Origin: Prorocentrum cordatum
Taxonomy: Eukaryota; Sar; Dinophyceae; Prorocentrales; Prorocentraceae
Length of the DNA stretch: 64,000 nt
Assembly (NCBI GenBank): GCA_963575745.1
Contig: CAUYUJ010000706.1
Location: 46,346 to 110,345 of the forward strand
Direction: 5' to 3'
Shown here: piece after piece, positions 1 through 64,000 of the stretch
Numbering within the stretch: position 1 is the first letter of the stretch
Layout: each line of letters begins with the position of its first letter
Translations under genes and position numbers: made by a program
Notes under the pieces: model-generated
The model's database searches: none
The model's input: only the letters and a program-made list of their open reading frames with translations
What the model was told of the DNA's origin: nothing

Positions 1-677
1 ACCTGGCTAGCTTCACGTTGACGAAACCTTTTTCGATGCCGCGCTTCCGAAGCTTGGCCACTTCGCTGGCAAGCTCATCCACGAGGTCGGAGCTACGCCG
101 CAAGTGTCGCGCGCAAGATGGCGCGCGCTCCCCGCCGTGGCAAGCCGCGCATCGCCTGGGCAGGAGGTCGCTGGGCAAGCCTTCGAGGCTCGCGGTCTTG
201 AGCGTGGCACAAATGTCCACGTGGGCCGCCGCGGGCGCCTGCGACGCGACGTACGCGACGTCGCGCGGCGGCGGGCGCGCGCTGTCGCGTCGACAAGCCT
301 CGTCCTTCTTTTGGAGAAACGCGAGGAGGGCGGCGCTGGCGCCCCCGCTGGCCGATCCCGCGGCCGTCTGCAGCTCCTTCATATCACCCTGCGCGCGAGC
401 GTGCACGCGCGCGCCGCTCGCGCTGCGCGGGAACGCCGGCCTTCTCGCGCCCGGCCAACTTGATGGCCGCGCGGACGCAGCGCTTCTTGCCGCCATCCAG
501 ATCGGCATTCTGGAAGCGGAAATCCTCAAACTTGGCCCCGGCCAGCTCTGAGGGCACGGTGATGCTCTCGGCTGCCAGCGCCGCTGCGACCGAGTCGAAC
601 CAGGCGGCCCCCTGCGCGCCCGTCCCCTCGACGCGCTGGAGAAAAGCGCGAACAGTCTCCGGCGCGGCTTCGGCCAT
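1..677 (-). CDS. Partial unknown host protein, at least two exons
   Basis: I do not recognise a named family. The ATG at 677-675 opens an exon beginning MAEAAPETVRAFLQRVEG and running to about 452, where it ends near GGKKRCVRAAIKLA. A second minus-strand stretch at about 105-1 reads DELASEVAKLRKRGIEKG and then VNVKLA, and ends in GCCAG followed by GT, a plausible splice donor at the very edge of the window. Both pieces have normal, non-repetitive amino-acid composition, unlike the surrounding shadow frames. The first piece, with its spaced hydrophobics and basic end, resembles a small helical domain. The gene continues past base 1 and the exon borders between 452 and 105 are not resolved. Confidence 0.45.
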
Positions 678-832
678 CGCGAAGCAGTGCGTTGCGCGCG
701 CGCGCACAGCACAAGACTCAGCCGTTGCTGCGCTTGACGCTGACGGAAAGGTGACGCGACGACGCGAAGGGAGCGCCCACGCTGCGGCGCAGGCCGCATT
801 GGCCGCGCGTGGCCGCTCTGGGCCGACGGACA

Positions 833-1650
833 ATAAGCGCCCGTAAAATGCCAAGCCGTAGTGGCCTGCACCAGAGCCACTGAGCGCTGGGGCCGAATGG
901 GCCCGCGCGTTTGTGAGGGCCGATTTGGCCCCGCACGGCCACTTGGGGCCGACGGGCAATATGCGCCCGTGCGAAAGCAAGCCGTATTGGCCTGCAGCGG
1001 CGTATGAAGCCGGTTGGGTCCAGGAGCAGCCAGACGCTTGGGCCGACTGGGCCCGCGCACCTGCGAAAGCCGTATTGGGCCCGCATGGCCACGTGGGGCC
1101 AACGGACAATATGCGCCCGTATAATGACAAGCCGTATTGGCCTGCGCCGGAGCATTTGCGAGGGCCGTATTGGCCCCGCACGGCCACTCGGGGCCGACGG
1201 ACAATATGCGCCCGTGCGAAAGCAAGCCGTATTGGCCTGCACCAGCGTTGGAAGCCGACTGGGTGCAAGAGCAGCCAACAGCTTGGGCCGACTGGGCTCG
1301 CACACCTGCGAAAGCCGTATTGGCCCCGCATGGCCACGTGGGGCCGACGGACAGTATGCGCCCGTATAATGACAAGCCGTATTGGCCTGCGCCGGAGCAC
1401 TTGCGAGGGCCGTATTGGCCCCGCACGGCCACTTGGGGCCGACGGACAATATGCGCCCGTGCGAAAGCAAGCCGCATTGGCCTGCGCCGGCGTTGGAAGC
1501 CGATTGGGTGCAAGAGCGCCAACTGCATGGGCCGACTGGGCCCGCGCACCTGCGAAAGCCGCATTGGCCCCGCATGGCCACGTGGGGACGACGGACGATA
1601 TGCGCCCGTGCGGGGACAAGCCGTATTGGCCTGCGCCAGCGAAGGAACCA
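833..1650. repeat. Tandem satellite, period about 245 bp, about 3.3 copies
   Basis: The string CTGCGAAAGCCG begins at 1061, 1306 and 1550, giving periods of 245 and 244 bp. Within each unit a shorter module of about 75-85 bp recurs about three times, built on GCCGTATTGGCC, GGGGCCGACGGACAATATG and CGCCCGT. Long open frames on both strands here are by-products of the repeat and are not annotated as genes. Confidence 0.9.
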
Positions 1651-1897
1651 AGAGGGCCCCAGAATTGCCAGACGAGGAGCAGGTGGAGCAGGTGGCGAAA
1701 GCGCGCGCGCCGTCCGCCACGGCGGGACGCAAGCGCACATGCCTGCGAGATGCAAGCACCAATGCCTGCACATCGCACGACCCCGAGGCGCGCCGCGAAC
1801 CGCCCCGACGCGATCCCCGCGGCGCGCCTGCACGGGGCGTTCGACCGCAAAGCGAGCAGAAGAGCAGACTAGCCACGCGCGCGACGACGCACCCCCC

Positions 1898-2095
1898 TCG
1901 CGCGCGGGCCCTTCGCGCGGGGCCGCGCGCCGCGAGGCGCGTGCCGTCGCTTCCCCCCCCCCCCCCCCTCGCGCGCGCAGGCCCTTCGCGTGGGGCCGCG
2001 CGCCGCGAGGCACATGCTGACGCCCCCCCGCCTCGCGCGCGCGGGCCCTTCTCGCGGGGCCGCGCGCCGCGCGGCGCAGGAAAGCGGGAGGCGGC
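1898..2095. repeat. GC-only tandem repeat, three copies of about 64-71 bp
   Basis: TCGCGCGCGGGCCCTTCGCG-type units followed by GGGGCCGCGCGCCGCG start at about 1898, 1969 and 2033. C-runs separate the units. No coding signal is credible here despite several open frames. Confidence 0.8.
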
Positions 2096-2215
2096 CCGCG
2101 CGCCCAGCTTGCCCGCCCGCGCGCGGGCCAGGCGCGGGCGCGAAATTTGTGCCCGCGCACAACGCAGCACAAGCGAGCGCGCGCGCTTTCGATGGCGTTG
2201 GGCGCCCACTGAATC

Positions 2216-3400
2216 AACAGCTATGAGGAAGCCTGCGTGACGACAGGTGACTGAGATGGCCGAGGTGCTCGCTGCAAGCTACCAAGCGCCGCCAGCGGGG
2301 CCCCCGCTCTCACCTGCACCCTAGAACTTCCTTTCAAGAAACAGAAGAAGATGCCGCACTGACAACGTCGAAGCCCTTTTGCTACGCGCGGTGCGTTGAG
2401 CCATATGGGATGGTGAGCCTGCGGCCTCCTTGTGGTTTGAGAAGCACCGACCTCGGAATCCACGCCGCGCGCCTCGGCGGCGCGCCAAGTAACTCCATCG
2501 CTTCGCGCCGCGCGCCCAAAGCGCCCAAAACATCATCGCTTAAACGGAAGAGGCGCCGAGCGTGACATCCGCCAGAACCAGCTGGGGAAGCGCGCGGGGG
2601 ATACCTGGCACCACGCGAAGCTCCTCTGGCCCTGGCCAGGCAAAAGACCTGCGATCTGCGCAGCATGGGCGTCCACTATGCTTGCCGCGACGTCGCGCGG
2701 GCGAGCCGGGAATCGATGCTGCGTCGACTTGGCGATGGTGGGGGCTTGAGCTTCCCGACGTGGGGTGACCCCATGAAGACCTCTGACGCCTCCTGCGCTG
2801 GCATGGGCGCGCCGCTGCATTCACCTGGCGGCGCTGTCGCCATCGGCCCCATAGAAACGCCCGGTCGATATCATCCTGCCGCTCGCCAAGGAGCTCCCTC
2901 ACAGCCCCGAAATGATAATGGTACCTGCTGGCTCTTCTGGCTTACTTGGCGCTGACATCCAGCCTGCGGTTCAGTCCGCGCCCCGGGTAAGCGACGTCTG
3001 GAGAGCGGGGGCCTCGCCCTGGAGCTTCCCCTGGTCCGTCGGCTCTTGATTTAGTTTCTCGCAACTGCAGTGCGAGCGGCATCGCGTTGTGCATCTGCTT
3101 CCAGCCATCAACTCCAGGCGCTTGTTTGCGCTCTTAACTGGCGTGAACCCATCCTGGTTAAATGGACCGAGCAAGCGCGCCTGGGCCCTTGACCCCGCGC
3201 CCGCGGCACGCGCGAATCTCGGAGCAGCTGCCGCGGCATATTGGCCCCGCGCGAGGGCGAGAACACCCGGTGCTTCGCCGGGCCGAGACTCTGATGCCGG
3301 TATAGAGGCCTCCTCCACGCGCGGGGCCTGCAGGCCCCATCCCTCGCCTGGCCACCGCGGCCCATGAGGAACAACGGGGGGTATATGGGGGGCGGCGCCG
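2216..3400. other. No supported gene
   Basis: Open frames on both strands are short, arginine/alanine-rich and overlap one another. No recognisable domain, RNA gene or mobile-element end is seen. A minus-strand frame around 2533-2750 (with DVAASIVDAHAAQIAGLL) has slightly more natural composition and could be a small exon, but nothing anchors it. Confidence 0.4.
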
Positions 3401-3481
3401 CGCGTCACTTCCTTGCGCCGACATCTCAACCATCGCAGGCCTGCGGAGTTTGATGCGCCAGTGCAGGTCGGCCGCGATGGA

Positions 3482-3996
3482 TTAGAAAACTTCATTCGCT
3501 GCCTCGCATGGCCCAAAGCAGTCGACTGCTGAGCATGATCTAGGGGCGCGGAACACGATGGCCGCGCCCCTTCGGGCGGCAGGTGCAGCCAGATCCTGGC
3601 ATGCCGATTGCGCATGCCGCGTCGCGTTCCGCGCGGGGCTATGGAAAGGCGATCCAGCCAAAGCCATGCCTCTGAGACAAGAACCACCCAATATGCTGTT
3701 TTCCGGAGTTGGTGTAACCGCGGTAAAGCTGCCACTTGTCGCGCGCGGCGCCTCCCATCCAGCCGATCCCCCCGCGGGGGCCTCAGCCGCGTGGCGCGTG
3801 ATGACAGCGAAACCCAAAAGCACGACCTTGATGTCGTCGCTGATGCGCCAGACCCCTCTTCGTTGGCCACGTCGGTCTGAGGGGCGGCTGGAGAAACGAA
3901 CGGTGGTGAGACCGCGCCAGCGGGGGGGCCGAAGCTGACACCCACTACGAAGTTGAAGATGCTGCTGAGGACCAGGAAGCGCAGATGCCGCGCCAT
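3482..3996 (-). CDS. Possible membrane or secreted N-terminus (weak)
   Basis: An ATG at 3996-3994 starts MARHLRFLVLSSIFNFVVGV, which has the basic-then-hydrophobic profile of a signal peptide or first membrane segment, followed by small and proline-rich residues. A second hydrophobic run, DDIKVVLLGFAVITRHA, lies in another minus frame nearer 3800. If both belong to one gene, an intron or an indel separates them. It lies directly downstream of the decayed coiled-coil gene on the same strand and could be part of it. Function unknown. Confidence 0.22.
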
Positions 3997-4890
3997 CAGT
4001 GCGAGACCTCCTGGCCGTCTGTTCGCTGGTGATGGGCTCCGGCATTTTTTGTGCCTCCTCTCCGCTCGGGGCGCTACTGCTCTGAAGCTGCTGCCGCGAC
4101 TTCTGGGAATCCTCGACGTTGAACTCGTCAGCCTCGGTCGGTCGCTCGGTCCCCGCTGATTCCCCAGCTGGAGCCGCATCGGCGGCTTGCTCGGTTTGTG
4201 ATGCAAGCGTGTTCTCGTTATTCGTACTGCTGCTCTGCAACTTATGGCAAATCCTATTTTGGTACAAGGCGAACGTGGGATGCGTTGCCATATCCGGGTC
4301 GAACTTCGCTAACTCAGCAGTCGCCTTGATGTCCTCACAGTGGGCGCCGAGCGTGACCGCACTCTCTGGGATGACCTCCTCCTTGATTTCAAATTACCGG
4401 TGGGGCGCGGCGGCGGTCTCAACAACTTCCTTCTGCAACACCGTGGTCTCAGCAGACTTGGGAAGGATGGCGCCGTGCTTCCCAGCGATATCCTGCTGCA
4501 CCTGGGCCCGCAACCGTTGCTTATCATCGAGTTCGGACTGTTAAACTTGCACTTCTCCAATTTCTGCATGGCCGTCTTGTGAGCTGCGGCGGGAAGCCGC
4601 AATGCCTTCGCCTGCAGGCGCAGCTCTCCAAGGGAAATGTTGTTGGCCTCGTGAACGGGGCCACTGGCCTCAGCAGTCTCTTCGACGACCGTTTTCGAAA
4701 ACCTCGACGTGCTTTTGAAGTACGGCACGCTTGGGTTGTGCAGGACCATCAGGCATTGGCTGTTGCTGTTCGTGCAAAGCTGCCTTGCCGCCGCCCTTCA
4801 CCTTCTTGAGTTCAGCATCAGCTGCCTTGAGGCGTGCTTCCATGTGCTGCAAATACTTGGCGCCAGAGACGGGCGGAGGCCTGAACCGCC
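3990..4890 (-). pseudogene. Decayed coiled-coil protein gene
   Basis: Successive minus-strand segments with clear protein character lie in different frames: SGAKYLQHMEARLKAADAE to PMPDGPAQ (about 4875-4720), then KTVVEETAEASGPVHEANN to MQKLEKCKF (about 4700-4550), then DDKQRLRAQVQQDIAGKHG to VVETAAAPHR (about 4530-4390), a TAA, then FEIKEEVIPESAVTLGAHC on through MATHPTFALYQNRICHKL (4390-4230) and an acidic Gln/Ser-rich tail to about 4000. Lysine/glutamate heptads suggest coiled coil. At least two frame changes and one in-frame stop argue for a pseudogene. Small unusual introns are the alternative. No family recognised. Confidence 0.45.
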
Positions 4891-4979
4891 ATCGCTCTTG
4901 GACGGCGCTACTGCTGCTTTGTCTGCCGCTCGTGGTGCAGCGACCAAATTGGACTCTGCTTCGCGCGCAGGGCGCGCGG

Positions 4980-5370
4980 TGTGTCGACGACGACGACGAA
5001 CGACGACGAGGATGAGGGCGACGAAGACGACGCAGGATCAGTCTGCAACGAGCGGGGCGATCGGATCGAATCAGAACGAACGCCTTTCGGGCTGAATCGG
5101 CACGGAATCTAAATCGAATCGGATCGGCCGTGCCAAAATGCACACAACGCCACGCAAACAACGGGCCGCATCGAATCGACGGAATACCGGAATCGAATTG
5201 TATCGAACCGGCTGGGCTGGAGCAGATGTCGAATTGGACCGTTGAAGTAGGCCCTGCGACGACGAGGACGGAGACGAGGAGGACGACGGCGAGGACCTGG
5301 ACGACGCCGAAGACGATGAGAACGACGAGGAGGACGGCAGCGAGGACGACGACGGTGATAAAGACGAGAA
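4980..5370. repeat. GAC/GAG triplet tracts and GAATCG-rich spacer
   Basis: 4984-5035 and 5250-5365 are runs of GAC, GAG and GAT triplets. On the plus strand the second encodes an Asp/Glu-only stretch (CDDEDGDEEDDGEDLDD and so on) that is open after a TGA near 5242. Between them, 5090-5240 repeats TCGAATCG and ATCGGATCG at short intervals. The acidic tract could be a real exon joined to the small exon that follows, but this is not demonstrable here. Confidence 0.45.
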
Positions 5371-5373
5371 CAG

Positions 5374-5517
5374 CTCGAGGACGTGAGCAGCAAGATGGTG
5401 CTCGGGCCTTTGGGGGGCATCCTGGAGCGCTCTCGTCGCCACGGCTGGATCTCCCCAGAAATCCTGAGCACAACGCGCCCGCTGTCCCCAGGACAGGGTC
5501 TCGTGGCCTATTGGTGA
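5374..5517 (+). CDS. Small terminal exon with GWI motif, unknown protein
   Basis: After a possible acceptor (…GAACAG at 5368-5373) the frame reads 47 residues, including LGPLGGILERSRRHGWI and ending GQGLVAYW before a TGA at 5515-5517. The pattern of a glycine, a short strand, then GWI plus Pro resembles the cold-shock-like modules I associate with many dinoflagellate proteins. That is a weak resemblance, not an assignment. The core 5421-5470 also recurs as DNA at three other places in this window (see the interspersed-motif entries), so it may instead be a piece of a repeat. Transcript structure is unknown. Confidence 0.3.
   Translation, partial: LEDVSSKMVLGPLGGILERSRRHGWISPEILSTTRPLSPGQGLVAYW
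5421..5470 (+). repeat. Interspersed 50-bp motif, copy 1
   Basis: Contains CTCGTCGCCACGGCTGGAT and then GAAATCCTG. Homologous to 8701-8750 (minus), 22750-22788 (plus) and 53821-53870 (minus). Confidence 0.55.
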
Positions 5518-5519
5518 CC

Positions 5520-7080
5520 CGACCCGTGGCTCCAGGCGCGGCGAGAAGATCTCAACTCACGTGCCTGGTCGGCCTCTCGGGGCCGCTCCCGGGCCCTGGG
5601 GCCATCGAGGAGTGGCCCGCGTCGAGAAGCCACTCCCGGGGGCAGGGTCGACGGATGAAGGAGCCCGCGTCACAGAGAGAGCACGGCGTCGGAGGTCTGA
5701 GGAACCACGACGCGGGGACGAGGGGAAAAGGCGAGCGGGGAGGTGGACGCGTCCTATATCTCTCTCTTGCCTTGGACGCACGCGGGTTTGCGTGAGGCGT
5801 CGCGTCTTGCCGACGGCGATCCGGGAAAACAGAACTCAGAACGCAGCGCTCGATCAACCTCAGCATTGTAAAACCAGTGCGTGCACGATGGAAAACGGAT
5901 TGGCGAATCACATTTGAGAGGAATCGAAGTCCGCACGGGCACAGAGCAGTGCACAACGGTAAGGCTGCCCCAAACCGTCTCAAGCTGCTATCGCACTCAA
6001 CCTACCCTCCCAGACTCTCCCAACGAGCAGGTGCACAGCGCGCAGGGCAGGGGCTTTGAGATTCATGGCTCCATCTGTTGCAACTTCTTGCGCAGCGTTT
6101 TGAAGCAATTCGTGAGGTGATCAACCACGCCTGCTCAACGATTAAGCGGGATTATGCTACTAATACTTACTGTTCCGCAGCAGTATTGACTCGCTGTCTG
6201 TCTGCCTCTTGATGTGTCTCCGTTCCTCCCACCCAAGGCCGTAGCGTGTAACGATGAACACTTCGGATTCAGAGAAGAAAACTGGCCCGCTAGGAAGGTA
6301 ACACCTCGCCTCTACCGCTCCCTACCATCCACAAACCATTTCATCGCCACCTCCTCAGATAAATGTCGCGCTACCCACGCGCATGATTGAATCGCCAATT
6401 AGGAAGCGATATAGTACATCGAGGAGAGGGAAGAAAGGAAATGATGATGAGGGAGGTGAAGAGCGGTGATAGGCAGGCGAAAAGGGTCCTCACCGAGGGC
6501 AGTTGAAAGTCCGTGCACTCACCGAGGGCAGCTGGTAATCAAACGTGCGGTGCCTGAGACGTCTTAGTGCTGCTCCCTGAGCGAGTGCGAGTGGGTCACT
6601 GTGGCCACCACCCTATCACGACACCCTCCTCCTTCCGCCTCCTCCTCCTCCTCCTCCTCTTTCTCCTCCTGCATCCCTCTTCTAGGGATGTTGCTCTGGA
6701 CGCCCCTGCCATATGCCCCAGGAATGCAAGCATAGTGCACCTGCGTGCAGCCTCTGGGCGGAAGTCTGACCCTGGTCCTGAAGATGAGCGCTGGTGGCAC
6801 GCCTGGACCGGGAGGCCCGAGGCCGTAGGCGAGACGCCCAGGTGGCTCGGCAAGGCAGTCCTCAACAGATGCCGTGTGGGAGAGGGGAGCTCTCGTAGCA
6901 TCTGCCTTTAGGCATGGTGGAGCAGCCGCGGTAACAGCGATGTCTCCTGAGGCTCCAAAGCCTGCGAAGCGAAGGGTGAGGCAGGACGCGTGGTCAGGCG
7001 TCACGGCCAGTCAGTCCTAGACGGATGCTGTTCGTGATGCTGCGCTGCTTCAAAACTTGCAGCATCGATGATCCATGGAC
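5520..7080. other. No supported gene
   Basis: Relatively AT-rich stretches (5870-6560) without coherent reading frames. A short direct repeat CTCACCGAGGGCAG occurs at about 6490 and 6518, and a CTC array at 6640-6670. Nothing else recognised. Confidence 0.4.
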
Positions 7081-7081
7081 G

Positions 7082-7431
7082 ACGGACAGGGGGATGCGTA
7101 CAGATGCGCACGTGTAGCCTGGCACCGCATCCATAGAGGCATCATGTACGGGTTCGGAGTAGATGGGGTCGGAGGACCGCGCCGCATCGCCGATACATCG
7201 GCGATGTATCGGCGATGCATCGGCGACACACCAGCGATGCATCGTCGACGTGGGCGATGCATCGGCGACGTCGGCGTGAAGCACATCGGGCTCCACATCG
7301 AGCCGCATCGTCGATGCATCGGCGACGCGGCGCGATCCTCCGACCCCATCTACTCCGACCCCATCTGCGAGGCCTGGAGACGGACAGGGGGATGCGCACA
7401 CATGCGCACGTGAAGCCTGGCACCGCATCCA
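7082..7431. repeat. 52-bp direct repeats flanking an inverted-repeat element
   Basis: 7082-7133 and 7380-7431 match at 49 of 52 positions (both begin ACGGACAGGGGGATGCG and end GGCACCGCATCCA), 298 bp apart. They bracket the inverted-repeat element at 7154-7358, so the whole is either a partial tandem duplication or an insertion flanked by unusually long duplications. Confidence 0.8.
7154..7358. mobile_element. Foldback/MITE-like element, CGATGCATCGG family, copy 1
   Basis: The left end TCGGAGTAGATGGGGTCGG and its continuation GAGGACCGCGCCGC are the reverse complement of the right end (GCGGCGCGATCCTC, then CCGACCCCATCTACTCCGA) with one or two mismatches. The interior is packed with overlapping CGATGCATCGGCGA palindromes. 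It encodes nothing. A diverged second copy lies at 49,082-49,272. Non-autonomous and class unknown. Confidence 0.8.
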
Positions 7432-8123
7432 CGCACGGCTCCCAAGCTCAGACAAGCATGATTCCAGCGGCTGCTCGCCAGTGCAGATGCTGGCACCCCT
7501 TCGGCCCTGCCCCCTCTCCCGCCCCTCCCCCTGCAGGGCGCACGTGCGCAGGGGCGACTGGGAACGACCCTCCGCCCATAGCCCAGAACGCGCGGCCCGG
7601 CTGGGCTGTTCGCCTGGCAAGGGGGCAACTCGTGATCGCGATTGCGACGGCGCGCCGCCGCTAACCGGGGCGCGATGCGCGGCATCCTCATCCCGAGCAG
7701 CCGACACTGCCAGCCGCACGTTCACTGGGCAGCCAGCCTCAGGGCGATGAACGGATGGAGCTCGGGGCTTTCAGTGCGGCGCAAACGGCTCGCCTTCCAC
7801 CTCCTGGCGTTCCCCTCGTAGCCTTGCGACGCCCGCGCCCTGACCTCGAACACGGTCGCGACGGTCCCAACTCTAGCAACTCCGGTTAGCTGCGGTCCGT
7901 TGCACCGGGAGGAGACCTTGCGGGCGTTATTTGGGGTCGCGGAGTTCGCGAACGCGTGCCCCTGAGTGATCCCAGCGCCGAAATCTGTCGGATGTGCACG
8001 AGTTCGCGGCGGTTCTCGGCACACCTGTTGATAGCAGGCCATCCTAACTTTCGGGTGGTGCCAGAAGAGAGCTCCAAGATGAGCTGGGCACCAAGCTACC
8101 GAGCGGGCAACGGAGGGCTACAA

Positions 8124-8283
8124 TTAGGTCGGGCATGTCCCCCTACAGGCGGATTTTGGACCAAAAAATAAAACATACCTCCAAAATATTCAAAATATAT
8201 AAGAAAAAATCCAAAAGTCGTCCCCAGGCTATGTTTTGACTAATTTTGAATACTCCTCCGGTAAAGGGACAGGCCCGACTTAA
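8124..8283. mobile_element. MITE family A, copy 1 (AT-rich interior)
   Basis: Terminal inverted repeat TTAGGTCGGGCATGTCCC with following CCTACAGGCGGA. The right end reads TCCTCCGGTAAAGGGACAGG then CCCGACTTAA. The interior (8156-8250) is strikingly A/T-rich for this window. Family members with the same ends are at 50,376-50,551 and 51,791-51,953. It lies just downstream of the Mei2-like exon. Confidence 0.8.
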
Positions 8284-8285
8284 GG

Positions 8286-9290
8286 TTACAATGGGGGACG
8301 CTGTATGCCCTCGCTTTGGAAAATGGCCAGGGAGCTGTGTCGAAACATGCGAGATGCCCAGTGCGGCCGATCCGGCCTGGTCCGGTCGATGACGCCCAGC
8401 AAGTCGCTCTGCGTCACAACCGCCGGGATTCTGTTGATCATGAGCGTGGTAGTGGCTGGAGCGCTAGGGGTGGCGGGCGCGGCCTCCTCGGTCGGCGCCG
8501 GCACGCTGCCCGCGAGCTCCCCCTACGGAAGCTCCAGGCCCACCATAGGCCAGCCTCCTGCTCGCTGACTCTTCCCCTGGTCCCCTGGGCCTGCTGCTGG
8601 AGCTCAGCCAGCGGCTGCTCCCGCGCCAGGAGCGAGGCCATCTTGGGGACACGCAGAGGTACCGATACCGCTGCTCCCCAGACCTCTCCCGGGGTGCGTT
8701 CTGACCAGGATTTCGAAGCAAATCCAGCGGTGGCGACGAGGGCCTCCTGGGAGACCCAGGTAGGCGAAAACGAGGGAAGGGTGGAGGCATGGGTAACGAC
8801 CTTTTCCTTCCCTGACCTCTGCTCCCCCAGCCTCCTTGGCGGCCGCGAGCGTGCCGATGGAGGCCCCTGCCCGCCACTGCCTTCGCTGGCTGGCCGCCTA
8901 GCCCGCGCCGAGCGGTCCGTCTCCGCCTCGGCGTGGGTGTACCCCGCCTGCTGGGACCAATTGCCTGGGGGTCCACGGCGCGGCATGCTGGGCGGACTGG
9001 GTCAGAGAGCGGGCCGGCGTCGCTCCCTCGACACCATGGAGCAGTGAGACGCCTCCGGGCTGAGATGGCGGCCGCACGTCGGCAGCCGATTGAGCGCCTC
9101 CAGGGCCCAACCAGGCCGAATCCTGCGCGTTTTTGGATGGGTAGCCGGCATCGGTTTCCACCCGCCAAGGCCTGCACGGAAGATCGAACTCGTCATCGGT
9201 CGCCCAGGACTCGTTGTCGCCCTCCTGCCAGGGCGGCAGCGACTGCCAAATGGCAACACACTGTGTGGTAACGGCCTGCATGGTCGACAG
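8286..9290 (-). CDS. Mei2-like RNA-recognition-motif protein, fragment
   Basis: The frame ending near 8400 contains TTLMINRIPAVVTQSDLLGV followed by ID, preceded by a Pro/Ala/Thr linker (PAPTEEAAPATPSAPAT). This matches the start of the C-terminal RRM of Mei2-like proteins, a family abundant in dinoflagellates, where TT[VL]M.RNIP..[YV]T...LL..ID is the first strand and helix. The following strands are not found, so the domain is truncated or the next exon is missing. Upstream on the same strand, 9281-9150 encodes MQAVTTQCVAIWQSLPPW and an acidic DDEFDLPCRPWRVET stretch that could be the N-terminus. Frames change between these parts, so introns or indels must lie between. Tandem relic leader sequences lie about 320 bp upstream of the candidate ATG, suggesting a retrocopied gene. 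Confidence 0.4.
8701..8750 (-). repeat. Interspersed 50-bp motif, copy 2
   Basis: The minus strand reads GGAGGCCCTCGTCGCCACCG then CTGGATTTGCTTCGAAATCC, matching the motif at 5421-5470 including the following AACGC. Confidence 0.55.
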
Positions 9291-9598
9291 TGAGCGTATG
9301 CCAGGGAACGGCTCACGAGTGGCATCTGAATGTTGGCATGAGGAGTGAGAGTCCACGTTGAAGTAAGATTCGAGATAATCGCAAGTATGCCTTAAAACCA
9401 CCCTGACTGGTGCCACTGCGTATCCCAGGCGGGTCGCAGAAGTCGTAATCGTTGCAAGTGGCGCTGTGGATGCCACGTTGGATCCACTGAGATGAACCGT
9501 ACCTCATTGACGGGCCCATTGTGCAGACGAGGAAATTGAAGACCTAGGCGAGAAGTCAGTACCGTAAGCTCGATCAGATCGTCCTGCCAACAGGTACA

Positions 9599-9643
9599 CT
9601 TGACCGAAAGCGACTTGAGCCAAACTTGCTTGAGCCAAGCTCG
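9599..9643 (-). other. Three tandem 15-nt relics of the dinoflagellate spliced leader (candidate)
   Basis: On the minus strand three adjacent 15-mers read CGAGCTTGGCTCAAG, CAAGTTTGGCTCAAG and TCGCTTTCGGTCAAG. The 3' 15 nt of the dinoflagellate leader are CCATTTTGGCTCAAG, so matches are 12, 13 and 10 of 15, with decay greatest in the copy nearest the gene, as expected if it is oldest. The 15-nt step equals the leader length 3' of its internal AG, the spacing reported for relic leaders left by repeated trans-splicing and retroposition. The alternative is an unrelated 15-bp tandem repeat. Confidence 0.5.
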
Positions 9644-9869
9644 CCCGATCTCCGATTCGGACTTCTCTTCTCCCTCTGCTGGGCTGCGTGGCCTCGACCG
9701 CGACCTGCGCTGCTGTGCCGGCGGTCACTGAGAATGACTCCACCGCGGCGGCGCTGCCGCCGCCGCCGTCGTGGTCGTGGTCGATTTGGCACAGCGTTTC
9801 TTCTGCAGCCTCCGGTGGACTGGCCCGCGCTGTGATCCCTCCATCCTCGGGGGCCCTCAAACGGTGTTG

Positions 9870-10560
9870 TGCGCCTCCTTCTCCTCCTCCTCGTCTTCCT
9901 CCTCCTCCTCCTTCTCCTACTTTCTCCTCGCACTCCTCGTCACCCCACTTCTTGCCCTCCTCGTCCGCCTCGTCCTCCTTGCGTTCCTGCGCCGCCTCCT
10001 CCTCCGCCTCGCCATGTTCCTCGTAATCTGTTCGAACTCCAGACCTGACAGGTGCCGCTGTCAACCCTCGTGCAATTGAAACAACGGCGAACAATAGCGG
10101 GCAACAATTATAGACAAGGGCTAGGACTAGAACGAAGCACCTGCTGCCGCTTTCTTCCTCCTTGTCATCATCCACCTTGCCTTCATCCTCATCAGCCGCA
10201 TCTTTCTGTTCTGCGCCTTCCTCCGCCACCTCCTGCTCATACACCCATTTCGCCTCCTCGCCTTCTTCTTGGTATTATTCCTTGCATTCCTCCGCCCCTT
10301 GTCCCTGAGAGTATTACTCCTCTTCCCCCCCTCCTCCTCCTCCTCCTCCTCCTCCTCCTCCTCCTCCTCCTCCTCCTCCAATTCCTCCTCCTCCAATTCC
10401 TCCTCCTCCTCCTCCTCCTCCTCCTCCTCCTCCTCCTGTCCCGCCTCCTCCCGCTCCTCCTCCCCCCGCCTCCTCCTCCGCCGCTGCTTCCGCAAAACCG
10501 TCCTCATCTTCATCATCCACAGAGGAGGGTATTGCGTCGGGTTTCCTCTTTTCGCTCAGC
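9870..10560. repeat. CTC/TCC triplet arrays
   Basis: Imperfect at 9885-9990. Nearly pure (CTC)n with a CTCCAATTC interruption pair at 10,325-10,470. All long open frames across it are single-amino-acid runs. Confidence 0.9.
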
Positions 10561-10809
10561 CCTGCCCAAGGTCTCTGCCAATGATGGCGAAAAAAACGCA
10601 AATGCAAACTTACAAGGGAAACGGGTTGGGAAAGTCAAGCTGGTGAAGGTACGATAAGTGCGGGTACGAGTTGTCGGGCCCCGAGGGGGCTCCCGTTCGA
10701 GCAGGGACCCCTGTTCGACAACACACATCCGTTCCACGCGGAGAAATCTGCGCGTTCCATACACATGGGTGCTCGTTGCCAGCTCACGAAACGAGGAGCC
10801 GTCCTTCCA

Positions 10810-11035
10810 CCCTAGGGGCGAGGAGGAGGGGGGAGGAGAAGAAGGAGGAAGAGGAAGAGAAGGAACAGGAGGAGGAGGAGGAGGAGGAGGAGGAAGGGGA
10901 GGAGGAAAAGGAGGAGGAGGAGAACGGGGAGGAGGGTGAGGGAGAGGATGAGGAGGAACAGGAGGAGGAAGACGAGGGGGAAACGGAGGAGGAGGAGGAG
11001 GACGAGGAGGAGGAGGGGGAAGGAGGCGGGCGGAC
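10810..11035. repeat. GGA/GAG triplet array
   Basis: Imperfect purine triplets (AGGAGG, AGGAAG, GGGGAG). The frames across it are Glu/Gly or Arg runs. Confidence 0.9.
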
Positions 11036-11265
11036 GCGCCCGCAGGCCCACGAGAGGCGCGCCGCGCGGCGCCGGCGGCCCCCCCGACCGAGAAGGGCGA
11101 GCGCGCGCGCGCGCGCGCGTCCTGCGGCGCGCCGCCCTGCCCCGCCTGCGCCTCGGGCTCCTCGGCGCCGGCGGGCACCGCCCCTGCGCGCCAGGGGGGC
11201 GGCGGCGGCGCGCAGGAGCCGGCAGCGCGAAGGGGGCGGGGGGCTTCTGAGCGAGGATGATCTGG

Positions 11266-11438
11266 CGAATGATGATGCTGATGATTCGGAGGAGGGTGGT
11301 TATGGTGATGGTGATGATGATGCTGGCGATGATGATGGCAATGCTGATGATGATGGTATGGGTATGCTGATGACGATGATGAGAATGTTGATGATGATGA
11401 CGATGATGACGATGGTGGTGATGATGATGATGATGATG
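11266..11438. repeat. GAT/ATG triplet array
   Basis: Runs of GATGATG and TGATGATGA with scattered substitutions. Abuts the first copy of the 131-bp duplication. Confidence 0.9.
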
Positions 11439-11569
11439 ATCCTTTGGGCTCTTGTTTCTGCCAGCAACTGCAAGAGACTGAGCACGGGCGGAATCCAGCC
11501 GTCGAGACCGCCGAGCGAGGCACAGGCAAGCTCAAGTCCTGGGGCGAGAGCTCAACCCCAGAACAAAAC
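11439..11569. repeat. 131-bp direct repeat, copy 1
   Basis: From ATCCTTTGGGCTCTTG to CCCCAGAACAAAAC, offset 237 bp from copy 2 and differing at one base (C/T). No inverted ends and no coding signal. Confidence 0.9.
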
Positions 11570-11675
11570 ACCTGAGTGAAAAGAAAGCGGTGGAGGAGAG
11601 GAGGAGGCGGAAGACTTGAGCAACCAGAATGGCGGCGGCCCACAAGATACATCGGAAACCCGTGAGATCACGACA

Positions 11676-11806
11676 ATCCTTTGGGCTCTTGTTTCTGCCA
11701 GCAACTGCAAGAGACTGAGCACGGGCGGAATCCAGCCGTCGAGACCGCCGAGCGAGGCACAGGCAAGCTCAAGTCCTGGGGTGAGAGCTCAACCCCAGAA
11801 CAAAAC
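11676..11806. repeat. 131-bp direct repeat, copy 2
   Basis: Near-identical partner of 11,439-11,569, implying a recent local duplication. Confidence 0.9.
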
Positions 11807-12088
11807 GCCAAACATGCTCCCGATTTTGCAGGGCAAGCTGGCATCGCCGAGACAAGAGAGACTCACAAACCACGCGATCGCTGTATGACCTCAGCGGAAG
11901 CTCTGACTTCGGCGTTATGGAAGAGACGAGCGAGGGCGACGCAAAATTTTCGAGGGCACTCCGCGCCTCTCTTGGTCTTAAAACCTCCTGAGGGCAAAAA
12001 ACCTTGCAGCTGTTCGTGAGCCCGACCTGTACGAGAACAAATGCCACGCCTGGAGCCAACGCACCGCGACTCACGGAACGGCCCCGGG

Positions 12089-12625
12089 TCAAGGTCCCCG
12101 AGGAGAAGGCCAGTATCCTTTTTTCCAAGCCGCGCCCCACAGGCACATAGAGGTGACGTGGAAAGAGACAGCGCGGCGCCGCATTGGGGCTTTGTAGCGT
12201 GGGAAAAGCCACAGCCGAGAAGTGTTAGGGTTCTCGATACTCCAGGGCACACGTAACGAAAGTGAAACGCCTGCGAGATTGGCAACAAACCTGTTGAGGA
12301 TGTTGGATACATCGACAATCGCTTGTAGGTGAGGGGGGAGGTTCGGGAGGCCAAAGAGGTGGAGGTCGGATCGCACAGGCGGCGCCCCGACCCCATGATC
12401 GCGGCACCTGGTCAGCGCATTGCATGGCGCACCCGCATGCCAACCCCTGATACGACCCGCACGGATCCAAGACAGAAGAAGCGAGCGATTGCAAGGACGG
12501 GCGAGATCGTATCTCTCGCCCAAAGTAGTGTCCCACATCAGAACTGGCATACCTAGCTGAGCGACTGCCTTCGAGAAACCTGCTGAGCCAGGGAACAACT
12601 CTAAGAACACTGGCGGGTCGGGCAA
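12089..12625 (-). CDS. SAM-dependent methyltransferase-like ORF of a repeat family
   Basis: 178 residues from the ATG at 12,625. The N-terminus has FLELFPGSAGFSKAVAQLG, which looks like the SAM-binding motif I of cytosine-C5-type methyltransferase folds (F..LF.G.GG.S.A....G). It is followed by VLMWDTTLGERYDL, where an acidic residue after the second strand is expected. Later come WHAGAPCNALTRCRD, where the family has a PC-type motif (here APCN), and PWSIENPNTSRLW, corresponding to the ENP motif IV region. The Pro-Cys pair and ENP are both present. I recall many dinoflagellate ORFs of this type, usually within transposable-element-derived genes. The C-terminal target-recognition part is absent. 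Activity and intactness are uncertain. Confidence 0.45.
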   Translation of the reverse strand: MPDPPVFLELFPGSAGFSKAVAQLGMPVLMWDTTLGERYDLARPCNRSLLLSWIRAGRIRGWHAGAPCNALTRCRDHGVGAPPVRSDLHLFGLPNLPPHLQAIVDVSNILNRFVANLAGVSLSLRVPWSIENPNTSRLWLFPRYKAPMRRRAVSFHVTSMCLWGAAWKKGYWPSPRGP

Positions 12626-12639
12626 ACTGGCGCCAACGC

Positions 12640-13540
12640 TGAGGGCAGGCCGCGCGAAGCACGGCTCAGCAAGCGAGCGCAGGCCTCCGCGTGCTCTCGC
12701 TGCGGCCCTCCTAATTTGCGCAGCTGCTCGGTCAGGCGGCCTCCCCAGAGGTTCTTTGGATCAGTTATATTGATCCGAGGATGTGTGTTGTTCTAGCCGA
12801 TCGTTTTTGGTTGAGCTAAGCGTATCCGATCAGTTTATGTTGATGTCACCAGTGATGAAGATAAGCATATACCCAAACATATCACAATTTACTCATATGC
12901 TGCCAACACATCATCGAAACCACGCGCAACGCATATGATGCCAAATGGGGCCATGCTAGGTGTTGTGAGGATGCGCGCCACTTGGTTTTTTGCTAGCCGA
13001 ACCTGGTTGCTATATCACGGTAAGTACATGCAGGCGCTGTATGTTTCAATCGAGCATGCACTTTGCGGGACAAGCGTTGCTTGCATCACCGCCAAATGGT
13101 GGGTTGGCGGAACATTGGGGATTGTTGCTGTTCGATCAATTGCACTTGCTCGGCACAAGTTTGCTTGACGGCCTGCGTCATTTCTGAATGCGCACGCGCG
13201 CGCCGCATCATAGAACGCGGCAGGGCTCGCGCATTTGATTTGGAAGCCATGCTATGCCGTGATATGCGTTTGCTTTGCTATCATGCTACAGCTTAATATA
13301 TGAATTTCGTTTTTTTAATATAAAAAATCCTTGATCCGCGAAAAAGGCCGACCGCGCAACTAACGCATGCTCGACGCCGCACGGCTGCGAAACTGACGCG
13401 CTCCGTCAGAATTGGCAGTTTGCCCGCCTAAGTGTCGAACCCTCGATGCAGCTGTGTGGACGTGTGAGCCGTTTGCCCTGATCAGTACAAAATCGTCTGT
13501 GCATGCAATTGCGCTCACTTAATCAGAGGTACTCTGCTAT
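12640..13540. other. AT-richer intergenic stretch, no supported gene
   Basis: Lower GC than its neighbours, no long coherent frames, and a small perfect hairpin GGATCA/TGATCC at about 12,758. No RNA gene recognised. Confidence 0.4.
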
Positions 13541-14039
13541 CCTATGCTATTGTACGCGATGCGCGGTTCAAAAAAAGGAATCATTTGCCGTCGCGGAGAT
13601 GCGCGCACGCGCACGGGCATGCGTGCTTCAGCGCGCATGAAACAAGTTGGCAGGCTAGATCTTGGGAGAACAACCCTCCTCCGTATCTTCTTGATCCTCA
13701 AGTTGTTTCTCCACCTCCTTCTCGTCCTTCCCCCCCTTGCCTTGCGCCCCTCCAAAAACTCTCCCAACACCTCCTCCTCCGCGTCCTCCTCCTTCAACCT
13801 GCCCCCCCTCGTCGATTTCTCCCGCGTCGTGAGCGTTAGGCCACGTTCCCTAGTCATTGAAACATGTCAGCGTCAAGGGTGCCTTTTTCAGCGGGCGCGA
13901 CATGATACATATCCTCACAGTGCATTTAGCCAGCTACGCGCACAATTTGCGAAACCGACAAGTCAAGCGAAGATGTCTCAAGTGAAGCGTCACAATGGCG
14001 CGCAATCAGCGTGGAGATGCGCACCATGCAAATAAATCA

Positions 14040-14280
14040 CACCTGATCAAATAAAAAAAACGCCGCCGCAGAAGGGGGGGGTGGAGGAGGAGGAAAAGGA
14101 GGAGGAGACGGACGAGGAGGAGGAGGAGAAGGATGGGGGAGAGGAGGAGGAGGAGGAGGAGGAGGAGGAATACGAGGAGGCCGTCTTCTCGACGACGACA
14201 GCGGCGACGCCGTTCTTGCGCCTTCTCTCGCAGGAGGAGGAGGATGAGGAGTAGGTGGAAGGGGAGGAGGAAGGGGGATG
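14040..14280. repeat. GGA triplet array
   Basis: Imperfect (GGA)n from about 14,075 with short interruptions. Frames are Gly/Glu/Arg runs. Confidence 0.85.
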
Positions 14281-14639
14281 ACAACAGTCGGACGGTGGTT
14301 CCCCATCTCATATGGGCGCGCTCGGGTCGCCAGCTGCCTTCTTGCAAACCCCCATGGCTCTCAGGGAGGCGCAACTGCATGTGTGTCCGGGGCGCGGGTG
14401 GTGGAGGGCGGGCTGGATGTTCTTCGTGTTTTCGGTCTTGCCGCAATGCGCGCGATTCCCAGCAGACCTGGGCGAGTCGGGTCGACCACCCGCAGACCCG
14501 ACGGCGTGAAGTTCGTGCCATGCCCACTTGTAGGCTCATTGAAACAAATGGGGTGAGGAAAATCATGAGGTCGTGGTGGGACAGTGTGAGAATGCGTTCT
14601 TTATGTTGTGCGTGATAAGAGTGAGATGAGCCGAGGGCG

Positions 14640-14785
14640 GGGCCGCCGCGTCTGCCCGCGAGGCATCGCGAAAACGACGCAGCCAGCAGGAGCATGTCAT
14701 CGATATCCTCATCCCACGTTGGGTCATTGCCGAACGTGTGTTTCCTAATCGGGCCTTGCCAATTGAATTCTGGAGAGCGAACCAT
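14640..14785 (-). CDS. Possible exon, unknown protein (weak)
   Basis: The minus frame reads MVRSPEFNWQGPIRKHTFGN then DPTWDEDIDDMLLLAASFSR, with balanced composition quite unlike neighbouring shadow frames. Beyond about 14,640 the frame becomes arginine-rich and unconvincing. No family recognised and no splice sites fixed. Confidence 0.25.
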
Positions 14786-15079
14786 TTAACGCAGGTGGCC
14801 CAGATCAATGCAGCCGACCTTTTTATTCAGGCGGCGCAGTCTGGGCCGCCATGTCAAACGAGTCGCCCTCCAGTGAAGTCGCACAAGCGGTGAACGTGAA
14901 AACCGAGCGTGTGGAGCCAGTCGCGCGCGTATATGCTCCGAATCACTTCACCCTCAATCGGACGGGGCTCACTCATCCCAGGCCACCCCTGGCCTGGCAC
15001 GGAAATGGAAACGATCGCCGTGGATGCGATGTCATTTGACCAAGAAGGAGGCGCCCGTACGTCTTAGAGGTTTGTTGCG

Positions 15080-15235
15080 TCTGTGTCTCTCTTCCTCCCT
15101 CCTCCTCCTCCTCCTCCTCCTCCCCCATCATTTCTCCGCTGTTCTTCCAACTTATCCCTCCCCTCCTTCTTTCCCCTCCTCCTCCTCCTTTCCCTTCCCC
15201 TTCTCCTCCGCCCCCTCCTTCTCCTGCTTTCGCCG
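15080..15235. repeat. CTC triplet and C/T-rich tract
   Basis: Pyrimidine-only stretch. Open frames here are Ser/Leu/Pro runs. Confidence 0.85.
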
Positions 15236-15480
15236 CTAATTTTGACGACTACGACGGTTGCTGCAGGGATGGCGATACGTCGGACATTCCGCTCGATGTA
15301 ACCAGCCCCCCATCAAAACATTCCTGGTTCCTGAGTTTCGCGTCGGACCGATGGACCCTCGCAGCGGAGAAACGCGAGTGGGCCATAGCCCAACTGCAAC
15401 GCATGAGCGATCCAGCAGCGGCAGCAGCAGCAGCAGCATCATCATAAATATCAGCAACAGCAGCAGCAGCCGCAGTAGGT

Positions 15481-15678
15481 TTGACTCGCACGCGCCCGGT
15501 CACCGGAGTAACGCAGTACTTCTATTCTGGCGGGTCAATGTCGAGACAGGAGACGACGGGCCAGAGCGCGGAAGCGATGGGAGAGAAGGAGACGAAGGAG
15601 AAGGCGAAGGAGGAGAAGGCGAAGGAGGAGAAAGCAAAGGAGGAGGCTACGGAGAAGAAACGCGCGACGAAGAACTGA
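15481..15678 (+). CDS. Lys/Glu-rich small ORF (weak)
   Basis: 65 codons. MTRTRPVTGVTQYFYSGGS leads into KEKAKEEKAKEEKAKEEAT and stops after KKRATKN. The middle is a 15-bp tandem repeat (AAGGCGAAGGAGGAG), so the charged helix may be a repeat artefact. The ordinary N-terminal half is the only reason to list it. Confidence 0.2.
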   Translation: MTRTRPVTGVTQYFYSGGSMSRQETTGQSAEAMGEKETKEKAKEEKAKEEKAKEEATEKKRATKN

Positions 15679-15799
15679 GGCTGTCAAGTTGCGTCGCGGC
15701 GCGACCGCTCCCGCGATGATGAGAAAAAAAACCGAGGGCCGTATTGGGGCGTTTCCTGTAATCCACGGGAGTGCGTGGGAAGGGCAGGGTGTGGACCTC

Positions 15800-16410
15800 C
15801 TTCCTTCTGCTCCTCCTCCTTCTCCTTCTCCTGGCCCTCCTCCTCCTCCTCCTGCGCCTCCTCCTCCGCCCCCTGGATGCACCTTGAAGGCCCCCTGGCT
15901 GCCCCCTGGATGCCCACGGGGACCCTGGGGCAATATGATCATTTCCTCTTCCGCGCCTCCCTGAGAATGTTCTTGATGATGCGGTCCACGCCATCGATTG
16001 CGAGCCACTTTGCCGCGTTGGCTACATTGCGAACTGCCTCTGTATATTCTGCTGCCTCGGATGACGCATGCGGAAGATGAAGGAGGAGGAGGAGGAGGAG
16101 GAGGAGGAGGAGAGCGCAGGAGGATGAGGAGGAGGAGCACGAGGAGGAGGAAGATGAGGAGGAGGAGGAGGAGGATGAAGAATTGTTCCCTCTGCCCCTT
16201 GCCCTATTTACCAGCCGCCGCGAGGTGCGTGGGCGAGTTATCGCCCATCCTCCCCCCTCGACCTCCTCCTCGTCCTCTTCCTTCCCGTGCCCATCGCCGC
16301 TCCTCCTTTGCCTCCTCCTCCTCCTCCTGTTGCTCCTCCTCCTTCCCCTTCTCGCCCTCATTTTCCCTGTCCTCCTCTTCCTCATCTATGTCCGCTCCCC
16401 TATATCTCCT
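15800..16410. repeat. Cluster of CTC and GGA arrays with CCCCTGG repeats
   Basis: CTC at 15,807-15,870. CCCCCTGGATGC/GGCCCCCTGG units at 15,870-15,940 resemble 24,828-24,900 and 27,037-27,120. GGA at 16,078-16,180, CTC at 16,255-16,400. Confidence 0.85.
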
Positions 16411-16672
16411 CCTCCATTTCTTTGATGCGCTTAGTCTGGTGCGTTGGCCAACTCTGTGCCTCGTCGATCGCCTTCCCGATCGGGTCGTCGGGATCGGGGT
16501 TCGAAAGCGGCGCCCATTCGCATGCGAAAGCACGGGGGCGTTGTAGCTCATGGCGTGCCCCAAAGGGTATAAGAATAACGTGGCTCGGTTACGTTGCAGC
16601 CTGAGCCGAAGTGCTCTGTCGCCGGGGCCCCACTGGTTCCACTTGTCTTGGGGTGGTGAAGGGGGTTAGCGC

Positions 16673-16714
16673 AATCCCATGCGAAATCCGATGCATGAGA
16701 TTGCGCATGGGATT
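16673..16714. repeat. Short inverted repeat AATCCCATGCG/CGCATGGGATT, copy 1
   Basis: Perfect 11-bp arms at 16,673-16,683 and 16,704-16,714. The same GCATGGGATT core forms the hairpin at 23,348-23,391. Confidence 0.7.
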
Positions 16715-16839
16715 TCTTATGGTACCCTGGTCTTTGCACGTATTTGTCTCATGGGGTACTTATTTGTCTCCTGGTGAAAATGCGCCAACATATTTCTGTC
16801 ATTCTGTGTTTTGCAACGAAGACACGAGAGAAGGTGGGG

Positions 16840-17340
16840 AGAATACGGAGGAGGAGGAGGAGGAGGAGGAGGCAGAAGAGGCAGATAATGGGAACTACCA
16901 TGAGGAGGAGTGGGAGGATGCATAGTGGCGACTAGGGTTACACGAATCTGACATCCTGTCTGGCAAAGGGCTCAGCGTTACCAACGAGCTCTTCGGCGAG
17001 CGCATATGCCGAGGTCAGCTGGGAGGGCGCGAACTTGCCTGCGTAGGGAGTACAGGACATGTCCCTATGATCTGGAAAAACATCCCTGAACAATGCTTGC
17101 ACGTTCGATGTTATGAAACATCAAAATTCCATGTATTGGAAACGTGGCATTTCGCGCCGAGCCCCGTGCGCACCGCTGGTGCGCAAATCTTGCACTACAT
17201 AGTTTACACCGCATCGCTGGAGCTGTATTTCGTGCATGGTGTCATTCACATCCAAGCGCTGATTGGGGTCCACGGAGATGCCCGAGATGTTCTTCATTGG
17301 CGATAGACCACAATGTATGCTTGGGTCATGTGTGAGGGAG
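16840..17340. other. No supported gene
   Basis: A GGA tract at 16,850-16,875, then ordinary-composition sequence with only short overlapping frames on the plus strand. None has a recognisable domain. Confidence 0.35.
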
Positions 17341-17347
17341 GCTGCGA

Positions 17348-17763
17348 CTATGACAAAGAGCTAATCGCGTCAGCAATGACCGACAGTTCATCCAGCCCCA
17401 GAGTTGCCAACGTATCTACGAACTCGCTGGGGTAAGTCTGGCTAGCCTTTTGCTTAGACTTATCGCCAGCAACCCAGCCGCAATTAGACCATCCTGGCTT
17501 TGTCTTGGGTTTCACCCTGCGGTCCAAGCGAGCAGCGGTGTCTTGGGCCCAATCAGCCCTGGATCTTGCAGACTTAGCTGTGCGCCCAAGCGCGCGGGAT
17601 GAAGCCTTATTAAACGTTGTGTACAATGCGATTGGCTTCAAAGTCTCGGCGCCAAACGCGCCTAAAAACGTAGCAGTCTTCGCCGCCTGAGACGCCTCGC
17701 GAGCACTCAACGCACTCGGAACCTTATATAGTAGACTTCCCAACGGCTGCCCTATCACCACCC
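17348..17763 (-). CDS. Exon of a dinoflagellate repeat-family protein (FLGAFGA domain)
   Basis: The frame contains HVRVVIGQPLGSLLYKVP, ATFLGAFGAETLKPIALY, then a basic linker and ASQTYPSEFVDTLATLG, with a stop at 17,348. The GQP...FLGAFGA...P and TYP..F motifs recur in dinoflagellate predicted proteins in my recollection, often near methyltransferase-like domains in transposon-derived genes. Upstream of about 17,763 the same frame becomes Pro/Ser-rich, suggesting an exon border there. Function is not established. Confidence 0.45.
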
Positions 17764-18138
17764 GCACGTGCCTGTTACGAAGGAACATCAGGATGAAGGA
17801 CCTGGGACATGCAAATGTGATTCTGGGGAGCGCTGGCGCGCGGACGATGGAATGCGAGGAGGGGAGAGGCACGGGGAGGGTGGAGGATGGACGGGGTGAG
17901 AAACTTGAGGCTAGAAGGATGGGACACAGCGCATAATTTCGAAGCCCACAACCATACCCCAGCGAACTTCCAGGCTTCTTCTTGAACAAAATCGGAAGAC
18001 TAAACCAGAATCAAGCCCCAGGAAAACATGTCAGACCCGCTTCATTCAGCGCCTTCCAGGATTTGATGTCGAGACCACCGTGTCAACGGGACTTGAAGAA
18101 CCGATTTAAATAATCGAGTCCCGATTCGAGAGTAGTCT

Positions 18139-18345
18139 TTGTTCCACCGTGTCCCTGTCCTAGTTTCCCTCGTCGTCAAGCTCGACGTCGTTGCCTCCTC
18201 CCCCTCATCCTCCTCCGCCCCCCATCCTCAGCCTCCTCCTCATCCTCCTCATCCGACTCCTTCTCATCCTCCTCCTCTCCTCCTCCTCATCATCCCTCGC
18301 CTCCCCTCCCTCCTCCGCCTCCTCCTCGCCGTTCATGTTATGAGC
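18139..18345. repeat. CTC triplet array
   Basis: CTCATCC and CTCCTC units at 18,200-18,330. Confidence 0.85.
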
Positions 18346-18349
18346 CCTC

Positions 18350-18880
18350 TTCCTGACGTCGCGCTGGAGGTGGAGTTGGCCTCCCTCGCGTCGAGGCGCG
18401 AGTCCTGGCCCAACGGGTCTACGTCGGCGCGCTCCGTGTGGTGCACGCGCATGCGGATCCACGCGCTGCGCTGCGGTGAGAAATGTGCTGTGCCGCTCGG
18501 GGCGATCGTCGCCGAGATATACAGCAGGTACAGCAAGCCCGACATATAGGTAATGTCCTGCCAAGCGAAATCATCCCTCTCAAACGAATGGGCGACGTGA
18601 ATCTGGGCGATCTTCCTGCGCGTGCCAGACGCCCCAGAGAACACTTCCACGAACGCAGTGGTACGAGCAACACAGTGCATGGTGTCAGTGATCATCTTAG
18701 CAGCGCGCCCAAGCATTGCCGTGCCGCCGACGCCGTCATCAATATGACTTGGGAACCCTTGCTCCGCCAGCAGTATTGCGCGAGAGGTTGGCCACGAGAA
18801 CGCTGATGTGTGAACTGGCAACGGTTCTGGGCGAGCAGGCTGCGGGGTTCGCCGACCGCGGGCAGCGTCGCACCACGGCG
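18350..18880 (-). CDS. ORF with a membrane-like segment (weak)
   Basis: Open frame continuing from 18,926, including MLGRAAKMITDTMHCVART, FVEVFSGASG and the hydrophobic run ITYMSGLLYLLYISATI, ending in a Ser/Thr/Arg tail at about 18,350. Composition is plausible for protein, and the position just downstream of the last transposase-like exon suggests it could be a further exon or an unrelated gene. The resemblance of FVEVFSG to a methyltransferase motif is considered chance. Confidence 0.22.
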
Positions 18881-18899
18881 CCAGGAACGTTAGCCCCAT

Positions 18900-22392
<3,493 letters not shown>

Positions 22393-22749
22393 TCAAAACA
22401 TCTCATACATCAGATCGCATCATACTGTCATGCATTGTTTATCATATCCTCACTCGCCCCATCCTTTGCCTGAACATGTATATTGCTGATTGTTGTTAGG
22501 TTGATATCATTTCCTGGCCGGGCGTTCGTTGTTATTGTTGATTGAGGCATCGCGTGTCGGACGTTCGTTGCCATTGTTGATGTCATTTCTTGGTCGGGAG
22601 GTCGGGCGAAGGCAATGGGTGAATATGGGGGACGGCGGTGAGCAGTCATGCAATGTTGAGCATGAGAACCAACGGAAAACAATGATGTTCGGTCGCCGTG
22701 GATCGGTCGGCGTGACCATATGCGTCTGAGAGAGCGTGGTTTGACCGAG

Positions 22750-22788
22750 CCTGGAACGCCACGGCTGGATCCGACTCGAAATCGCAGC
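22750..22788 (+). repeat. Interspersed 50-bp motif, copy 3
   Basis: CCTGGAACGCCACGGCTGGA followed by TCCGACTCGAAATCGCAG. Confidence 0.5.
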
Positions 22789-23347
22789 TTGACAACGTGC
22801 CGAACACATCCAAAGGACAATGCCTTAAGAAGATAACGAGGGAACCGAGAGGAAGGTGATTATGATGAGCAGGACAGGTGGGTTTGAGGCGGACGATATG
22901 AAGGAAGAGCATGAAGAGAGCAGAACGATCAGCTCGGGTACAAACACATTTCCAGTGAAACCCTTTCGCATATCGACCTGTCAACGGCAAATGGCGCGCA
23001 CAGCCATGAATGACCACGTGCTGCGACGAAGCTCAGGGGGTGCACGAGCGGCAGCTGGGTCTGGCTAGTGCGTGGATGTAGCTGGTGAGAGGGTGAGATC
23101 TGCGTGCGAGGACGAGAAAGGAATGCCGGGCCACCCAGCCCGCATCCCCCCTTGAAAAGTATTGCCTCCCTCAGAGGCTCGTGCAAAAACAAGCCTGCTT
23201 TGCGGTAGCTTGCAATGGCGCTCTTGTCACTGTAGCTGTAGGCAGCAGGCTCGGCTCATGAAACCCTCAGATCAGTGCTTTGGAAACCTTCAGATGTTGC
23301 GATTCTGTAGACATCTCTGAAATTTCGCCGCGGAATCGAGCCCCTGG

Positions 23348-23391
23348 AAATCCCATGCAAATTCCCATGCATAGGAAATTGCATGGGATTT
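23348..23391. repeat. Inverted repeat AAATCCCATGCAA/TTGCATGGGATTT, copy 2
   Basis: Perfect 13-bp arms (23,348-23,360 and 23,379-23,391). Further AATCCCACGC half-sites follow at about 23,394, 23,440 and 23,473. Confidence 0.75.
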
Positions 23392-23767
23392 GAAATCCCA
23401 CGCAAGTTTCATTGTAACAAACATGGTTTCCTGCACAATCCCACGGAAGTGTGGATGCATAGGATCAGCTGTAATCCCACGCATGTTGTGGTCGCCGGGA
23501 CTCCTCAGAAGCTTGGTTTTCTTTGCCAGGATCCAGGAGGTAGCTCGCAACCGTGTTTTTTCCCGCCTGAGACCTACCTCGAGGGTCCCGAAGATTTTTC
23601 GAGGGTCCGGCAGCTGCAAAATCATGGATTGCTGTCGCATCTGCCGCTGGACCCAACGGCAGAAGTGAGAAGGAGGAGGAGGGAGATGAGGGAGATGAGG
23701 TGGTCCGACCTCTGGGTGGTCTAATGAGATGAGGGAGAGGAGGGAAGCCTGAGCACACAAACACCTA

Positions 23768-24635
23768 CTACGAGCTGTGCTTGCTCTTCTTGCTCTTCGG
23801 AGTCTCCTGGACCTGGTCCCTGGTGATCTTCGCGTCGTGGCAACGATTGAGCTGCCTCGAGCACTTCCCCCGATCGTCCAGAAGATTGGTGAGCCCACTG
23901 AGGCCCAAGAGCGCCTGCGAAAACCCCCCTGCCTTCAGCTTGGTCCTCAGCTTCGGAAAGTCTAAGCCGAGCGCCTTGCCAAGCGCGGGCTGCTGGATCG
24001 CCTGCTTGGCGATGTCATCCAACTTCTGGCAGAGCAACTTGAAGTCATCATCCTCCTTCGCCCGGCCCCACTGGAGCTGGTTCGTCTCCACGCAGCTCCT
24101 GATGCGGTTCGCGCCCGACACCGAGACCCCATAGCGCGCGAGGTTCTTCTTGGCGGTGTTCAGCAGGGCGGTCTGCTCGGGCGAGGCAGCCTGCGATGGC
24201 GCAAGAGGACAATATGAGTACAGATGGTTGGCACAGGTATCTAGAGAGAACGAGAGAGGCGACGAGATTGACGACGACGTCGGGAACGAAGTAGGCGAGG
24301 GAGAGGTGGAGCAGGAAGTGGGGAACAGAGAAGGAGGTGGAGGAGTTGCAGCTATGAAGGTAGTGATCGAAGAGGTGGAGCTGTAGCTCGCGCCTTCTTC
24401 TTCGGCTTCGGCGCAAGCACAGGTTCTCCGCCGCCGCCGCCTCCGCCTGGCGCGCCACCGCCTGCAGCGCCGCCTGGTGCGCCACCGCCCGTGCCCTTGT
24501 CACCAGGGCCGCCGCCAGCCCCTGCGCTCTTCTCCTCCTCGCTCGTCTTCCGAGCGATCTTGCGCCTGGGCAGCTTGATCTCGCCGTCGGGCTCGCCGCC
24601 GTTGCCAGGGAGCGCCTCGCCGCCACTGGCGGCGC
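23768..24635 (-). CDS. Two-exon (or 3'-partial) basic/helical protein, unknown
   Basis: Exon A (about 24,635-24,394) encodes GGEPDGEIKLPRRKIARKT, a Gly/Ala/Pro linker and VLAPKPKKK. Exon B (24,190-23,768) starts AASPEQTALLNTAKKNLARY and runs through FKLLCQKLDDIAKQAIQQPA and LLGLSGLTNLLDDRGKCSRQ to a lysine-rich KSKKSKHSS and TAG. The join AAG|GCT keeps frame across a 203-nt intron with a GC donor and CAG acceptor, and GC donors are common in dinoflagellates. Exon B is predicted mostly helical. The protein may start further upstream beyond the CTC array. No family name assigned. Confidence 0.6.
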
Positions 24636-24666
24636 TGCCTGGGTTCACAGCCTGGGTTCGAATGAA

Positions 24667-24900
24667 CGCACTCCTCCTCCTCCTCCTCCTCCTCCTTTCC
24701 CCCCCCCTCCTCCTCCTCCTCCTCCTCCTCCTCCTCCTCCTCCTCCTCCTCCTCCTGCTCCTCCTCCTCCTCCTCCTCCTCCTCCTCTCTCCTCCTCCTC
24801 CTCCTCCTCATCCTCCTCCTCCCCCTCGAGGCCCCCTCGAGGCCCCCTGGGGGCCCCCCGGGGGGCCCCTGGAGGCCAGCCCTGGAGGCCGCCTGGAGGC
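24667..24900. repeat. Long CTC array followed by GGCCCCCTGGAGG repeats
   Basis: (CTC)n with C-run interruptions to about 24,820, then alternating GAGGCCCCCTCGA/GGCCCCCTGG units. The same pairing of a triplet array with CCCCTGG units occurs at 15,800 and 27,000. Confidence 0.9.
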
Positions 24901-24941
24901 TTGTCGATTAGCAGGGTGTGGACAGGGGGCCTCGTGGGATC

Positions 24942-25065
24942 TCAAAGGGGCGGCATCTTGACGTCCTCCATGGTGCCACTCGGGGTCTCGGTCCACTCGA
25001 CGTGGAGGCTCCACGCCCCTGCGAAGACTTTGCCGACGCCCTTAGGGCTTGCCGCCGCCGACCCG
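24942..25065 (-). CDS. Small exon, unknown dinoflagellate protein
   Basis: The frame reads SPKGVGKVFAGAWSLHVEWT then ETPSGTMEDVKMPPL and a TGA at 24,942. Balanced composition and conserved-looking WSLHVEW...PSGT suggest real coding. Upstream of 25,065 the frame dissolves into GATCGACC-type repeats. It may be a terminal exon of the gene further upstream on the same strand. Confidence 0.35.
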
Positions 25066-25439
25066 AGACTGCCGATCAGATCGATGAGACCGATCAATAC
25101 AGATAAGGCCGATGATGCCGACCAGGGCCGACGATACCGATCAGGCCGAACATGTCGACCATGCTGACCATGTCGATCTGACAGATCAGACCGATGAAAA
25201 CGACCACGACCGAAAGCGACGAAGAACCGATGGATATCGAGCCCCTTGCACGGGTAAGATATAGGCAGCGCAGCGCTTCGGTCATGGGGTCGAACATAAC
25301 CCAAGGTGGCCCGAGAAGCATACATTTTGAAACATATTTCACCGCCTGGGTGTGACGGGGGAGATCACGATTAGCTCTCAATCGGGCGAGGCTCGGTGGA
25401 CGGTCGATGCCGAGCGAGAGCGATTTCAAGAGTGGGCGA

Positions 25440-25475
25440 AGGAGAGGGGGGGGGGGGGGGGGCGGGGGGGCGGCG
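25440..25475. repeat. G-run, potential G-quadruplex
   Basis: About 19 consecutive G, then CGGGGGGG, grading into GGA repeats to about 25,570. Confidence 0.85.
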
Positions 25476-25639
25476 GCAAAGGAGGAGGCAGGAGGAGGAG
25501 GAGGAGGAGGAGGGGTAGGTCGAGGGGGGGAAGAGGAGGTGGCACGAGGGGGAGGAGAAGGAGGAGAAAGGGGAGGAGGACGATGACCGCCACGCCTGAA
25601 TGAACCCCAGTCGCCCTCCCCCTTCCTTCCAGGCCACGC

Positions 25640-26650
25640 GGCCCAGGGGCGCGTACACCCCGTTGGTGTAGTCCTTGACCTCGTAGGTGGTAGTGCGAGA
25701 CTTCTTCTTGATCTCCTCGCTCGGAAAGGAGATCATGCAAGGGGCAACATGAGGAGCAGGAGAATGAGGAGACAAATGGGAAAGAAGAGATACATAGGAT
25801 GAGGGAGGGGATGACAAGGGGGGAGGGGGGGGGGGGGGGGGGGGGGGCGGGGGGGGGGGGGGGGGGGGAAGAAGAGATAAACATGTTTTGGAAGCCAAGA
25901 GATGGGGGGGAGGAGGAGGAGGAGGAGGAGGAGTACGGGGCGAAAGGTAGGGGGGGCGGCGGATGAGCGGGAGACGAGTAACGCCAGAAGGGGATGGGGA
26001 CGAGGAGGAGGAGGGGGAGGAGGAGGAGGAGGAGGAGGAGGAGGTAGGCTCCTGAGCCCTCTCCAGCTGCTCCTTGGCCCAATCGGACCTGAAGGTGGCG
26101 CGCTTGGACCTCTTGTTCTCGCCAGTGATGGCGTCGTATGCTGCGCTCATCTGCTCGTCTGTGCGGCACGCCCTATCCCATCTGCCCGCCACCGCATTGA
26201 CCTTGCTGTCTGTGGGGATGACCCACCCGCCAGACGCGATGTCCTCCCAGAACTTGATCTCTGAGTCAATGTCGCCTTTGTTCCGAAGGCCAGGGTGCTT
26301 CTTGGCTTCTTGGAGGCCGAGGAGCCCTTGCCCTTCTCTGCGTCCTTGGGGAGTTTGTCGGCAAGGTTCACGCCCCACTTCGACGGGCAAGTCAGATGGC
26401 CATCAGAATCGATGTCGTTGAGAAGATCCTCCCCCGCCGACTCAGGAATGCCCTTCGCGGCAAAGAGCTTCCGGAGCTCCGCGGACCGATATAAGTTGTC
26501 CAAGACCTCTCAGGATGAGCGAGAGAGCAGTGGAAGTACAGAGGAGGAGAGGAGAGAGTGACCTTCGCCACTTTCACGTCGTTCGGAGTGTCCTCGCTCC
26601 CGTTGGGCAAGAGATCCTGGCGGCGCACGCGCCGCAGAGGGGGCGCGCGC
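25640..26650 (-). CDS. Dinoflagellate family protein (EIKFWEDIA/AGRW), frame broken by 8-bp duplication
   Basis: Exon 1 ends QDLLPNGSEDTPNDVKVAK at 26,563. A 56-nt GT-AG intron (26,562-26,507) follows. Exon 2 begins VLDNLYRSAELRKLFAAKGI and contains DIDSEIKFWEDIASGGWVIP, KVNAVAGRWDRACRTDEQM and KRSKRATFRSDWAKEQLE, ending near 26,045. A later exon (about 25,710-25,640) has TTTYEVKDYTNGVYAPLGRV. This order (DVDSEI.FW, AGRW, ATFR..WA, then Y.P.G) is one I associate with a widespread dinoflagellate family of unknown function. At 26,298-26,313 an exact tandem duplication of 8 bp shifts the frame within the lysine-rich SASKK linker. Removing one copy would restore it, so this copy is either mutated or contains a sequencing error. 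Confidence 0.55.
25817..25870. repeat. About 50-nt almost pure G tract
   Basis: Only an A and a C interrupt it. Lies in the presumed intron of the gene above, where the coding strand is C-rich. Confidence 0.9.
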
Positions 26651-26769
26651 AGATGGAGAAAGCAAGCTGTCACTGACTGGCGGGAGAGAAGAGGGGGGGG
26701 GGGGGGGGAGGAGGGAGTGAGGAGGGGGAAGTATACAGAAAGGGTGGAGGGGAGGGAAGAAAGTGGAGA

Positions 26770-26770
26770 G

Positions 26771-26854
<84 letters not shown>
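26770..26854. repeat. (GA)n dinucleotide array
   Basis: About 84 bp of pure GA, preceded by imperfect GA/GGA. Confidence 0.95.
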
Positions 26855-26857
<3 letters not shown>

Positions 26858-26989
26858 AAAGATGCAGGGAGGTGAGATGACATGCCGATGCCATATCGCC
26901 CTGCATGCGGGGCCAGTGGAAACATTACGATCCATGACATCAGCGGCGTTCAAGGCCCGAGGGGAAGGGAGGTGCAGGGAAAGGACAGC

Positions 26990-27440
26990 CAGACCCTCCC
27001 CCTCCTCCTCCGCCTCCTCCTCCTCCTCCCCCCCCCTGGAGGCTTCGCGGCGGCTCTCCCTGCCCCCCCCCCCCCCCCCCCTGGAACTTCCCTGGGCCCC
27101 CCCTGGGGCCCAGCGCCTCCGAGTCGGAAAAGGCATCTCTGCAAAGACACCGCTCACCAGGTCAAAAACCAGAAGAAGGAGAAAAGGGAGGAGGAGGAGG
27201 AGGAGGAGGAGGACGCTGGAGGAGGATGAGAAGGACAGGGGCGATGATGAGGAGGAGGGAGTGGGATGAGGGGCAGGAGGCAGGGGGAGTGGCATTGAAC
27301 CAATTGTGTCTAATCTATTTTCTTCCCTCTGTCCCTCCTTTCATCCTCCATCCCCCCTTCCCCCCTCGATCTCTCCTCTCTTCTTCTCCTCCTCCACCTC
27401 CTTATCCTCCTCCTCCTGCTCCTCAAGTTCTGCTCCATGC
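26990..27440. repeat. CTC and GGA tracts, 19-nt C-run and CCCCTGG repeats
   Basis: CTC at 27,000-27,030, C-run at about 27,063-27,082 between CCCTGGAGGC-type units, GGA at 27,188-27,260, CTC at 27,380-27,425. No coding exon supported. Confidence 0.8.
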
Positions 27441-27544
27441 GACAGTTTCCAGAACTGCTGGCTCTTGACAGGGCCGCAACAGGATGGCGAAGATGGGCGG
27501 GTCAGGCCTTTTGCGCGCGAAAGCTGACAGATCACACGACACAG

Positions 27545-28505
27545 TCAGAACGGGCTGTGGTCGTCGATGTCGTTGCTGAAGTACGAGTACGACTTGGAGA
27601 ACGGGTTGGGCATCCTGTTCTGGCGCTGGGCCACTGGCGAGGCTGCTGCCGACGTTGCCGAAGTTGCTGTCGAGGCCGCCGCCGCGGGCGTCGGGGCCGC
27701 CGCGGCGGGCGCCTGGGCCGCGGCCTTGGGCGCCGCGGGAGGCGTCTGGACCACTGGCTTGCTGTCCGACTTCCCGTGCTCCACGATGACGTGCTCGGGC
27801 AGCTCAGCGGCCTCACCGCCCGCTTGGGTGATCTCGACCTCGTCGTCCCCAGCCTCGGTCGCCATCTCCTCGGATGCCCCTGCAGGTCGCTTGCTCGTCT
27901 TCGCGATTTTGCCATGTCCCTTGTCGACGCTGGCGTCCGCCGCCGCAGGGCGCTTCCTCGAAGTGAGCTCCGCAAATGCCTCCTCCTCGGGCTCGCTCTC
28001 CGGGGCGCTGTCTGTGGCTTCCTGCTGCTCGTCAGAGTCGTCAGAGCGCTCGGCTGGCTCGCCATCCGTGTCGTCGTCATCGACCTTGCTGGGCTTGGCC
28101 TTGGCCTTGGCCTTGTGTGTCGCCGCCTTGGCCTTCGCTTTGGCCTTGCCCTTCGCCTTGGCCTTGCCCTTGCCCTTCGCCTCGAGTTCGGTGGGCTCGT
28201 CGTCGTCCGCGCCCTCCTTGGCGAGGCCCTTCAGGAAGTCCGCCTTCTTGGACTCCATCTCGGGTTTGTCGTGCTTGTTCTCAGCGTAGCCCGCCGCGAG
28301 CCCGACGGCGAAGTCCTTCGCTTTCTGCTTGCACTCTTCAGGGGGGCCCAGGAGCTGAAGCCGTTGCTGGCCGCCCTCTTTGATCTGCAGCCAGACCCCG
28401 CGCGTCTCGCGGTTCACCCAAGCGACCGCGATGCCCTTGCCATTCGGCCCCTTCTGTCTAAACTCCTCGTTGCCAGAGGTCGGCTTGTCTAGCTGCTCCT
28501 CGCTC
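27545..28505 (-). CDS. 3' part of acidic/lysine-rich host nuclear-type protein
   Basis: The minus frame enters from the LINE junction as GTSEEQLDKPTSGNEEF, then AVAWVNRETRGVWLQIKEGG and QRLQLLGPPEECKQKAKDFA, a KGKAKAKGKAKAKAKA repeat, an acidic Ser/Asp/Glu region with RKRPAAADAS (a bipartite-like basic patch), an Ala/Pro linker and PFSKSYSYFSNDIDDHSPF before TGA at 27,545. The lysine/alanine repeat and basic patches suggest a nuclear, nucleic-acid-associated protein, but that is inference. The 5' part of the gene is missing in this window: either the LINE cut it, or the next exon is more than 15 kb away. Confidence 0.6.
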
Positions 28506-28551
28506 GTGCCCAAAAAACGACAACTACGTCGGTACCGAGCTCGCCGTCCCC

Positions 28552-30528
28552 GTGCTGAAGCGTCACCCCAAGGCGCCCAAAGTGGTACACACGCACGTCC
28601 CCGTGACCGTGTACCAGCTGGGCACCAAGGAAGTCGCCTGCACGGAAAAAGTAGCCGTCGCCACCATCGATCCTGCCGACCACGTATGCTGGATTCGGGT
28701 GACCATACATGAAACCGAAGCCATCGCCGCAGTCCCCTCCATGCATCAGGCCTTCGAGGATCAGTTCTCGGGAGGTGCCCCCGTGAACGGTGGTCCACGC
28801 GCCAAGGGTCCTTTCCGAAGGGACTCCGCTCCACAGGACAAGGCGCGCCAAAACCAAAAGCACAGGGAGTCCAAGAAAGACGCTCGCCGCCAGGAGCTCG
28901 ATAGTCAGCTCCAGGACACCTTCAAGGCCCTCTTCCACGGCAACTTTAAAGCCGTCACCATCCTCGAACCCTGCAAAAGCCTAGGCAGGTATGGATCGGG
29001 CGTCGGAAAGAGGTCCCTGGCTGCCACCTTCGGCGTCAGTCTTCAAGCGGTTGACAAGGTCTTGGCGGGTTCAGGGCAACTCGGCGCCACCTACGACCTC
29101 AGCAACGTAGGTGCAGACGAGCCCACTGCAGACAAGTACCAGACCGTGTGGTTCCCTGAGGACCAGCCCATCACGATGGCAGATGCGTTCCAGAAGTCGG
29201 TGGACTTCAAGGCCCTAGGAGTCGTCAGGCACGGCAAGTCAGGCTTATTGGGGATCCGTGTTGCACGAGGGTCAGACGCCGCCAAGGCTGCTGCCGTCAG
29301 CATCCGTGGCTGTGAAGCCACCCTCGCCAAGACGCGATACCGCATCACTGGCATTGCGGCACGCCACGCCACGCTGACCCAGCTTGCTAAGACTCTCACG
29401 GGCCCGTCCGTCAAATGGGACTGTGAGGTCTACCACACCGCCTGGGACCCAGCCACTTCGGCTCAGTTTGCCTTAGTGCGCGCCCATCGTCCCCCACCCA
29501 CATATACGGTACAGGTCGCAGGGTGCCCCATCCCGTGGAGCATCACCGAGGCCCCGTTGGCTGAGGTGGTGCCGAAGAGGGACAACGTTACCATTGTCAC
29601 CCCTACCACTATCACAGAGCCTGTGACGCCGCCAGCCCGTGGTGGCGGCTTCAGCCCCGCCACGGGCACACTCCTAACCAAAGCGGCCCAGAGCCCTTAC
29701 CTCCACGACCTCATGACTGCCACGCCCAAAGGCAAGGGCGTCGCACCGCTCCCGATCCCCAAGGAGGAGCCTCTAGCCAAGCGCCACCGATCCTCCAGTG
29801 GGAAACGCGACGCCACGCCGCACGCAAGATCACACGGCGCCCCAGGCCGCAGCTCCTCTGCACCCCCGCACGGCACGGATGGAGCTGCCGAGCAGACGGC
29901 CGTCCAAGGACCAGGTGGTCATGACCCGCAACTTGGCACGGTGGCGGCTGAAGGCGGGGGCCACACGGAAGGGGACGCTGCCACAGCCGCCGAGGTACCA
30001 GGCGACGCTGACGACGTCGAGATCCTCTCATCAGGGGATGAATTCAGCGTGGCATCTCGCGAACTGAACACCCTCGGCGAACGCTTCGCAACGGCCCCTA
30101 AACTGTCAGATGCCGCCACGACCCGCATCCAACACATGGAACAACAGCACGAGCTGCTTGCCAACACGGTGGATAACATGCAGGTTCAGCTTGCGGGCGT
30201 TCTCTCATCCCAGGCCACACTCACGGAGCACGTTTCAGGTTTGGAACGAGGGCTTGCCACCGTCGTCACTCAGCAACAGACGGCAACTACCGAAGCTGCT
30301 GCACTGCGTGGCGACATCCAGGCCCTCCTCGGGCACCTCACGGGGGGCACCATCCACCTGCCACAGGTGGCCACCCTCGAAACAAAAAAGGAGGAAGCTG
30401 CATCAGTTGCCGATCCCGTGGCTGTCTGCGGGTGGATTGACCAGCCAGGCCAGGTCACCCCAGGGACGGGGCCCCCAGGGGCTGACAAAGGCAAAGACAA
30501 GGGTCGGGCCACTCAGGAACCCTATTGA
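28552..30528 (+). CDS. LINE ORF1, RNA-binding-type protein with C-terminal coiled coil
   Basis: 658 codons open from a GTG. The first in-frame ATG is codon 64 (28,741), and the frame stays open back to 28,462, so the true start is probably lost by 5' truncation. The N-terminal half (VPVTVYQLGTKEVACTEK, AVDKVLAGSGQLGATYDLS, ALGVVRHGKSGLLGIRVARG) looks globular. The middle is Pro/Ser/Arg-rich and disordered, with AKRHRSSSGKR as a possible nuclear signal. Residues about 515-600 (IQHMEQQHELLANTVDNMQ onward) form a coiled coil, as in many LINE ORF1 trimers. It ends KGKDKGRATQEPY. The function by position is nucleic-acid chaperone or RNP assembly, with no sequence-level family match by eye. Hairpin 1 of the GGCT family lies at 29,637-29,665. 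Confidence 0.7.
   Translation: MLKRHPKAPKVVHTHVPVTVYQLGTKEVACTEKVAVATIDPADHVCWIRVTIHETEAIAAVPSMHQAFEDQFSGGAPVNGGPRAKGPFRRDSAPQDKARQNQKHRESKKDARRQELDSQLQDTFKALFHGNFKAVTILEPCKSLGRYGSGVGKRSLAATFGVSLQAVDKVLAGSGQLGATYDLSNVGADEPTADKYQTVWFPEDQPITMADAFQKSVDFKALGVVRHGKSGLLGIRVARGSDAAKAAAVSIRGCEATLAKTRYRITGIAARHATLTQLAKTLTGPSVKWDCEVYHTAWDPATSAQFALVRAHRPPPTYTVQVAGCPIPWSITEAPLAEVVPKRDNVTIVTPTTITEPVTPPARGGGFSPATGTLLTKAAQSPYLHDLMTATPKGKGVAPLPIPKEEPLAKRHRSSSGKRDATPHARSHGAPGRSSSAPPHGTDGAAEQTAVQGPGGHDPQLGTVAAEGGGHTEGDAATAAEVPGDADDVEILSSGDEFSVASRELNTLGERFATAPKLSDAATTRIQHMEQQHELLANTVDNMQVQLAGVLSSQATLTEHVSGLERGLATVVTQQQTATTEAAALRGDIQALLGHLTGGTIHLPQVATLETKKEEAASVADPVAVCGWIDQPGQVTPGTGPPGADKGKDKGRATQEPY
29637..29665 (+). 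repeat. GGCT hairpin 1
   Basis: Outer stem CCGTGGTGG/CCGCCACGG (9 pairs, one T-G wobble), unpaired C, apical GGCT/AGCC, loop TC. Encodes GGFSPA in ORF1. Confidence 0.85.
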
Positions 30529-30699
30529 AGGTGCCTCAGAGAGCCTGCCTCAGCCCTCCGAGGAAGCGCCTTCAGAGGCATCTCTTCTCTCTTCGCGTCG
30601 TATCTCTTTCTTGTCATATCATGTCAGTTTTGGCAGCAGCACGAGCAAGCTATCTGGTGTAGGGACACCTGTCATCTTGCTGTGGGTGTGTTTGTTGCA

Positions 30700-31089
30700 A
30701 TGTACATGAGCATGCAGGGGTATCTGAGGATGCGTGCTGACATGCAGCTTTTGGCTCATCGCTCGCGCCGCCCGCCAGGCCTCGCCATCATGTGGCGCCT
30801 TGCCTGCAGCCTGGCCCTCCCCTCGCTCGCTGGAGCACACCCGTCTTCAGGCGGTGCGCCCCAGCATGGAGGTGAGGTTCTCCTGCGACACGCTGAACGT
30901 GGGACCCTTTTCTACCTCTACGATGACAGCATCTACAAGTACGATCACTGCACCATTTTGGACCCGATCGTGAACAGCACCGTTGCCGCGGGTCCGTGCG
31001 GCATAGGCCAGGCACACAGTGGCGGCTTCAGCCCCGCTGTTGTGCCCCGCTATTGCCCTACGGGTCTCACCACTCCCCCTGTGCGCTAG
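30700..31089 (+). CDS. Short ORF between LINE ORF1 and ORF2, signal-peptide-like
   Basis: From the ATG at 30,700 the frame runs 129 codons. MWRLACSLALPSLAGAHP looks like a signal peptide with a small-residue cleavage site. The remainder (TLFYLYDDSIYKYDHCTILD, IVNSTVAAGPCGIG) has two cysteines and one N-glycosylation-type NST. It ends at 31,089 and overlaps hairpin 2 and the upstream in-frame part of ORF2. It may be a real small secreted or membrane protein of the element, or simply open leader sequence. No homolog recognised. Confidence 0.3.
   Translation: MYMSMQGYLRMRADMQLLAHRSRRPPGLAIMWRLACSLALPSLAGAHPSSGGAPQHGGEVLLRHAERGTLFYLYDDSIYKYDHCTILDPIVNSTVAAGPCGIGQAHSGGFSPAVVPRYCPTGLTTPPVR
31013..31044 (+). 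repeat. GGCT hairpin 2
   Basis: CACACAGTGG pairs with CCGCTGT-T-GTG (10 pairs, one wobble, one bulged T), unpaired C, GGCT/AGCC, loop TC. Lies between ORF1 and the ORF2 ATG. Confidence 0.8.
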
Positions 31090-31126
31090 GGGCGAACCCG
31101 AGGAGGACCCTGCTTTCTGGCACCTG

Positions 31127-34100
31127 ATGATGATCCGCGCCCGGCTCATACCGTGTGCTGCGGCGTGGGCACCAGGTGAGGACAACCAGGACATGTTCTG
31201 GGCATGGCTCGAGGACTGCGTCCCGTACATCCTGGCGACGCTTCATCTGCCACAGTACGATCACCTCTTTCAGGAGGATTCTGAGGACACAACCGACGCC
31301 CTGCGTCAGCGCACCGCGGTCGACATGTGCGAGGACATCTGGCACAGAGCGGGCCCCGACAGGCAGCGCACCAACCGCAACCTCACTCGTATCCAGAGCA
31401 GCCGCGAGTACGCCACCCGCTACTTTGGCCTCCTTCTGGAATACCAGGGCGCTCGTGCCACGCTCGTCGGTCCTGAGGCTTTCACGGCACCTTTGCCGCC
31501 ATACCTCTCACGGGCCCATGCTCTGCTGCCAAGAGGCCTCCCTCCACCCGACCAAGACGCCATGGCGTACCTCGCCGACGTGATCCTGCACCAACCGCCA
31601 GACATGCTGCCGCTCGTCGAGGCGGAGCTCGCCGCGGCGCCGATGGACGGCACCGATCAGGCCGCAGATGATCCCGTATCATGGCTGCTACAGCACATCG
31701 CGGCCAGCGATATCGGCAACATATCCATGGACTCGTTCCACGCGTCGGACGATAGCCAGGACGGCATCGATACCCAGGATCGAGACGGCACGACACCACC
31801 AGGCGACTCGGCCCAGCGCGACCGCGACAGTGAACCCTACTTTGGGCACACCTCGTTGCACAGCAGTCCGCCCCACAACTCAGCTCAAGCCGACCCCGGC
31901 GCACAGCTCAACGACGCTGAAGGCGTCACTGCCGCTGACGCGACAAGCCATTCCACTGCGTCGCCAGCTCATGCCAGCCCGTGCAGTGGCGGCTTCAGCC
32001 CCGCTGCACCACTGGCTAGACCTGGACATCCCCAGACCGCAGGTGGCAGCACCACGCCCTTCACCTCTGTACACCGTGACAACGTGACTGACTCCAACCC
32101 CAGTGCCATTGGCCACTGGCAGGCCGACATCGACAACGACCCCATCGATGATGAGTACCCAGATGCCAGCGGTTCCCACGAGCCCCAGCACAGCGCAGCG
32201 GCATCACGACATTGTGGCTGCCTCATCTGCCTCTTTGTGGCCACGTACGCCATCGCGATAGCAATGCCGTACAAGGACCAGATCGATGGGTACTTGCCGA
32301 CACCGAGCCGAGACCCCAGCTACCGACAACGACGACGACGCAAAGCGACGGCACCAGGCCCATCGGTGTCCACCACATCCCGACGCAAAACGACATACAA
32401 TGTCACGTCCACATTGTGGGCCACTCTCAAATGGACCAGCGTCAAACTCAGAGATAGCGTCTCGGGCGGAGCCACTGCAGTCGGGGTCGGCCTCGGGGGT
32501 GTCCTGAAATGGGCCAGCGGCAAGCTAGGGGCTATTGCCACGGGTGGAGTCGTGTGTGGTCTTCTACTCGTCGGTGCCAAACTTCTTGCCCAGGGAGCTG
32601 TCGGACACGTAGGAGCCCGCATCTGTGCGCGGGCCCTGGACTCATCCACAGCCCAGTGGTGCCTCCGCTGTTGCCAACCGAGCAGGAGGCCGCGGGACGA
32701 GGCCACATACAAAATGCCGTGCACGCTCGCCGACGAACACGACGACCAGCATGTGCACGCACTCCGACATCCGCTGCTACAGGAACACTACGCCGCAGCA
32801 GTTGCCGCCGCAGTCGCCGATGTCACTACCGCCACCACCGCCGCCATCGTCGAAGTCACTGCCGCCGTATCGCGAGCCTCGTCTGTCACACCAAGATCGA
32901 CCAGCCCGTCTCCACGAGACGGCTCCAAGAGCGGCGCGGCATTCGGTAACCTACCGACTAACGAGGATGCCACAGCACACGGCAGCGACACCGAGGCAAG
33001 GGAAACGCGTGAGCGCACCCACGATAGCCCGTGGTCCATCTTCCGACATGCTGACGCTCGTGGTTCCTCCCCCGACGCGGACACCCAACCACCACGACGG
33101 CGAGCACGCTATGCATCACCCGACAGGCCCCAGGCGCCTTCAGGCCCTGGTATGCCTTACACAGCCCTCAAGCCACCGACACGCAACTTACGCAACACCA
33201 TCCAGCGCGACCCAGCGGTCCCCGTGCCGCCGAAGAGCATACTTAACGCCCTGTATCAAAACGGCTTTGCGCTAGGAAACAGTGGCGTGTCTACAGAGGA
33301 CATCAAAGACGCTCTGCGACTCCACGACCATCCTCGATTTACTCATGATCCAACACTCCAAGCGCTGGGGCCGTGGACGGACATCATGCAGAGGCCACCG
33401 AACCGCCTCACTTGGGTGCTGGAAGACTCGGGCGGGAACTCAGGCGAGACAATCTTCCCATACCTCACGTGGGACCTCCGCCAACCCACCACCGACGCGC
33501 CCACTGTCTTCTGGCATGGGACCCGCGGCGACCTTGCGGCCCGTCTTGCTGCCAGTGGAGGGCACCTCTTGCCAGGTCCCCGCCGTGAAGCGAAGGGCCG
33601 AACTGGCACCAACGTTGGCCGCACGTACGCGAGCGTGCACCCTTCGCTGGCCGCGTGGTACGCAATGCCGCCCCACCCGCCCTACAGTCTTGAAGACGAC
33701 ACCCTCGCGTGGGGACCCATCGCACTCTGGATGTGCGAGGCCACCCAACCACCGCGCGGGGAAAACAGGCACAACTTCGTGAAAGGGGAGGCCCACGGAG
33801 CGCGCCTCATTTACCCTCGGGTCCTGAGCCTCCTCATCCGCATGGACTGGTGTGCCCCCACAGAAGCTGCTTCCAGGTGCCGTGCCCTTCCACACGCCTA
33901 TGGCATGGGCGACTGCGCGCACGCCCTCCACATCGCTGGCTACGATCATCCAGATCTCCGTGAGGCGGCTGAAGCTCACGACCAGGAAGCTAGCACCAGG
34001 CGCAGACCAGCCATCGCGGCAGCGTGGCCACCGCCGCAGGCACTATACTCGCCAGAGGCAGCGCGAGTATGGGCCAAACAGCACTACGACACGGAAGCAG

Positions 34101-37100
34101 CCACCAGGGATGACCCTAACCAGCCCCGCCCACGCGTCTCGCTTCACATGCTCCAGCTGGACCCGAAACCACTCATCGACCTGGTGTACACTGGCTTGCA
34201 AGCTGTCCCCGTGCGGGGGCACCCTGACGCACGCGGGTCGCGCCCCAGCGGCTCCAGCCCTGGGGCCGCGTCGGGCCCACCACGCACGTACAAGTCAGGC
34301 ACAGCCCTGGCGCACAGTCCAGACCGCTCATCGACGTCATCTGGAGCCGACGAACGCCGTACGCCTTCCCTCATCAGCGCGGCCGCCGCCCTCGCCCGAG
34401 GCCGTGCCCGCCCACGACGATCTGCCTCTCGCTCGTCACGACAGAGTGACGGGAACTCCACCTCAGACAACAGTGGCATCGAGACGTGGGAGCACATTGT
34501 GACGGAAGAGGAGCCGACTGCCTACCACGTCCTCGCCTACCACGTCCGTGATGTGCGGACCCGTGTCAATGCCCCTGGCATCGAGGTCTGGCTTGACCCT
34601 GGTGATCACCACGATGGTGCCTACTTACCGTGGGGGACGACAGTCATGGGCCACCGCGTTATTGACCCTGCGGTGGCGGGGCGGGACGGCTGGGTCATCC
34701 TCCACCACGACCACGGCGACACCACTACTAAGCTCTGGGCACCGACCCAAGTCCACGTCAAAGCGGACGACACCTGGCGCACCGTCATGGTACCAGCGGA
34801 CATGGGGCCCCAGTGGATCAGGTGCCATGCCGAGGACGCTCGCCTCCCCGCCGAGGTTGTCCGCACTACAGGCCAATCCTGGTTTGCTGACGTCTGGCCC
34901 TTGTGGGATCGCCCGCGACCCCACCCAGACGACCCAGGCACAAATGAGCATGCGCTCCCGCCTTTACCAGGACGCTGGTCTTGCCTACAGTGTCGATTCC
35001 AATGCTGTCAGTACTGTGCGGCTCGCCGCAACACGCAGCTCGGCACCTCGGGCCAACCAACGTGCCCAGACTGCGGCCGCAGCGGACTGCGTACACTCAT
35101 GGACTGGTCCACGGACTACTCGTGCAACAGTTGGACGTGTGCATACAGCACCAACAACAGGGACTCCGACACATGCTGCCTGTCCAGCAGGTGCCCCCAT
35201 CCCCCCAGGCCACACAACCTGCTCGACGTCCGTGCCACAGGGATGCCGCCGCACATCCTTGCCCGCCAATTCGGCAACGCGCCAGCCCTCCACGACCTTA
35301 AGGAACCCCCCCGAGCGCCTTCAGGCCCCGGGGGGGAACCTCCACAACCAGGGCAAGCAGGCTACCAGGGTCAATGGTACTTCCCACCGCAGCCGCGGCG
35401 CGTCCCCAGGCAGGGACTGCCTGACGGCACAAGGCGGCCACCTGGATTCACAGGAACGGGGATGCCCGAAGAACCTTCCCCCGACCAACCGCTTTGGAGG
35501 GAAGGCTACGTGCTCTTCAGTCCCCACCAGGCCCTCAAGGAGGAATTCACCTTCAACAAGACGGTCCGCCGACCCTACTCCCTAGCCATTACCAACATGT
35601 ACAGGGATCGTGTCACGGTCAGGACCGTCTGCGAGTCGATCGCCGAGCGCATCCACACTACCCGCACCCGCTGGCGAGATGTGGTACTGTACTGGGACGC
35701 CGAGGGTGGTCCTGGGCCTCAAGCCCTCGACTACGACATGCGACTCTGCGACGCCATGGTGAGCCGTGCCACGACCGAAGCCGAGCTAAACCACGACCGC
35801 AGCAACCGTGGTAGTTTCTGCCTCTATGGACCAGCGCACCAGCGAGCCGTCAACATCACGGCGATCTCCGAGCCGCAGAACATCGACTACATGGAGCATG
35901 TGCGGCGATACTCACCCGTAGGGGGGACCTACCCTGACCACGCCTTCGAGCACGTCTATCGGGGCTGGCAGCGGCCCGACGTGCCCACCATCCTCCCCGA
36001 CACCCGTCCCCTCTCGAGAGCCGACTGGCAGCGTCACCAACAGCACCAGCAGCGCATCCAGCAGCGGGACCAACGTGACGCAGGACAGCAGGGCACGCCA
36101 CGCTACCGCTCCCCCGCGCGAGTCCCGACAGGCGGTAACACGGCCTACGACGGGGTTGCCGCCTACTACCGTGGCCCCATAGGTGCCAGGCCCGCGGCTG
36201 CTGGAGCAGCCGCCTCCAGCTACGGCCACGCCCCCCACGCCAGGGTACACCCAGCGGTCATCGGCTACCCGCGTGCACCCGTGCAGGCCCTAAGGGCCAC
36301 CTCGCCAGTGCCAGGGTCCACGCGCGCCTGGGGCCTTTACTCAGGCCGACATGATGGCACCTCCAGCAACCAGCCCGCAGTGATAACCCCTGCGGCTTCA
36401 GCCCAGGGGGCTGCAACAAACCGTGGCAGGGCTGGGCGCCCCGAAGGATGGCGTGATGCGAACGTGCGCGCTTGGCAACCGCGCCAGCACACGCCCCCGC
36501 CAAACGTGGCTGCAGCACTGCGCCCTGCCCAGGCAAAACCTGCCCCACCTGAGCGGGAGAGGCAGCCGCTTACCCCGCTCGTCCTCACGCACATCCAGGC
36601 GCATCACAGCGCCTCCCCGCGGCACAGCGAGGGAAGCGCCCACCACGTCAGCCCCCGCCCCGACGCTGTCGACCCCGACCAGGCCACAGCCACGGCGGAG
36701 GGCGGCACAAGCGCCTCTCGCCAGCCCAGCCCATCACCCTGCGCGGCGCCGATCCGATCCCCGAGCAGGGCGGATTCCGAGCGCGCTAATGCCCAGGCGA
36801 CCTCGCCACGCGACCGCCACACGGGCGGGCGCGTCCCGCGCAGCAGGACCTGCAGCCGCCACAGTTCACGCAAGGCCCCAGGGAGCTCCACGAGCTCGCC
36901 GCCTCGCGAGACTCAGGCTGATGGCCGAGCCCCCGAAGTGGTGCCACGCTTCGGAGCCAGCGTCATCGAACCTGGCCAGGTCGACCTCGAGCCGACGCCG
37001 TCCACGGACCACGAGCCGCCGCTGCCCACCCGCGTGATCGCCCCCATCGACGAGGCGCCAACCTTCGACCCGTTCAAGAACAAGTACCGTGTCAAGAACC

Positions 37101-40100
37101 TTGTGGCGGGTTTCGGCGGTGGCTCACCGCTCTCACCTCAGAGTCGGGGCGGAGCCCCCGCCACCTCAGCTGCTGCCGCGGCAGCGGCGGCCCCGCGGGG
37201 AATCAGCCCTGTCCGCAACGTGGGCCTCACGGCAGCGGGCATGGACGAGGCCCAGCGCCAGGCCTCCGACCGTGCTGCTGGAGCTGTTCCACCAGATGCT
37301 GCTCATCAAGATACTGACGGGGCGGGCGCGCCACCGCAGGAGGGACCAGCGGTGTCGCGTGCGCAGTATATGCGCGTGCGTTGTGCCGCCGCCGCGCCTA
37401 GCCGCCGCCGCTGGTTCGCTTTTGTTTTTGTGTTCGGCAGGACGGATCGAGGAGTCGCCTCCCTCTCCCTCTGCTGCCGTCTCACCTCTCCTCCCCTCGT
37501 CCCCTACGGTACTGGAGTGAGGAGGATTTTTCGTGACATTTTTACTGACGTTTATGAACCCCCCCTGGCGCAGTGCCGACCGTGTCCCGCCTATACTTCT
37601 GGCCTGACGGCGGCTTCAGCCCCGGTCAAGCTAATCCATAGGAACGCCATGAGCTCCTACTGTGGCCAAGCCTCCTACCTGGGCGAGGGTCAGGCTGACC
37701 TTCACCGTGCGGGGCGTGCAAACCCCAGTTCCACCGATGGAGACGGGCCAGGTCGCTCCATACACCTCGTCAGCCTTAACATCACCAGTCTCTCAGCGAA
37801 TTGGCCAACCATCACCGCCCTTGGTGTCGACCACAACGCCGCAGTCATAGCACTGCAGGAGACCCGACATGCCAAGCCGACTAGACAAGCCATCGCTACC
37901 AGCGCCGCCAATCCACTCCACGGAGGATACCACGCCAGTCTTGGACCTGACCTAGATCTGGCGCGAGCCCAGCGCAGAGCTGCCCACGGCGGCACAGACC
38001 ACACCGTTGTGGGCAACACTGGCGCCTCGGGAGGGGTCGCCATCCTCTCTAAGGATGCCATTGTCGACTCCACTGTCGACGACAATGCGCCCTGCATCGC
38101 CGCCCTCAAGGCCAAGAAAAGATGGCACGAGGTCTTTCTCCCGCTCTGCACTCAACACCGCCGCAGGCGGCGACGAAACAACCACGGGCCCGCGGGGATC
38201 TACATAGCGAGCCTCTACGGGATTGCTGGAGGAGACAGCACAGCTCTTTTTCGGCTCGCTGACTGCGCCGCCGCTAGGGTCGGCTCAGCCCCCTACTTCA
38301 TCTGCATGGACGCCAATACGAACATCGACGACAATCCACACCTTCTGCACATGTTGCAGCACGGATGGTTCAACGTTGCTGAGGGCACACCAGACCACAC
38401 CATGCACACATACGGCAATATCCCTGACTGGGACCGCGTCACCAAGTGCCCCCGCACTTCGCGCATCGATTATATCATTGCCAACCAAGCGGCGCGATCC
38501 CTTGTCACCGACTTCTGCTACCTTCGCGACTTGCCAGCGAAGTCTCATGTTGGCCTGCAGGTCACGCTTGACCTCAGTCGCCTCGACCATACGGCCCGAC
38601 GTCTTCTTGCCCCCACGCCCTACCCTCCCGACGATGGAGCTCATGAGGGTCACGAGCTGCAGGCACTAGGGACCCTCATCGCTGGGCGATATCAGGACCG
38701 CATGGAACAGGCCGACACACGCGACGACGTGGAGCGCATGTTCGCCCTGGCTAACGAGGCCAGTCATGAGTACCATCTCACCCGTCTGCGCGACCTGCCA
38801 CCTCCACCGCCCGACCACCCAAAAAAGAAGCCCCCCACCATGCACGGGCTCACGCCCACGTTCGAAGATCGACCAGTTGTCCCCCGCGCCTTCCCCACCT
38901 ACGGAGCTTCCACGATACACATGAACCGACTGCGCAAGCTCCATCGGCAACTCTGTGAGCTCCGTTTCATCGGACAGCACCATCATTTGGATTGCCGTGC
39001 TATCCCGCCGTACCTCGCGCAGCGCATCGACTGCACGTGGACCGCGGCCCGCCTCTTATGCCACAAGCTGCGCCCCACGGTTCTCCTAGACTTCCCCGAG
39101 GCCTGGACCCCCGACGAGCCAGTGCCTCACGGAGAGCACCTTGACGTTTTGATCCAACACCTCGACTTGGAGCTGGCGCGACGTGCGAACCGTGCCAAAG
39201 CTGAACGCATCAAGATATGGGCTGAGGGCGTCCGCGAGCCAAGCGGGCGAAAGGCGGCCATATACGCACGGGCTGCTGACAGCTCGCCCACGGCGTATCT
39301 CCGCACGCCTACCACACCTGACGATACGCAACTCCACTGCGACACCAACGCCTTTAAACCTGACGAAGCTTGCACGGACGACAGCGACGCTGACACCGAA
39401 GCTGGCGGCTTCAGCCCCAGCGACGGTAGTTCGCCCGACACGGACAGCGACGAAGACCACACTCGTGAACCACCACCTGCGCAAGTCCCCGACATCCTCC
39501 CTGCCAACGCCATTGTTGCTAACACCAAGGACATGCTGAAGCTCATGGTCGACACCTGGGAGCCCATCTTGGGCAGGTACCGTGCACGTGCGGGACATGA
39601 CGCCGAAGCCATGCCGACGTGGGCCGACTTCTACGACGAGTACCGACAGGAGCTGCCTACGCCATCACCAGCTACCCCTTTCCACCTCACCGACGACCAA
39701 CTCATCCACTTCATTCGCACCCGTTCACCGCGCCGCGCGGGGGGACTGGACGGCTGGACTACTAAGGAGGCTAAGGAGTTACCCGACGACATTCTTCGCC
39801 TCTTCGCCAGCGTCCTACGCGCTATGCAACGCACTGGCACCATCCCAGAACCCCTCCTCCACGTGCCAAACCCGTGCCTCCGAAAAGGCCGAGGCGAACT
39901 CCCAACGGACCAACGACTTCTCTCGGTGCTTTCCGTTTGGATGTATGCGTGGGAAGCGCCAGCTTACCGCAGCCTCACGGACTGGCGGAAAGGATGGACC
40001 CACGCCACGAGTTTTGGCGCTGTCCCCAAAGCTACCATTGGGGACGTCAGCACCTCTCTTGCCCTGCGCATCGAACACGCCAGGGCCTTACTCCTTCCCT

Positions 40101-41812
40101 TAGCTGGAGCTGCCCTGGACCGACAGAAGTGTTTCGACTACCTCATCACGGACATCTGCCTTAACCTTGCGCTTCACGCGGGGTGTCCCCAAGACATCGT
40201 TACTGTCCGCAGAAACTTCTACAGTCGCCACAAACGCTACATCCGCATGAACGGTGCGTACTCTAAGGAACTGGCCAGGACTAACGGTCACCTCCAGGGA
40301 AGCTCTTGGTCCCTGGACGACATTAAGCTGCTCATGTGTGTGTGGACCAAGAGACAGCATCGATACGTTCCGCGATCACTCAGCACTACCTTTGTTGACG
40401 ACAGCAACTCCACTACTCACACCGCGCCTGAGTTGCAGAAATCTCTTGATGAAACCGCCAAGTTTGATCGATTTTCTGGTCAACGCATTCATCCTGGCAA
40501 AGTGGCGGGGTGGGCGCTCACCGACGAGCTTCACGCCGCCGTTACCCAGCTCACTCTGGCGGAACGGCCCTTACGCGTGGTCGACTCCTTTAAGCTCGTC
40601 GGGAGTTACATCAACGCCGAGGCAGCGCCGGCTCCAGCCGCGCTTAACCTCACGGCCACCGCTGACGCCCGTGTTCGCAGGGCGACTAGTCGCCTGCCGC
40701 GCATTGGCAAGCTCCCATCACCGATGCTTATTAAGGCGCGGCACGCCCGTTCCCTTGCTGCCAGCGTCTGTACCACGGGCACCGACATTCAAGCCCCATC
40801 AGGCCCCGTCAAAACTGCCTACAACCATGCCCTTAAGGCGGCTATCCGCCCCAAGGGAAACAGGTGGGTCGAGTTTTGGACTCTCATGGCCGTGTGCGTC
40901 CCAGGACACGCCCTGGAGATTGACGCCATTATGCAGCGTGAAGTCTTCCTGTGTCTGCGGCGACAGGTTAACCGCGACGCTACTCTCTGCGGTCTCGTCA
41001 GGGATCTCCAACACCATGTCCAGACCCTTTTCGGGGGAGGACCTGTAGGACGACTTGTCCAGACGCTTCAGCAGCTCCGTTGGACCTGGCCCACATTTGG
41101 CATCATGTACGACGACTGGGGCTGTCAGATCAGTTGGCTGAACCTACCCCAAAACGCCTTCCTTCACATGCTGCGAGCCTCACAACGCAGAGCCTTTCTG
41201 AGAAAAATCAAGCCACGGCGTCATGACCTTGGACACCTGGCCTCTGTCAGACAGGGCCTCGACCTCTTCGCCAGCACGTGGCTCGCCCGACGAAAGGAGC
41301 AGCCAAATGCAACGCATGGCAGCTGGCGCTCCTCCTTAACTACCTGTCGGGCGGGGACCACACCCAACAGCGACGATCCCGATCAAACACGTCCGCTGAC
41401 CCCAGCCCCATCTGCCGATACTGCGACGAGGAAGAGGAAACTCAGGAGCACACTGTTCGCGACTGCAAGTGCTGGGCCCGAGAAAGAGTCCCTCTCACCA
41501 CCCTCATCAGTGACGAGCAGTGGGCCCGTCTTCCGCCGCACACAAGACACTGCGGGCTCTTCGATGAAGACCCAGCCCTCCTCGACCTGCAGGCCGACCT
41601 CGCGAGGGACCCGCTACCACAGCCCATACCGCGGCCCCCACCTGAGGGAGATCCTGCGGCTTCAGCCCAGGACTCCTACACCACCTACCTTGACCATGAC
41701 ACTGGTTGGACATGGGTCTACGCTGCCACGGACGGTGCATGCACCAACCAAGCCATCCCATTGCTTGCACGAGCGGGCTACGGCGTCTACTACGGCATCG
41801 ACCACCGCATGA
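31127..41812 (+). CDS. LINE ORF2: accessory region, endonuclease, reverse transcriptase
   Basis: First ATG at 31,127 (the frame is open from 31,019), about 3,560 residues uninterrupted. Residues about 1-2190 are an unusual N-terminal region: two hydrophobic segments (CLICLFVATYAIAIAMPY; GGVVCGLLLVGAKLLAQGAV), a WHGTRGDLAARL...GRTYASVHPSLAAWYA block at about 795-850 resembling ADP-ribosyltransferase folds, and a cysteine-rich block (WSCLQCRFQCCQYC...CPDCG...CCLSSRCP) at about 1280-1365. The endonuclease follows at about 2215-2480 with N2218 (LNITSL), E2245 (LQETRH), D2395 (CMDANTN), R-IDY (SRIDYII) and H2474 (SHVGLQ). Reverse transcriptase at about 2860-3200 has GGLDGW, D2998 (LDRQKCFDYL), QGSSWS in place of QGDP, and catalytic FVDD at 3089-3092. 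After about codon 3380 the frame departs from the family and homology continues in the +1-shifted ORF at 41,278. Confidence 0.85.
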   Translation: MMIRARLIPCAAAWAPGEDNQDMFWAWLEDCVPYILATLHLPQYDHLFQEDSEDTTDALRQRTAVDMCEDIWHRAGPDRQRTNRNLTRIQSSREYATRYFGLLLEYQGARATLVGPEAFTAPLPPYLSRAHALLPRGLPPPDQDAMAYLADVILHQPPDMLPLVEAELAAAPMDGTDQAADDPVSWLLQHIAASDIGNISMDSFHASDDSQDGIDTQDRDGTTPPGDSAQRDRDSEPYFGHTSLHSSPPHNSAQADPGAQLNDAEGVTAADATSHSTASPAHASPCSGGFSPAAPLARPGHPQTAGGSTTPFTSVHRDNVTDSNPSAIGHWQADIDNDPIDDEYPDASGSHEPQHSAAASRHCGCLICLFVATYAIAIAMPYKDQIDGYLPTPSRDPSYRQRRRRKATAPGPSVSTTSRRKTTYNVTSTLWATLKWTSVKLRDSVSGGATAVGVGLGGVLKWASGKLGAIATGGVVCGLLLVGAKLLAQGAVGHVGARICARALDSSTAQWCLRCCQPSRRPRDEATYKMPCTLADEHDDQHVHALRHPLLQEHYAAAVAAAVADVTTATTAAIVEVTAAVSRASSVTPRSTSPSPRDGSKSGAAFGNLPTNEDATAHGSDTEARETRERTHDSPWSIFRHADARGSSPDADTQPPRRRARYASPDRPQAPSGPGMPYTALKPPTRNLRNTIQRDPAVPVPPKSILNALYQNGFALGNSGVSTEDIKDALRLHDHPRFTHDPTLQALGPWTDIMQRPPNRLTWVLEDSGGNSGETIFPYLTWDLRQPTTDAPTVFWHGTRGDLAARLAASGGHLLPGPRREAKGRTGTNVGRTYASVHPSLAAWYAMPPHPPYSLEDDTLAWGPIALWMCEATQPPRGENRHNFVKGEAHGARLIYPRVLSLLIRMDWCAPTEAASRCRALPHAYGMGDCAHALHIAGYDHPDLREAAEAHDQEASTRRRPAIAAAWPPPQALYSPEAARVWAKQHYDTEAATRDDPNQPRPRVSLHMLQLDPKPLIDLVYTGLQAVPVRGHPDARGSRPSGSSPGAASGPPRTYKSGTALAHSPDRSSTSSGADERRTPSLISAAAALARGRARPRRSASRSSRQSDGNSTSDNSGIETWEHIVTEEEPTAYHVLAYHVRDVRTRVNAPGIEVWLDPGDHHDGAYLPWGTTVMGHRVIDPAVAGRDGWVILHHDHGDTTTKLWAPTQVHVKADDTWRTVMVPADMGPQWIRCHAEDARLPAEVVRTTGQSWFADVWPLWDRPRPHPDDPGTNEHALPPLPGRWSCLQCRFQCCQYCAARRNTQLGTSGQPTCPDCGRSGLRTLMDWSTDYSCNSWTCAYSTNNRDSDTCCLSSRCPHPPRPHNLLDVRATGMPPHILARQFGNAPALHDLKEPPRAPSGPGGEPPQPGQAGYQGQWYFPPQPRRVPRQGLPDGTRRPPGFTGTGMPEEPSPDQPLWREGYVLFSPHQALKEEFTFNKTVRRPYSLAITNMYRDRVTVRTVCESIAERIHTTRTRWRDVVLYWDAEGGPGPQALDYDMRLCDAMVSRATTEAELNHDRSNRGSFCLYGPAHQRAVNITAISEPQNIDYMEHVRRYSPVGGTYPDHAFEHVYRGWQRPDVPTILPDTRPLSRADWQRHQQHQQRIQQRDQRDAGQQGTPRYRSPARVPTGGNTAYDGVAAYYRGPIGARPAAAGAAASSYGHAPHARVHPAVIGYPRAPVQALRATSPVPGSTRAWGLYSGRHDGTSSNQPAVITPAASAQGAATNRGRAGRPEGWRDANVRAWQPRQHTPPPNVAAALRPAQAKPAPPERERQPLTPLVLTHIQAHHSASPRHSEGSAHHVSPRPDAVDPDQATATAEGGTSASRQPSPSPCAAPIRSPSRADSERANAQATSPRDRHTGGRVPRSRTCSRHSSRKAPGSSTSSPPRETQADGRAPEVVPRFGASVIEPGQVDLEPTPSTDHEPPLPTRVIAPIDEAPTFDPFKNKYRVKNLVAGFGGGSPLSPQSRGGAPATSAAAAAAAAPRGISPVRNVGLTAAGMDEAQRQASDRAAGAVPPDAAHQDTDGAGAPPQEGPAVSRAQYMRVRCAAAAPSRRRWFAFVFVFGRTDRGVASLSLCCRLTSPPLVPYGTGVRRIFRDIFTDVYEPPLAQCRPCPAYTSGLTAASAPVKLIHRNAMSSYCGQASYLGEGQADLHRAGRANPSSTDGDGPGRSIHLVSLNITSLSANWPTITALGVDHNAAVIALQETRHAKPTRQAIATSAANPLHGGYHASLGPDLDLARAQRRAAHGGTDHTVVGNTGASGGVAILSKDAIVDSTVDDNAPCIAALKAKKRWHEVFLPLCTQHRRRRRRNNHGPAGIYIASLYGIAGGDSTALFRLADCAAARVGSAPYFICMDANTNIDDNPHLLHMLQHGWFNVAEGTPDHTMHTYGNIPDWDRVTKCPRTSRIDYIIANQAARSLVTDFCYLRDLPAKSHVGLQVTLDLSRLDHTARRLLAPTPYPPDDGAHEGHELQALGTLIAGRYQDRMEQADTRDDVERMFALANEASHEYHLTRLRDLPPPPPDHPKKKPPTMHGLTPTFEDRPVVPRAFPTYGASTIHMNRLRKLHRQLCELRFIGQHHHLDCRAIPPYLAQRIDCTWTAARLLCHKLRPTVLLDFPEAWTPDEPVPHGEHLDVLIQHLDLELARRANRAKAERIKIWAEGVREPSGRKAAIYARAADSSPTAYLRTPTTPDDTQLHCDTNAFKPDEACTDDSDADTEAGGFSPSDGSSPDTDSDEDHTREPPPAQVPDILPANAIVANTKDMLKLMVDTWEPILGRYRARAGHDAEAMPTWADFYDEYRQELPTPSPATPFHLTDDQLIHFIRTRSPRRAGGLDGWTTKEAKELPDDILRLFASVLRAMQRTGTIPEPLLHVPNPCLRKGRGELPTDQRLLSVLSVWMYAWEAPAYRSLTDWRKGWTHATSFGAVPKATIGDVSTSLALRIEHARALLLPLAGAALDRQKCFDYLITDICLNLALHAGCPQDIVTVRRNFYSRHKRYIRMNGAYSKELARTNGHLQGSSWSLDDIKLLMCVWTKRQHRYVPRSLSTTFVDDSNSTTHTAPELQKSLDETAKFDRFSGQRIHPGKVAGWALTDELHAAVTQLTLAERPLRVVDSFKLVGSYINAEAAPAPAALNLTATADARVRRATSRLPRIGKLPSPMLIKARHARSLAASVCTTGTDIQAPSGPVKTAYNHALKAAIRPKGNRWVEFWTLMAVCVPGHALEIDAIMQREVFLCLRRQVNRDATLCGLVRDLQHHVQTLFGGGPVGRLVQTLQQLRWTWPTFGIMYDDWGCQISWLNLPQNAFLHMLRASQRRAFLRKIKPRRHDLGHLASVRQGLDLFASTWLARRKEQPNATHGSWRSSLTTCRAGTTPNSDDPDQTRPLTPAPSADTATRKRKLRSTLFATASAGPEKESLSPPSSVTSSGPVFRRTQDTAGSSMKTQPSSTCRPTSRGTRYHSPYRGPHLREILRLQPRTPTPPTLTMTLVGHGSTLPRTVHAPTKPSHCLHERATASTTASTTA
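31983..32007 (+). repeat. GGCT hairpin 3
   Basis: Outer GCAGTGG/CCGCTGC (7 pairs, one wobble), unpaired C, GGCT/AGCC, loop TC. Encodes GGFSPA in ORF2. Confidence 0.85.
33130..33150 (+). repeat. GGCT-type hairpin 4 (GCCT/AGGC variant)
   Basis: Outer CCAGG/CCTGG, unpaired C, apical GCCT/AGGC, loop TC. Encodes APSGPG. Sits just before the WHGT block. Confidence 0.8.
34243..34265 (+). repeat. GGCT hairpin 5 (CC loop)
   Basis: Outer CCCCAG/CTGGGG, unpaired C, GGCT/AGCC, loop CC. Encodes SGSSPG. Confidence 0.85.
35306..35336 (+). repeat. GGCT-type hairpin 6 (GCCT/AGGC variant)
   Basis: Outer CCCCCCCGAG/CCCGGGGGGG (one A-C mismatch), unpaired C, GCCT/AGGC, loop TC. Encodes APSGPG. Follows the cysteine-rich block. 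Confidence 0.8.
36387..36409 (+). repeat. GGCT hairpin 7
   Basis: Outer CCCCTG/CAGGGG, unpaired C, GGCT/AGCC, loop TC. Encodes AASAQG. Confidence 0.85.
37605..37628 (+). repeat. GGCT hairpin 8
   Basis: Outer TGACGG pairs with CC-G-GTCA (one extra G), unpaired C, GGCT/AGCC, loop TC. Encodes AASAPV just before the endonuclease. Confidence 0.75.
39401..39421 (+). repeat. GGCT hairpin 9
   Basis: Outer GCTGG/CCAGC, unpaired C, GGCT/AGCC, loop TC. Encodes GGFSPS between endonuclease and reverse transcriptase. Confidence 0.85.
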
Positions 41813-43479
41813 ACTACAGTGCACGCGTTCACGGCATTACGCAGAACGCACAGCTTGCGGAGACCCTCGCCATTGTCCACCTCACGGCATGTGCTGAACG
41901 GCCCGTACACGTTTTCGTGGACAACCAGGCGGTGGTTGATGGTTTCCAAAGGATCATCGACGGACCCTCACCACCGCAGGGCACGCACGTGGAGCTCTGG
42001 GAAAAGATCCACCGATGCGTCATGGCCAAGCCCAACATGTTCCGCGTCGAGAAAATCGCAAGCCACCTGGGCGACATGGGCATCGACCTCGGGCTCATCG
42101 GGCCCATCGCGGAGGAGTTAAATCGTCAGGCTGACGCCCTCGCCACAACGGCGGCACGTACTCATAACCTTCCAGACGACATTGTCGAAGCTGCCAAATC
42201 ACGACATCGCCAAGCGACCGTGCTTCATGGAGTCGCTGTCGCCATCTACGAGCGTAGACACCGTACACTCCCCCTCCCACACCGCAGGGCTGGGTTCACA
42301 ACTGCGGAACTCAACAAAATGGAACCAAATCCCCTGCTGTCTGACCAGGCACCACCCGCGGCTGGACCAGACATCCCACAGAACCCGGACGAGCTCTGGG
42401 CCGAGGCCCAACGGGCGATATTCGACGAACAGGAGGACGACCCGTTCGGTTTTGGTGGGGGCCTGGACTTCCTGGGCGACGGGCCAGCCAGCGCCAACCC
42501 TGCCCCGTCGGGTACCCGCACGGCGCCCCCGACTCCGCCATTGAGAGCGGCAGCGCACCCACATGACAACGCCGCTCATTTTCAAGACGCTGACGAACAG
42601 GAGGATGACCTGTTCAGCTTCGTTGGGGGATCGGACGCTTTGGACGACGGACCAGCCAGCGAAAACCCCGCCCCGTCGGGAAACCTCTCGATCCCTACTG
42701 CGACTCCGTCCCCGAGAGCGATATCGCCCACATACGATGATATCGGCCACCGCCAAGACGCCGACCAAGACCTGGGTGACCCCCGCGGACTGAGTGGCAT
42801 GGAGGACGCACCGCCGATACCACACGCTGCCGACCATGCCGCCCTACCGAGACGCCAACCTTCTACACGACCGACCTCAGAGCCCTTGCACGGCATCATG
42901 ACTGGTCCCACCGCGCAAACCACTCCGCCCCCCCACCGCCGGCAGCCCGCGGGGGCGGCTTCAGCCCCCCCGCAGGGTACTAACCCAGACAGGCCCTCGT
43001 GCCCCATCCACGCTTCCATCGTTGCTGAGCGAGAGGAAGCGGCTCTCCCGACCTCTCGGGGCGTGGCCCTAGCGGCTCCAGCCCTGGGGTCGCGTGTGCC
43101 CCTCCAGTCACCCTTCAAGGGTGACGGACGACAGCGTACAGGGTGCCGCACTACGCTAGTCCACCATGTGGACAGGCGTACCGAGGACCTCGCCTCTGTC
43201 TCGAGGCTCTCGGCTGCTGGCACTGAGCAGCCACCCCTCACCGACCGCGAAACCGAGCTGTCACAGGCAATGGCTGCCCTCCAGCAGAGGTGCTTAGCTC
43301 TCGCCGCGGACCTCGCCGCCGCCCAAGCTCGTCAAGGCCCTCTACTCCAGCGCCTCCACAGCGCTGGGCGAGCCTTTGCCGAGCTGCTCACGGCCTCGCC
43401 CGATGGTGCCGCGCCGTCACTCAACATCCAAGCTATGTTGTCATCGTTCCGCGGCGCTCCACCTGGTGCCCCGCGCTAA
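41278..43479 (+). CDS. LINE zinc finger and RNase H, shifted frame (continuation of ORF2)
   Basis: Coherent homology starts at about CNAWQLALLLNYLSGG (41,310). A zinc finger CRYC-x8-H-x4-C lies at residues 46-63, the same CX2CX8HX4C spacing as in the decayed LINE at 46.5 kb. RNase H: D152 (ATDGACT), E195 (LAETLAIV), D215 (VDNQAVVD) and RQADALA near 286, so the catalytic acidic residues are present. Residues about 370-733 form an acidic/proline-rich tail, with a repeated EDDPFGFGGGLDF/EDDLFSFVGGSDAL unit and a final helical heptad region (MAALQQRCLALAADLAAAQA). It stops at 43,479. ORF2 and this frame overlap from 41,278 to 41,812, so a single frameshift near 41,280-41,310 would join them. Whether it is programmed or a mutation cannot be told here. 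Confidence 0.8.
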   Translation: MARPTKGAAKCNAWQLALLLNYLSGGDHTQQRRSRSNTSADPSPICRYCDEEEETQEHTVRDCKCWARERVPLTTLISDEQWARLPPHTRHCGLFDEDPALLDLQADLARDPLPQPIPRPPPEGDPAASAQDSYTTYLDHDTGWTWVYAATDGACTNQAIPLLARAGYGVYYGIDHRMNYSARVHGITQNAQLAETLAIVHLTACAERPVHVFVDNQAVVDGFQRIIDGPSPPQGTHVELWEKIHRCVMAKPNMFRVEKIASHLGDMGIDLGLIGPIAEELNRQADALATTAARTHNLPDDIVEAAKSRHRQATVLHGVAVAIYERRHRTLPLPHRRAGFTTAELNKMEPNPLLSDQAPPAAGPDIPQNPDELWAEAQRAIFDEQEDDPFGFGGGLDFLGDGPASANPAPSGTRTAPPTPPLRAAAHPHDNAAHFQDADEQEDDLFSFVGGSDALDDGPASENPAPSGNLSIPTATPSPRAISPTYDDIGHRQDADQDLGDPRGLSGMEDAPPIPHAADHAALPRRQPSTRPTSEPLHGIMTGPTAQTTPPPHRRQPAGAASAPPQGTNPDRPSCPIHASIVAEREEAALPTSRGVALAAPALGSRVPLQSPFKGDGRQRTGCRTTLVHHVDRRTEDLASVSRLSAAGTEQPPLTDRETELSQAMAALQQRCLALAADLAAAQARQGPLLQRLHSAGRAFAELLTASPDGAAPSLNIQAMLSSFRGAPPGAPR
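41652..41672 (+). repeat. GGCT hairpin 10
   Basis: Outer TCCTG/CAGGA, unpaired C, GGCT/AGCC, loop TC. Encodes AASAQD between zinc finger and RNase H. Confidence 0.85.
42946..42977 (+). repeat. GGCT hairpin 11
   Basis: Outer CCCGCGGGGG pairs with CCCCCGC-A-GGG (10 pairs, one bulged A), unpaired C, GGCT/AGCC, loop TC. Encodes AASAPP. Confidence 0.85.
43067..43089 (+). repeat. GGCT hairpin 12 (CC loop)
   Basis: Outer CCCTAG/CTGGGG (one T-G wobble), unpaired C, GGCT/AGCC, loop CC. Encodes AAPALG. Confidence 0.85.
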
Positions 43480-43847
43480 TCTCCTCCTTTCTGCCTGCCC
43501 GTGTGTACGCGTGGCCCCGCGTCCACGGTGTCAGGGCGTGGGGGCGGGGGGTGCCCCGTCCCTGCGCGCCGCTTAGCGGCCAAGCGCCCAACTGGCGGTC
43601 TGCCAAGCCGCCTAGCCACGTGTCAGCACGTCGCCTTTCTTGTTGGGGCCTATTTCCTCACGCGGTCTGACAGGTGAGATCATCATCGTCTGTCCGCCGT
43701 CTGTAGCGTCTGTCGCACTGCGCCGGGGGATGGGTTTTTTTGTTGCCCGCCCTCGTATCTAAAGGCTGCACCGCCGCAAATAGTGCATGCGAGTTGTCGC
43801 ACCGCAGTGCGCCTCGCGGACGGACCCTGGTCCGCCTACTTGTCCGA

Positions 43848-43891
<44 letters not shown>

Positions 43892-43911
43892 GCTCGCTCC
43901 CTCTCCCCCTC
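43480..43911 (+). other. LINE 3' untranslated region, border unknown
   Basis: After the stop the sequence is GC-rich and non-coding, with no poly(A), then a CT array from about 43,850 that runs into the gap. The end of the element lies somewhere in this stretch or in the gap. Confidence 0.5.
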
Positions 43912-44011
43912 NNNNNNNNNNNNNNNNNNNNNNNNNNNNNNNNNNNNNNNNNNNNNNNNNNNNNNNNNNNNNNNNNNNNNNNNNNNNNNNNNNNNNNNNN
44001 NNNNNNNNNNN
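43912..44011. other. Assembly gap (100 N)
   Basis: Exactly 100 unknown bases, a conventional placeholder, so the true size is unknown. Flanked by a CT array and a CTC array. Confidence 0.99.
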
Positions 44012-44165
44012 CTCCTCCTGCTCCTCCTCCTCCTCCTCCTCCTCCTCCTCCTCCTCCTCATTATCCTCCTCATTATCCTCCTCATTATCCTCCTCATTAT
44101 CCTCCTCATTATCCTCCTCATTATCCTCCTCCTCCTCCTCCTCCTCCTCCTCCTCTTCCTCCGGT
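44012..44165. repeat. CTC array with a 12-bp CTCCTCATTATC tandem repeat
   Basis: (CTC)n, then about six copies of CTCCTCATTATC (44,057-44,130), then CTC again. Confidence 0.95.
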
Positions 44166-44369
44166 CCTTCTTTCCTCCTCCATCCCGGCGCACCTGCCCG
44201 AACGGAACGGCCCCCCACGAGCGGCGCCTCGGCGCGGAGGGGCCGCCGCACCTAGGCACCCGGCGCCCGCCCGGCCATCGGGGGGCGGGTGCCCGCGCGC
44301 GGCCCCCGTCCGCGCTCCCGCGCGCCCCCTCGCCTGGGGGGTCCAACGGCGCAGGCGGGTGAGGGCACG

Positions 44370-44495
44370 GCGGGTGCGAGGAGGAGGAGGAGGAGGAGGA
44401 CGAGGAGGACGAGGAGGAGGACGATGAGGATGAGGAGGGGGAGGAGGAGGGGGAGGAGGAGGAGGGGAGGACGGGGAGGAGGAGACAGACGAGGA
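44370..44495. repeat. GAG/GGA triplet array
   Basis: Imperfect purine triplets downstream of a GC-rich C/G tract. Confidence 0.9.
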
Positions 44496-44750
44496 GTAGC
44501 GAGCGCATGAGGGGACGCGCCGAGTCGGGCTTCAGGACGGAATTAGACGATTGGGAAAAGGTGAGAACGCACAATCTCTCACAGACTAGGTGGGGAATGC
44601 GAAAGGGCAGGGCCTATCATATCCACTAGCACGCGCCCGTCGACGGGCCCATGCAGCATAATCAGGCCAGGAGAGCTGACCTGAGATCGGGGCCGATCGA
44701 ACGACCAAACCCCGCAAAACTTCGAGAAACAAAACAAGTCAATCACACAT

Positions 44751-45194
44751 TCAGGCCACTCGGCCAAGCCACTCCACCGCAGGATCCGACACGAACATCC
44801 GCCTTGGGAGCGGGATAGGATGCTTACGGCCTTCACTGGGATGGCGGCCAGAGGCGAAATTGTTTCGCCTCCATTTCCTCTGAGGGTTCCCATCCAAAAA
44901 CCTTGGGCCCTCACACTCATTGTAAAGCTGGGATCGATGAGCTCGCTCCGAAAACGACTCGCAGCGCATGCATCCGACCACGTCGCCCGCTCTATAGAGC
45001 ACGTGGCCCCTCGAAGCCTGAAGGGGGGTCGGCCCCTCACCAGGGAGCACCGCGCTGGGAGGGGCGGCGCTGGCCCCCGTGGTGGCCGCGGCCAATCTGG
45101 GGCGCTTGTTCGAGCCAAGCTCGGGTCCCAGGGCGACGGCGGCCTCTCCAGTGCGGGTCTGGACCGCAGGTTCGACATGAACGCGTGGCTTCAC
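44751..45194 (-). pseudogene. LINE C-terminal cysteine/HP domain
   Basis: The frame contains SNKRPRLAAATTG, HVLYRAGDVVGCMRCESFSE, QLYNECEG and NFASGRHPSEGRKHP. The C-x2-C, then C.G, then G.HP pattern is the C-terminal zinc-ribbon-like domain I associate with dinoflagellate LINE polyproteins. It follows the RNase H segment on the same strand, but in another frame and after low-complexity sequence, so it is not a functional extension here. Confidence 0.5.
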
Positions 45195-45749
45195 ACGGCG
45201 GGGGCCTTAATGAACGCCTCTGCCTCCTCGTCCTCAGGCCCCCCAGTTTTGCCCGCGATCCGAACCCTCGGGCAGGGGCGAGGAGGAGGAGAAGGAGAAG
45301 GGTCAGGAGGGTCAGAAGACGAAACAGGGGTGGAGCGAGGGGCCCCGCGTAGCTCCTTCCTCCGAGGACCGTCCTCGTCATCACCGCCTGGGCCGTCTTG
45401 GCCATCCAGGGGCGCCTCTTGAGGCTCAGACGGGGGCCAAGGGGCGGGCCCCGCGGGACCCCCTCAGGGCTGGATTGGGGTTCAGAGGCCTGAGGTGCGG
45501 AGGGGCGGTGCACTATGCAAACCTCTAGTACCATTCTCCTACGTCCTGAGGCTGTTCGCGCGAAGCGCTGACAGAATTTACATTTCCATCCTCCAGCCAG
45601 CCTGGGCCTGAGTTCGCGCAGGCGCTGGCCCCGTGCCAGAACTGGTCGCTGGCGTTCGGGCCGTCGGGGGCGCTGGCGTCGACGCCTCAGCCTGCGTGCT
45701 GGCGGCGGCTGGCGGCCCAGGTTCCCAGCCAACGTCATGGGAGACCCGA

Positions 45750-46640
45750 TCAAGCACGCCACCTGTCTCACAATGTTCAGCATGTTCGCGTGCAAGTGAA
45801 TGGCCTCCGACGGCAGCGCGTGCATGACCAAACCCCGCTTCGCCGCAATATCCGCGCAGTCGTTGCCCTTCTTGTCGAGCGCGGCCTCGCCCTGGGCCTG
45901 GTGCGAGCGCGCGTGTGAGACCTGCAGATGCGAAGACAGTCCTCCATGATCGTGGATGGCCTGTCATACCATTCCCCACAAATCACAGTTCGGCCTGCGC
46001 GGATGCATGCACCATTCGGGTCCGCACATGAGACCTTCCGCTGTGTCCAGGCAGCCCGTTCGAACATGCAGCGGCAACATCCCATGCCGTAATACTTGTA
46101 TTACCGCGTATAGTTCAGCACGTGGAACTGATTGTTGATGTCCAGGGAGCGGCCCGTGGGTTATCCCCCGTAGGGCCTGGCCCGTCATCATCGCTATCCC
46201 CCATCCAGCTCTGTTGGCTTCTGGCCGTGCGATGGGAGAGAGCCCTGAGCCGTCCGCGTAGATGTCGCCCGTGAGCTTGGCCAGGCCACCTCCGTGAGCA
46301 AACCTCCAGGGAGTCTCCATGCATGGCGACGGCATGACTGGCAAAGCGTCTCTGGACATCAAGCCCCTGGTGAGCAAGAGGTCTTTGTGAGATGAGGCCC
46401 GCGCTGCCTGGGCGATGTCAGCGCCCGCCGCGGCCTCGCGCTCCTGCTCGGGCAGGGGGCAGCTCCACAACCGATGATATGCAGCGCCAGGACAGTCCAG
46501 GCAGTGCTGACACAGGCCATCAGTAGCATATCCATGGTTGTGAAGTCGAGCCTGAGACCACTGCCCTCCGATGATGGAGGTCCGCAGTGCAGCTCGAGCC
46601 TGATCCGACAAGTTCCACTTCTTGGCCGGCTCCTTGGGGG
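45750..46640 (-). pseudogene. LINE zinc finger and RNase H, decayed
   Basis: The frame at 46,640-45,964 gives LCQHCLDCPGAAYHRLWSC (CX2CX8HX4C), then GDIYADGSGLSPIARPEANR (first catalytic Asp) and SVPRAELYAVIQVLRHG (catalytic Glu). The last part, KKGNDCADIAAKRGLVMHAL, is in a neighbouring frame at about 45,880-45,820. Frame changes between these parts show it is not translatable as one protein. Confidence 0.65.
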
Positions 46641-46699
46641 CCAGCAGCATCTTGAGTGGGCTCATCCAGTAGCCGCGTGGACGTCTGGCTGATGGTGCA

Positions 46700-48225
46700 T
46701 CATCTGGCGCGCGATTCTTCTGCCTGCTCCAGTCCTCGAACTTCACATTCACAAAACCCCGTCGTGCGAGGGTGCGGATCCATGTAGGGCTGTCCTTGGT
46801 GAGATCTACGGCAAGGGCCGAGCACGTAGTCCATGCCGTCGCCGTCGTCGCTCGCCAGCTGAGAGAGGAGTGCCACCAACACTGCTCCTGCTGGGCCTGC
46901 CACATCAGCATGCTTCGGGTTAAGTCCGAGCTTCTGGCGCTGCTGCGAAAAAAAAGCTTTATCCAGCACTGAGTTGGGAACCTTGTCATCCTGCACGAGC
47001 ATGGCCCATGTGTAGAGAGGTCCCACCGTGGCCATCATCTCTGGGCGCTCAAAGAAGCGCGGTTCGAGCTGCGCCGCGAGCCAGGCTGAGGTGCCAGGAA
47101 GGGTGTGCCTCCAGCCCACGCGCGCCATGTTGACCACCGACTTGATCAGTGTCTTGGTAGCGCCGACGATCTGACTGCCGCACTGCACGGCCGAGGCAAA
47201 ACACGGCTGCGCGACTGCACGGCCTATCTTGGCCAAGCCGTTGAGCCTCTTGAAGCGTGGGGGGGCCTCTTTTTCATCTGGAGCACCCTCTTGCGTATGG
47301 CGGCAAAACTCAGCTTGTGTCCGCCTTTGGCCTCCGCGCCCAACACCTCCAGCGTCTTGTAGGGGCGGAAGCCATGTCGATGTACTTGTGCTGTGACCTC
47401 CTGCGCTGTGACAAAGTCAGAGGCCAGCGCCTTCGCCTTGTCCTGGGCAATGGACAGGCCTATTGCTCTGAGGACAGCTGCGAGCCGTTGCAAGACGCGC
47501 ACCGTCTGATATACGATGTCCTGCTGGGAGGCCACAACCTGCAACGTGATACCATCTGCGTATATGTCCAGGGAGTGGTGGACCTGATCTGCGCTGACAA
47601 ATGACTTCTCGAACATGTCGAATGGCAGCATCCTGACCAGTTGCAGCAGGAACATGGCGATCGAGCATCCTGGCAGCACCCCTGTGCTAACCTGGCAAGA
47701 GTGGGAGAAAGAAGTGGTCCACTTGATGCGCCTCGGGGCGTAGTACATCGCTAGGCATAGCTGCAGAATCTGCGAGGGAAATCCGAAGTGGCCTGCTGCC
47801 TGCAGCGCCCGTCGCCAGCAACCTCGATCGACGCACTTGCTGATGTCAACCAGCGTCGTAGTTGTAGCCTTGTGCTTGTCTTGTACGTAAGCCTCTGCAT
47901 ATATCATGGTGCGCGCGCCCACATCTAGTGTACATCTGTGGGCGCCCAGCGCAAAATAAGGCCTGGTATTCTGAGCGGTCCATTGCCGAACCTGCCCCAA
48001 GCTGAGCTTCGTGTAGATGCGGTAAACTGCAGGAAGGAGAGCAATTGGCCGAAACCCTTCTTGAGGTTTAGCAAGTAACATGATGTGCACGTCGAGCATG
48101 GGCGTCGGCCACCGCGCCCATGTTTCCGCAGCCCAGTAGATGCATATCAACATCGCTAGGGCCTCGTCTGAGATAAAGGGAAAGCGCGCGGTGGTAATGC
48201 ATCGACTCCGGGGCCTGTGCACCAT
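46700..48225 (-). pseudogene. LINE reverse transcriptase, decayed
   Basis: 48,225-47,224 encodes VHIMLLAKPQEGFRPIALLP, TTTLVDISKCVDRGCW (motif A: the first Asp is kept, but the usual KAFD reads KCVD), VSTGVLPGCSIAMFLLQLVR and LDIYADGITLQ, where the second catalytic Asp of YADD is replaced by Gly, then LSIAQDKAKALAS. The thumb-like continuation (LEPRFFERPEMMATVGPLYT and so on) is in another frame at 47,236-46,700. The YADG change and frameshifts indicate loss of activity. Confidence 0.75.
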
Positions 48226-49081
48226 CTGAAAGTTGATGCAGCCTTTCTTGTCCGAGCGACAGTCGGTACTGGCAGAGCCGATGGGGGAAGATTGCGAATC
48301 GCTGTCACAAGGTCTGCATCCTCATGATCAGCCAGCGGTCGGGGAAGGTCATCACCATGTCGTCGATCGCCCTCCCAAATTTGGCCCCAGCTGTCCATCT
48401 GGCTATCAGCGATCGCCTGCGGGTGCGATGTCGCGCTCTGGCCCTGCTTGATCTGAGCATGCGCCCATGGCTGTACTCTGGTGATCGAGTAGACCTGTGC
48501 GGGGCCCGTGACCATTGCGTCGCGGGCCCATGCTTTGAATTTGCTGACTCTGTGCCGTCCTGCTTGCCTGTCCAGGTGGTCGACGTGCGCCATGATGGTG
48601 TTGGCGAACGCTTGGAGGCACAAGAGGCGCTGCAAAGGTGGCTGCTTGCAGGCGGGATGCATGATGTCCCAGGCGCCTTCGAAATACAACTTGCCATCGG
48701 CTGTATGTACGTCTTGCCTGTGGCCTGGTCGAAGCAGTCTGGCGAGATGGCTCCAGCGTGCGCGACGACGCGTAGGTGACACGTGACTGGCCGATGTATG
48801 ATGTGAGAGAGGTTCCCCCTCGAAGACCCGCTCCTGGTGGTCGTGGTAGATCAACAGGTCCGCAGACAGCGGCCTGTCTCCCAGGAGCCTCCTCATCTCA
48901 TTCCTGATCTCCTGCAGCTCGTCCCAGTGCTAACTGATGAGTCTGCGCCTAAGCGGCATGTCGTGTGCGGCGAGCCAGCCTATGTAAGAGATGATGGCGG
49001 AGACAGACGACAATACAAGACATGAACACGCACGAGCCATTGGGCCAGAGTCTTGTCGTGCCTGGAGGCCTCCTGGATGGA

Positions 49082-49272
49082 GTCCGAGCAGATGGGGTCG
49101 GAGAATCGCGCCGCATTGCCAATGCATCGCCATCGGCGATGCATCGGCGATGTATCGGCGACGTCGGCGATGCATCGGCGACGCCAGCGCGGAGAAAATC
49201 AGGCTTCACATTGAGCCACATCGCCGACGCATCGGCGAAACGGTGTGATCCTCTGACCCTATCTACTCCGAC
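49082..49272. mobile_element. Foldback/MITE-like element, CGATGCATCGG family, copy 2
   Basis: Left end GTCCGAGCAGATGGGGTCGG and right end ATCCTCTGACCCTATC then TACTCCGAC are inverted with several mismatches. The interior again carries CGATGCATCGGCGA palindromes, then a shared TTCACATTGAGCC/CTCCACATCGAGCC segment. More diverged than the copy at 7,154. Confidence 0.75.
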
Positions 49273-49279
49273 CCTGTCT

Positions 49280-50210
49280 AGGAGGCGTAGAGTGTCAAAG
49301 AAGGGGGGAGGTTCTGATTTAGGAGGGGGGGCTCTGGCTCGGGCCATCCTCGGCGGTTTGGGGGGGCCTGGGCAACAAATCGCCCTTCTCACGGCAGGTT
49401 TCGGAGGGGTCCACAGTTGCTCGTCTCGGAAGTGGTTTGTGGCCTGCCTACCCCCTGCCTTGTGAAATCTGGGGTTGGCAGCGGGAGCCCAAGGCCAGAT
49501 CCCCGCCAGGTCCTCTGGGTCACCTCTGAGAGTGTCTGTGAAGGGGCCCTGGGACACACAAATCAATACACACAAATGATATGATCCACCATATGTTCCC
49601 ATAGTTTCTCGGTGCTTGTCTTCCCCCACACTTCCCATATTTTCCCATGTTCCTGGGACGCGAGGATTAATTGTGTCTGTGTGCTTGTTTCCTTCCTGGG
49701 TCTGTACAGCCCTATTCGCCTTGGCTCGGCGGCGCGCCCGAGGGGGTGGAGGGCGAGAGGAAGGCCTCTTAGCAGGAGGCTGCTTCTTAGAAGGCGCTGG
49801 CCTTACATCGATAGCCTCCTCCTCCTCATCCCCCTCCCCCTCCCCCTCCCCCTCCCCCTCCTCCTCCTCCTCCTCCTCCTCCTCCTCCTCCTCCTCCTTC
49901 TCCTCCTCCTCCTCCTGTAGTTGCATGCCTACTTGAGCCCCGCTCAGGCTGGGCCTAAATCGAAGAGCAAAGGCGAAGGGGGACTCCAGTGCAAGAGTGA
50001 CCCTGGGTAAGATTTCGGGAGCGGCCAAGAGGGGGGTGTCCAAGAGGGGGGGGTGCAAATCATGACTGGCGGCATGTGCGCGGCCCAGTGGGGGGGCCAG
50101 GGACGTAGTGCAATAAGAAGGGGCGCCATGAAATCTGGGGAAATATCATGGCCCGCGCCAGGAAATACACCCCCCCCCTAGTCATCACCCCCCTCTTTTC
50201 CGCTCCCGAA
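49280..50210. other. No confirmed gene; acidic CTC array inside
   Basis: 49,827-49,917 is CCCCCT/CTC repeat. On the minus strand a long frame through it gives a Glu-run followed by AIDVRPAPSKKQPPAKRPSS, which could be an exon with a poly-Glu tract, but its flanks are G/C-run sequence. C- and G-runs at 50,020-50,190. Nothing else supported. Confidence 0.3.
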
Positions 50211-50213
50211 GAT

Positions 50214-50330
50214 TGACCTTTGGTGCGCGGCTCATTGGGGGCCGGGGAGGACAAACCCGAGCTCGCAAGACGCTGCTGCCGTCTCGCGTTGAGTCACTGG
50301 GGGGCCCCAGTGTGCCCGCACCAAAGGTCA
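50214..50330. mobile_element. 117-bp foldback element
   Basis: TGACCTTTGGTGCG at the left end pairs exactly with CGCACCAAAGGTCA at the right, and an inner GGGGGCC/GGCCCC pairing extends it. No coding capacity. One copy seen. Confidence 0.65.
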
Positions 50331-50375
50331 CCCCGGCGAAAGGTCACTCTTACGTCTAGTCGACCTTACGACCCG

Positions 50376-50551
50376 CCTGGGCTCAGGCCGGGCATGTCCC
50401 CCTGCAGGCGGATTCTAGACCGAAAAATAACAACTGGTCCAAAAAGGCTCTGCACTGGCCAGGAATAGTCGGACAAAAATCGCCCCCTGAGCATTTGGGG
50501 GTGATTTCTGAATGCTCCTCCTGTAGGGGAACGGGCCCAGCTTGAGCCTGG
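50376..50551. mobile_element. MITE family A, copy 2
   Basis: Left CAGGCCGGGCATGTCCCCCT then GCAGGCGG; right CTCCTCCTGTAGGGGAACGG then GCCCAGCTTGAG. The outermost CTGGGCTCA/TGAGCCTGG bases also pair. Confidence 0.8.
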
Positions 50552-51190
50552 GCTCCCTGGCGGCCGCGGCCGCCAACCAGCGACCCCGCCTCGCCAGCCG
50601 CCGCCGGGCAGAAGCCCCCATTTCTTGCCGCCCAACCTCGCCGGGCCGGCGCGCCCCTTCCGGGAGGCCACCGCAGGCGCCGGAACAGCAAATGCTGTCG
50701 GAAGCCGACCGCGGCAGGCGACTCTGCTACCTCCACCGGACAACGTCCGCGCCGACGCCGACAGCGCATGCTGTTCACAACCTCGCCGGGCCGGCCCGCA
50801 GGCGCCGCCGACCGGCTTCCAGCTTCCCTTCCGGAGCCCGCTCTGAAAAGTTCCCAGGCCTCCGGGAGGCTGGCACCTCGGGGATGGACAGACCTCCCTT
50901 TAGTAAAACGTGGTTTAGTCAAAACGACCTGAGGCCCAAACCTGGCGGGCGCAAGCCTGGAAAATAACGGCCGCGGCGCCCTCTCGAGAACCGAAAACGG
51001 ACAATTCACTAATCGACGTGTCACTGTTGGGGGTTCTGTCCACCCCCGAGCACCCCTCGAGCCCGCAGCTGTCCTCGGGCAGCGCCAGTGGGAGGTCACG
51101 GCCGAAGGGCCCGGCTGGCTCCTCCAGGAAGCGGGCCGCCCTGGACCCCCCAGTGGCCCCACGGGGCTCCCAGGAGGCACCCAGAAACGC
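50552..51190. other. No supported gene
   Basis: GC-rich, with a partial internal repeat of CCTCGCCGGGCCGG (50,635 and 50,780). Frames on both strands are of shadow type. Confidence 0.35.
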
Positions 51191-51194
51191 CCAG

Positions 51195-51366
51195 CAAGGA
51201 CTCCTAGCTTCGCGCTTCGCGCTCCTCGAAGCGCGAAGCGCGAACAACTTCGCGCTCTCGCGCCGCCTCCCAAAGGGAGGAAAGGAGGACGAGGAGTAGG
51301 GGGAGAAGGAACGAGGACCGCGAAGCGCGAAGCGCGAATAACTTCGCGCCCTCGTGGGAGCCCTTG
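51195..51366. mobile_element. GCGAAGCGCG palindromic element, copy A
   Basis: Starts CAAGGACTCCTAG and ends CGTGGGAGCCCTTG. Near each end TTCGCGCTTCGCGCT and GAAGCGCGAAGCGCGAA palindromes form stems, with CGCCGCCTCCCAAAGGGAGG in the middle. About 90% identical by eye to 63,033-63,217. Confidence 0.8.
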
Positions 51367-51790
51367 TCCAGGGTCTCCTGGTCCTCGATCCCCTATCCTC
51401 CTCGATCACCGATTCCCAGGCGAGGGCCGATCAAAAGCGGGCCTTACGCGAGATGGCACAGCGAGCTTACGCGGCGGCTTGCGCGGCCCGGCAGCGCGGC
51501 ACGCTACCATGTTGGAGACGAGGGCGCTTACGCGCCACCCTGTGCGGGCAGGCAGCTTCCGCGCCAGTGTCGGCGCAGATGAACCCGTTGTCTGGCGTCG
51601 CTCAGGTGTCGGTGAATCCCCTGCTGGTGACCACCCTTGGCACTGCCCGATACGTCGCGCACTCGGTCCTCGATCCCCGGCCCCCCCTCCTCGGCCCTCG
51701 CTTCTTGGTCGCCCGGAAACGTCCAGGATCATCCCCGAACCCCCGATTCCCAGGTGGCAGAACCCCCCCTTCTGATGGCCCACCTTCTGA
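51367..51790. other. Uncertain plus-strand open frame
   Basis: A plus frame with ITDSQARADQKRALREMAQR and SVNPLLVTTLGTARYVAHSV has fairly natural composition between two repeat elements, but no domain is recognised and no start or splice site is fixed. Confidence 0.2.
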
Positions 51791-51953
51791 TTAAGTCGGG
51801 CCTGTCCCTCTACAGGAGGAATATTCAAAAAGGAGTCCAAAAATAGTCAGGGGACGATTTTTCTGGTACCTTTGAGCACTTGTTCTGAGCATGCTTTGAC
51901 TATTCTCTATTTCTCGTCCAAGACCCCCCTGCAGGGTGACAGGCCCGACCTGA
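51791..51953. mobile_element. MITE family A, copy 3
   Basis: Left TTAAGTCGGGCCTGTCCCTC then TACAGGAGGA; right CCCCCTGCAGGGTGACAGGC then CCGACCTGA. The interior shares GACGATTTTT and TTTGACTATTC with the other copies. Confidence 0.8.
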
Positions 51954-51959
51954 CCTTGT

Positions 51960-52560
51960 GACGCTGCCCGATCTGCCGCGCACTCGCCCTCCGGAGAGGC
52001 CGCGTTTTCTCTGGGCCCCGCGGGAGGGTGGGGGGGCGTCCGCAGGTGCCCGCCGCCAAGGGGGGCGAGGGGCGAGCTCCGGGGGGGGGGCCGGTCGAGG
52101 GGTCCAAGGCCAGCCAGGTTCGAAAGAGCGCCGAAGTCCTGGGTCTCAACGGGGGATGTGTCTGCCTCTATCCCAGGCGTCGTGGGGCTTTCGAGCGGAC
52201 CAGGAACTCGGGGCCCAACCCTGGGGTACAAGATGGGGAGCGGCGTCCATGCTCGATAGGAGTGCGCCCGAACAGCCCCCCCTTTGGGCCTTGGGGCGTC
52301 TGTCCCCCATGCAAGGGCTCCCTCTTTCCTCCACGTCTCGTCGACGAGCCAGGGGCCCGGGAGAAACATCGCCTGCGAGGTCTGGCCTCGCGCACAGGGC
52401 CTGATGAGGCTTTCTCGGAGGAGGGCCAGCGGAGACAGCGGTGGCCCTCCCGCCAGGCCCAGATGCGCCCCACATTGTCGGGTGCTGCCAGAAGTGTTCC
52501 TGGCCCAAGGTGCCCCCAGCTTGTCTCGCTCCACTTTGGAACCTCTGGGGCCCTCTGGGC
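51960..52560. other. No supported gene
   Basis: GC-rich, no coherent frame with a recognisable domain. Many overlapping frames on both strands. Confidence 0.35.
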
Positions 52561-52599
52561 CTCGAGAGGTGGGAGCATCTCGTCGCCGCGTCTGCGGCT

Positions 52600-52615
52600 G
52601 CGGCTGCCGCTGCGG

Positions 52616-52657
<42 letters not shown>

Positions 52658-52805
52658 GCTGCTGCGACGAGGAGGAGGAGGAGGAGGAGGGAGGAGGAGG
52701 AGGAGGAGGAGGGAGGAGGAAGGAGGGAGGGGAGGGGGAGGGGAGGGGGGAAGGGGAGGAGGAGGGGGGAGGAGAAGGAGGGGAGGGGGAGGGGAAGGGG
52801 GGGGG
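52600..52805. repeat. (CTG)n followed by GGA/GGGA array
   Basis: CTG triplets at about 52,613-52,660, then purine triplets and GGGGA to 52,805. Confidence 0.95.
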
Positions 52806-52929
52806 GAACAAGCTAGGTGCGCTCGCGTCATATCTGACGTCCTACCCCTCCCTCCCATCCCTTACCATGGCGCTGATTTTCTCTATCCGCGGACGCGTGT
52901 CGTAGCGGACCTGTGGCTCCGCGCGCGCG

Positions 52930-53175
52930 TGCGTAGTGGGTGGTGGTGCACGTGCGTGCGTGCGTGCGTGCGTGTGTGCGTGGTTGTCGTGGTGGTGGTG
53001 GTGGTGGTGGTGGTGGTGGTGGTGGTGGTTGGTGTGTGCGGTGTAGCGTGGTGGTGGTGGGTGGGGTAGTGCGGTGGTGGTGGCGGTGCGCGGTGGTGGT
53101 GCGCGTGCGTGCGTGCGTGCGTTGGTGGGTGGAAGTGGCGGTGGGTGTGCGTGCGGCGGGCGGGGCGTGGTGCGG
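52930..53175. repeat. GT/GTGC/GGT array
   Basis: GTGCGTGC at 52,950 and 53,103, and (GGT)n at 52,990-53,030. Confidence 0.9.
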
Positions 53176-53212
53176 CGCGGTGGTGGCGGGCGGATGGGCG
53201 CGCGAGAAAGAG

Positions 53213-53356
53213 GCCCGCGCTGGGGCGAGAACGCCATCCTGAACGACGGAGGCCAAACACCGATCCGAAAATGAGGCCCACGCTGCAGCGGGAGCACGAT
53301 TCGGAACGATTCGGGAGCAGAAATGAGGCCGGCGCCTCAGCGAAAGCAGCATTTTG
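53213..53356. repeat. Three degenerate tandem copies, about 60 bp
   Basis: Each unit carries GAGGCC(C/G)(A/G)CGC, a CAG/GGG step and CGA/AGCA. Weakly similar in reverse complement to the tandem repeat at 63.2-63.6 kb. Confidence 0.4.

Positions 53357-53415
<59 letters not shown>
53357..53415. repeat. 59-nt poly(A)
   Basis: Pure A run following the degenerate tandem units. Could be a retroposon tail or a plain homopolymer. Confidence 0.95.
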
Positions 53416-53416
<1 letters not shown>

Positions 53417-53689
53417 GCAGGCGAAAACCCTCCCTGGAATCCTGTGTAAAAAACAGTACGCGGGGGGGGGGGGGGTCGAATATTCCCAGGACGCCATCAG
53501 GGGAAAACGGAGAGTAGTATTCATATTGAGTAATTGTGGAGGAGAAGGAGGAGGAGAAGTAGGAGGGGCGCTCTGGAGGAAGCTTAGGCCACCCACAAAA
53601 TCCTGGGGGCACCTTGGGCCAGGGGCCCTTGAGGCAACACCCGAAAAACAATCTCCCGGACCCCTCCCTGGTTCCAACCTGGTTCTCTT

Positions 53690-53830
53690 CCTCCGCCTCC
53701 TCCTCCTTCTCCTCCTCTTTTTCTTTCTCCTCCTCCTCCTCCTCCTCCTCCTCCTCCTCCTCGTCCCTCCTCCTCCTCCCACTCGTCCCTCCTCGTCCCT
53801 CCTCCTCCCTGTCCTCCTCCTCCTCGTCCC
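53690..53830. repeat. CTC triplet array
   Basis: CTCCTC with CTTTTTCTTTC interruption. Confidence 0.9.
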
Positions 53831-53870
53831 GATTTCGAGGCGAACCCCGCCGCGGCGACGAGGAGCCCCC
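53821..53870 (-). repeat. Interspersed 50-bp motif, copy 4
   Basis: Minus strand GGGGGCTCCTCGTCGCCGCG then GCGGGGTTCGCCTCGAAATC. Confidence 0.5.
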
Positions 53871-54603
53871 GGGAAGACCGAAGGCGACGAGACGCGCCAA
53901 GGATGGCCGCCGTGGTCTCGGCTGGCCCTTCTCCGCGCCGGGGGCGAGACGCCGACCTCCGCGGGCACGCCGCGGGGGGCGACCGGCAGCGGACCCCCTC
54001 TGGTGGAGGAGCGGCAGAAGAGCAAGATCGATGGCACGCAGTCGAGGGCATCGGTTAGAGGCGGACATTGGTGCAGGTCCACTTCCTTTCTCCTCACTTC
54101 CCTCCCCTGCTCTGATTGGTTCCCTCCTTCCTTTGAGAGGGGAGGGGGAGGAGCGAGGTGGATCTGTATCGCTGTCCTCCTCCGAATCGGCGTGTTGCTG
54201 ACGACGATGCGCCGAGCCCTCGGACACAAACAGAGGAACAGCACGCTAACGGGCCCCGAAGGCGGCGGGCCATCGATACGCAGGAGCTGCTGACGAGGTG
54301 CTGCTGCGGTACCACGCGGCCGCGCTGCCAGAGGTGAGATGCGGGAAGATCCTCCGCCCCCTTTCCTCCTCCTCCTCCTCCTCCTCCTCCTCCTCCTCCT
54401 TCTGTTCCTCCTGTTCCTCCTGTTCTGTTCCATGGCCATAGCAGAAGGACTCCGCAAGTTGCAACACGCGAGCTCACCGAAATGCCGTGCGCTGGCGACG
54501 AGGGACGATGGGACCCGTCGGGCCGCGCCCGGCCGGGCGACGAGGCCGAGGAATGTTCGAGCCGTGCCCGGCTGCGCGCCGCATCGACGGGCCTCTGCAG
54601 GAA

Positions 54604-54759
54604 GGCACCAACTATACACCAGCACCGATCCTGGCCAGGATAACCTTGGGCCCAGGATCGGTGTATACGCCCTCCTGCCTTGCGCAAGAAGGCATACACA
54701 CCGATCCTGGGCCCAGGGTGATCCTGGGCCAGGATCGGTGTTGGTGTATAGTTGGTGCC
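54604..54759. mobile_element. 156-bp foldback element with nested palindromes
   Basis: GGCACCAACTATACACCA at the left pairs with TGGTGTATAGTTGGTGCC at the right, followed by CACCGATCCTGG pairing. The middle holds GGCCCAGGATCGGTGT inverted again, so several alternative stems are possible. No coding. Confidence 0.85.
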
Positions 54760-54792
54760 CTCCGACTCTACGAGCAACCCGCCCCGTTCGAA

Positions 54793-55134
54793 TCACCACT
54801 GCTCAAGTTCCACGGCGTGCACCCTCACGGGACCCGGCCGCCACGTCTGCCCGGCCGCAGAACTCCCGGAGGGCCGCTCACCTGCCCTGGCGCCGGCGCC
54901 ACTCCAGCTGGATCTCGTGCTGGAGCTGCCTCTGCAGGCTGCCGGCGCCGCCCCCGCCTCCACGAAACACTGTTTGCACTTGGTGGACTTCGCGGGGATC
55001 GCCGTGGCGACCGACTTGACCAGCTTGGACTGCCACTTGACGACTTTGACGCCGAGCTCGTGCTTCCCGTTCTCGGTCGATCTCCCGCTGCCGCCTTGCT
55101 TCCTTTCCGCTTGCTGGGCCTGCCAAGCGCGCAA
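54793..55134 (-). CDS. Possible basic C-terminal segment of the repeat-array gene
   Basis: The frame contains STENGKHELGVKVVKWQSKL, VKSVATAIPAKSTKCKQCF and a Gly/Ala/Ser tail. It lies directly downstream (minus strand) of the 18-bp repeat array, although a stop at the array end and a competing frame (IEEPFDTNAGETIIARLAG) mean continuity is not proven. Could be a terminal exon. No family recognised. Confidence 0.28.
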   Translation of the reverse strand: MRAWQAQQAERKQGGSGRSTENGKHELGVKVVKWQSKLVKSVATAIPAKSTKCKQCFVEAGAAPAACRGSSSTRSSWSGAGARAGERPSGSSAAGQTWRPGPVRVHAVELEQW

Positions 55135-55189
55135 TGATCGTCTCGCCCGCGTTCGTGTCGAACGGCTCCTCTATGAGCGGCCAAGAATG

Positions 55190-55570
55190 TTGAGCGGCAG
55201 CTTTATGCACGACTTCGCGATGAGGATCGGCTTCTTCATGATGCACAGCTTCTCGATAATGAACGGCTTCATTATGCAGAGTGGCTTCTCTATGAAGAAC
55301 GGCCTCTGGGATGAACGGCTCCTACGTGTTGAACGCCGTATTGATGATCAATGGGTTTTCAAAAACAGCGGCATCTCTAGGTGGAACGGTGCTTGCATGA
55401 AGACCGGATTTAAGAAGAACGGCTTCTCGATGAGAGGCGGTTTCTTAATGAAAGGCGGCTTCTCGACGAGGAACGGAGTTTGCGCGATGGCCGCTTTCTG
55501 CATGTTGAGCGGCGTCTTGCTTATGAACGGCCTCTTCATGGAGAACGGCTTCTCCACAACGCACTGTTTC
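55190..55570 (-). repeat. 18-bp tandem array (six-residue repeat), main part
   Basis: About 20 units with plus-strand consensus NNGAACGGCTTCTTNATG, mostly exactly 18 bp with some of 15 or 21. On the minus strand one frame reads as hexapeptides such as EKPFSM, KRPFIS, KTPLNM, EKPPFI, KKPPLI down to a stop at 55,348. The array is cut at 55,570/61,856 by the copia element and resumes at 61,861. Confidence 0.85.
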
Positions 55571-55625
55571 TGTTGATGGTTTTTACTTGGACCAAGGGGC
55601 TACAGATTAGCATGTACAGTCAACA
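55571..55625 (-). repeat. 3' LTR (55 bp)
   Basis: Identical to the other LTR. In element orientation it is TGTTGACTGTACATG... ending ACCATCAACA. Adjacent inner bases on the element strand (CTTGGAGGCG) are the only polypurine-tract candidate. Confidence 0.95.
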
Positions 55626-55848
55626 CGCCTCCAAGATGCAGGCGAGCGCATCGCCTCGCATCTTCTCATCTGTACTGCGGCTCGAACCTCCCTCTGAAGG
55701 CTCAAGCTCAAGCCGAAGCGGGCGTCCCCGCCGAGGCTCCCGCGCGCCCGCGCCCGACGCGCGCCCTTGGCTCAAAAGGAGCGGCCAGCGTGCCGCGTCC
55801 TCACCCGTCTTGGGTGGCCCTCAGAGGGTCTTCCATCCCGGCCCGAAC

Positions 55849-56820
55849 CTACCTCGTGCTGCTGAGAAGCGCGCCTAGGTGCGAGCTCAAGCTCGCATCC
55901 GAGCGAAACGCCCGGATAGGCACCCTGCCTGGAACCAGCCGCGCGGCCCACGCCGCTGCAGCCAGCCCCTCACTGCTGGCCATGTGCTGGCCGCCGTCCC
56001 TCGTCAGACGAACGATGAGGTCCGCCTTCAAGCCGCTCACCGGCAGCTTCCGCCACCTGAGCTCCTCCTTGAGCTCTGCCACGGTGGCCTCAGCCAGCAT
56101 CTTCCCGAAGTACTCCGAACCGAGGTTTCGCCCTTCGGCGACCCGCTCAGGCGCAGCTATCGCCGCTGCCCGAGAAACGACATGCCCCTCAGGCGCGTCC
56201 TTCGACGCCGCCTCGGGCCTCGCCGTGCCGTCGGCCTGCGGGGCAGCCCTCGCCGCTCCCGCTGGTGGGGCAGCACCCGCCGCCCTAGATGAGAAGAGCT
56301 GCACCGCCCCTCTCGTGCACTCAACTGCGCCCTTGACCGCGAGCACCAGCACGATGATGAACACGATCATGGCGGGACCGATCGAGCCGATGTTCGACTC
56401 GACCTCCTCGTCAGCGGCCGCGGAGCACTGCTTGTCCCCGTGCTCGGCCGCCTCCGTGAAAGTGACGCCCACGCCTGCGGCGAGCCCCTTGGTCAGAAGC
56501 CGCAGGTTGGACATCTCCAGCAACTTGAGCACCCGCTTGCCGTCCAGATGCTTGGTCCCCAAGTCGCTCCTGTTGCTCTCCGTGTCGACTCGCCCGAGCT
56601 GCAACTCGCCGAGCCTGACTCGTTCCTGCACCCACAGATCTCGTATCTGTAGATGCCGTACCTTGCCACTGCCGATCCGCGTCGCGATCGCCCTGCCTGC
56701 ATTCGAGTCGCTGTGAACCTTCGACGCGACCTCGATGCCACACTGCTGGTAGAACTGCCGCATCATGATCGCACTCGCCGCGCCTCGGCCGATGGCGTAG
56801 AACTCGGCCTCCCGCTGCTG
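55849..56820 (-). pseudogene. Copia RNase H end plus C-terminal membrane helix and SAP domain
   Basis: After a one-base frame change near 56,815 the frame reads AEFYAIGRGAASAIMMRQFY, KVHSDSNAGRAIATRIGSGK, RHLQIRDLWVQERV and SDLGTKHLD, the standard copia RNase H end. It continues, unusually, with a hydrophobic helix (GPAMIVFIIVLVLAVKGAV, about residues 127-147 from the ATG at 56,766), an Ala/Pro linker, and ATVAELKEELRWRKLPVSG followed by LKADLIVRL (about 226-256), which fits the SAP DNA/chromatin-binding motif. It stops at 55,849, within the element and 224 bp before the LTR. Confidence 0.65.
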
Positions 56821-57060
56821 AGCGCGACGACGGGCTGCGATGCCACCTGGGTCTCCAGAAGGTGGCTGCCGAAGAAGCCGTACACGGAGCTGGTCGATTT
56901 CCTCGTGATCTCATCCTCTGCCCAGTCCGAGTCCGTCTCGTAGAGAACCGCCTTGGGCATCTCCTGCTCCTCGTAGAACCACCCGAGCTCGCGCCGACCG
57001 TGGAGATACCGCACGCACCGCCTCAGCCGGAGCATGCTGATGACTGGGGCTTCCCCATGT
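56780..57060 (-). pseudogene. Copia RNase H, first half, shifted frame
   Basis: The frame reads ISMLRLRRCVRYLHGRRELG, KAVLYETDSDWAEDEITRKS and GFFGSHLLETQVASQPVVAL, matching the D.D (TDSDWA) start of copia RNase H. A frame change near 57,040-57,060 separates it from the polyprotein and another near 56,815 from the C-terminal half, so this copy needs two corrections to be functional. Confidence 0.7.
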
Positions 57061-60000
57061 CCGTGAGGATCACCTTCACCGCGAACTGGATGTCCGGCCT
57101 GTCTACCGCCACGTAGTTGACGAGCCCCGCGACCTGCTGGTAGAGCTTCGCCTCGTCGTGCGGAAGTGGATCCAGCGCCTCCCGGACGCTCTTGCCCGTG
57201 GCCTTGCTCCCAGGCGTGTCCGCCGGCTTGCACTCCGTAAGGCCCAGCAGCTCCACGCACCTCGTCACGTGCTTCGTGTCGCCGATCCAGACGAACCCCT
57301 TGCCCGTCCACCTGATCTTGCGCTTGAGGTATGGGAGCTCGCGAACGCCATCCGGCCCGACACGACCGATGCACTTGACGTCCATGCTCGCCATCAGCTG
57401 CTGGTCCAGGACATCCAGGGACTCCTCCTCGCCCTCGGTCAGGATGTCGTCACCGTGGATCGCCGAGGTCATGTCCAAGAGAGACTCGTGGTACACGCCC
57501 GCCGCCACCGCGATGCGCGTCCAGTTGTTCTTCTTGAACACCCCGGCCACGTACTCCTGCCAAGCCTGTGCCGCCTTGCGCGTGCCGTACATGGCCTTCC
57601 GGAGCTGCCACACGTACCCGTCTCTCCTAAGTCCTGGAGGCGGGATGACGACGATCCACTCGTCGAGGTCGGCGTGGAAGAACGCCACGTGCACGTCATG
57701 CACCGAGAGATGCCCCCGACCCTTCTTCGTCGCCGCCAAGGAGACGATCGCCCTGACGATGGCGATCGGCGGCGTGCCCGCGTTGCAGTCCTCTCGGCCG
57801 TACGTGTTGATCTCCATGGCGACGCCTCGGGACCGGACGAAGGAGGTGCCGTCCTTGGTGCGCAGGTCCTCGACCCACTTGAAACGCACCACCTTGCCCC
57901 GGCTCTCAGCCACGCGGACCTCCTCGAAGACGCCGTGTCGCCGCATCTCCTCGATCTCGGCCTCGCGCCCGCGCCTGACCAGGTCCCTGGGGAGCTCCTT
58001 CCCGCTCCTCGCGTCGTACACGTGCTTCTCCGTGTCTGGCAGGACCGTGATCGCCGCCGGCTCGACGGGGCTGACCTCGAACATCCCGATCTCCAGCGGC
58101 TCGCAGCTCTCGATTTCCGTGACCGTCTCGAGCTCCTCGTGGGACTGCTGGTCCAGGCCCTCGTACGTGTAGGGATTGATCTCCACGAAGGCCCCGACCG
58201 CGAGCGACCCGACTGTGATCGCCGCTGTCTGGCGCGGCCTCTTCGCCGCCGCCTCGCCCTGGTCATCGCGAGGTGCCATGCTGGCGTCCCCGGACGATCC
58301 TGGCCTGCCGTCTCCAGCTCCAGCCGCTGGCTCCGGCGCGGCCCCAGCCGCCGCCGGCGTCGGCGCAGCTCCCGCCGCTGCCGACGAGGGCGCGGCCCCC
58401 GCCGCTGCCCTGGCCATCTCCTCCTTGCGCAGCTCGTTCTCGATCCTCTTCCGGCACTCCTCACTGTGCGATCCCATGCCTGTGACGCACCTCGGGCACA
58501 TGGGGGTCCAGCCGTACTTGTCGATCAACGCCCTCGTGATGTACGTCGACCTCAGCCCTGCGCCTCCTGGCCCCGCGGGCGGCGCCGGCCCGACCATCGC
58601 TGGTGGCACCAGCGCCTCCGGGCCCGCAGCCGGTAAGACCACTGGCGGTGGCGGAGGTGGCGGCATCAGCCGCTGCTGATTCGGCTCCACCTGGGGCGCT
58701 CCCGCCGGCACGATGCCGATCTGTGGAGCCCGGCGCATGTCCCACGGCACCCCAGCGAACTTGTCCAGCTCCTCCAGCACGAACCGCTCGCCCTCCGGTC
58801 GCCGTCTCACCGTGCGCACCCTCGTCGTGCGCGTTGGACCCGCCACCAGGTGCTCGTCCGAAACCTCTGTCTTGCCCAGCCACACCGCCGCGTGCCACCG
58901 AGGCTGCAGCTTGGAGGTCGGCGTGGGGCCCCTCGCCCAGACGCACTCCGCGAAGTTGACGAGCTCGCCCCGATATGGCCTCCCCTTGAGCACCTCGTAG
59001 GTCGTCTTGCCGTTGCCGTGCACCGTGAAGCGGTTGAGCTGCCAGCCAGCGTGCCGAATGAGCCAAGGTAGAAGCCCATGATCGGCTGGGAGCTCCCGCT
59101 TGTAGTTGTCGCCCACCGAGAACAGCAGCGCCCTGATCTGCTTGCCGAGCTCCTCGTTGGCGCGCTCCACTCCGCCGACTCCCTGATGGTTAGCCCGCTG
59201 AGCTGACTCGACCATCGTGGGCGCCTTCCGCTGAGCCTTGATCTCCCTCGCCAGGGCCGTGATCGACGCCTCCTGGTCGTGATTCAGCACGATGCGATCC
59301 AGCCCCCAGTTCTCGATGGTGGCGACCGCTGTCTTGACCATGTAGGCGTCGGTACCCTTCGGCCCCATGATGCCATGAATAGCTTGGGAGTTCATGTGCA
59401 CCATGTTGAGGATGCTCAGCTGGCCCAGGAAGTAATAGTCGATCTGGACCTCGTCGCCCGTGCGCTCGTGCCCGGCCTTGTAGTGCGGGTCGTCCGTGAA
59501 CTTGGATCTGACGCACACCCAGCACCAGGACCTCGCCGGAATGTGCACCAGCTCGTGCGTCCTCTGCTCGGCCAGGCTTGGCTTCACCGGATCCTTCTTG
59601 ACTCGAACCGGCACGGACTCCTCGAGCACTGCCTGCGCTGCCGGCTCGCTCGCCTCGGCCTGAGCGTGAGTCGCGGCAGCTCCTCCGCCGCCGCCCTGGA
59701 GCGCGGCTCTCGCCGCTGCCCTGGACGCAGCTGATGCGCCGCCGGCCTCGCCTCCCGGCTCCTCGCCCCGCACCGGCATGACGAGCGAGTTCTTGACGCC
59801 TTCACCGTACTTGTCCATCTTGAGGTAGAACAAGTCGTTGCGCCTGACCAGCGGCACGGCGTCCGGGTCCGAGAACTCGATCGGCTTCGGGATCATGTAG
59901 CTCCCGCTCGGCGTGAATACCCACGACGTGCCCTTGTCGACCGCCTGCGACACGCCCAGCACCGGCCTCTTGACGTCGGCGACCTTGTAGTCCACCCCGA

Positions 60001-61549
60001 TCTTGTGCCCGTCCTTCGTGTACGTGACGAAGCGCTCGCCGTGGCACGGGATGTCGTCGCCGCTCGCTCCGACCAGCCGGATGCGCTCGCTCAGGCCTCT
60101 GAGTGCCTCGTGGGCCCCGTGACTCGGCGGACACACCGATCGCGCAGCACCCGAATCCACCATGACCCAGTGCTCATTGATACCGATGATCTCCTTGCTC
60201 TCGAACGTCTCGTGCTCGTTTGCTGCCCCTGGCTGGCTCAGCTGCTCGATCGGGCTGGCACCGACCAAGAATGGCTGCCTCGGCTGCGCTGTGCCTGATG
60301 ACGGCTCGCTCGAACGTAGGTGGATCGCTGTCGTCGCTGGTGCTAAGGGCGTCGCTGCTGCTCCAGTCGACGACGACTCCTGCCCTTCCTCCAGCTCGAT
60401 CGCGAGGCACCAAAGTGGCTCTGCCCCGCCCTCGGTCGCGATCGCCATCACCGGCGCCGCGCTCCCCGCGGCGCTCGCCGCTGGCGGAGCTCCCGTCGGC
60501 TTCGACTCCTGCTCGACCGCGTTGGTGCCCTTCTTCTTCTTCTGCTCTGCGAGGAACTTCCTGCACTCGCTCTTGATGTGACCGGTCTTGTGGCAGTGGA
60601 AGCACCGTTTCTCGGCCCTGTCCTTGGCCGCCTGGCTCCTCTGGTCCGTGGAGTTGTCGCCGCCCTTGCCCTTCTTGCCTTTGCCTTCCTTGCCCTTCTT
60701 TCCTTTGCCCTTGTCGCGCTCGCGCCTCGCCTTCTCCACGGCGCTCGTGTCCATCGGGACCGGCGGCGGCACTGATGAGATGGCGCTCCTCGTCGAGATC
60801 ACCATGTGCACCTCGTTGCGCATGAGCTCCCACGTGACCAGCCTCGACGCGTTGTGGACCAGGTGCGCTCGAAGAGCTTCGTCCTGAATCCCCCGTTGAA
60901 GGATCGCCATCTTGATCCTGTCCCCGATCCTCTCGTGGCTCTGACTCTCGTACTTCGTGACCTTGAAGTCGAAGTCCGCCAGCGTCCCCACGATGTTGTC
61001 CTCCGGGAACTGGAACGCAATCAGCTCCTGCAGCAGTCCTGCGTGGCGACCGGGTCTGTCGGGCTCGTACATGTCTTGTAGTGCCCTCCACGCCCGATAC
61101 CCTTCTCCGACGCCGACCGGCTTGATCAGCTGGAGTGCAGCTCCTTCCAGCAGCAGGACGAGGATGAAGTACAACTGACGACTGCGCTGGCTCGCTCCTT
61201 CCTCCAGGAGCCTCGCGTTCCTCACCTCCTCCAGCGGGAACGTCATAGCCGCCGTCAGCTCGTTGGCCATTATCTCGTCGAGGGCCCCGAGGTACGCGAG
61301 CATCTTGAAGCTCCATCCCGGCCACTCGTCCTCGCTGCCTCCGAACGCCTTCGGCTTCGCCAGAAGCCGAGTGTCCACTAGATCCTGTGGCGCAGCCCTC
61401 GCCGCTGCCACGGGCCTGCTCGCCGCGGCGCCTGCGCTCGCTGCTGCTGACTCCGCCGCCAGGGCGCGCTCCTCTGCAGCCTGCACCCGTTGTTCGGCAG
61501 CCTGCAACGCTCCCTCTAGCGCCTGGAAGCGTCGCTCGATCTCTTCCAT
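57023..61549 (-). CDS. Copia Gag-Pol polyprotein (gag, protease, integrase, reverse transcriptase)
   Basis: 1,508 residues from the ATG at 61,549. The N-terminus (MEEIERRFQALEGALQAAEQ) is a coiled coil. Residues about 70-260 are copia-type gag (EDEWPGWSFKMLAYLGALDE, YRAWRALQDMYE). The zinc knuckle CFHCHKTGHIKSEC is at 316-329 and the protease MVDSGA at about 464-468 (D465). Integrase has HELVHIPARSWCWVC, then D704 (VQIDYYF), LNHDQEASI and GVERANEEL as the DDE residues. Reverse transcriptase has D1285 (VHDVHVAFFHADL) and HGDD with D1367-D1368. Many GAAP-type linkers (AAGAAPTPAAAGAAP) separate domains. It is open until TGKPQ...-type sequence at 57,023, where a frameshift cuts off RNase H. One ORF spans gag and pol, typical of copia. 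Confidence 0.9.
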   Translation of the reverse strand: MEEIERRFQALEGALQAAEQRVQAAEERALAAESAAASAGAAASRPVAAARAAPQDLVDTRLLAKPKAFGGSEDEWPGWSFKMLAYLGALDEIMANELTAAMTFPLEEVRNARLLEEGASQRSRQLYFILVLLLEGAALQLIKPVGVGEGYRAWRALQDMYEPDRPGRHAGLLQELIAFQFPEDNIVGTLADFDFKVTKYESQSHERIGDRIKMAILQRGIQDEALRAHLVHNASRLVTWELMRNEVHMVISTRSAISSVPPPVPMDTSAVEKARRERDKGKGKKGKEGKGKKGKGGDNSTDQRSQAAKDRAEKRCFHCHKTGHIKSECRKFLAEQKKKKGTNAVEQESKPTGAPPAASAAGSAAPVMAIATEGGAEPLWCLAIELEEGQESSSTGAAATPLAPATTAIHLRSSEPSSGTAQPRQPFLVGASPIEQLSQPGAANEHETFESKEIIGINEHWVMVDSGAARSVCPPSHGAHEALRGLSERIRLVGASGDDIPCHGERFVTYTKDGHKIGVDYKVADVKRPVLGVSQAVDKGTSWVFTPSGSYMIPKPIEFSDPDAVPLVRRNDLFYLKMDKYGEGVKNSLVMPVRGEEPGGEAGGASAASRAAARAALQGGGGGAAATHAQAEASEPAAQAVLEESVPVRVKKDPVKPSLAEQRTHELVHIPARSWCWVCVRSKFTDDPHYKAGHERTGDEVQIDYYFLGQLSILNMVHMNSQAIHGIMGPKGTDAYMVKTAVATIENWGLDRIVLNHDQEASITALAREIKAQRKAPTMVESAQRANHQGVGGVERANEELGKQIRALLFSVGDNYKRELPADHGLLPWLIRHAGWQLNRFTVHGNGKTTYEVLKGRPYRGELVNFAECVWARGPTPTSKLQPRWHAAVWLGKTEVSDEHLVAGPTRTTRVRTVRRRPEGERFVLEELDKFAGVPWDMRRAPQIGIVPAGAPQVEPNQQRLMPPPPPPPVVLPAAGPEALVPPAMVGPAPPAGPGGAGLRSTYITRALIDKYGWTPMCPRCVTGMGSHSEECRKRIENELRKEEMARAAAGAAPSSAAAGAAPTPAAAGAAPEPAAGAGDGRPGSSGDASMAPRDDQGEAAAKRPRQTAAITVGSLAVGAFVEINPYTYEGLDQQSHEELETVTEIESCEPLEIGMFEVSPVEPAAITVLPDTEKHVYDARSGKELPRDLVRRGREAEIEEMRRHGVFEEVRVAESRGKVVRFKWVEDLRTKDGTSFVRSRGVAMEINTYGREDCNAGTPPIAIVRAIVSLAATKKGRGHLSVHDVHVAFFHADLDEWIVVIPPPGLRRDGYVWQLRKAMYGTRKAAQAWQEYVAGVFKKNNWTRIAVAAGVYHESLLDMTSAIHGDDILTEGEEESLDVLDQQLMASMDVKCIGRVGPDGVRELPYLKRKIRWTGKGFVWIGDTKHVTRCVELLGLTECKPADTPGSKATGKSVREALDPLPHDEAKLYQQVAGLVNYVAVDRPDIQFAVKVILTDMGKPQSSACSG

Positions 61550-61788
61550 ACTTCCTGTCGAGCTTCTCGTCGAACTTCCGGCTCCTCAGGATGTCCGCCT
61601 TGTTCGACCTTGAGCCACGCTTCCTCTTCTTCTTCGGCGGCGTGCTGGGCTAGGAAGGGCCGGCCGGCGCAGCTCACGCCGCTGCCAGCCGCCAGGAGGG
61701 CGCAGCCCTCGCCGCTGCCCTATCGCTGGCGCGCGCGCGCGCCGCGGGTGGCTGGAAGGGAAGCGGCGGCAGGAACGTGCTCACGCAC

Positions 61789-61800
61789 GCTCCGCTACCA
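61789..61800 (-). promoter_or_regulatory. Primer-binding site, initiator methionine tRNA type
   Basis: On the element strand TGGTAGCGGAGC directly follows the 5' LTR. Its complement GCTCCGCTACCA has the TACCA end and the U72 implied by a 5' A1, the eukaryotic initiator tRNA signature. Confidence 0.8.
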
Positions 61801-61855
61801 TGTTGATGGTTTTTACTTGGACCAAGGGGCTACAGATTAGCATGTACAGTCAACA
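61801..61855 (-). repeat. 5' LTR (55 bp)
   Basis: Identical to 55,571-55,625 over all 55 bp. TG...CA ends with 6-bp terminal inverted repeats. Promoter and polyadenylation signals, if inside, must be very compact. Confidence 0.95.
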
Positions 61856-61860
61856 GTTTC

Positions 61861-61955
61861 TCAATGTTGAACGGCGTCTTGATGAGCAACGGCTCCTTGA
61901 TGGAGCATGGCTCGATCGTGGAAAACGGTTTCTTGCTGAACGGCGTCATGATGAC
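61861..61955 (-). repeat. 18-bp tandem array, part displaced by copia
   Basis: Units TTGAACGGCGTCTTGATG, AGCAACGGCTCCTTGATG, GAGCATGGCTCGATCGTG, GAAAACGGTTTCTTGCTG (plus strand), continuous with 55,190-55,570 once the element is removed. Confidence 0.9.
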
Positions 61956-62766
61956 GAACGCTCGGGTCCGCCATAACCCATCGCCCATGTTTCAGGGTCC
62001 ACTGCGCTCGCTGAATTGTGCGGAACGACTTCTCCTGCACGTCGTAACGATCCTCTGTCTTCATGGTTTCTCCCCGTTCCAGGGCTTCATCAAGGTTGGG
62101 TGTCTGTGTCTTCCCGTTGGAATCCAGTGCTTGCTTAGCCTGCGACGCCATAATCCCTTCTTCCGCTTTCATGGCCTCCTCGATCCTCCGTGGCCTTTTT
62201 GTGTTCCTCTATATTCTTGGCATCCTCTGATGTCTGAGCCTCCACAATCCTTCGTTTCAGGCCCCCTCGACTCGGGTGGCCATGTCGTCGGCGGCGCGTT
62301 GACGTTGAGGGAGGGGACGATGGCTGGCAACATCCTGGAATTGCCCGGGACGAACTCTGGTGTCTCACGTCGGATATTGGACACGACTCTCACCTTCTGT
62401 AGCGGCGCGGCACAAGAGGCGACGGTCACGGCGATAGACACGGTGGCCGACCGCCCAGCACGCCTGAGACAGCGCCTGTGTCGGGTGGTGCACGTTGTGC
62501 TGTAGAACTTCGCATTGACAAGGGTGTCTGTGTATGGAGTGGGCCTGCAGTGAACCGTCGATGTCGCGATACGCGTCTTTCTTTAGTCTTTGTGCGAACT
62601 CGTGCAGCAAGCATTTTGTGCTTTGGAGGCATGTTGTGCTGGAGGTGGTAGCTGGCCATGTAGCCAACCAGTGAGCAAGCGGGCACCTCCGAATCGAGAA
62701 ACTCAAGCTTCCTCAGCGCGCCTCCGGACCATGAGCAAAGGCTGCGGAGAAAGCGGAAAACCATGG

Positions 62767-62788
62767 TTTGAGCCAAAATTGCCACGGT
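62767..62788 (-). other. Relic dinoflagellate spliced leader
   Basis: The minus strand matches the canonical 22-nt leader at 19 of 22 positions, including an exact ATTTTGGCTCAA and ACCGT at the 5' end. Mismatches are A to G, C to A and the final G to A. An ATG follows after two bases. A leader in genomic DNA is expected only if a trans-spliced mRNA was reverse-transcribed and reinserted. Confidence 0.8.
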
Positions 62789-62789
62789 C

Positions 62790-62935
62790 TCCTCCTCCTC
62801 CTCCTCCTCCTCCTCCTCCTCCTACTCCTATACCTGCTCCTATACTCACTCCTCCTACTCCTCCTCCTACTCCTACTCCTATACCTACTCCTCCTACTCC
62901 TCCTCCTCCTCCTCCTCTCCTACTCCTAATCCTCC
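62790..62935. repeat. CTC array with CTCCTATAC/CTACTC variants
   Basis: CTC to 62,822, then imperfect CTCCTATACC and TACTCCTAC units. Confidence 0.9.
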
Positions 62936-63032
62936 CTATCACAGCCCGAGGCCGGTCGGAAGGGCGGGCCCCGCGTTTCGCCTGGGCCTTACCTTGTATG
63001 AGCCTCAAGGGTGAAAAATGGCAGCAGCTTCA

Positions 63033-63217
63033 CATATGCAAGGGCTCCCAACTTCGCGCTTCGCGCTCCGCGAAGCGCGAAGCGCGAATAACTTCGCGCT
63101 CTCGCGCCGCCCCCCCAAAGGGAGAAAAGGAGGACGAGGAGGAGGGGGAGAAGGAACGAGGACCGCGAAGCGCGAACCGCGAATAACTTCGCGCCCTCGT
63201 GGGAGCCCTTGCATATG
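63033..63217. mobile_element. GCGAAGCGCG palindromic element, copy B
   Basis: Terminal inverted repeats CATATGCAAGGGCTCCCA and TGGGAGCCCTTGCATATG are perfect (18 bp). The interior matches copy A at 51,195-51,366, including the CGCCGCC/CCCAAAGGGAG centre and two TTCGCG/GCGAAGCGCG palindromes. Confidence 0.9.
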
Positions 63218-63630
63218 GAGGGCGAATCGTTTCCTAAATGTGGCTCTCGCCTCAGCGCCGCGCACACTTGTGTCAAACATTCGGAAGAGCTTCACGGGTT
63301 GAGGGCGGGTCGCTTTCAAAATGTTGCTCTCGCCCCAGCGCCGACCACATTCGTGACAACAATCTGCCAAGAGCGTCATGGATTGAGGGCGGCTCCTGTT
63401 CAACATAAGGTAATCGCCTTATCGCTGCGCGCGTTCATGTTAAGTTTGCAAAAGCTTCACTGATAGAGGGCGGTTCTTTTTTAACATGTGGCTATCGCCT
63501 CAGCGCTGCGCACATTCGTTCTGAAAAGTTGCAAGAGCTTCTCGGATTGGGGGGCGGTTCCTTTACAACATGTGGTTCCCGCCTTAGCGCCTCGCATGTT
63601 CTTTTAAAACAGTGCAAGAGCTCCACTGGT
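63218..63630. repeat. Degenerate tandem repeat, period about 84 bp, about 5 units
   Basis: GAGGGCGG(G/C/T)TC landmarks at 63,301, 63,385, 63,476 and about 63,549, each followed by TTTCAACATGTGGCT/TCGCC and CAGCGC(C/T)G(C/A)(G/C)CACATTCGT. Spacing varies from 73 to 91 bp. Confidence 0.75.
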
Positions 63631-64000
63631 TCTCATGAGTAACGTTCCGGAAGTTGTGTTTGGGACCGGTTTAGGATTGTCAGGGCGCAACAGATACTTT
63701 GATTCCCGGTTCTGAAATCCCAGGAATAGCGTTCTGGCACCATTCAGGATCGTCAAAACGCAGCAATCAGGTTGACCCGTGGCGTTGAAGTGCTGAGAGC
63801 GGTGTTTTGGCATGCTTCAGGAGTTCCACACGGCTGTCCCCCAACGGGGCACTTCTCTCAGTGAAAATGAATCCGTGTAGGGGCCAATGATGAGGGAGCT
63901 TGGAGGGAGGGAGTATTCCAACATCGTTGATGAGTCTTGGGTTTGCACTGGCCCTCCTCATCCTCCTCCTACTCTGCCTCCCCCAAGACAGCCGTCTCGA
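63631..64000. other. No supported gene
   Basis: Short frames on the minus strand only. A degenerate repeat of TTCTGGCACC/GTTTTGGCATG-type phrases may continue the tandem array. A CTC run begins at 63,955. Confidence 0.35.

Follow-up and report, generated by a model that had tools for sequence, protein, structure and literature searches.

The window analysed here, a 64-kb stretch of Prorocentrum cordatum DNA (64,000 nucleotides), carries on its + strand a LINE (non-LTR retrotransposon) in which a family of short hairpins recurs (Table 1). The host element is identified as a LINE by its endonuclease, reverse transcriptase (RT), and RNase H. Profile searches detected PF03372 (E = 5e-7) and RNase_H (E = 2.6e-6), both over their cut-offs, and RVT_1 at E = 0.03 only, under its cut-off, with an FVDD motif visible in the translation. 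No capsid family was recognised among the frames scanned, ORF1 carries no annotation, and a structure prediction of ORF1 from its single sequence was unusable (pLDDT of 38). The element is multicopy, with 9904 first-look candidates in the genome (98 of which were scored), and some copies are 5' truncated. One locus (L225) considered as a new element, Y, turned out to be a LINE subfamily. A second element, X, stands in tandem with the LINE and has ends in common with it.

Table 1. Features of the LINE in the 64-kb window (coordinates are window positions)
Feature	Position	Strand	Details
ORF1	28508..30528	+	This copy 5' truncated at 28508; complete copies extend further 5'
Hairpin 1	29635..29667	+	ORF1 frame; core CGGCTTCAGCC 29646-29656; outer stem GCCCGTGGTGG/CCGCCACGGGC
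Weak hairpin, ORF1-ORF2 spacer	30830..30864	+	Core 30842-30852 (C GTC TTCA GGC)
ORF2 open frame, stop to stop	31007..41812	+	Endonuclease PF03372, weak RVT_1
Hairpin 2	31016..31040	+	Core CGGCTTCAGCC 31023-31033
Hairpin 3	31981..32009	+	Core CGGCTTCAGCC 31990-32000
Degenerate hairpin	32020..32044	+	CATCCCCAGAC, core 32027-32037
Hairpin 4	33130..33150	+	Core CGCCTTCAGGC at 33,135; apical stem GCC/GGC
Hairpin 5	34242..34266	+	Core CGGCTCCAGCC at 34,249; UCCA loop
Hairpin 6	35306..35336	+	Core CGCCTTCAGGC at 35,316; apical stem GCC/GGC; one outer-stem A.C mismatch
Hairpin 7	36387..36409	+	Core CGGCTTCAGCC at 36,393
Hairpin 8	37605..37628	+	Core CGGCTTCAGCC at 37,611; outer stem weakest, bulge needed
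Hairpin 9	39401..39421	+	Core CGGCTTCAGCC at 39,406
Hairpin near RT	40624..40644	+	Core CGGCTCCAGCC at 40,629; stem AGCGC/GCGCT, innermost pair C-G
3' frame with RNase H	41227..43479	+	PF00075
Hairpin 10	41652..41672	+	Core CGGCTTCAGCC at 41,657; upstream of RNase H
Hairpin 11	42949..42973	+	Core CGGCTTCAGCC at 42,956
Hairpin 12	43061..43095	+	Core CGGCTCCAGCC at 43,073; 12 outer pairs including G.U; UCCA loop
3' tail	43484..43899	+	88% in common with element X, otherwise non-homologous

Within the window, the LINE contains 13 hairpins with a bulged C and a UUCA or UCCA loop, all in the sense orientation; exact cores number zero on the - strand and zero outside the LINE. A preliminary description of this DNA had listed twelve of them as one family with fixed geometry, a single orientation, and members in all three frames. 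All twelve are present with exact cores on the + strand and the family holds together as described, although the list was incomplete, having overlooked the hairpin at 40,629 and the weaker one at 30,842. The 4-bp apical stem with a 2-nt loop that it had assigned gives way, on RNA folding, to an apex of 3 bp closed by a UUCA or UCCA tetraloop. Its statement that the outer stems differ yet remain complementary applies in general, with imperfect stems at 35,316 (mismatch) and 37,611 (bulge). The hairpins at 34,249 and 37,611 gave no clean fold in context, the former having a pair probability of 0.41 when folded with 100-nt flanks. In the spacer hairpin at 30,842, 10 of 12 outer positions are paired, with two A.C mismatches, and it was found in all 12 LINE copies listed. 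At 32,027, where the window copy is degenerate, subfamilies B and C have an intact hairpin, C GTC TTCA GAC, and hairpin 2 is retained in other subfamilies although its flanks are rearranged there. Complete LINE copies have one more hairpin in the 5' part of ORF1, missing from the truncated window copy, for a total of ~15 sites per LINE, or roughly one per 1.2 kb. Spacing in one complete copy is even (coefficient of variation of 0.17 with pairs closer than 200 nt merged; equaled by 0 of 200,000 uniform draws), but this count includes weak sites and the evenness might mirror the domain linkers.

To define a strict hairpin, we required the bulged C, YC, and four or more Watson-Crick pairs in the outer stem. 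Codon shuffling had been put forward as a check on chance, and permutation of synonymous codons gave an expectation of 0.085 strict hairpins summed over three frames against 8 counted, which correspond to 7 distinct hairpins, the one at 41,657 being counted in two overlapping frames. The excess is far beyond chance, and chance or codon bias was discarded as the source. Similarly, the 13-mer GCGGCTTCAGCCC occurs 10 times in the window with at most one mismatch, compared with a mean of 0.30 and a maximum of 2 in shuffles. A covariance model trained without the hairpins at 35,316, 37,611, 40,629, and 30,842 produced 13 window matches at an E value of 0.025 or lower, every one in the LINE and on the + strand. 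Three of these lay outside the training set, at 35,308 (E = 5e-5), 37,604 (E = 0.003), and 40,621 (E = 0.025); the last, the hairpin at 40,629, agrees with the spacing and could have arisen by chance. The remaining matches in the window had E values of at least 0.34, the value for the spacer hairpin. In copies L144 to L163, all 132 of 132 model matches fell on the sense strand of the element, and antisense matches were weak (E = 0.095 in L244 and 0.79 in the window).

The hairpins are also constrained. Among LINE copies, change rates were 0.8% in the core and 1.3% in the inner arms, compared with 5.0% in the flanks and 5.6% just beyond the arms, so that hairpins are ~4- to 6-fold less changed than their flanks. 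Synonymous changes were ~9-fold rarer in hairpin codons (7 in 911) than in others (399 in 5914). The mean local percentile of the hairpin windows was 0.113, while the lowest of 1000 random sets was 0.285. Since the LINE copies are related and young, these counts lack independence, and rates of change among copies could be depressed by gene conversion. No constraint was seen at 37,611 or at 33,135, where one copy has a deletion. Partial alignments were left out of both the change-rate comparison and the site-by-site copy table; the latter also omits copies with hairpin insertions or less than 78% identity, which drops L163 at 31,023. Hairpins occupy identical sites across the LINE subfamilies read, with single copies bearing broken or deleted hairpins. 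Comparison of these copies indicates that the hairpins are maintained by nucleotide-level selection.

With paralogous sites aligned, stem pairs were formed in 88.4% of cells. The covariation score was 0.628; shuffles gave 0.147, and sliding the alignment gave no more than 0.186. Most of this covariation separates paralogous sites, some of which are copies of each other, in an alignment fitted to the model. Nine pairs changed on both sides, which is unremarkable, as 95 of 500 shuffles reached 9. The check for compensatory changes among homologous LINE copies returned a modest answer, with few cases. Pair 8 of hairpin 1 (29,646) is changed from C-G to G-C in L159 and L163, one clean orthologous double change, and pair 7 of hairpin 2 (31,023) forms an A-U, G.U, G-C series among orthologous copies. 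The paralogous X' repeats add one compensatory pair. The earlier view that protein selection does not explain the hairpins is borne out by their presence in three frames, the permutation result, the scarcity of synonymous changes, and the covariation of paralogous stems.

Across the 4.13-Gb genome, the core 13-mer has 12,016 copies compared with 390 for a control. Among the first 100 copies listed, 78 lay inside LINE or X loci that we examined, 20 were clustered with LINE-like spacing (judged by spacing alone), and 2 were elsewhere. Hairpin matches in L132, the RT of another LINE (30.7 bits, E = 1.7e-5), and in L184 (22.1 bits, E = 0.003) are probably due to chance, because there are thousands of chance cores genome-wide. 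A search for protein relatives returned two, at 25 to 27% identity. Neither this search nor an RT scan of viral contigs, which returned nothing, identified a hairpin-bearing relative outside this genome. A scan of viral contigs with a 15-mer gave 115 stretches, with one match in each of the 80 listed, which we read as chance.

X and the LINE are homologous only at the start and the 3' tail, and the non-homologous body of X carries four sense hairpins of its own, with no antisense cores in X. Two of the four lie 114 bp apart in a repeat. The hairpins of the LINE are placed in three coding frames and the inter-ORF spacer, and one in X is ~100 nt downstream of a stop codon. At its collinear site, X hairpin 4 is exact in 17 of 20 X copies; of the other three, L180 and L182 each differ at one core position, and in L169 the hairpin is degraded. 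The tandem pair is present in 9 of 10 X copies, two of which have a UUCG loop in one member. Hairpin 1 was sought in ten X copies. One (C16357) was LINE sequence at both places, and among the other nine regions, one lay past a contig end and L207 and L217 read N; the hairpin was present in 6 of 6 readable copies. In one X' hairpin the bulged base is an A. The X frame gave one sub-threshold match to Gag_p24 (E = 0.22).

These sequence data lead us to propose, with a probability of roughly 0.55, that the hairpins together serve as a cis-acting RNA signal, dispersed and repeated along the element, for ribonucleoprotein (RNP) assembly or template choice. A repeated RNA signal was among the candidates in the preliminary description, and constraint, covariation, and sense-only orientation support it. 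In the sense RNA, each site would form an outer stem of ~5 to 12 bp, an extrahelical 5' C, and a 3-bp apex with a UUCA or UCCA loop. We infer that the bulge and loop would be read by an RNA-binding protein, most likely encoded by the element (ORF1 or the large ORF2 protein). Binding at ~15 sites would let this protein coat and compact the ~16-kb RNA and would single that RNA out for reverse transcription (cis preference). Retention of the hairpins in X, which looks non-autonomous, would allow this machinery to accept X RNA as well. More tentatively, at somewhat short of even odds, this may be a nuclear LINE with ~15 MS2-operator-like hairpins body-wide as a virus-like packaging code, which X kept or acquired for mobilisation.

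A host factor might instead read the hairpins, for nuclear export of the long RNA, stability, translation, or evasion of silencing. The constraint, covariation, and synonymous data fit such a factor equally well and do not single out a binder. We nevertheless consider it unlikely, as the stemmed hairpin was found almost solely in the element family; no more than three outer pairs were present at 21 of 22 isolated 11-mer cores outside LINE copies. A role in DNA or cDNA, in which single-stranded hairpins steer template switching, second-strand priming, or recombination between copies, appears doubtful. It draws on the common ends and tandem arrangement of LINE and X and on 13 of 41 listed X matches that stop at query base 149, ~11 nt past the 7-pair 3' arm of X hairpin 4. 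However, this is the single such breakpoint seen. In the four base-149 matches with the hairpin in view, sequence diverges from there and is X-like again further downstream, which makes the variant a local deviation and not a new body. Use of one strand everywhere and the fixed loop and bulge also suggest a signal that is read.

The preliminary description had further suggested a hairpin-forming mini-mobile element inserting into tolerated LINE linkers, and had proposed a search for clean presence or absence among LINE copies. The many paralogous copies with unlike flanks, and the local segmental copies, would suit such an element, but we regard it as very improbable. Sites are constant in the subfamilies read, no clean empty site was found, and at the variable site 32,027 the subfamilies differ by point changes, not insertion. 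Moreover, outer arms are not common to most sites, and just 2 of the first 100 genomic 13-mers listed lie outside LINE, X, or like-spaced clusters, stemmed copies being near-exclusive to LINE and X in the samples. The mini-mobile hairpin was rejected on both counts, clean insertion and independent dispersal, in the subfamilies and genomic samples read. Copying instead appears local, in segments of ~40 to 60 nt within the element; hairpins 5 and 12 (34,249 and 43,073) have ~60 bp in common at 85%. The hairpins probably originated by copying of such 40- to 60-nt segments, followed by stem drift with compensation. That common ~60 bp would also suit passive homogenisation, in which functionless recent repeats are held alike by gene conversion, but there is little to recommend this reading, given that conservation ends at the stem ends and stems differ by site yet remain paired. 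Constraint on the protein, or codon bias, in the GC-rich linkers would suit the encoding of GGFSP or AASAP at many sites but has a negligible chance of being the source in view of the permutation expectation, the three frames, the non-coding sites, and the synonymous constraint.

A cis-acting RNA signal of this kind has its closest counterpart in the dispersed packaging signals of single-stranded RNA viruses (MS2 type), which are stem-loops along one RNA; like them, as described in PMC6281560, the LINE hairpins combine a common loop motif and a 5' bulge with variable surroundings, and UUCA and UCCA conform to the xxYA loop. Multiple stem-loops with a common motif along one RNA are seen in the LINE by sequence and covariation only. 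Unlike the MS2 type, the LINE has no known capsid, and its usual bulge is a C. In the MS2 operator, two base pairs separate bulge and loop, compared with 3 bp in the LINE hairpins.

How a LINE protein chooses its own RNA (cis preference) is still an open question. Self-RNA signals proposed so far for LINEs are, according to the abstract of PMC5135761, terminal stem-loops or poly-A. The 3'UTR stem-loops read by the RT of stringent LINEs resemble ours in being bulged, lying in LINE RNA, and involving a non-autonomous partner, and L1 and Alu stem-loops are described in the 3'UTR, the 5'UTR, and the end of ORF2 (PMC5135761). The hairpins described here differ from those of L1 and Alu in forming one family of ~15 that is body-wide and mostly coding, with another loop and bulge distance. 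If the packaging-code reading is true, they would be, judging by the literature searched, the first case in a non-LTR retrotransposon of an RNA packaging code spread over many sites. A body-wide family of similar hairpins that X also carries would open template choice to direct testing and would connect LINE RNPs with virus-like packaging-signal assembly.

Mitochondrial double-hairpin elements, REP sequences, and attC sites are also short repeated palindromes, some with extrahelical bases, and are intergenic or self-mobile. The LINE hairpins differ in occupying fixed sites in one retroelement family, in the sense orientation only. An Rfam scan of the element gave two matches, both far under family cut-offs and neither an iron-responsive element. 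That element has a 5' unpaired C under a short upper stem of 5 bp with a CAGUGN loop, and the LINE hairpin is like it in the 5' unpaired C beneath a short upper stem.

The window LINE, a giant non-LTR retrotransposon, carries 13 cores with the layout C-GGC (or GCC)-UUCA/UCCA-GCC (or GGC), that is, a bulged C and a 3-bp apical stem closed by a tetraloop, on the + strand and spanning 29,646 to 43,073. The same core words occur neither on the - strand nor in the rest of the 64 kb. The twelve like-oriented hairpins of the preliminary description, and their absence elsewhere in the window, are thus confirmed, and a thirteenth is added. A covariance model (27 columns, trained on 16 hairpins) recovers the same 13 in the window at E ≤ 0.025, all sense; next in rank is a weaker spacer hairpin, which is kept in 12 of the 12 copies listed. 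The codon-shuffling control proposed at the outset, run as synonymous-codon permutation in three frames, gave 0.085 expected strict hairpins versus 8 counted (7 distinct, the one at 41,657 being counted twice where two frames overlap), and chance is therefore not supported.

Coding frames of the window LINE and hairpins newly located in it
Feature	Position	Strand	Remark
ORF1	28,508-30,528	+	5'-truncated at 28,508
ORF2, open frame	31,007-41,812	+	endonuclease domain, weak RT match
Additional core, 13th	40,629	+	absent from the twelve first described
Weaker hairpin, ORF1-ORF2 spacer	30,834-30,860	sense	covariance model E 0.34

A third frame on the 3' side of the LINE holds RNase H. Because the open frame across RT reaches 4316 or 4385 aa in several other copies, compared with 3601 in the window copy, the latter seems to have a frameshift that separates RT from RNase H. 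About 2200 aa of ORF2 precede the endonuclease (31007-37657); searching the whole frame matched no family to this part at E 0.001, and the pieces 33179-34099 and 34499-35299 matched no Pfam family. Complete copies have one extra hairpin, CGTCCGCA-C-GUCUUCAGGC-UGCGGACG, ~1.3 kb upstream of hairpin 1 (core 29,646). In the complete copy L246+L247, 15 hairpin sites (weak ones included) are separated by gaps of 1028-1795 nt with a CV of 0.17 when pairs <200 nt apart are merged, an evenness matched by 0 of 200,000 uniform draws.

To measure constraint, we counted substitutions in 119 site-copies from copies 82-98% identical to the window. Changes affected 11/1309 core positions, 19/1428 inner-arm positions, 80/1428 positions immediately outside the arms and 476/9520 flank positions. 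Synonymous changes numbered 7 in 911 hairpin codons versus 399 in 5914 flank codons, and non-synonymous changes 12 versus 417. Relative to nearby 23-nt windows, the mean local percentile of the hairpins was 0.113, and the lowest of 1000 random position sets was at least 0.285; the sites at 33,135 and 37,611 showed no constraint in this test. Broken cores occur in single copies, for example at 31,990, 35,316, 37,611 and 40,629.

The outer stems had been described as different yet complementary and covarying. In 45 distinct rows from 132 model matches, 88.4% of cells are paired, and the covariation score, from an alignment fitted to the model, is 0.628 versus 0.147 for shuffles and ≤0.186 for slid alignments. 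However, the covariation lies mainly among paralogous sites, and the count of 9 pairs that have changed on both sides is unexceptional, since 95 of 500 shuffles reach it. Compensatory change in homologous copies, the other check suggested initially, was found in small measure: at pair 8 of 29,646, 12 copies have C-G (7), G-C (2; L159 and L163), C.T (2) or C.C (1), and at pair 7 of 31,023, 10 copies have A-U (5), G.U (2), A.C (2) or G.G (1), and L163, which is not among these ten, has G-C. Hairpin 31,023 is retained in this subfamily B copy despite rearrangement of both flanks. RNA folding with 100-nt flanks gave apical-pair probabilities near 1 at 10 of the 13 sites and 0.85, 0.71 and 0.41 at the rest.

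The published P. cordatum genome is 4.15 Gb with 59.7% GC (PMC10666404); we searched 4.128 Gb in 21,875 contigs. The 11-mer core CGGCTTCAGCC occurs 15,054 times (control, 7,418), and GCGGCTTCAGCCC, which adds the flanking G and C, 12,016 times (control, 390). Among the first 100 GCGGCTTCAGCCC places listed, 78 fall within loci aligned as LINE or X (a second element, below) and 20, on C137, C147, C159, C164 and C169, are clustered with LINE-like spacing, as judged from positions. The other two are on C48, where a core with a 7-pair stem lies in the RT of another LINE, and on C97, with a stem of 2 pairs. Isolated 11-mer loci outside LINE copies have ≤3 outer pairs in 21 of 22 cases. The variant GCGTCTTCAGACC occurs 454 times (control, 190); 15 of 20 sampled places belong to LINE subfamilies B/C and have a 7-pair stem, and the other five are not LINE (stems of 6, 1, 1, 1 and 3 pairs). 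At L132:493-519, the RT region of a different LINE contains a hairpin with the same geometry and a bulged C (30.7 bits), which is probably due to chance.

Element X (~7 kb), located on contig C2 between two LINE copies, shares the LINE's first 18 nt without a mismatch, with weak likeness until ~base 40, and its last ~420 nt (88%). In its body, blastn matches the LINE at hairpins only, and tblastx gives short pieces only, grouped with the tail match. X has four hairpins, all sense, and none antisense; the last lies ~100 nt past the stop of a 986-aa frame. Searching the genome with this last site yielded 41 matches, 40 out of 253 candidates having been scored; across 20 copies the hairpin was exact in 17 (loop UUCA or UCCA), had one core change in 2 and was degraded in 1. 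The tandem pair of X is present in 9/10 copies and its hairpin 1 in 6/6 readable copies. X' (L245, contig C188) opens with 160 nt of LINE 5'UTR (89%), followed by a body resembling that of X and by the tail of the LINE, a makeup that suggests exchange of ends between elements. It has six hairpins, weak ones included, one with a bulged A; two paralogous repeats read GAGUGC/GCACUC and GGGUGC/GCACCC. Pfam matched no RT in the 986-aa frame of X, and X and X' are taken as non-autonomous.

Synonymous constraint, non-coding occurrences, differing but paired stems, a fixed loop and bulge, confinement to a single strand and presence in elements otherwise sharing little point to an RNA signal for a common, putative recognising machinery. 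A repeated RNA signal, one of the candidates originally put forward, is thus favoured. The repeated, spaced layout resembles that of dispersed packaging signals in ssRNA viruses, and the UUCA/UCCA loops resemble the (x)xYA loop of the MS2 motif, which also has an A in the 5' bulge (PMC6281560). Given this evidence, we favour, at slightly better than even odds (about 0.55), a role in RNP assembly or template selection, in which a putative element-encoded protein would recognise the hairpins. Reading by a host factor ranks second and appears unlikely. Stem-loops of LINEs have been located at both UTRs, 3' and 5', as well as at the ORF2 end (PMC5135761). In line with the initial statement that a nuclear LINE with such a hairpin family is not known to have been described, titles and abstract openings of the papers listed on dinoflagellate LINEs, hairpins or stem-loops and LINE RNA structure mention no such hairpins; a 2024 dinoflagellate genome review lacks "hairpin" and "stem-loop" as whole words, and the P. 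cordatum genome paper (PMC10666404) lacks "hairpin".

Complete, exactly matching copies start with TAGTCTCGGCTCGAGAGT, preceded by a CT-rich run, in 7/7 places (one being X); this 18-mer occurs 908 times in the genome versus 0 for the control. A 5'UTR stem varies by LINE subfamily (L241 / L246:1-160; GGGGTCC-CAGCA-GGACCC versus ACCGCGC-CAGCA-GCGCGGT) with compensatory-looking changes, and may represent another RNA structure, located close to the 5' end. LINE and X copies also stand head to tail (L145, L149, L161 and L146, on contigs C2, C21 and C102), each starting with TAGTCTCGGCTCGAGAGT directly after the CT-rich run that ends the previous copy, which suggests, from sequence arrangement, insertion into (CT)n, the element's own tail included. 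In the window, a 100-N assembly gap at 43912-44011 starts 13 nt past the LINE 3' end and is perhaps its unassembled (CT)n tail.

Follow-up and report, generated by a model that had tools for sequence, protein, structure and literature searches.

Several described systems use short hairpins that recur or are recognised by a protein. REP sequences are short hairpins present in many copies, and Rickettsia palindromic elements, which lie in ORFs, mitochondrial double-hairpin elements and byps are mini-hairpin mobile elements. The iron-responsive element is a protein-bound hairpin of UTRs with a 5' unpaired C, a variable lower stem, a five-pair upper stem and a CAGUGN loop. In MS2, two pairs separate the bulge from the loop, where the LINE hairpins described here have three. 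According to the review PMC6281560, the MS2 packaging motif consists of a loop (x)xYA plus an A bulged out on the 5' side, and cryo-EM has revealed 15 such signals. LINE ORF2 proteins recognise a stem-loop in the 3' tail, a subject of PMC4176376 and PMC5135761.

The window analysed is a stretch of 64,000 nt of Prorocentrum cordatum (GCA_963575745.1, CAUYUJ010000706.1, positions 46,346–110,345, forward strand). It contains a giant LINE copy (28508..43911, + strand), truncated at the 5' end and cut by an N gap at the 3' end, whose homology to other copies begins at 28508. The open frames are ORF1 (28462–30528) and two pieces of ORF2 (31007–41812 and 41227–43479). Pfam matches are an endonuclease (6.2e-7), an RNase H (2.6e-6) and, under the Pfam cut-off, a reverse transcriptase (RT, 0.017), and relatives of the RT region were found. 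The predicted fold of ORF1 (mean pLDDT 46.8), which shows a stretch of beta-alpha-beta-beta-alpha-beta order and perhaps a coiled coil, is too weak for use. An ADP-ribosyl/KptA-like domain at 33.2–34.2 kb, spotted by eye, was set aside as having neither Pfam nor PDB sequence support.

We predict 14 hairpins in this copy, each on the sense strand, and a 15th in the 5' part of the LINE that is missing here and was seen in other copies. The preliminary description had listed 12, all of which we confirm at their positions; its count was too low, the hairpins at 40630 (same core) and 30843 (apical GTC/GGC) being present as well. In each hairpin the outer stem varies and leads, past a single unpaired base on the 5' side, to three G-N-C pairs capped by a UYCA tetraloop. 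The middle apical pair varies (G-C, C-G, U-G or U-A), while the unpaired base and the loop are kept; the unpaired base is C in 14/14 window hairpins, and A takes its place in just two hairpins of a partner repeat. Of the fixed geometry first proposed, the unpaired 5' C stands, but the four-pair stem with a two-nucleotide loop is better drawn as the 3-bp stem and UYCA tetraloop given by RNAfold. The core GGCTYCAGCC occurs 11 times in the window, always within the LINE and always on the + strand. Over the whole window, the full motif with at least four outer pairs was absent outside the LINE and from the minus strand, which upholds the single orientation and the restriction to the LINE noted earlier. 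A covariance model trained on 13 window hairpins and scanned over the window scored these at 30.6 bits or more; 30843 came next (18.2 bits, E 0.1), followed by a match with E 0.41.

The hairpins span 29.6–43.1 kb through the ORFs, none being present at 43.1–43.9 kb. Hairpin 1 (29635..29667, this and all following on the + strand; bulged C, GGC-UUCA-GCC) is supported by motif, fold and covariance model. Hairpin 2 (core 30843, 30829..30865; bulged C, GUC-UUCA-GGC, the middle pair being U-G), supported by its score and fold, is identical in 9/9 aligned loci, which overlap and have few copies behind them. Hairpin 3 (core 31024, 31011..31046) is supported by its fold. A non-coding position for hairpins 2 and 3 was rejected, both lying inside the open ORF2 frame of copy L244. 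Fold and covariance model support hairpin 4 (31981..32009), and both together with the motif support hairpin 5 (33130..33150), which has the flipped apical stem GCC-UUCA-GGC and is removed by a 16-base deletion in one copy (L201). Fold and covariance model also support hairpin 6 (34250, 34242..34266; UCCA loop) and hairpin 7 (35306..35336; apical stem flipped, outer arm with a single A-C mismatch), and all three lines support hairpin 8 (36387..36409). The outer arm of hairpin 9 (37612, 37605..37628) contains one bulged G; its counterpart in copy L243 has a perfect GACGG/CCGTC arm. Hairpin 10 (39407, 39401..39421) occupies the endonuclease–RT linker; its core is invariant in the window and 20 fetched copies, 5/20 of the latter having a C-A mismatch in the arm. 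Hairpin 11 (40630, 40624..40644; UCCA loop; motif and covariance model) lies within sequence that divergent LINEs (L265) have conserved, so the hairpins are not all placed between domains, as had been supposed. Hairpin 12 (41658, 41652..41672; covariance model) corresponds to four codons that are missing from 7/7 spanning homologous proteins, a comparison of filled and empty sites at the protein level only; consequently, none of the hairpins has to be indispensable in every family. Hairpin 13 (42957, 42949..42973; covariance model) has seven-pair arms identical to those of two partner-repeat hairpins, and hairpin 14 (43074, 43061..43095; fold and covariance model) has a 12-bp outer arm with G-U pairs and a UCCA loop.

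Spacing is mostly 1.0–1.35 kb (~350 codons), with the exception of two close pairs (181 bases, and 117 bases between 42957 and 43074) and one gap of 1,795 bases. The regularity of 13 hairpins was matched by 3/20,000 or 0/20,000 random placements, depending on the tolerance, and that of 15 hairpins, the 15th being placed at 28301, by 0/20,000 at both tolerances; the tests were run on slightly different hairpin sets, and the repeat with 15 gave the same outcome. Covariance model and motif search detected no decayed hairpin on the sense strand in the gap at 37.6–39.4 kb; one weak motif match lies there on the minus strand, at 38313. In predicted 300-nt contexts, 11/14 window hairpins reach a mean pair probability of 0.7 or more, and three (30843, 34250 and 37612) fold poorly.

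The shuffled-codon simulation suggested in the preliminary description yielded a mean of 0.02 and a maximum of 1 hairpin in 300 shuffles against 11 observed, and a wider motif a mean of 0.23 and a maximum of 4 in 1,000 shuffles, again against 11. These results exclude chance and protein coding as the source of the hairpins and agree with the earlier argument that protein selection does not explain them. That argument had invoked all three frames; 13 window hairpins occupy two codon phases of the open frames of this copy, and the third (peptide RLQA) is used by the 5' hairpin missing here. Among the encoded peptides, GGFSP and AASAP recur. The endonuclease–RT linker of relatives reads GGFSP (P0004, P0006), APSGP (P0007) or APIGP (P0005). 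Reading the core or its flipped form in different phases would yield such peptides, as judged at the protein level only and with an altered loop required for P0005.

Hairpins are conserved far beyond their flanks. Between copies L242 and L243 and the window (~89% identical), 1/58 fourfold sites differ in hairpins and 534/2319 elsewhere (1.7% against 23% in the flanks, p=6e-6); for G/C-ending sites only, the figures are 0/36 and 221/1508 (p=0.004). GC-matched windows gave a mean of 23.6 and a minimum of 6 differences in 20,000 draws, and the hairpins 5. Conservation rates take one locus per copy; several cut loci overlap (L189–L191, and L209, L210 and L244), so that per-site counts lack independence between copies. 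We infer that the conservation reflects selection. Hairpins also carry private mutations less often (5/3024 against 162/38221, p=0.025), and part of the conservation could therefore be mutational.

The outer stems had been described as different yet complementary, and the apical stem as covarying; the covariation of the arms withstands a shuffling test. In 13 hairpins, 91.6% of cells are paired against 69.4% after shuffling, and double changes occur in 8/11 pairs (score 0.550 against 0.132; 0/500 shuffles); hairpins pair with their own arms to a mean depth of 6.4, against 1.75 for arms swapped among hairpins. Most of this covariation is between paralogous hairpins. A compensatory change between LINE copies, whose complete absence had earlier been named as a refutation, was found at one site, 31024, where A-U is replaced by G-C in the C21 and C93 copies. 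The arms of most hairpins are unrelated in sequence yet complementary; those of 34250 and 43074 are 85% identical over 41 bp, those of 29647 and 31991 94% over 32 bp, and 42957 matches the partner repeat at 92% over 36 bp. Copy L243 has one additional hairpin at a place that lacks it in the other aligned copies, and the difference consists of substitutions with no change in length.

The partner repeat is a second repeat with the 3' tail of the LINE; LINE copies and partner repeat form a head-to-tail array. The one copy examined in full has six hairpins, one of which, of 25 bases, lies ~100 bases past the stop of its longest ORF (986 aa). The partner's upstream flank accompanies this hairpin at 8/8 sampled places, and the downstream flank switches within ~20 bases of it in 6/8. 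Of the 15,878 genomic places with the core, the first 100 listed include 97 in clusters; the solitary ones are C48, with seven outer pairs, and C1 and C97, with one or two. Six stretches of divergent related LINEs contained no hairpin. Searches with the LINE RT, including an RT alignment, found no relatives among viral contigs, and none turned up in the bacterial and archaeal genomes searched. Two 15-base hairpin patterns match 115 and 65 viral stretches, which are taken as chance since no stretch (1.57 Mb in total) has two hairpins of at least four outer pairs. An Rfam search of the LINE gave no family at threshold and two matches under their cut-offs.

Conservation, arm covariation and the limitation to the LINE and its partner repeat support the earlier suggestion of a repeated RNA or ssDNA signal. 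The reading we lean towards, at somewhat better than even confidence, is that each hairpin offers a docking site in the LINE RNA to one and the same protein, the set working like dispersed MS2 packaging signals. The folded form would be RNA, and the protein would read the unpaired base and the UYCA loop, the outer stem merely presenting them. It might coat, count or mark the ~15-kb RNA as the element's own for assembly with its enzymes, and the partner repeat may retain hairpins by using the LINE machinery. The binder could come from the LINE itself (ORF1, or the additional coding sequence missing in the divergent LINE L265) or be a host protein. Hairpins would be gained when short segments are copied or through point change, and be lost by the same routes.

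As in MS2, many stem-loops with variable stems and a common recognition motif are spread along one long RNA; UYCA fits the xxYA given in PMC6281560, and in both cases a base is left unpaired on the 5' side and the sites number about 15. The bulged base is A in that account and nearly always C here, and the LINE hairpins, known from predicted folds, belong to a nuclear LINE, not a virus. We intend the comparison as a functional analogy and claim no kinship. The iron-responsive element shares the single 5' unpaired C, short upper stem and variable lower stem, but not the three pairs and UYCA loop. Like the 3'-tail stem-loop, an RNA hairpin would mark self RNA and be common to elements with the same tail; the window hairpins, however, repeat through the coding region and not at the 3' end. 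No repeated hairpin array in a LINE was found among the titles and abstract openings retrieved from the open-licence literature. A bolder version, possible but rather unlikely, is a virus-like self-packaging code in a nuclear LINE: ~15 MS2-like hairpins, about one per kb, would be bound by a coat-like protein that the element encodes and that would compact the 15-kb RNA to form a particle; the code would also have been adopted by a non-autonomous repeat for co-packaging. The LINE protein pieces scanned gave no coat domain above the Pfam cut-off, and no integrase is among their Pfam matches.

Of the alternatives, a hairpin mini-mobile element, hitchhiking in the LINE, tolerated in linkers, copied with its arms and kept passively, is unlikely. 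The earlier note had raised it, and shared arms and site turnover (the four extra codons at 41658, the extra hairpin of L243) lend it some weight. Like mini-hairpin elements, the hairpins have many copies, some within ORFs and some sharing arms. Such strong conservation is nevertheless unexpected for a passive passenger, the L243 hairpin differs from the other copies by substitutions rather than insertion, most arms are unrelated, and independent spread is opposed by the clustering of 97 of the first 100 genomic places listed (C48 being the only long-stemmed solitary one) and by the empty remainder of the window and the six empty stretches of divergent LINEs. Unlike mini-hairpin elements, this type was found in one LINE lineage and its partner repeat, lies on the sense strand only, strongly conserves the unpaired base and loop and turns over partly by substitution. 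The likeness to attC and REP drawn earlier is weakened by the sense-strand restriction and by a slight wobble excess (G-T 10, A-C 3) that points to RNA. Less probable still is a signal for reverse transcription or ssDNA, with the hairpins as pause or template-switch points at which copies recombine or lose segments, or as recombination sites. The head-to-tail array, the switching downstream flank of the partner and the attC-like extra-helical bases are consistent with it. Aligning the window with L242–L244 gives three breaks, of which one (31005–31008) falls 3–6 bases from the edge of hairpin 3; yet the other two are more than 300 bases from any hairpin, 0/5 longer indels in these copies come within 20 bases of a hairpin, and the unpaired base and loop show more conservation than a pause site needs. 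Translational control, in which hairpins slow ribosomes between domains of a very long protein for stepwise folding, is improbable enough to stand below both: many hairpins do lie in linker-like sequence ~350 codons apart, but one partner-repeat hairpin follows a stop codon, 40630 is inside a conserved stretch, 42957 and 43074 lie 117 bases apart, and a roadblock needs no conserved unpaired base or loop sequence. That the hairpins simply follow from GC-rich coding sequence or from selected short linker peptides, as the recurrent GGFSP and AASAP might suggest, has next to no probability, being refuted by the codon shuffles and contradicted by the different phases, the conserved fourfold sites and the hairpin outside the partner's long ORF.

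How a LINE protein selects its own RNA from all the RNAs of the cell is a standing question, to which cis preference and recognition of the 3' tail are known answers. If the docking-site reading is true, a conserved hairpin array inside coding RNA would be another, and the packaging logic of RNA viruses would enter a retrotransposon. As the hairpin is small and uniform, its binder could be fished out directly.

The giant LINE copy at window positions 28508–43911 (plus strand), in which ORF1 precedes a long ORF2, carries a family of hairpins of one common form: an outer stem whose sequence is free, a single unpaired 5′-side base, an apical G-N-C paired with G-N′-C, and a UUCA or UCCA loop. All 12 hairpins listed in the preliminary description were confirmed, and a 13th was found at 40630. 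In the covariance model built from these 13, a check suggested with the original list, the members themselves scored 30.6–39.7 bits, followed by a hairpin at 30843 (18.2 bits, E 0.1) with the same kind of unpaired base and loop and a GUC/GGC apical stem. The middle apical pair varies (G-C, C-G, U-G or U-A). A further GUC/GGC hairpin, with a nine-pair arm and encoding RLQA, lies in the 5′ part of the copy on contig C2 and is absent from the window copy. Intervals between hairpins measure 967 to 1,346 bases in 11 of 14 cases, the exceptions being two close pairs (181 and 117 bases) and one gap of 1,795 bases. Mean predicted pair probability in a 300-nt context is at least 0.7 for 11 of the 14 hairpins, those at 30843, 34250 and 37612 falling below. 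As first described, the hairpins within the window are confined to the LINE: a motif search found none outside it there.

The window copy is 5′-truncated and frameshifted, and its 3′ end abuts an N gap; several other copies have an uninterrupted reading frame of 4,385 aa. Relative to locus L244, approximately 120 bases are absent at 31005–31008, which shifts the ORF2 frame. Pfam matches in ORF2 include an endonuclease (6.2e-7), RNase H (2.6e-6) and, weakly and below the cut-off, a reverse transcriptase (RT; 0.017). A stretch at 33146–34240, within the extra part of ORF2, has no sequence match in Pfam or PDB. Protein P0018, a homolog of 33041–33973 deposited as belonging to a Myxococcales bacterium MAG (GY811_25535), shares 99% identity with the LINE over 311 aa, and its 1.4-kb contig therefore looks like contamination from the alga. 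The window (61.9% GC; assembly of 4.13 Gb in 21,875 contigs) also holds two far-apart tandem arrays with a common 11-base unit (GCATCGGCGAT and rotation; 7184–7268 and 49131–49183) and a tandem repeat at 910–1637 of three 245-base units, 91% alike.

The hairpins are neither due to chance nor driven by the protein. In the codon-shuffling check proposed at the outset, 11 C-bulged cores having four or more outer pairs were observed, against a mean of 0.02 and never more than 1 when the synonymous codons of the ORFs were shuffled 300 times; for a wider motif the figures were 11 against a mean of 0.23 and a maximum of 4 (1,000 shuffles). With the tetraloop left free but three pairs, a 1-nt 5′ bulge and five or more outer pairs required, the LINE has 21 hairpins, and the loop of 11 of them is UUCA or UCCA. 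The two arms of a hairpin pair to a mean depth of 6.4, compared with 1.75 for arms exchanged between hairpins. Across the 13 hairpins, 91.6% of cells are paired versus 69.4% in shuffles, 8 of 11 pair positions show changes on both sides, and moving the pairing partner one to three columns out of register lowers the paired share to 31–59%. G-U wobbles outnumber A-C (10 versus 3), an excess that points weakly to RNA as the folded form.

Genome-wide counts are 15,878 for the 13-base core and 1,299 for the reversed pattern; among 100 core places listed, 97 are in clusters and three are solitary. One solitary hairpin, at C48:617862, combines this core with an outer stem of seven pairs, matches neither LINE nor partner sequence, and may be a chance occurrence. 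The partner is a second repeat of approximately 7 kb, found head-to-tail between LINE copies on C2. Two loci there (L241 and L267; C2:404800–415300, minus strand) form an array of LINE 3′ end, partner repeat and LINE 5′ end, with long CT repeats as tails. The LINE's 3′ tail (87%) recurs in the partner repeat, as do some of its hairpin arms; the ORFs of the partner differ and show no protein match to those of the LINE. The partner repeat carries six hairpins, two with A as the unpaired base and one situated about 100 bases past the stop of a 986-aa ORF. The genome has 100 instances of the exact 25-base form of this last hairpin and none of the reversed form; at the places sampled, the upstream flank is that of the partner in 8 of 8 and the downstream flank differs in 6 of 8.

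Individual sites change and turn over. The compensatory change sought between LINE copies was found at 31024: the window and C2 copies have an A-U pair there, the two C21 copies and that of C93 a G-C pair. The arm at 37612 has a bulged G in the window and is perfect in L243. At 39407 the core of the window copy recurs unchanged in all 20 fetched copies; in the arm, 2 of the 20 have a G-U pair and 5 a C-A mismatch. The hairpin at 33130 has been lost from one copy (L201) through a 16-base deletion, and L243 has an additional hairpin, GUC-UUCA-GAC, at a place where none of the remaining aligned copies has one, with no difference in length. In database relatives the endonuclease–RT linker reads GGFSP (P0004, P0006), APSGP (P0007) or APIGP (P0005); judging from protein sequence, we infer that the latter two are what the hairpin would encode in another phase. 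Four codons at 41658 are absent from all seven relatives spanning the site (P0009, P0011–P0015, P0017). Arm sequence common to some hairpins shows copying of segments within the family, a process compatible with selection. One alignment break against L244 (31005–31008) lies 3–6 bases from the hairpin at 31024; no hairpin is near the remaining two breaks or any of the five longer indels that were compared.

Independent divergent copies available as DNA were few. Conservation was assessed on L243 and L242, two copies approximately 89% identical to that of the window. Hairpins contribute 5 differences in 231 bases, all other bases 1,352 in 11,980; fourfold sites give 1 of 58 versus 534 of 2,319 (p=6e-6), and the G/C-ending ones among them 0 of 36 versus 221 of 1,508 (p=0.004). 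Drawing GC-matched 21-base windows 20,000 times never gave fewer than 6 differences, against the 5 observed. When five hairpin sites were compared across as many as 30 close copies, none of 105 hairpin positions differed by lineage, against 70 of 1,329 flanking positions (p=0.008). Private mutations are also rarer in hairpins (5 of 3,024 versus 162 of 38,221; p=0.025), and part of the difference from the flanks could consequently be mutational. On the whole, we read the hairpin conservation as selection.

The unpaired base, three apical pairs and UYCA loop are held, and the outer stems are variable yet paired, a pattern of constraint that is that of a putative protein-binding hairpin. As described in PMC6281560, the MS2 packaging signal has a loop (x)xYA and an A in the 5′ bulge, and more stem-loops of this kind are dispersed in the MS2 genome; UYCA conforms to that loop. 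Because of this constraint pattern and this fit, we propose that the LINE hairpins would be repeated docking sites on LINE RNA for one putative protein. In six stretches of divergent LINEs (endonuclease–RT 28–52% identical, ORF1 28–32% where matched), some covering only part of the element, no hairpins were found in 35.8 kb of readable sequence. One of them, L265, fits ORF1, endonuclease, RT and RNase H into approximately 7 kb, and thus does not have the giant LINE's extra coding sequence, which may encode a candidate binder. The hairpins probably function as such docking sites, at which the bound protein would coat, measure or mark the LINE RNA.
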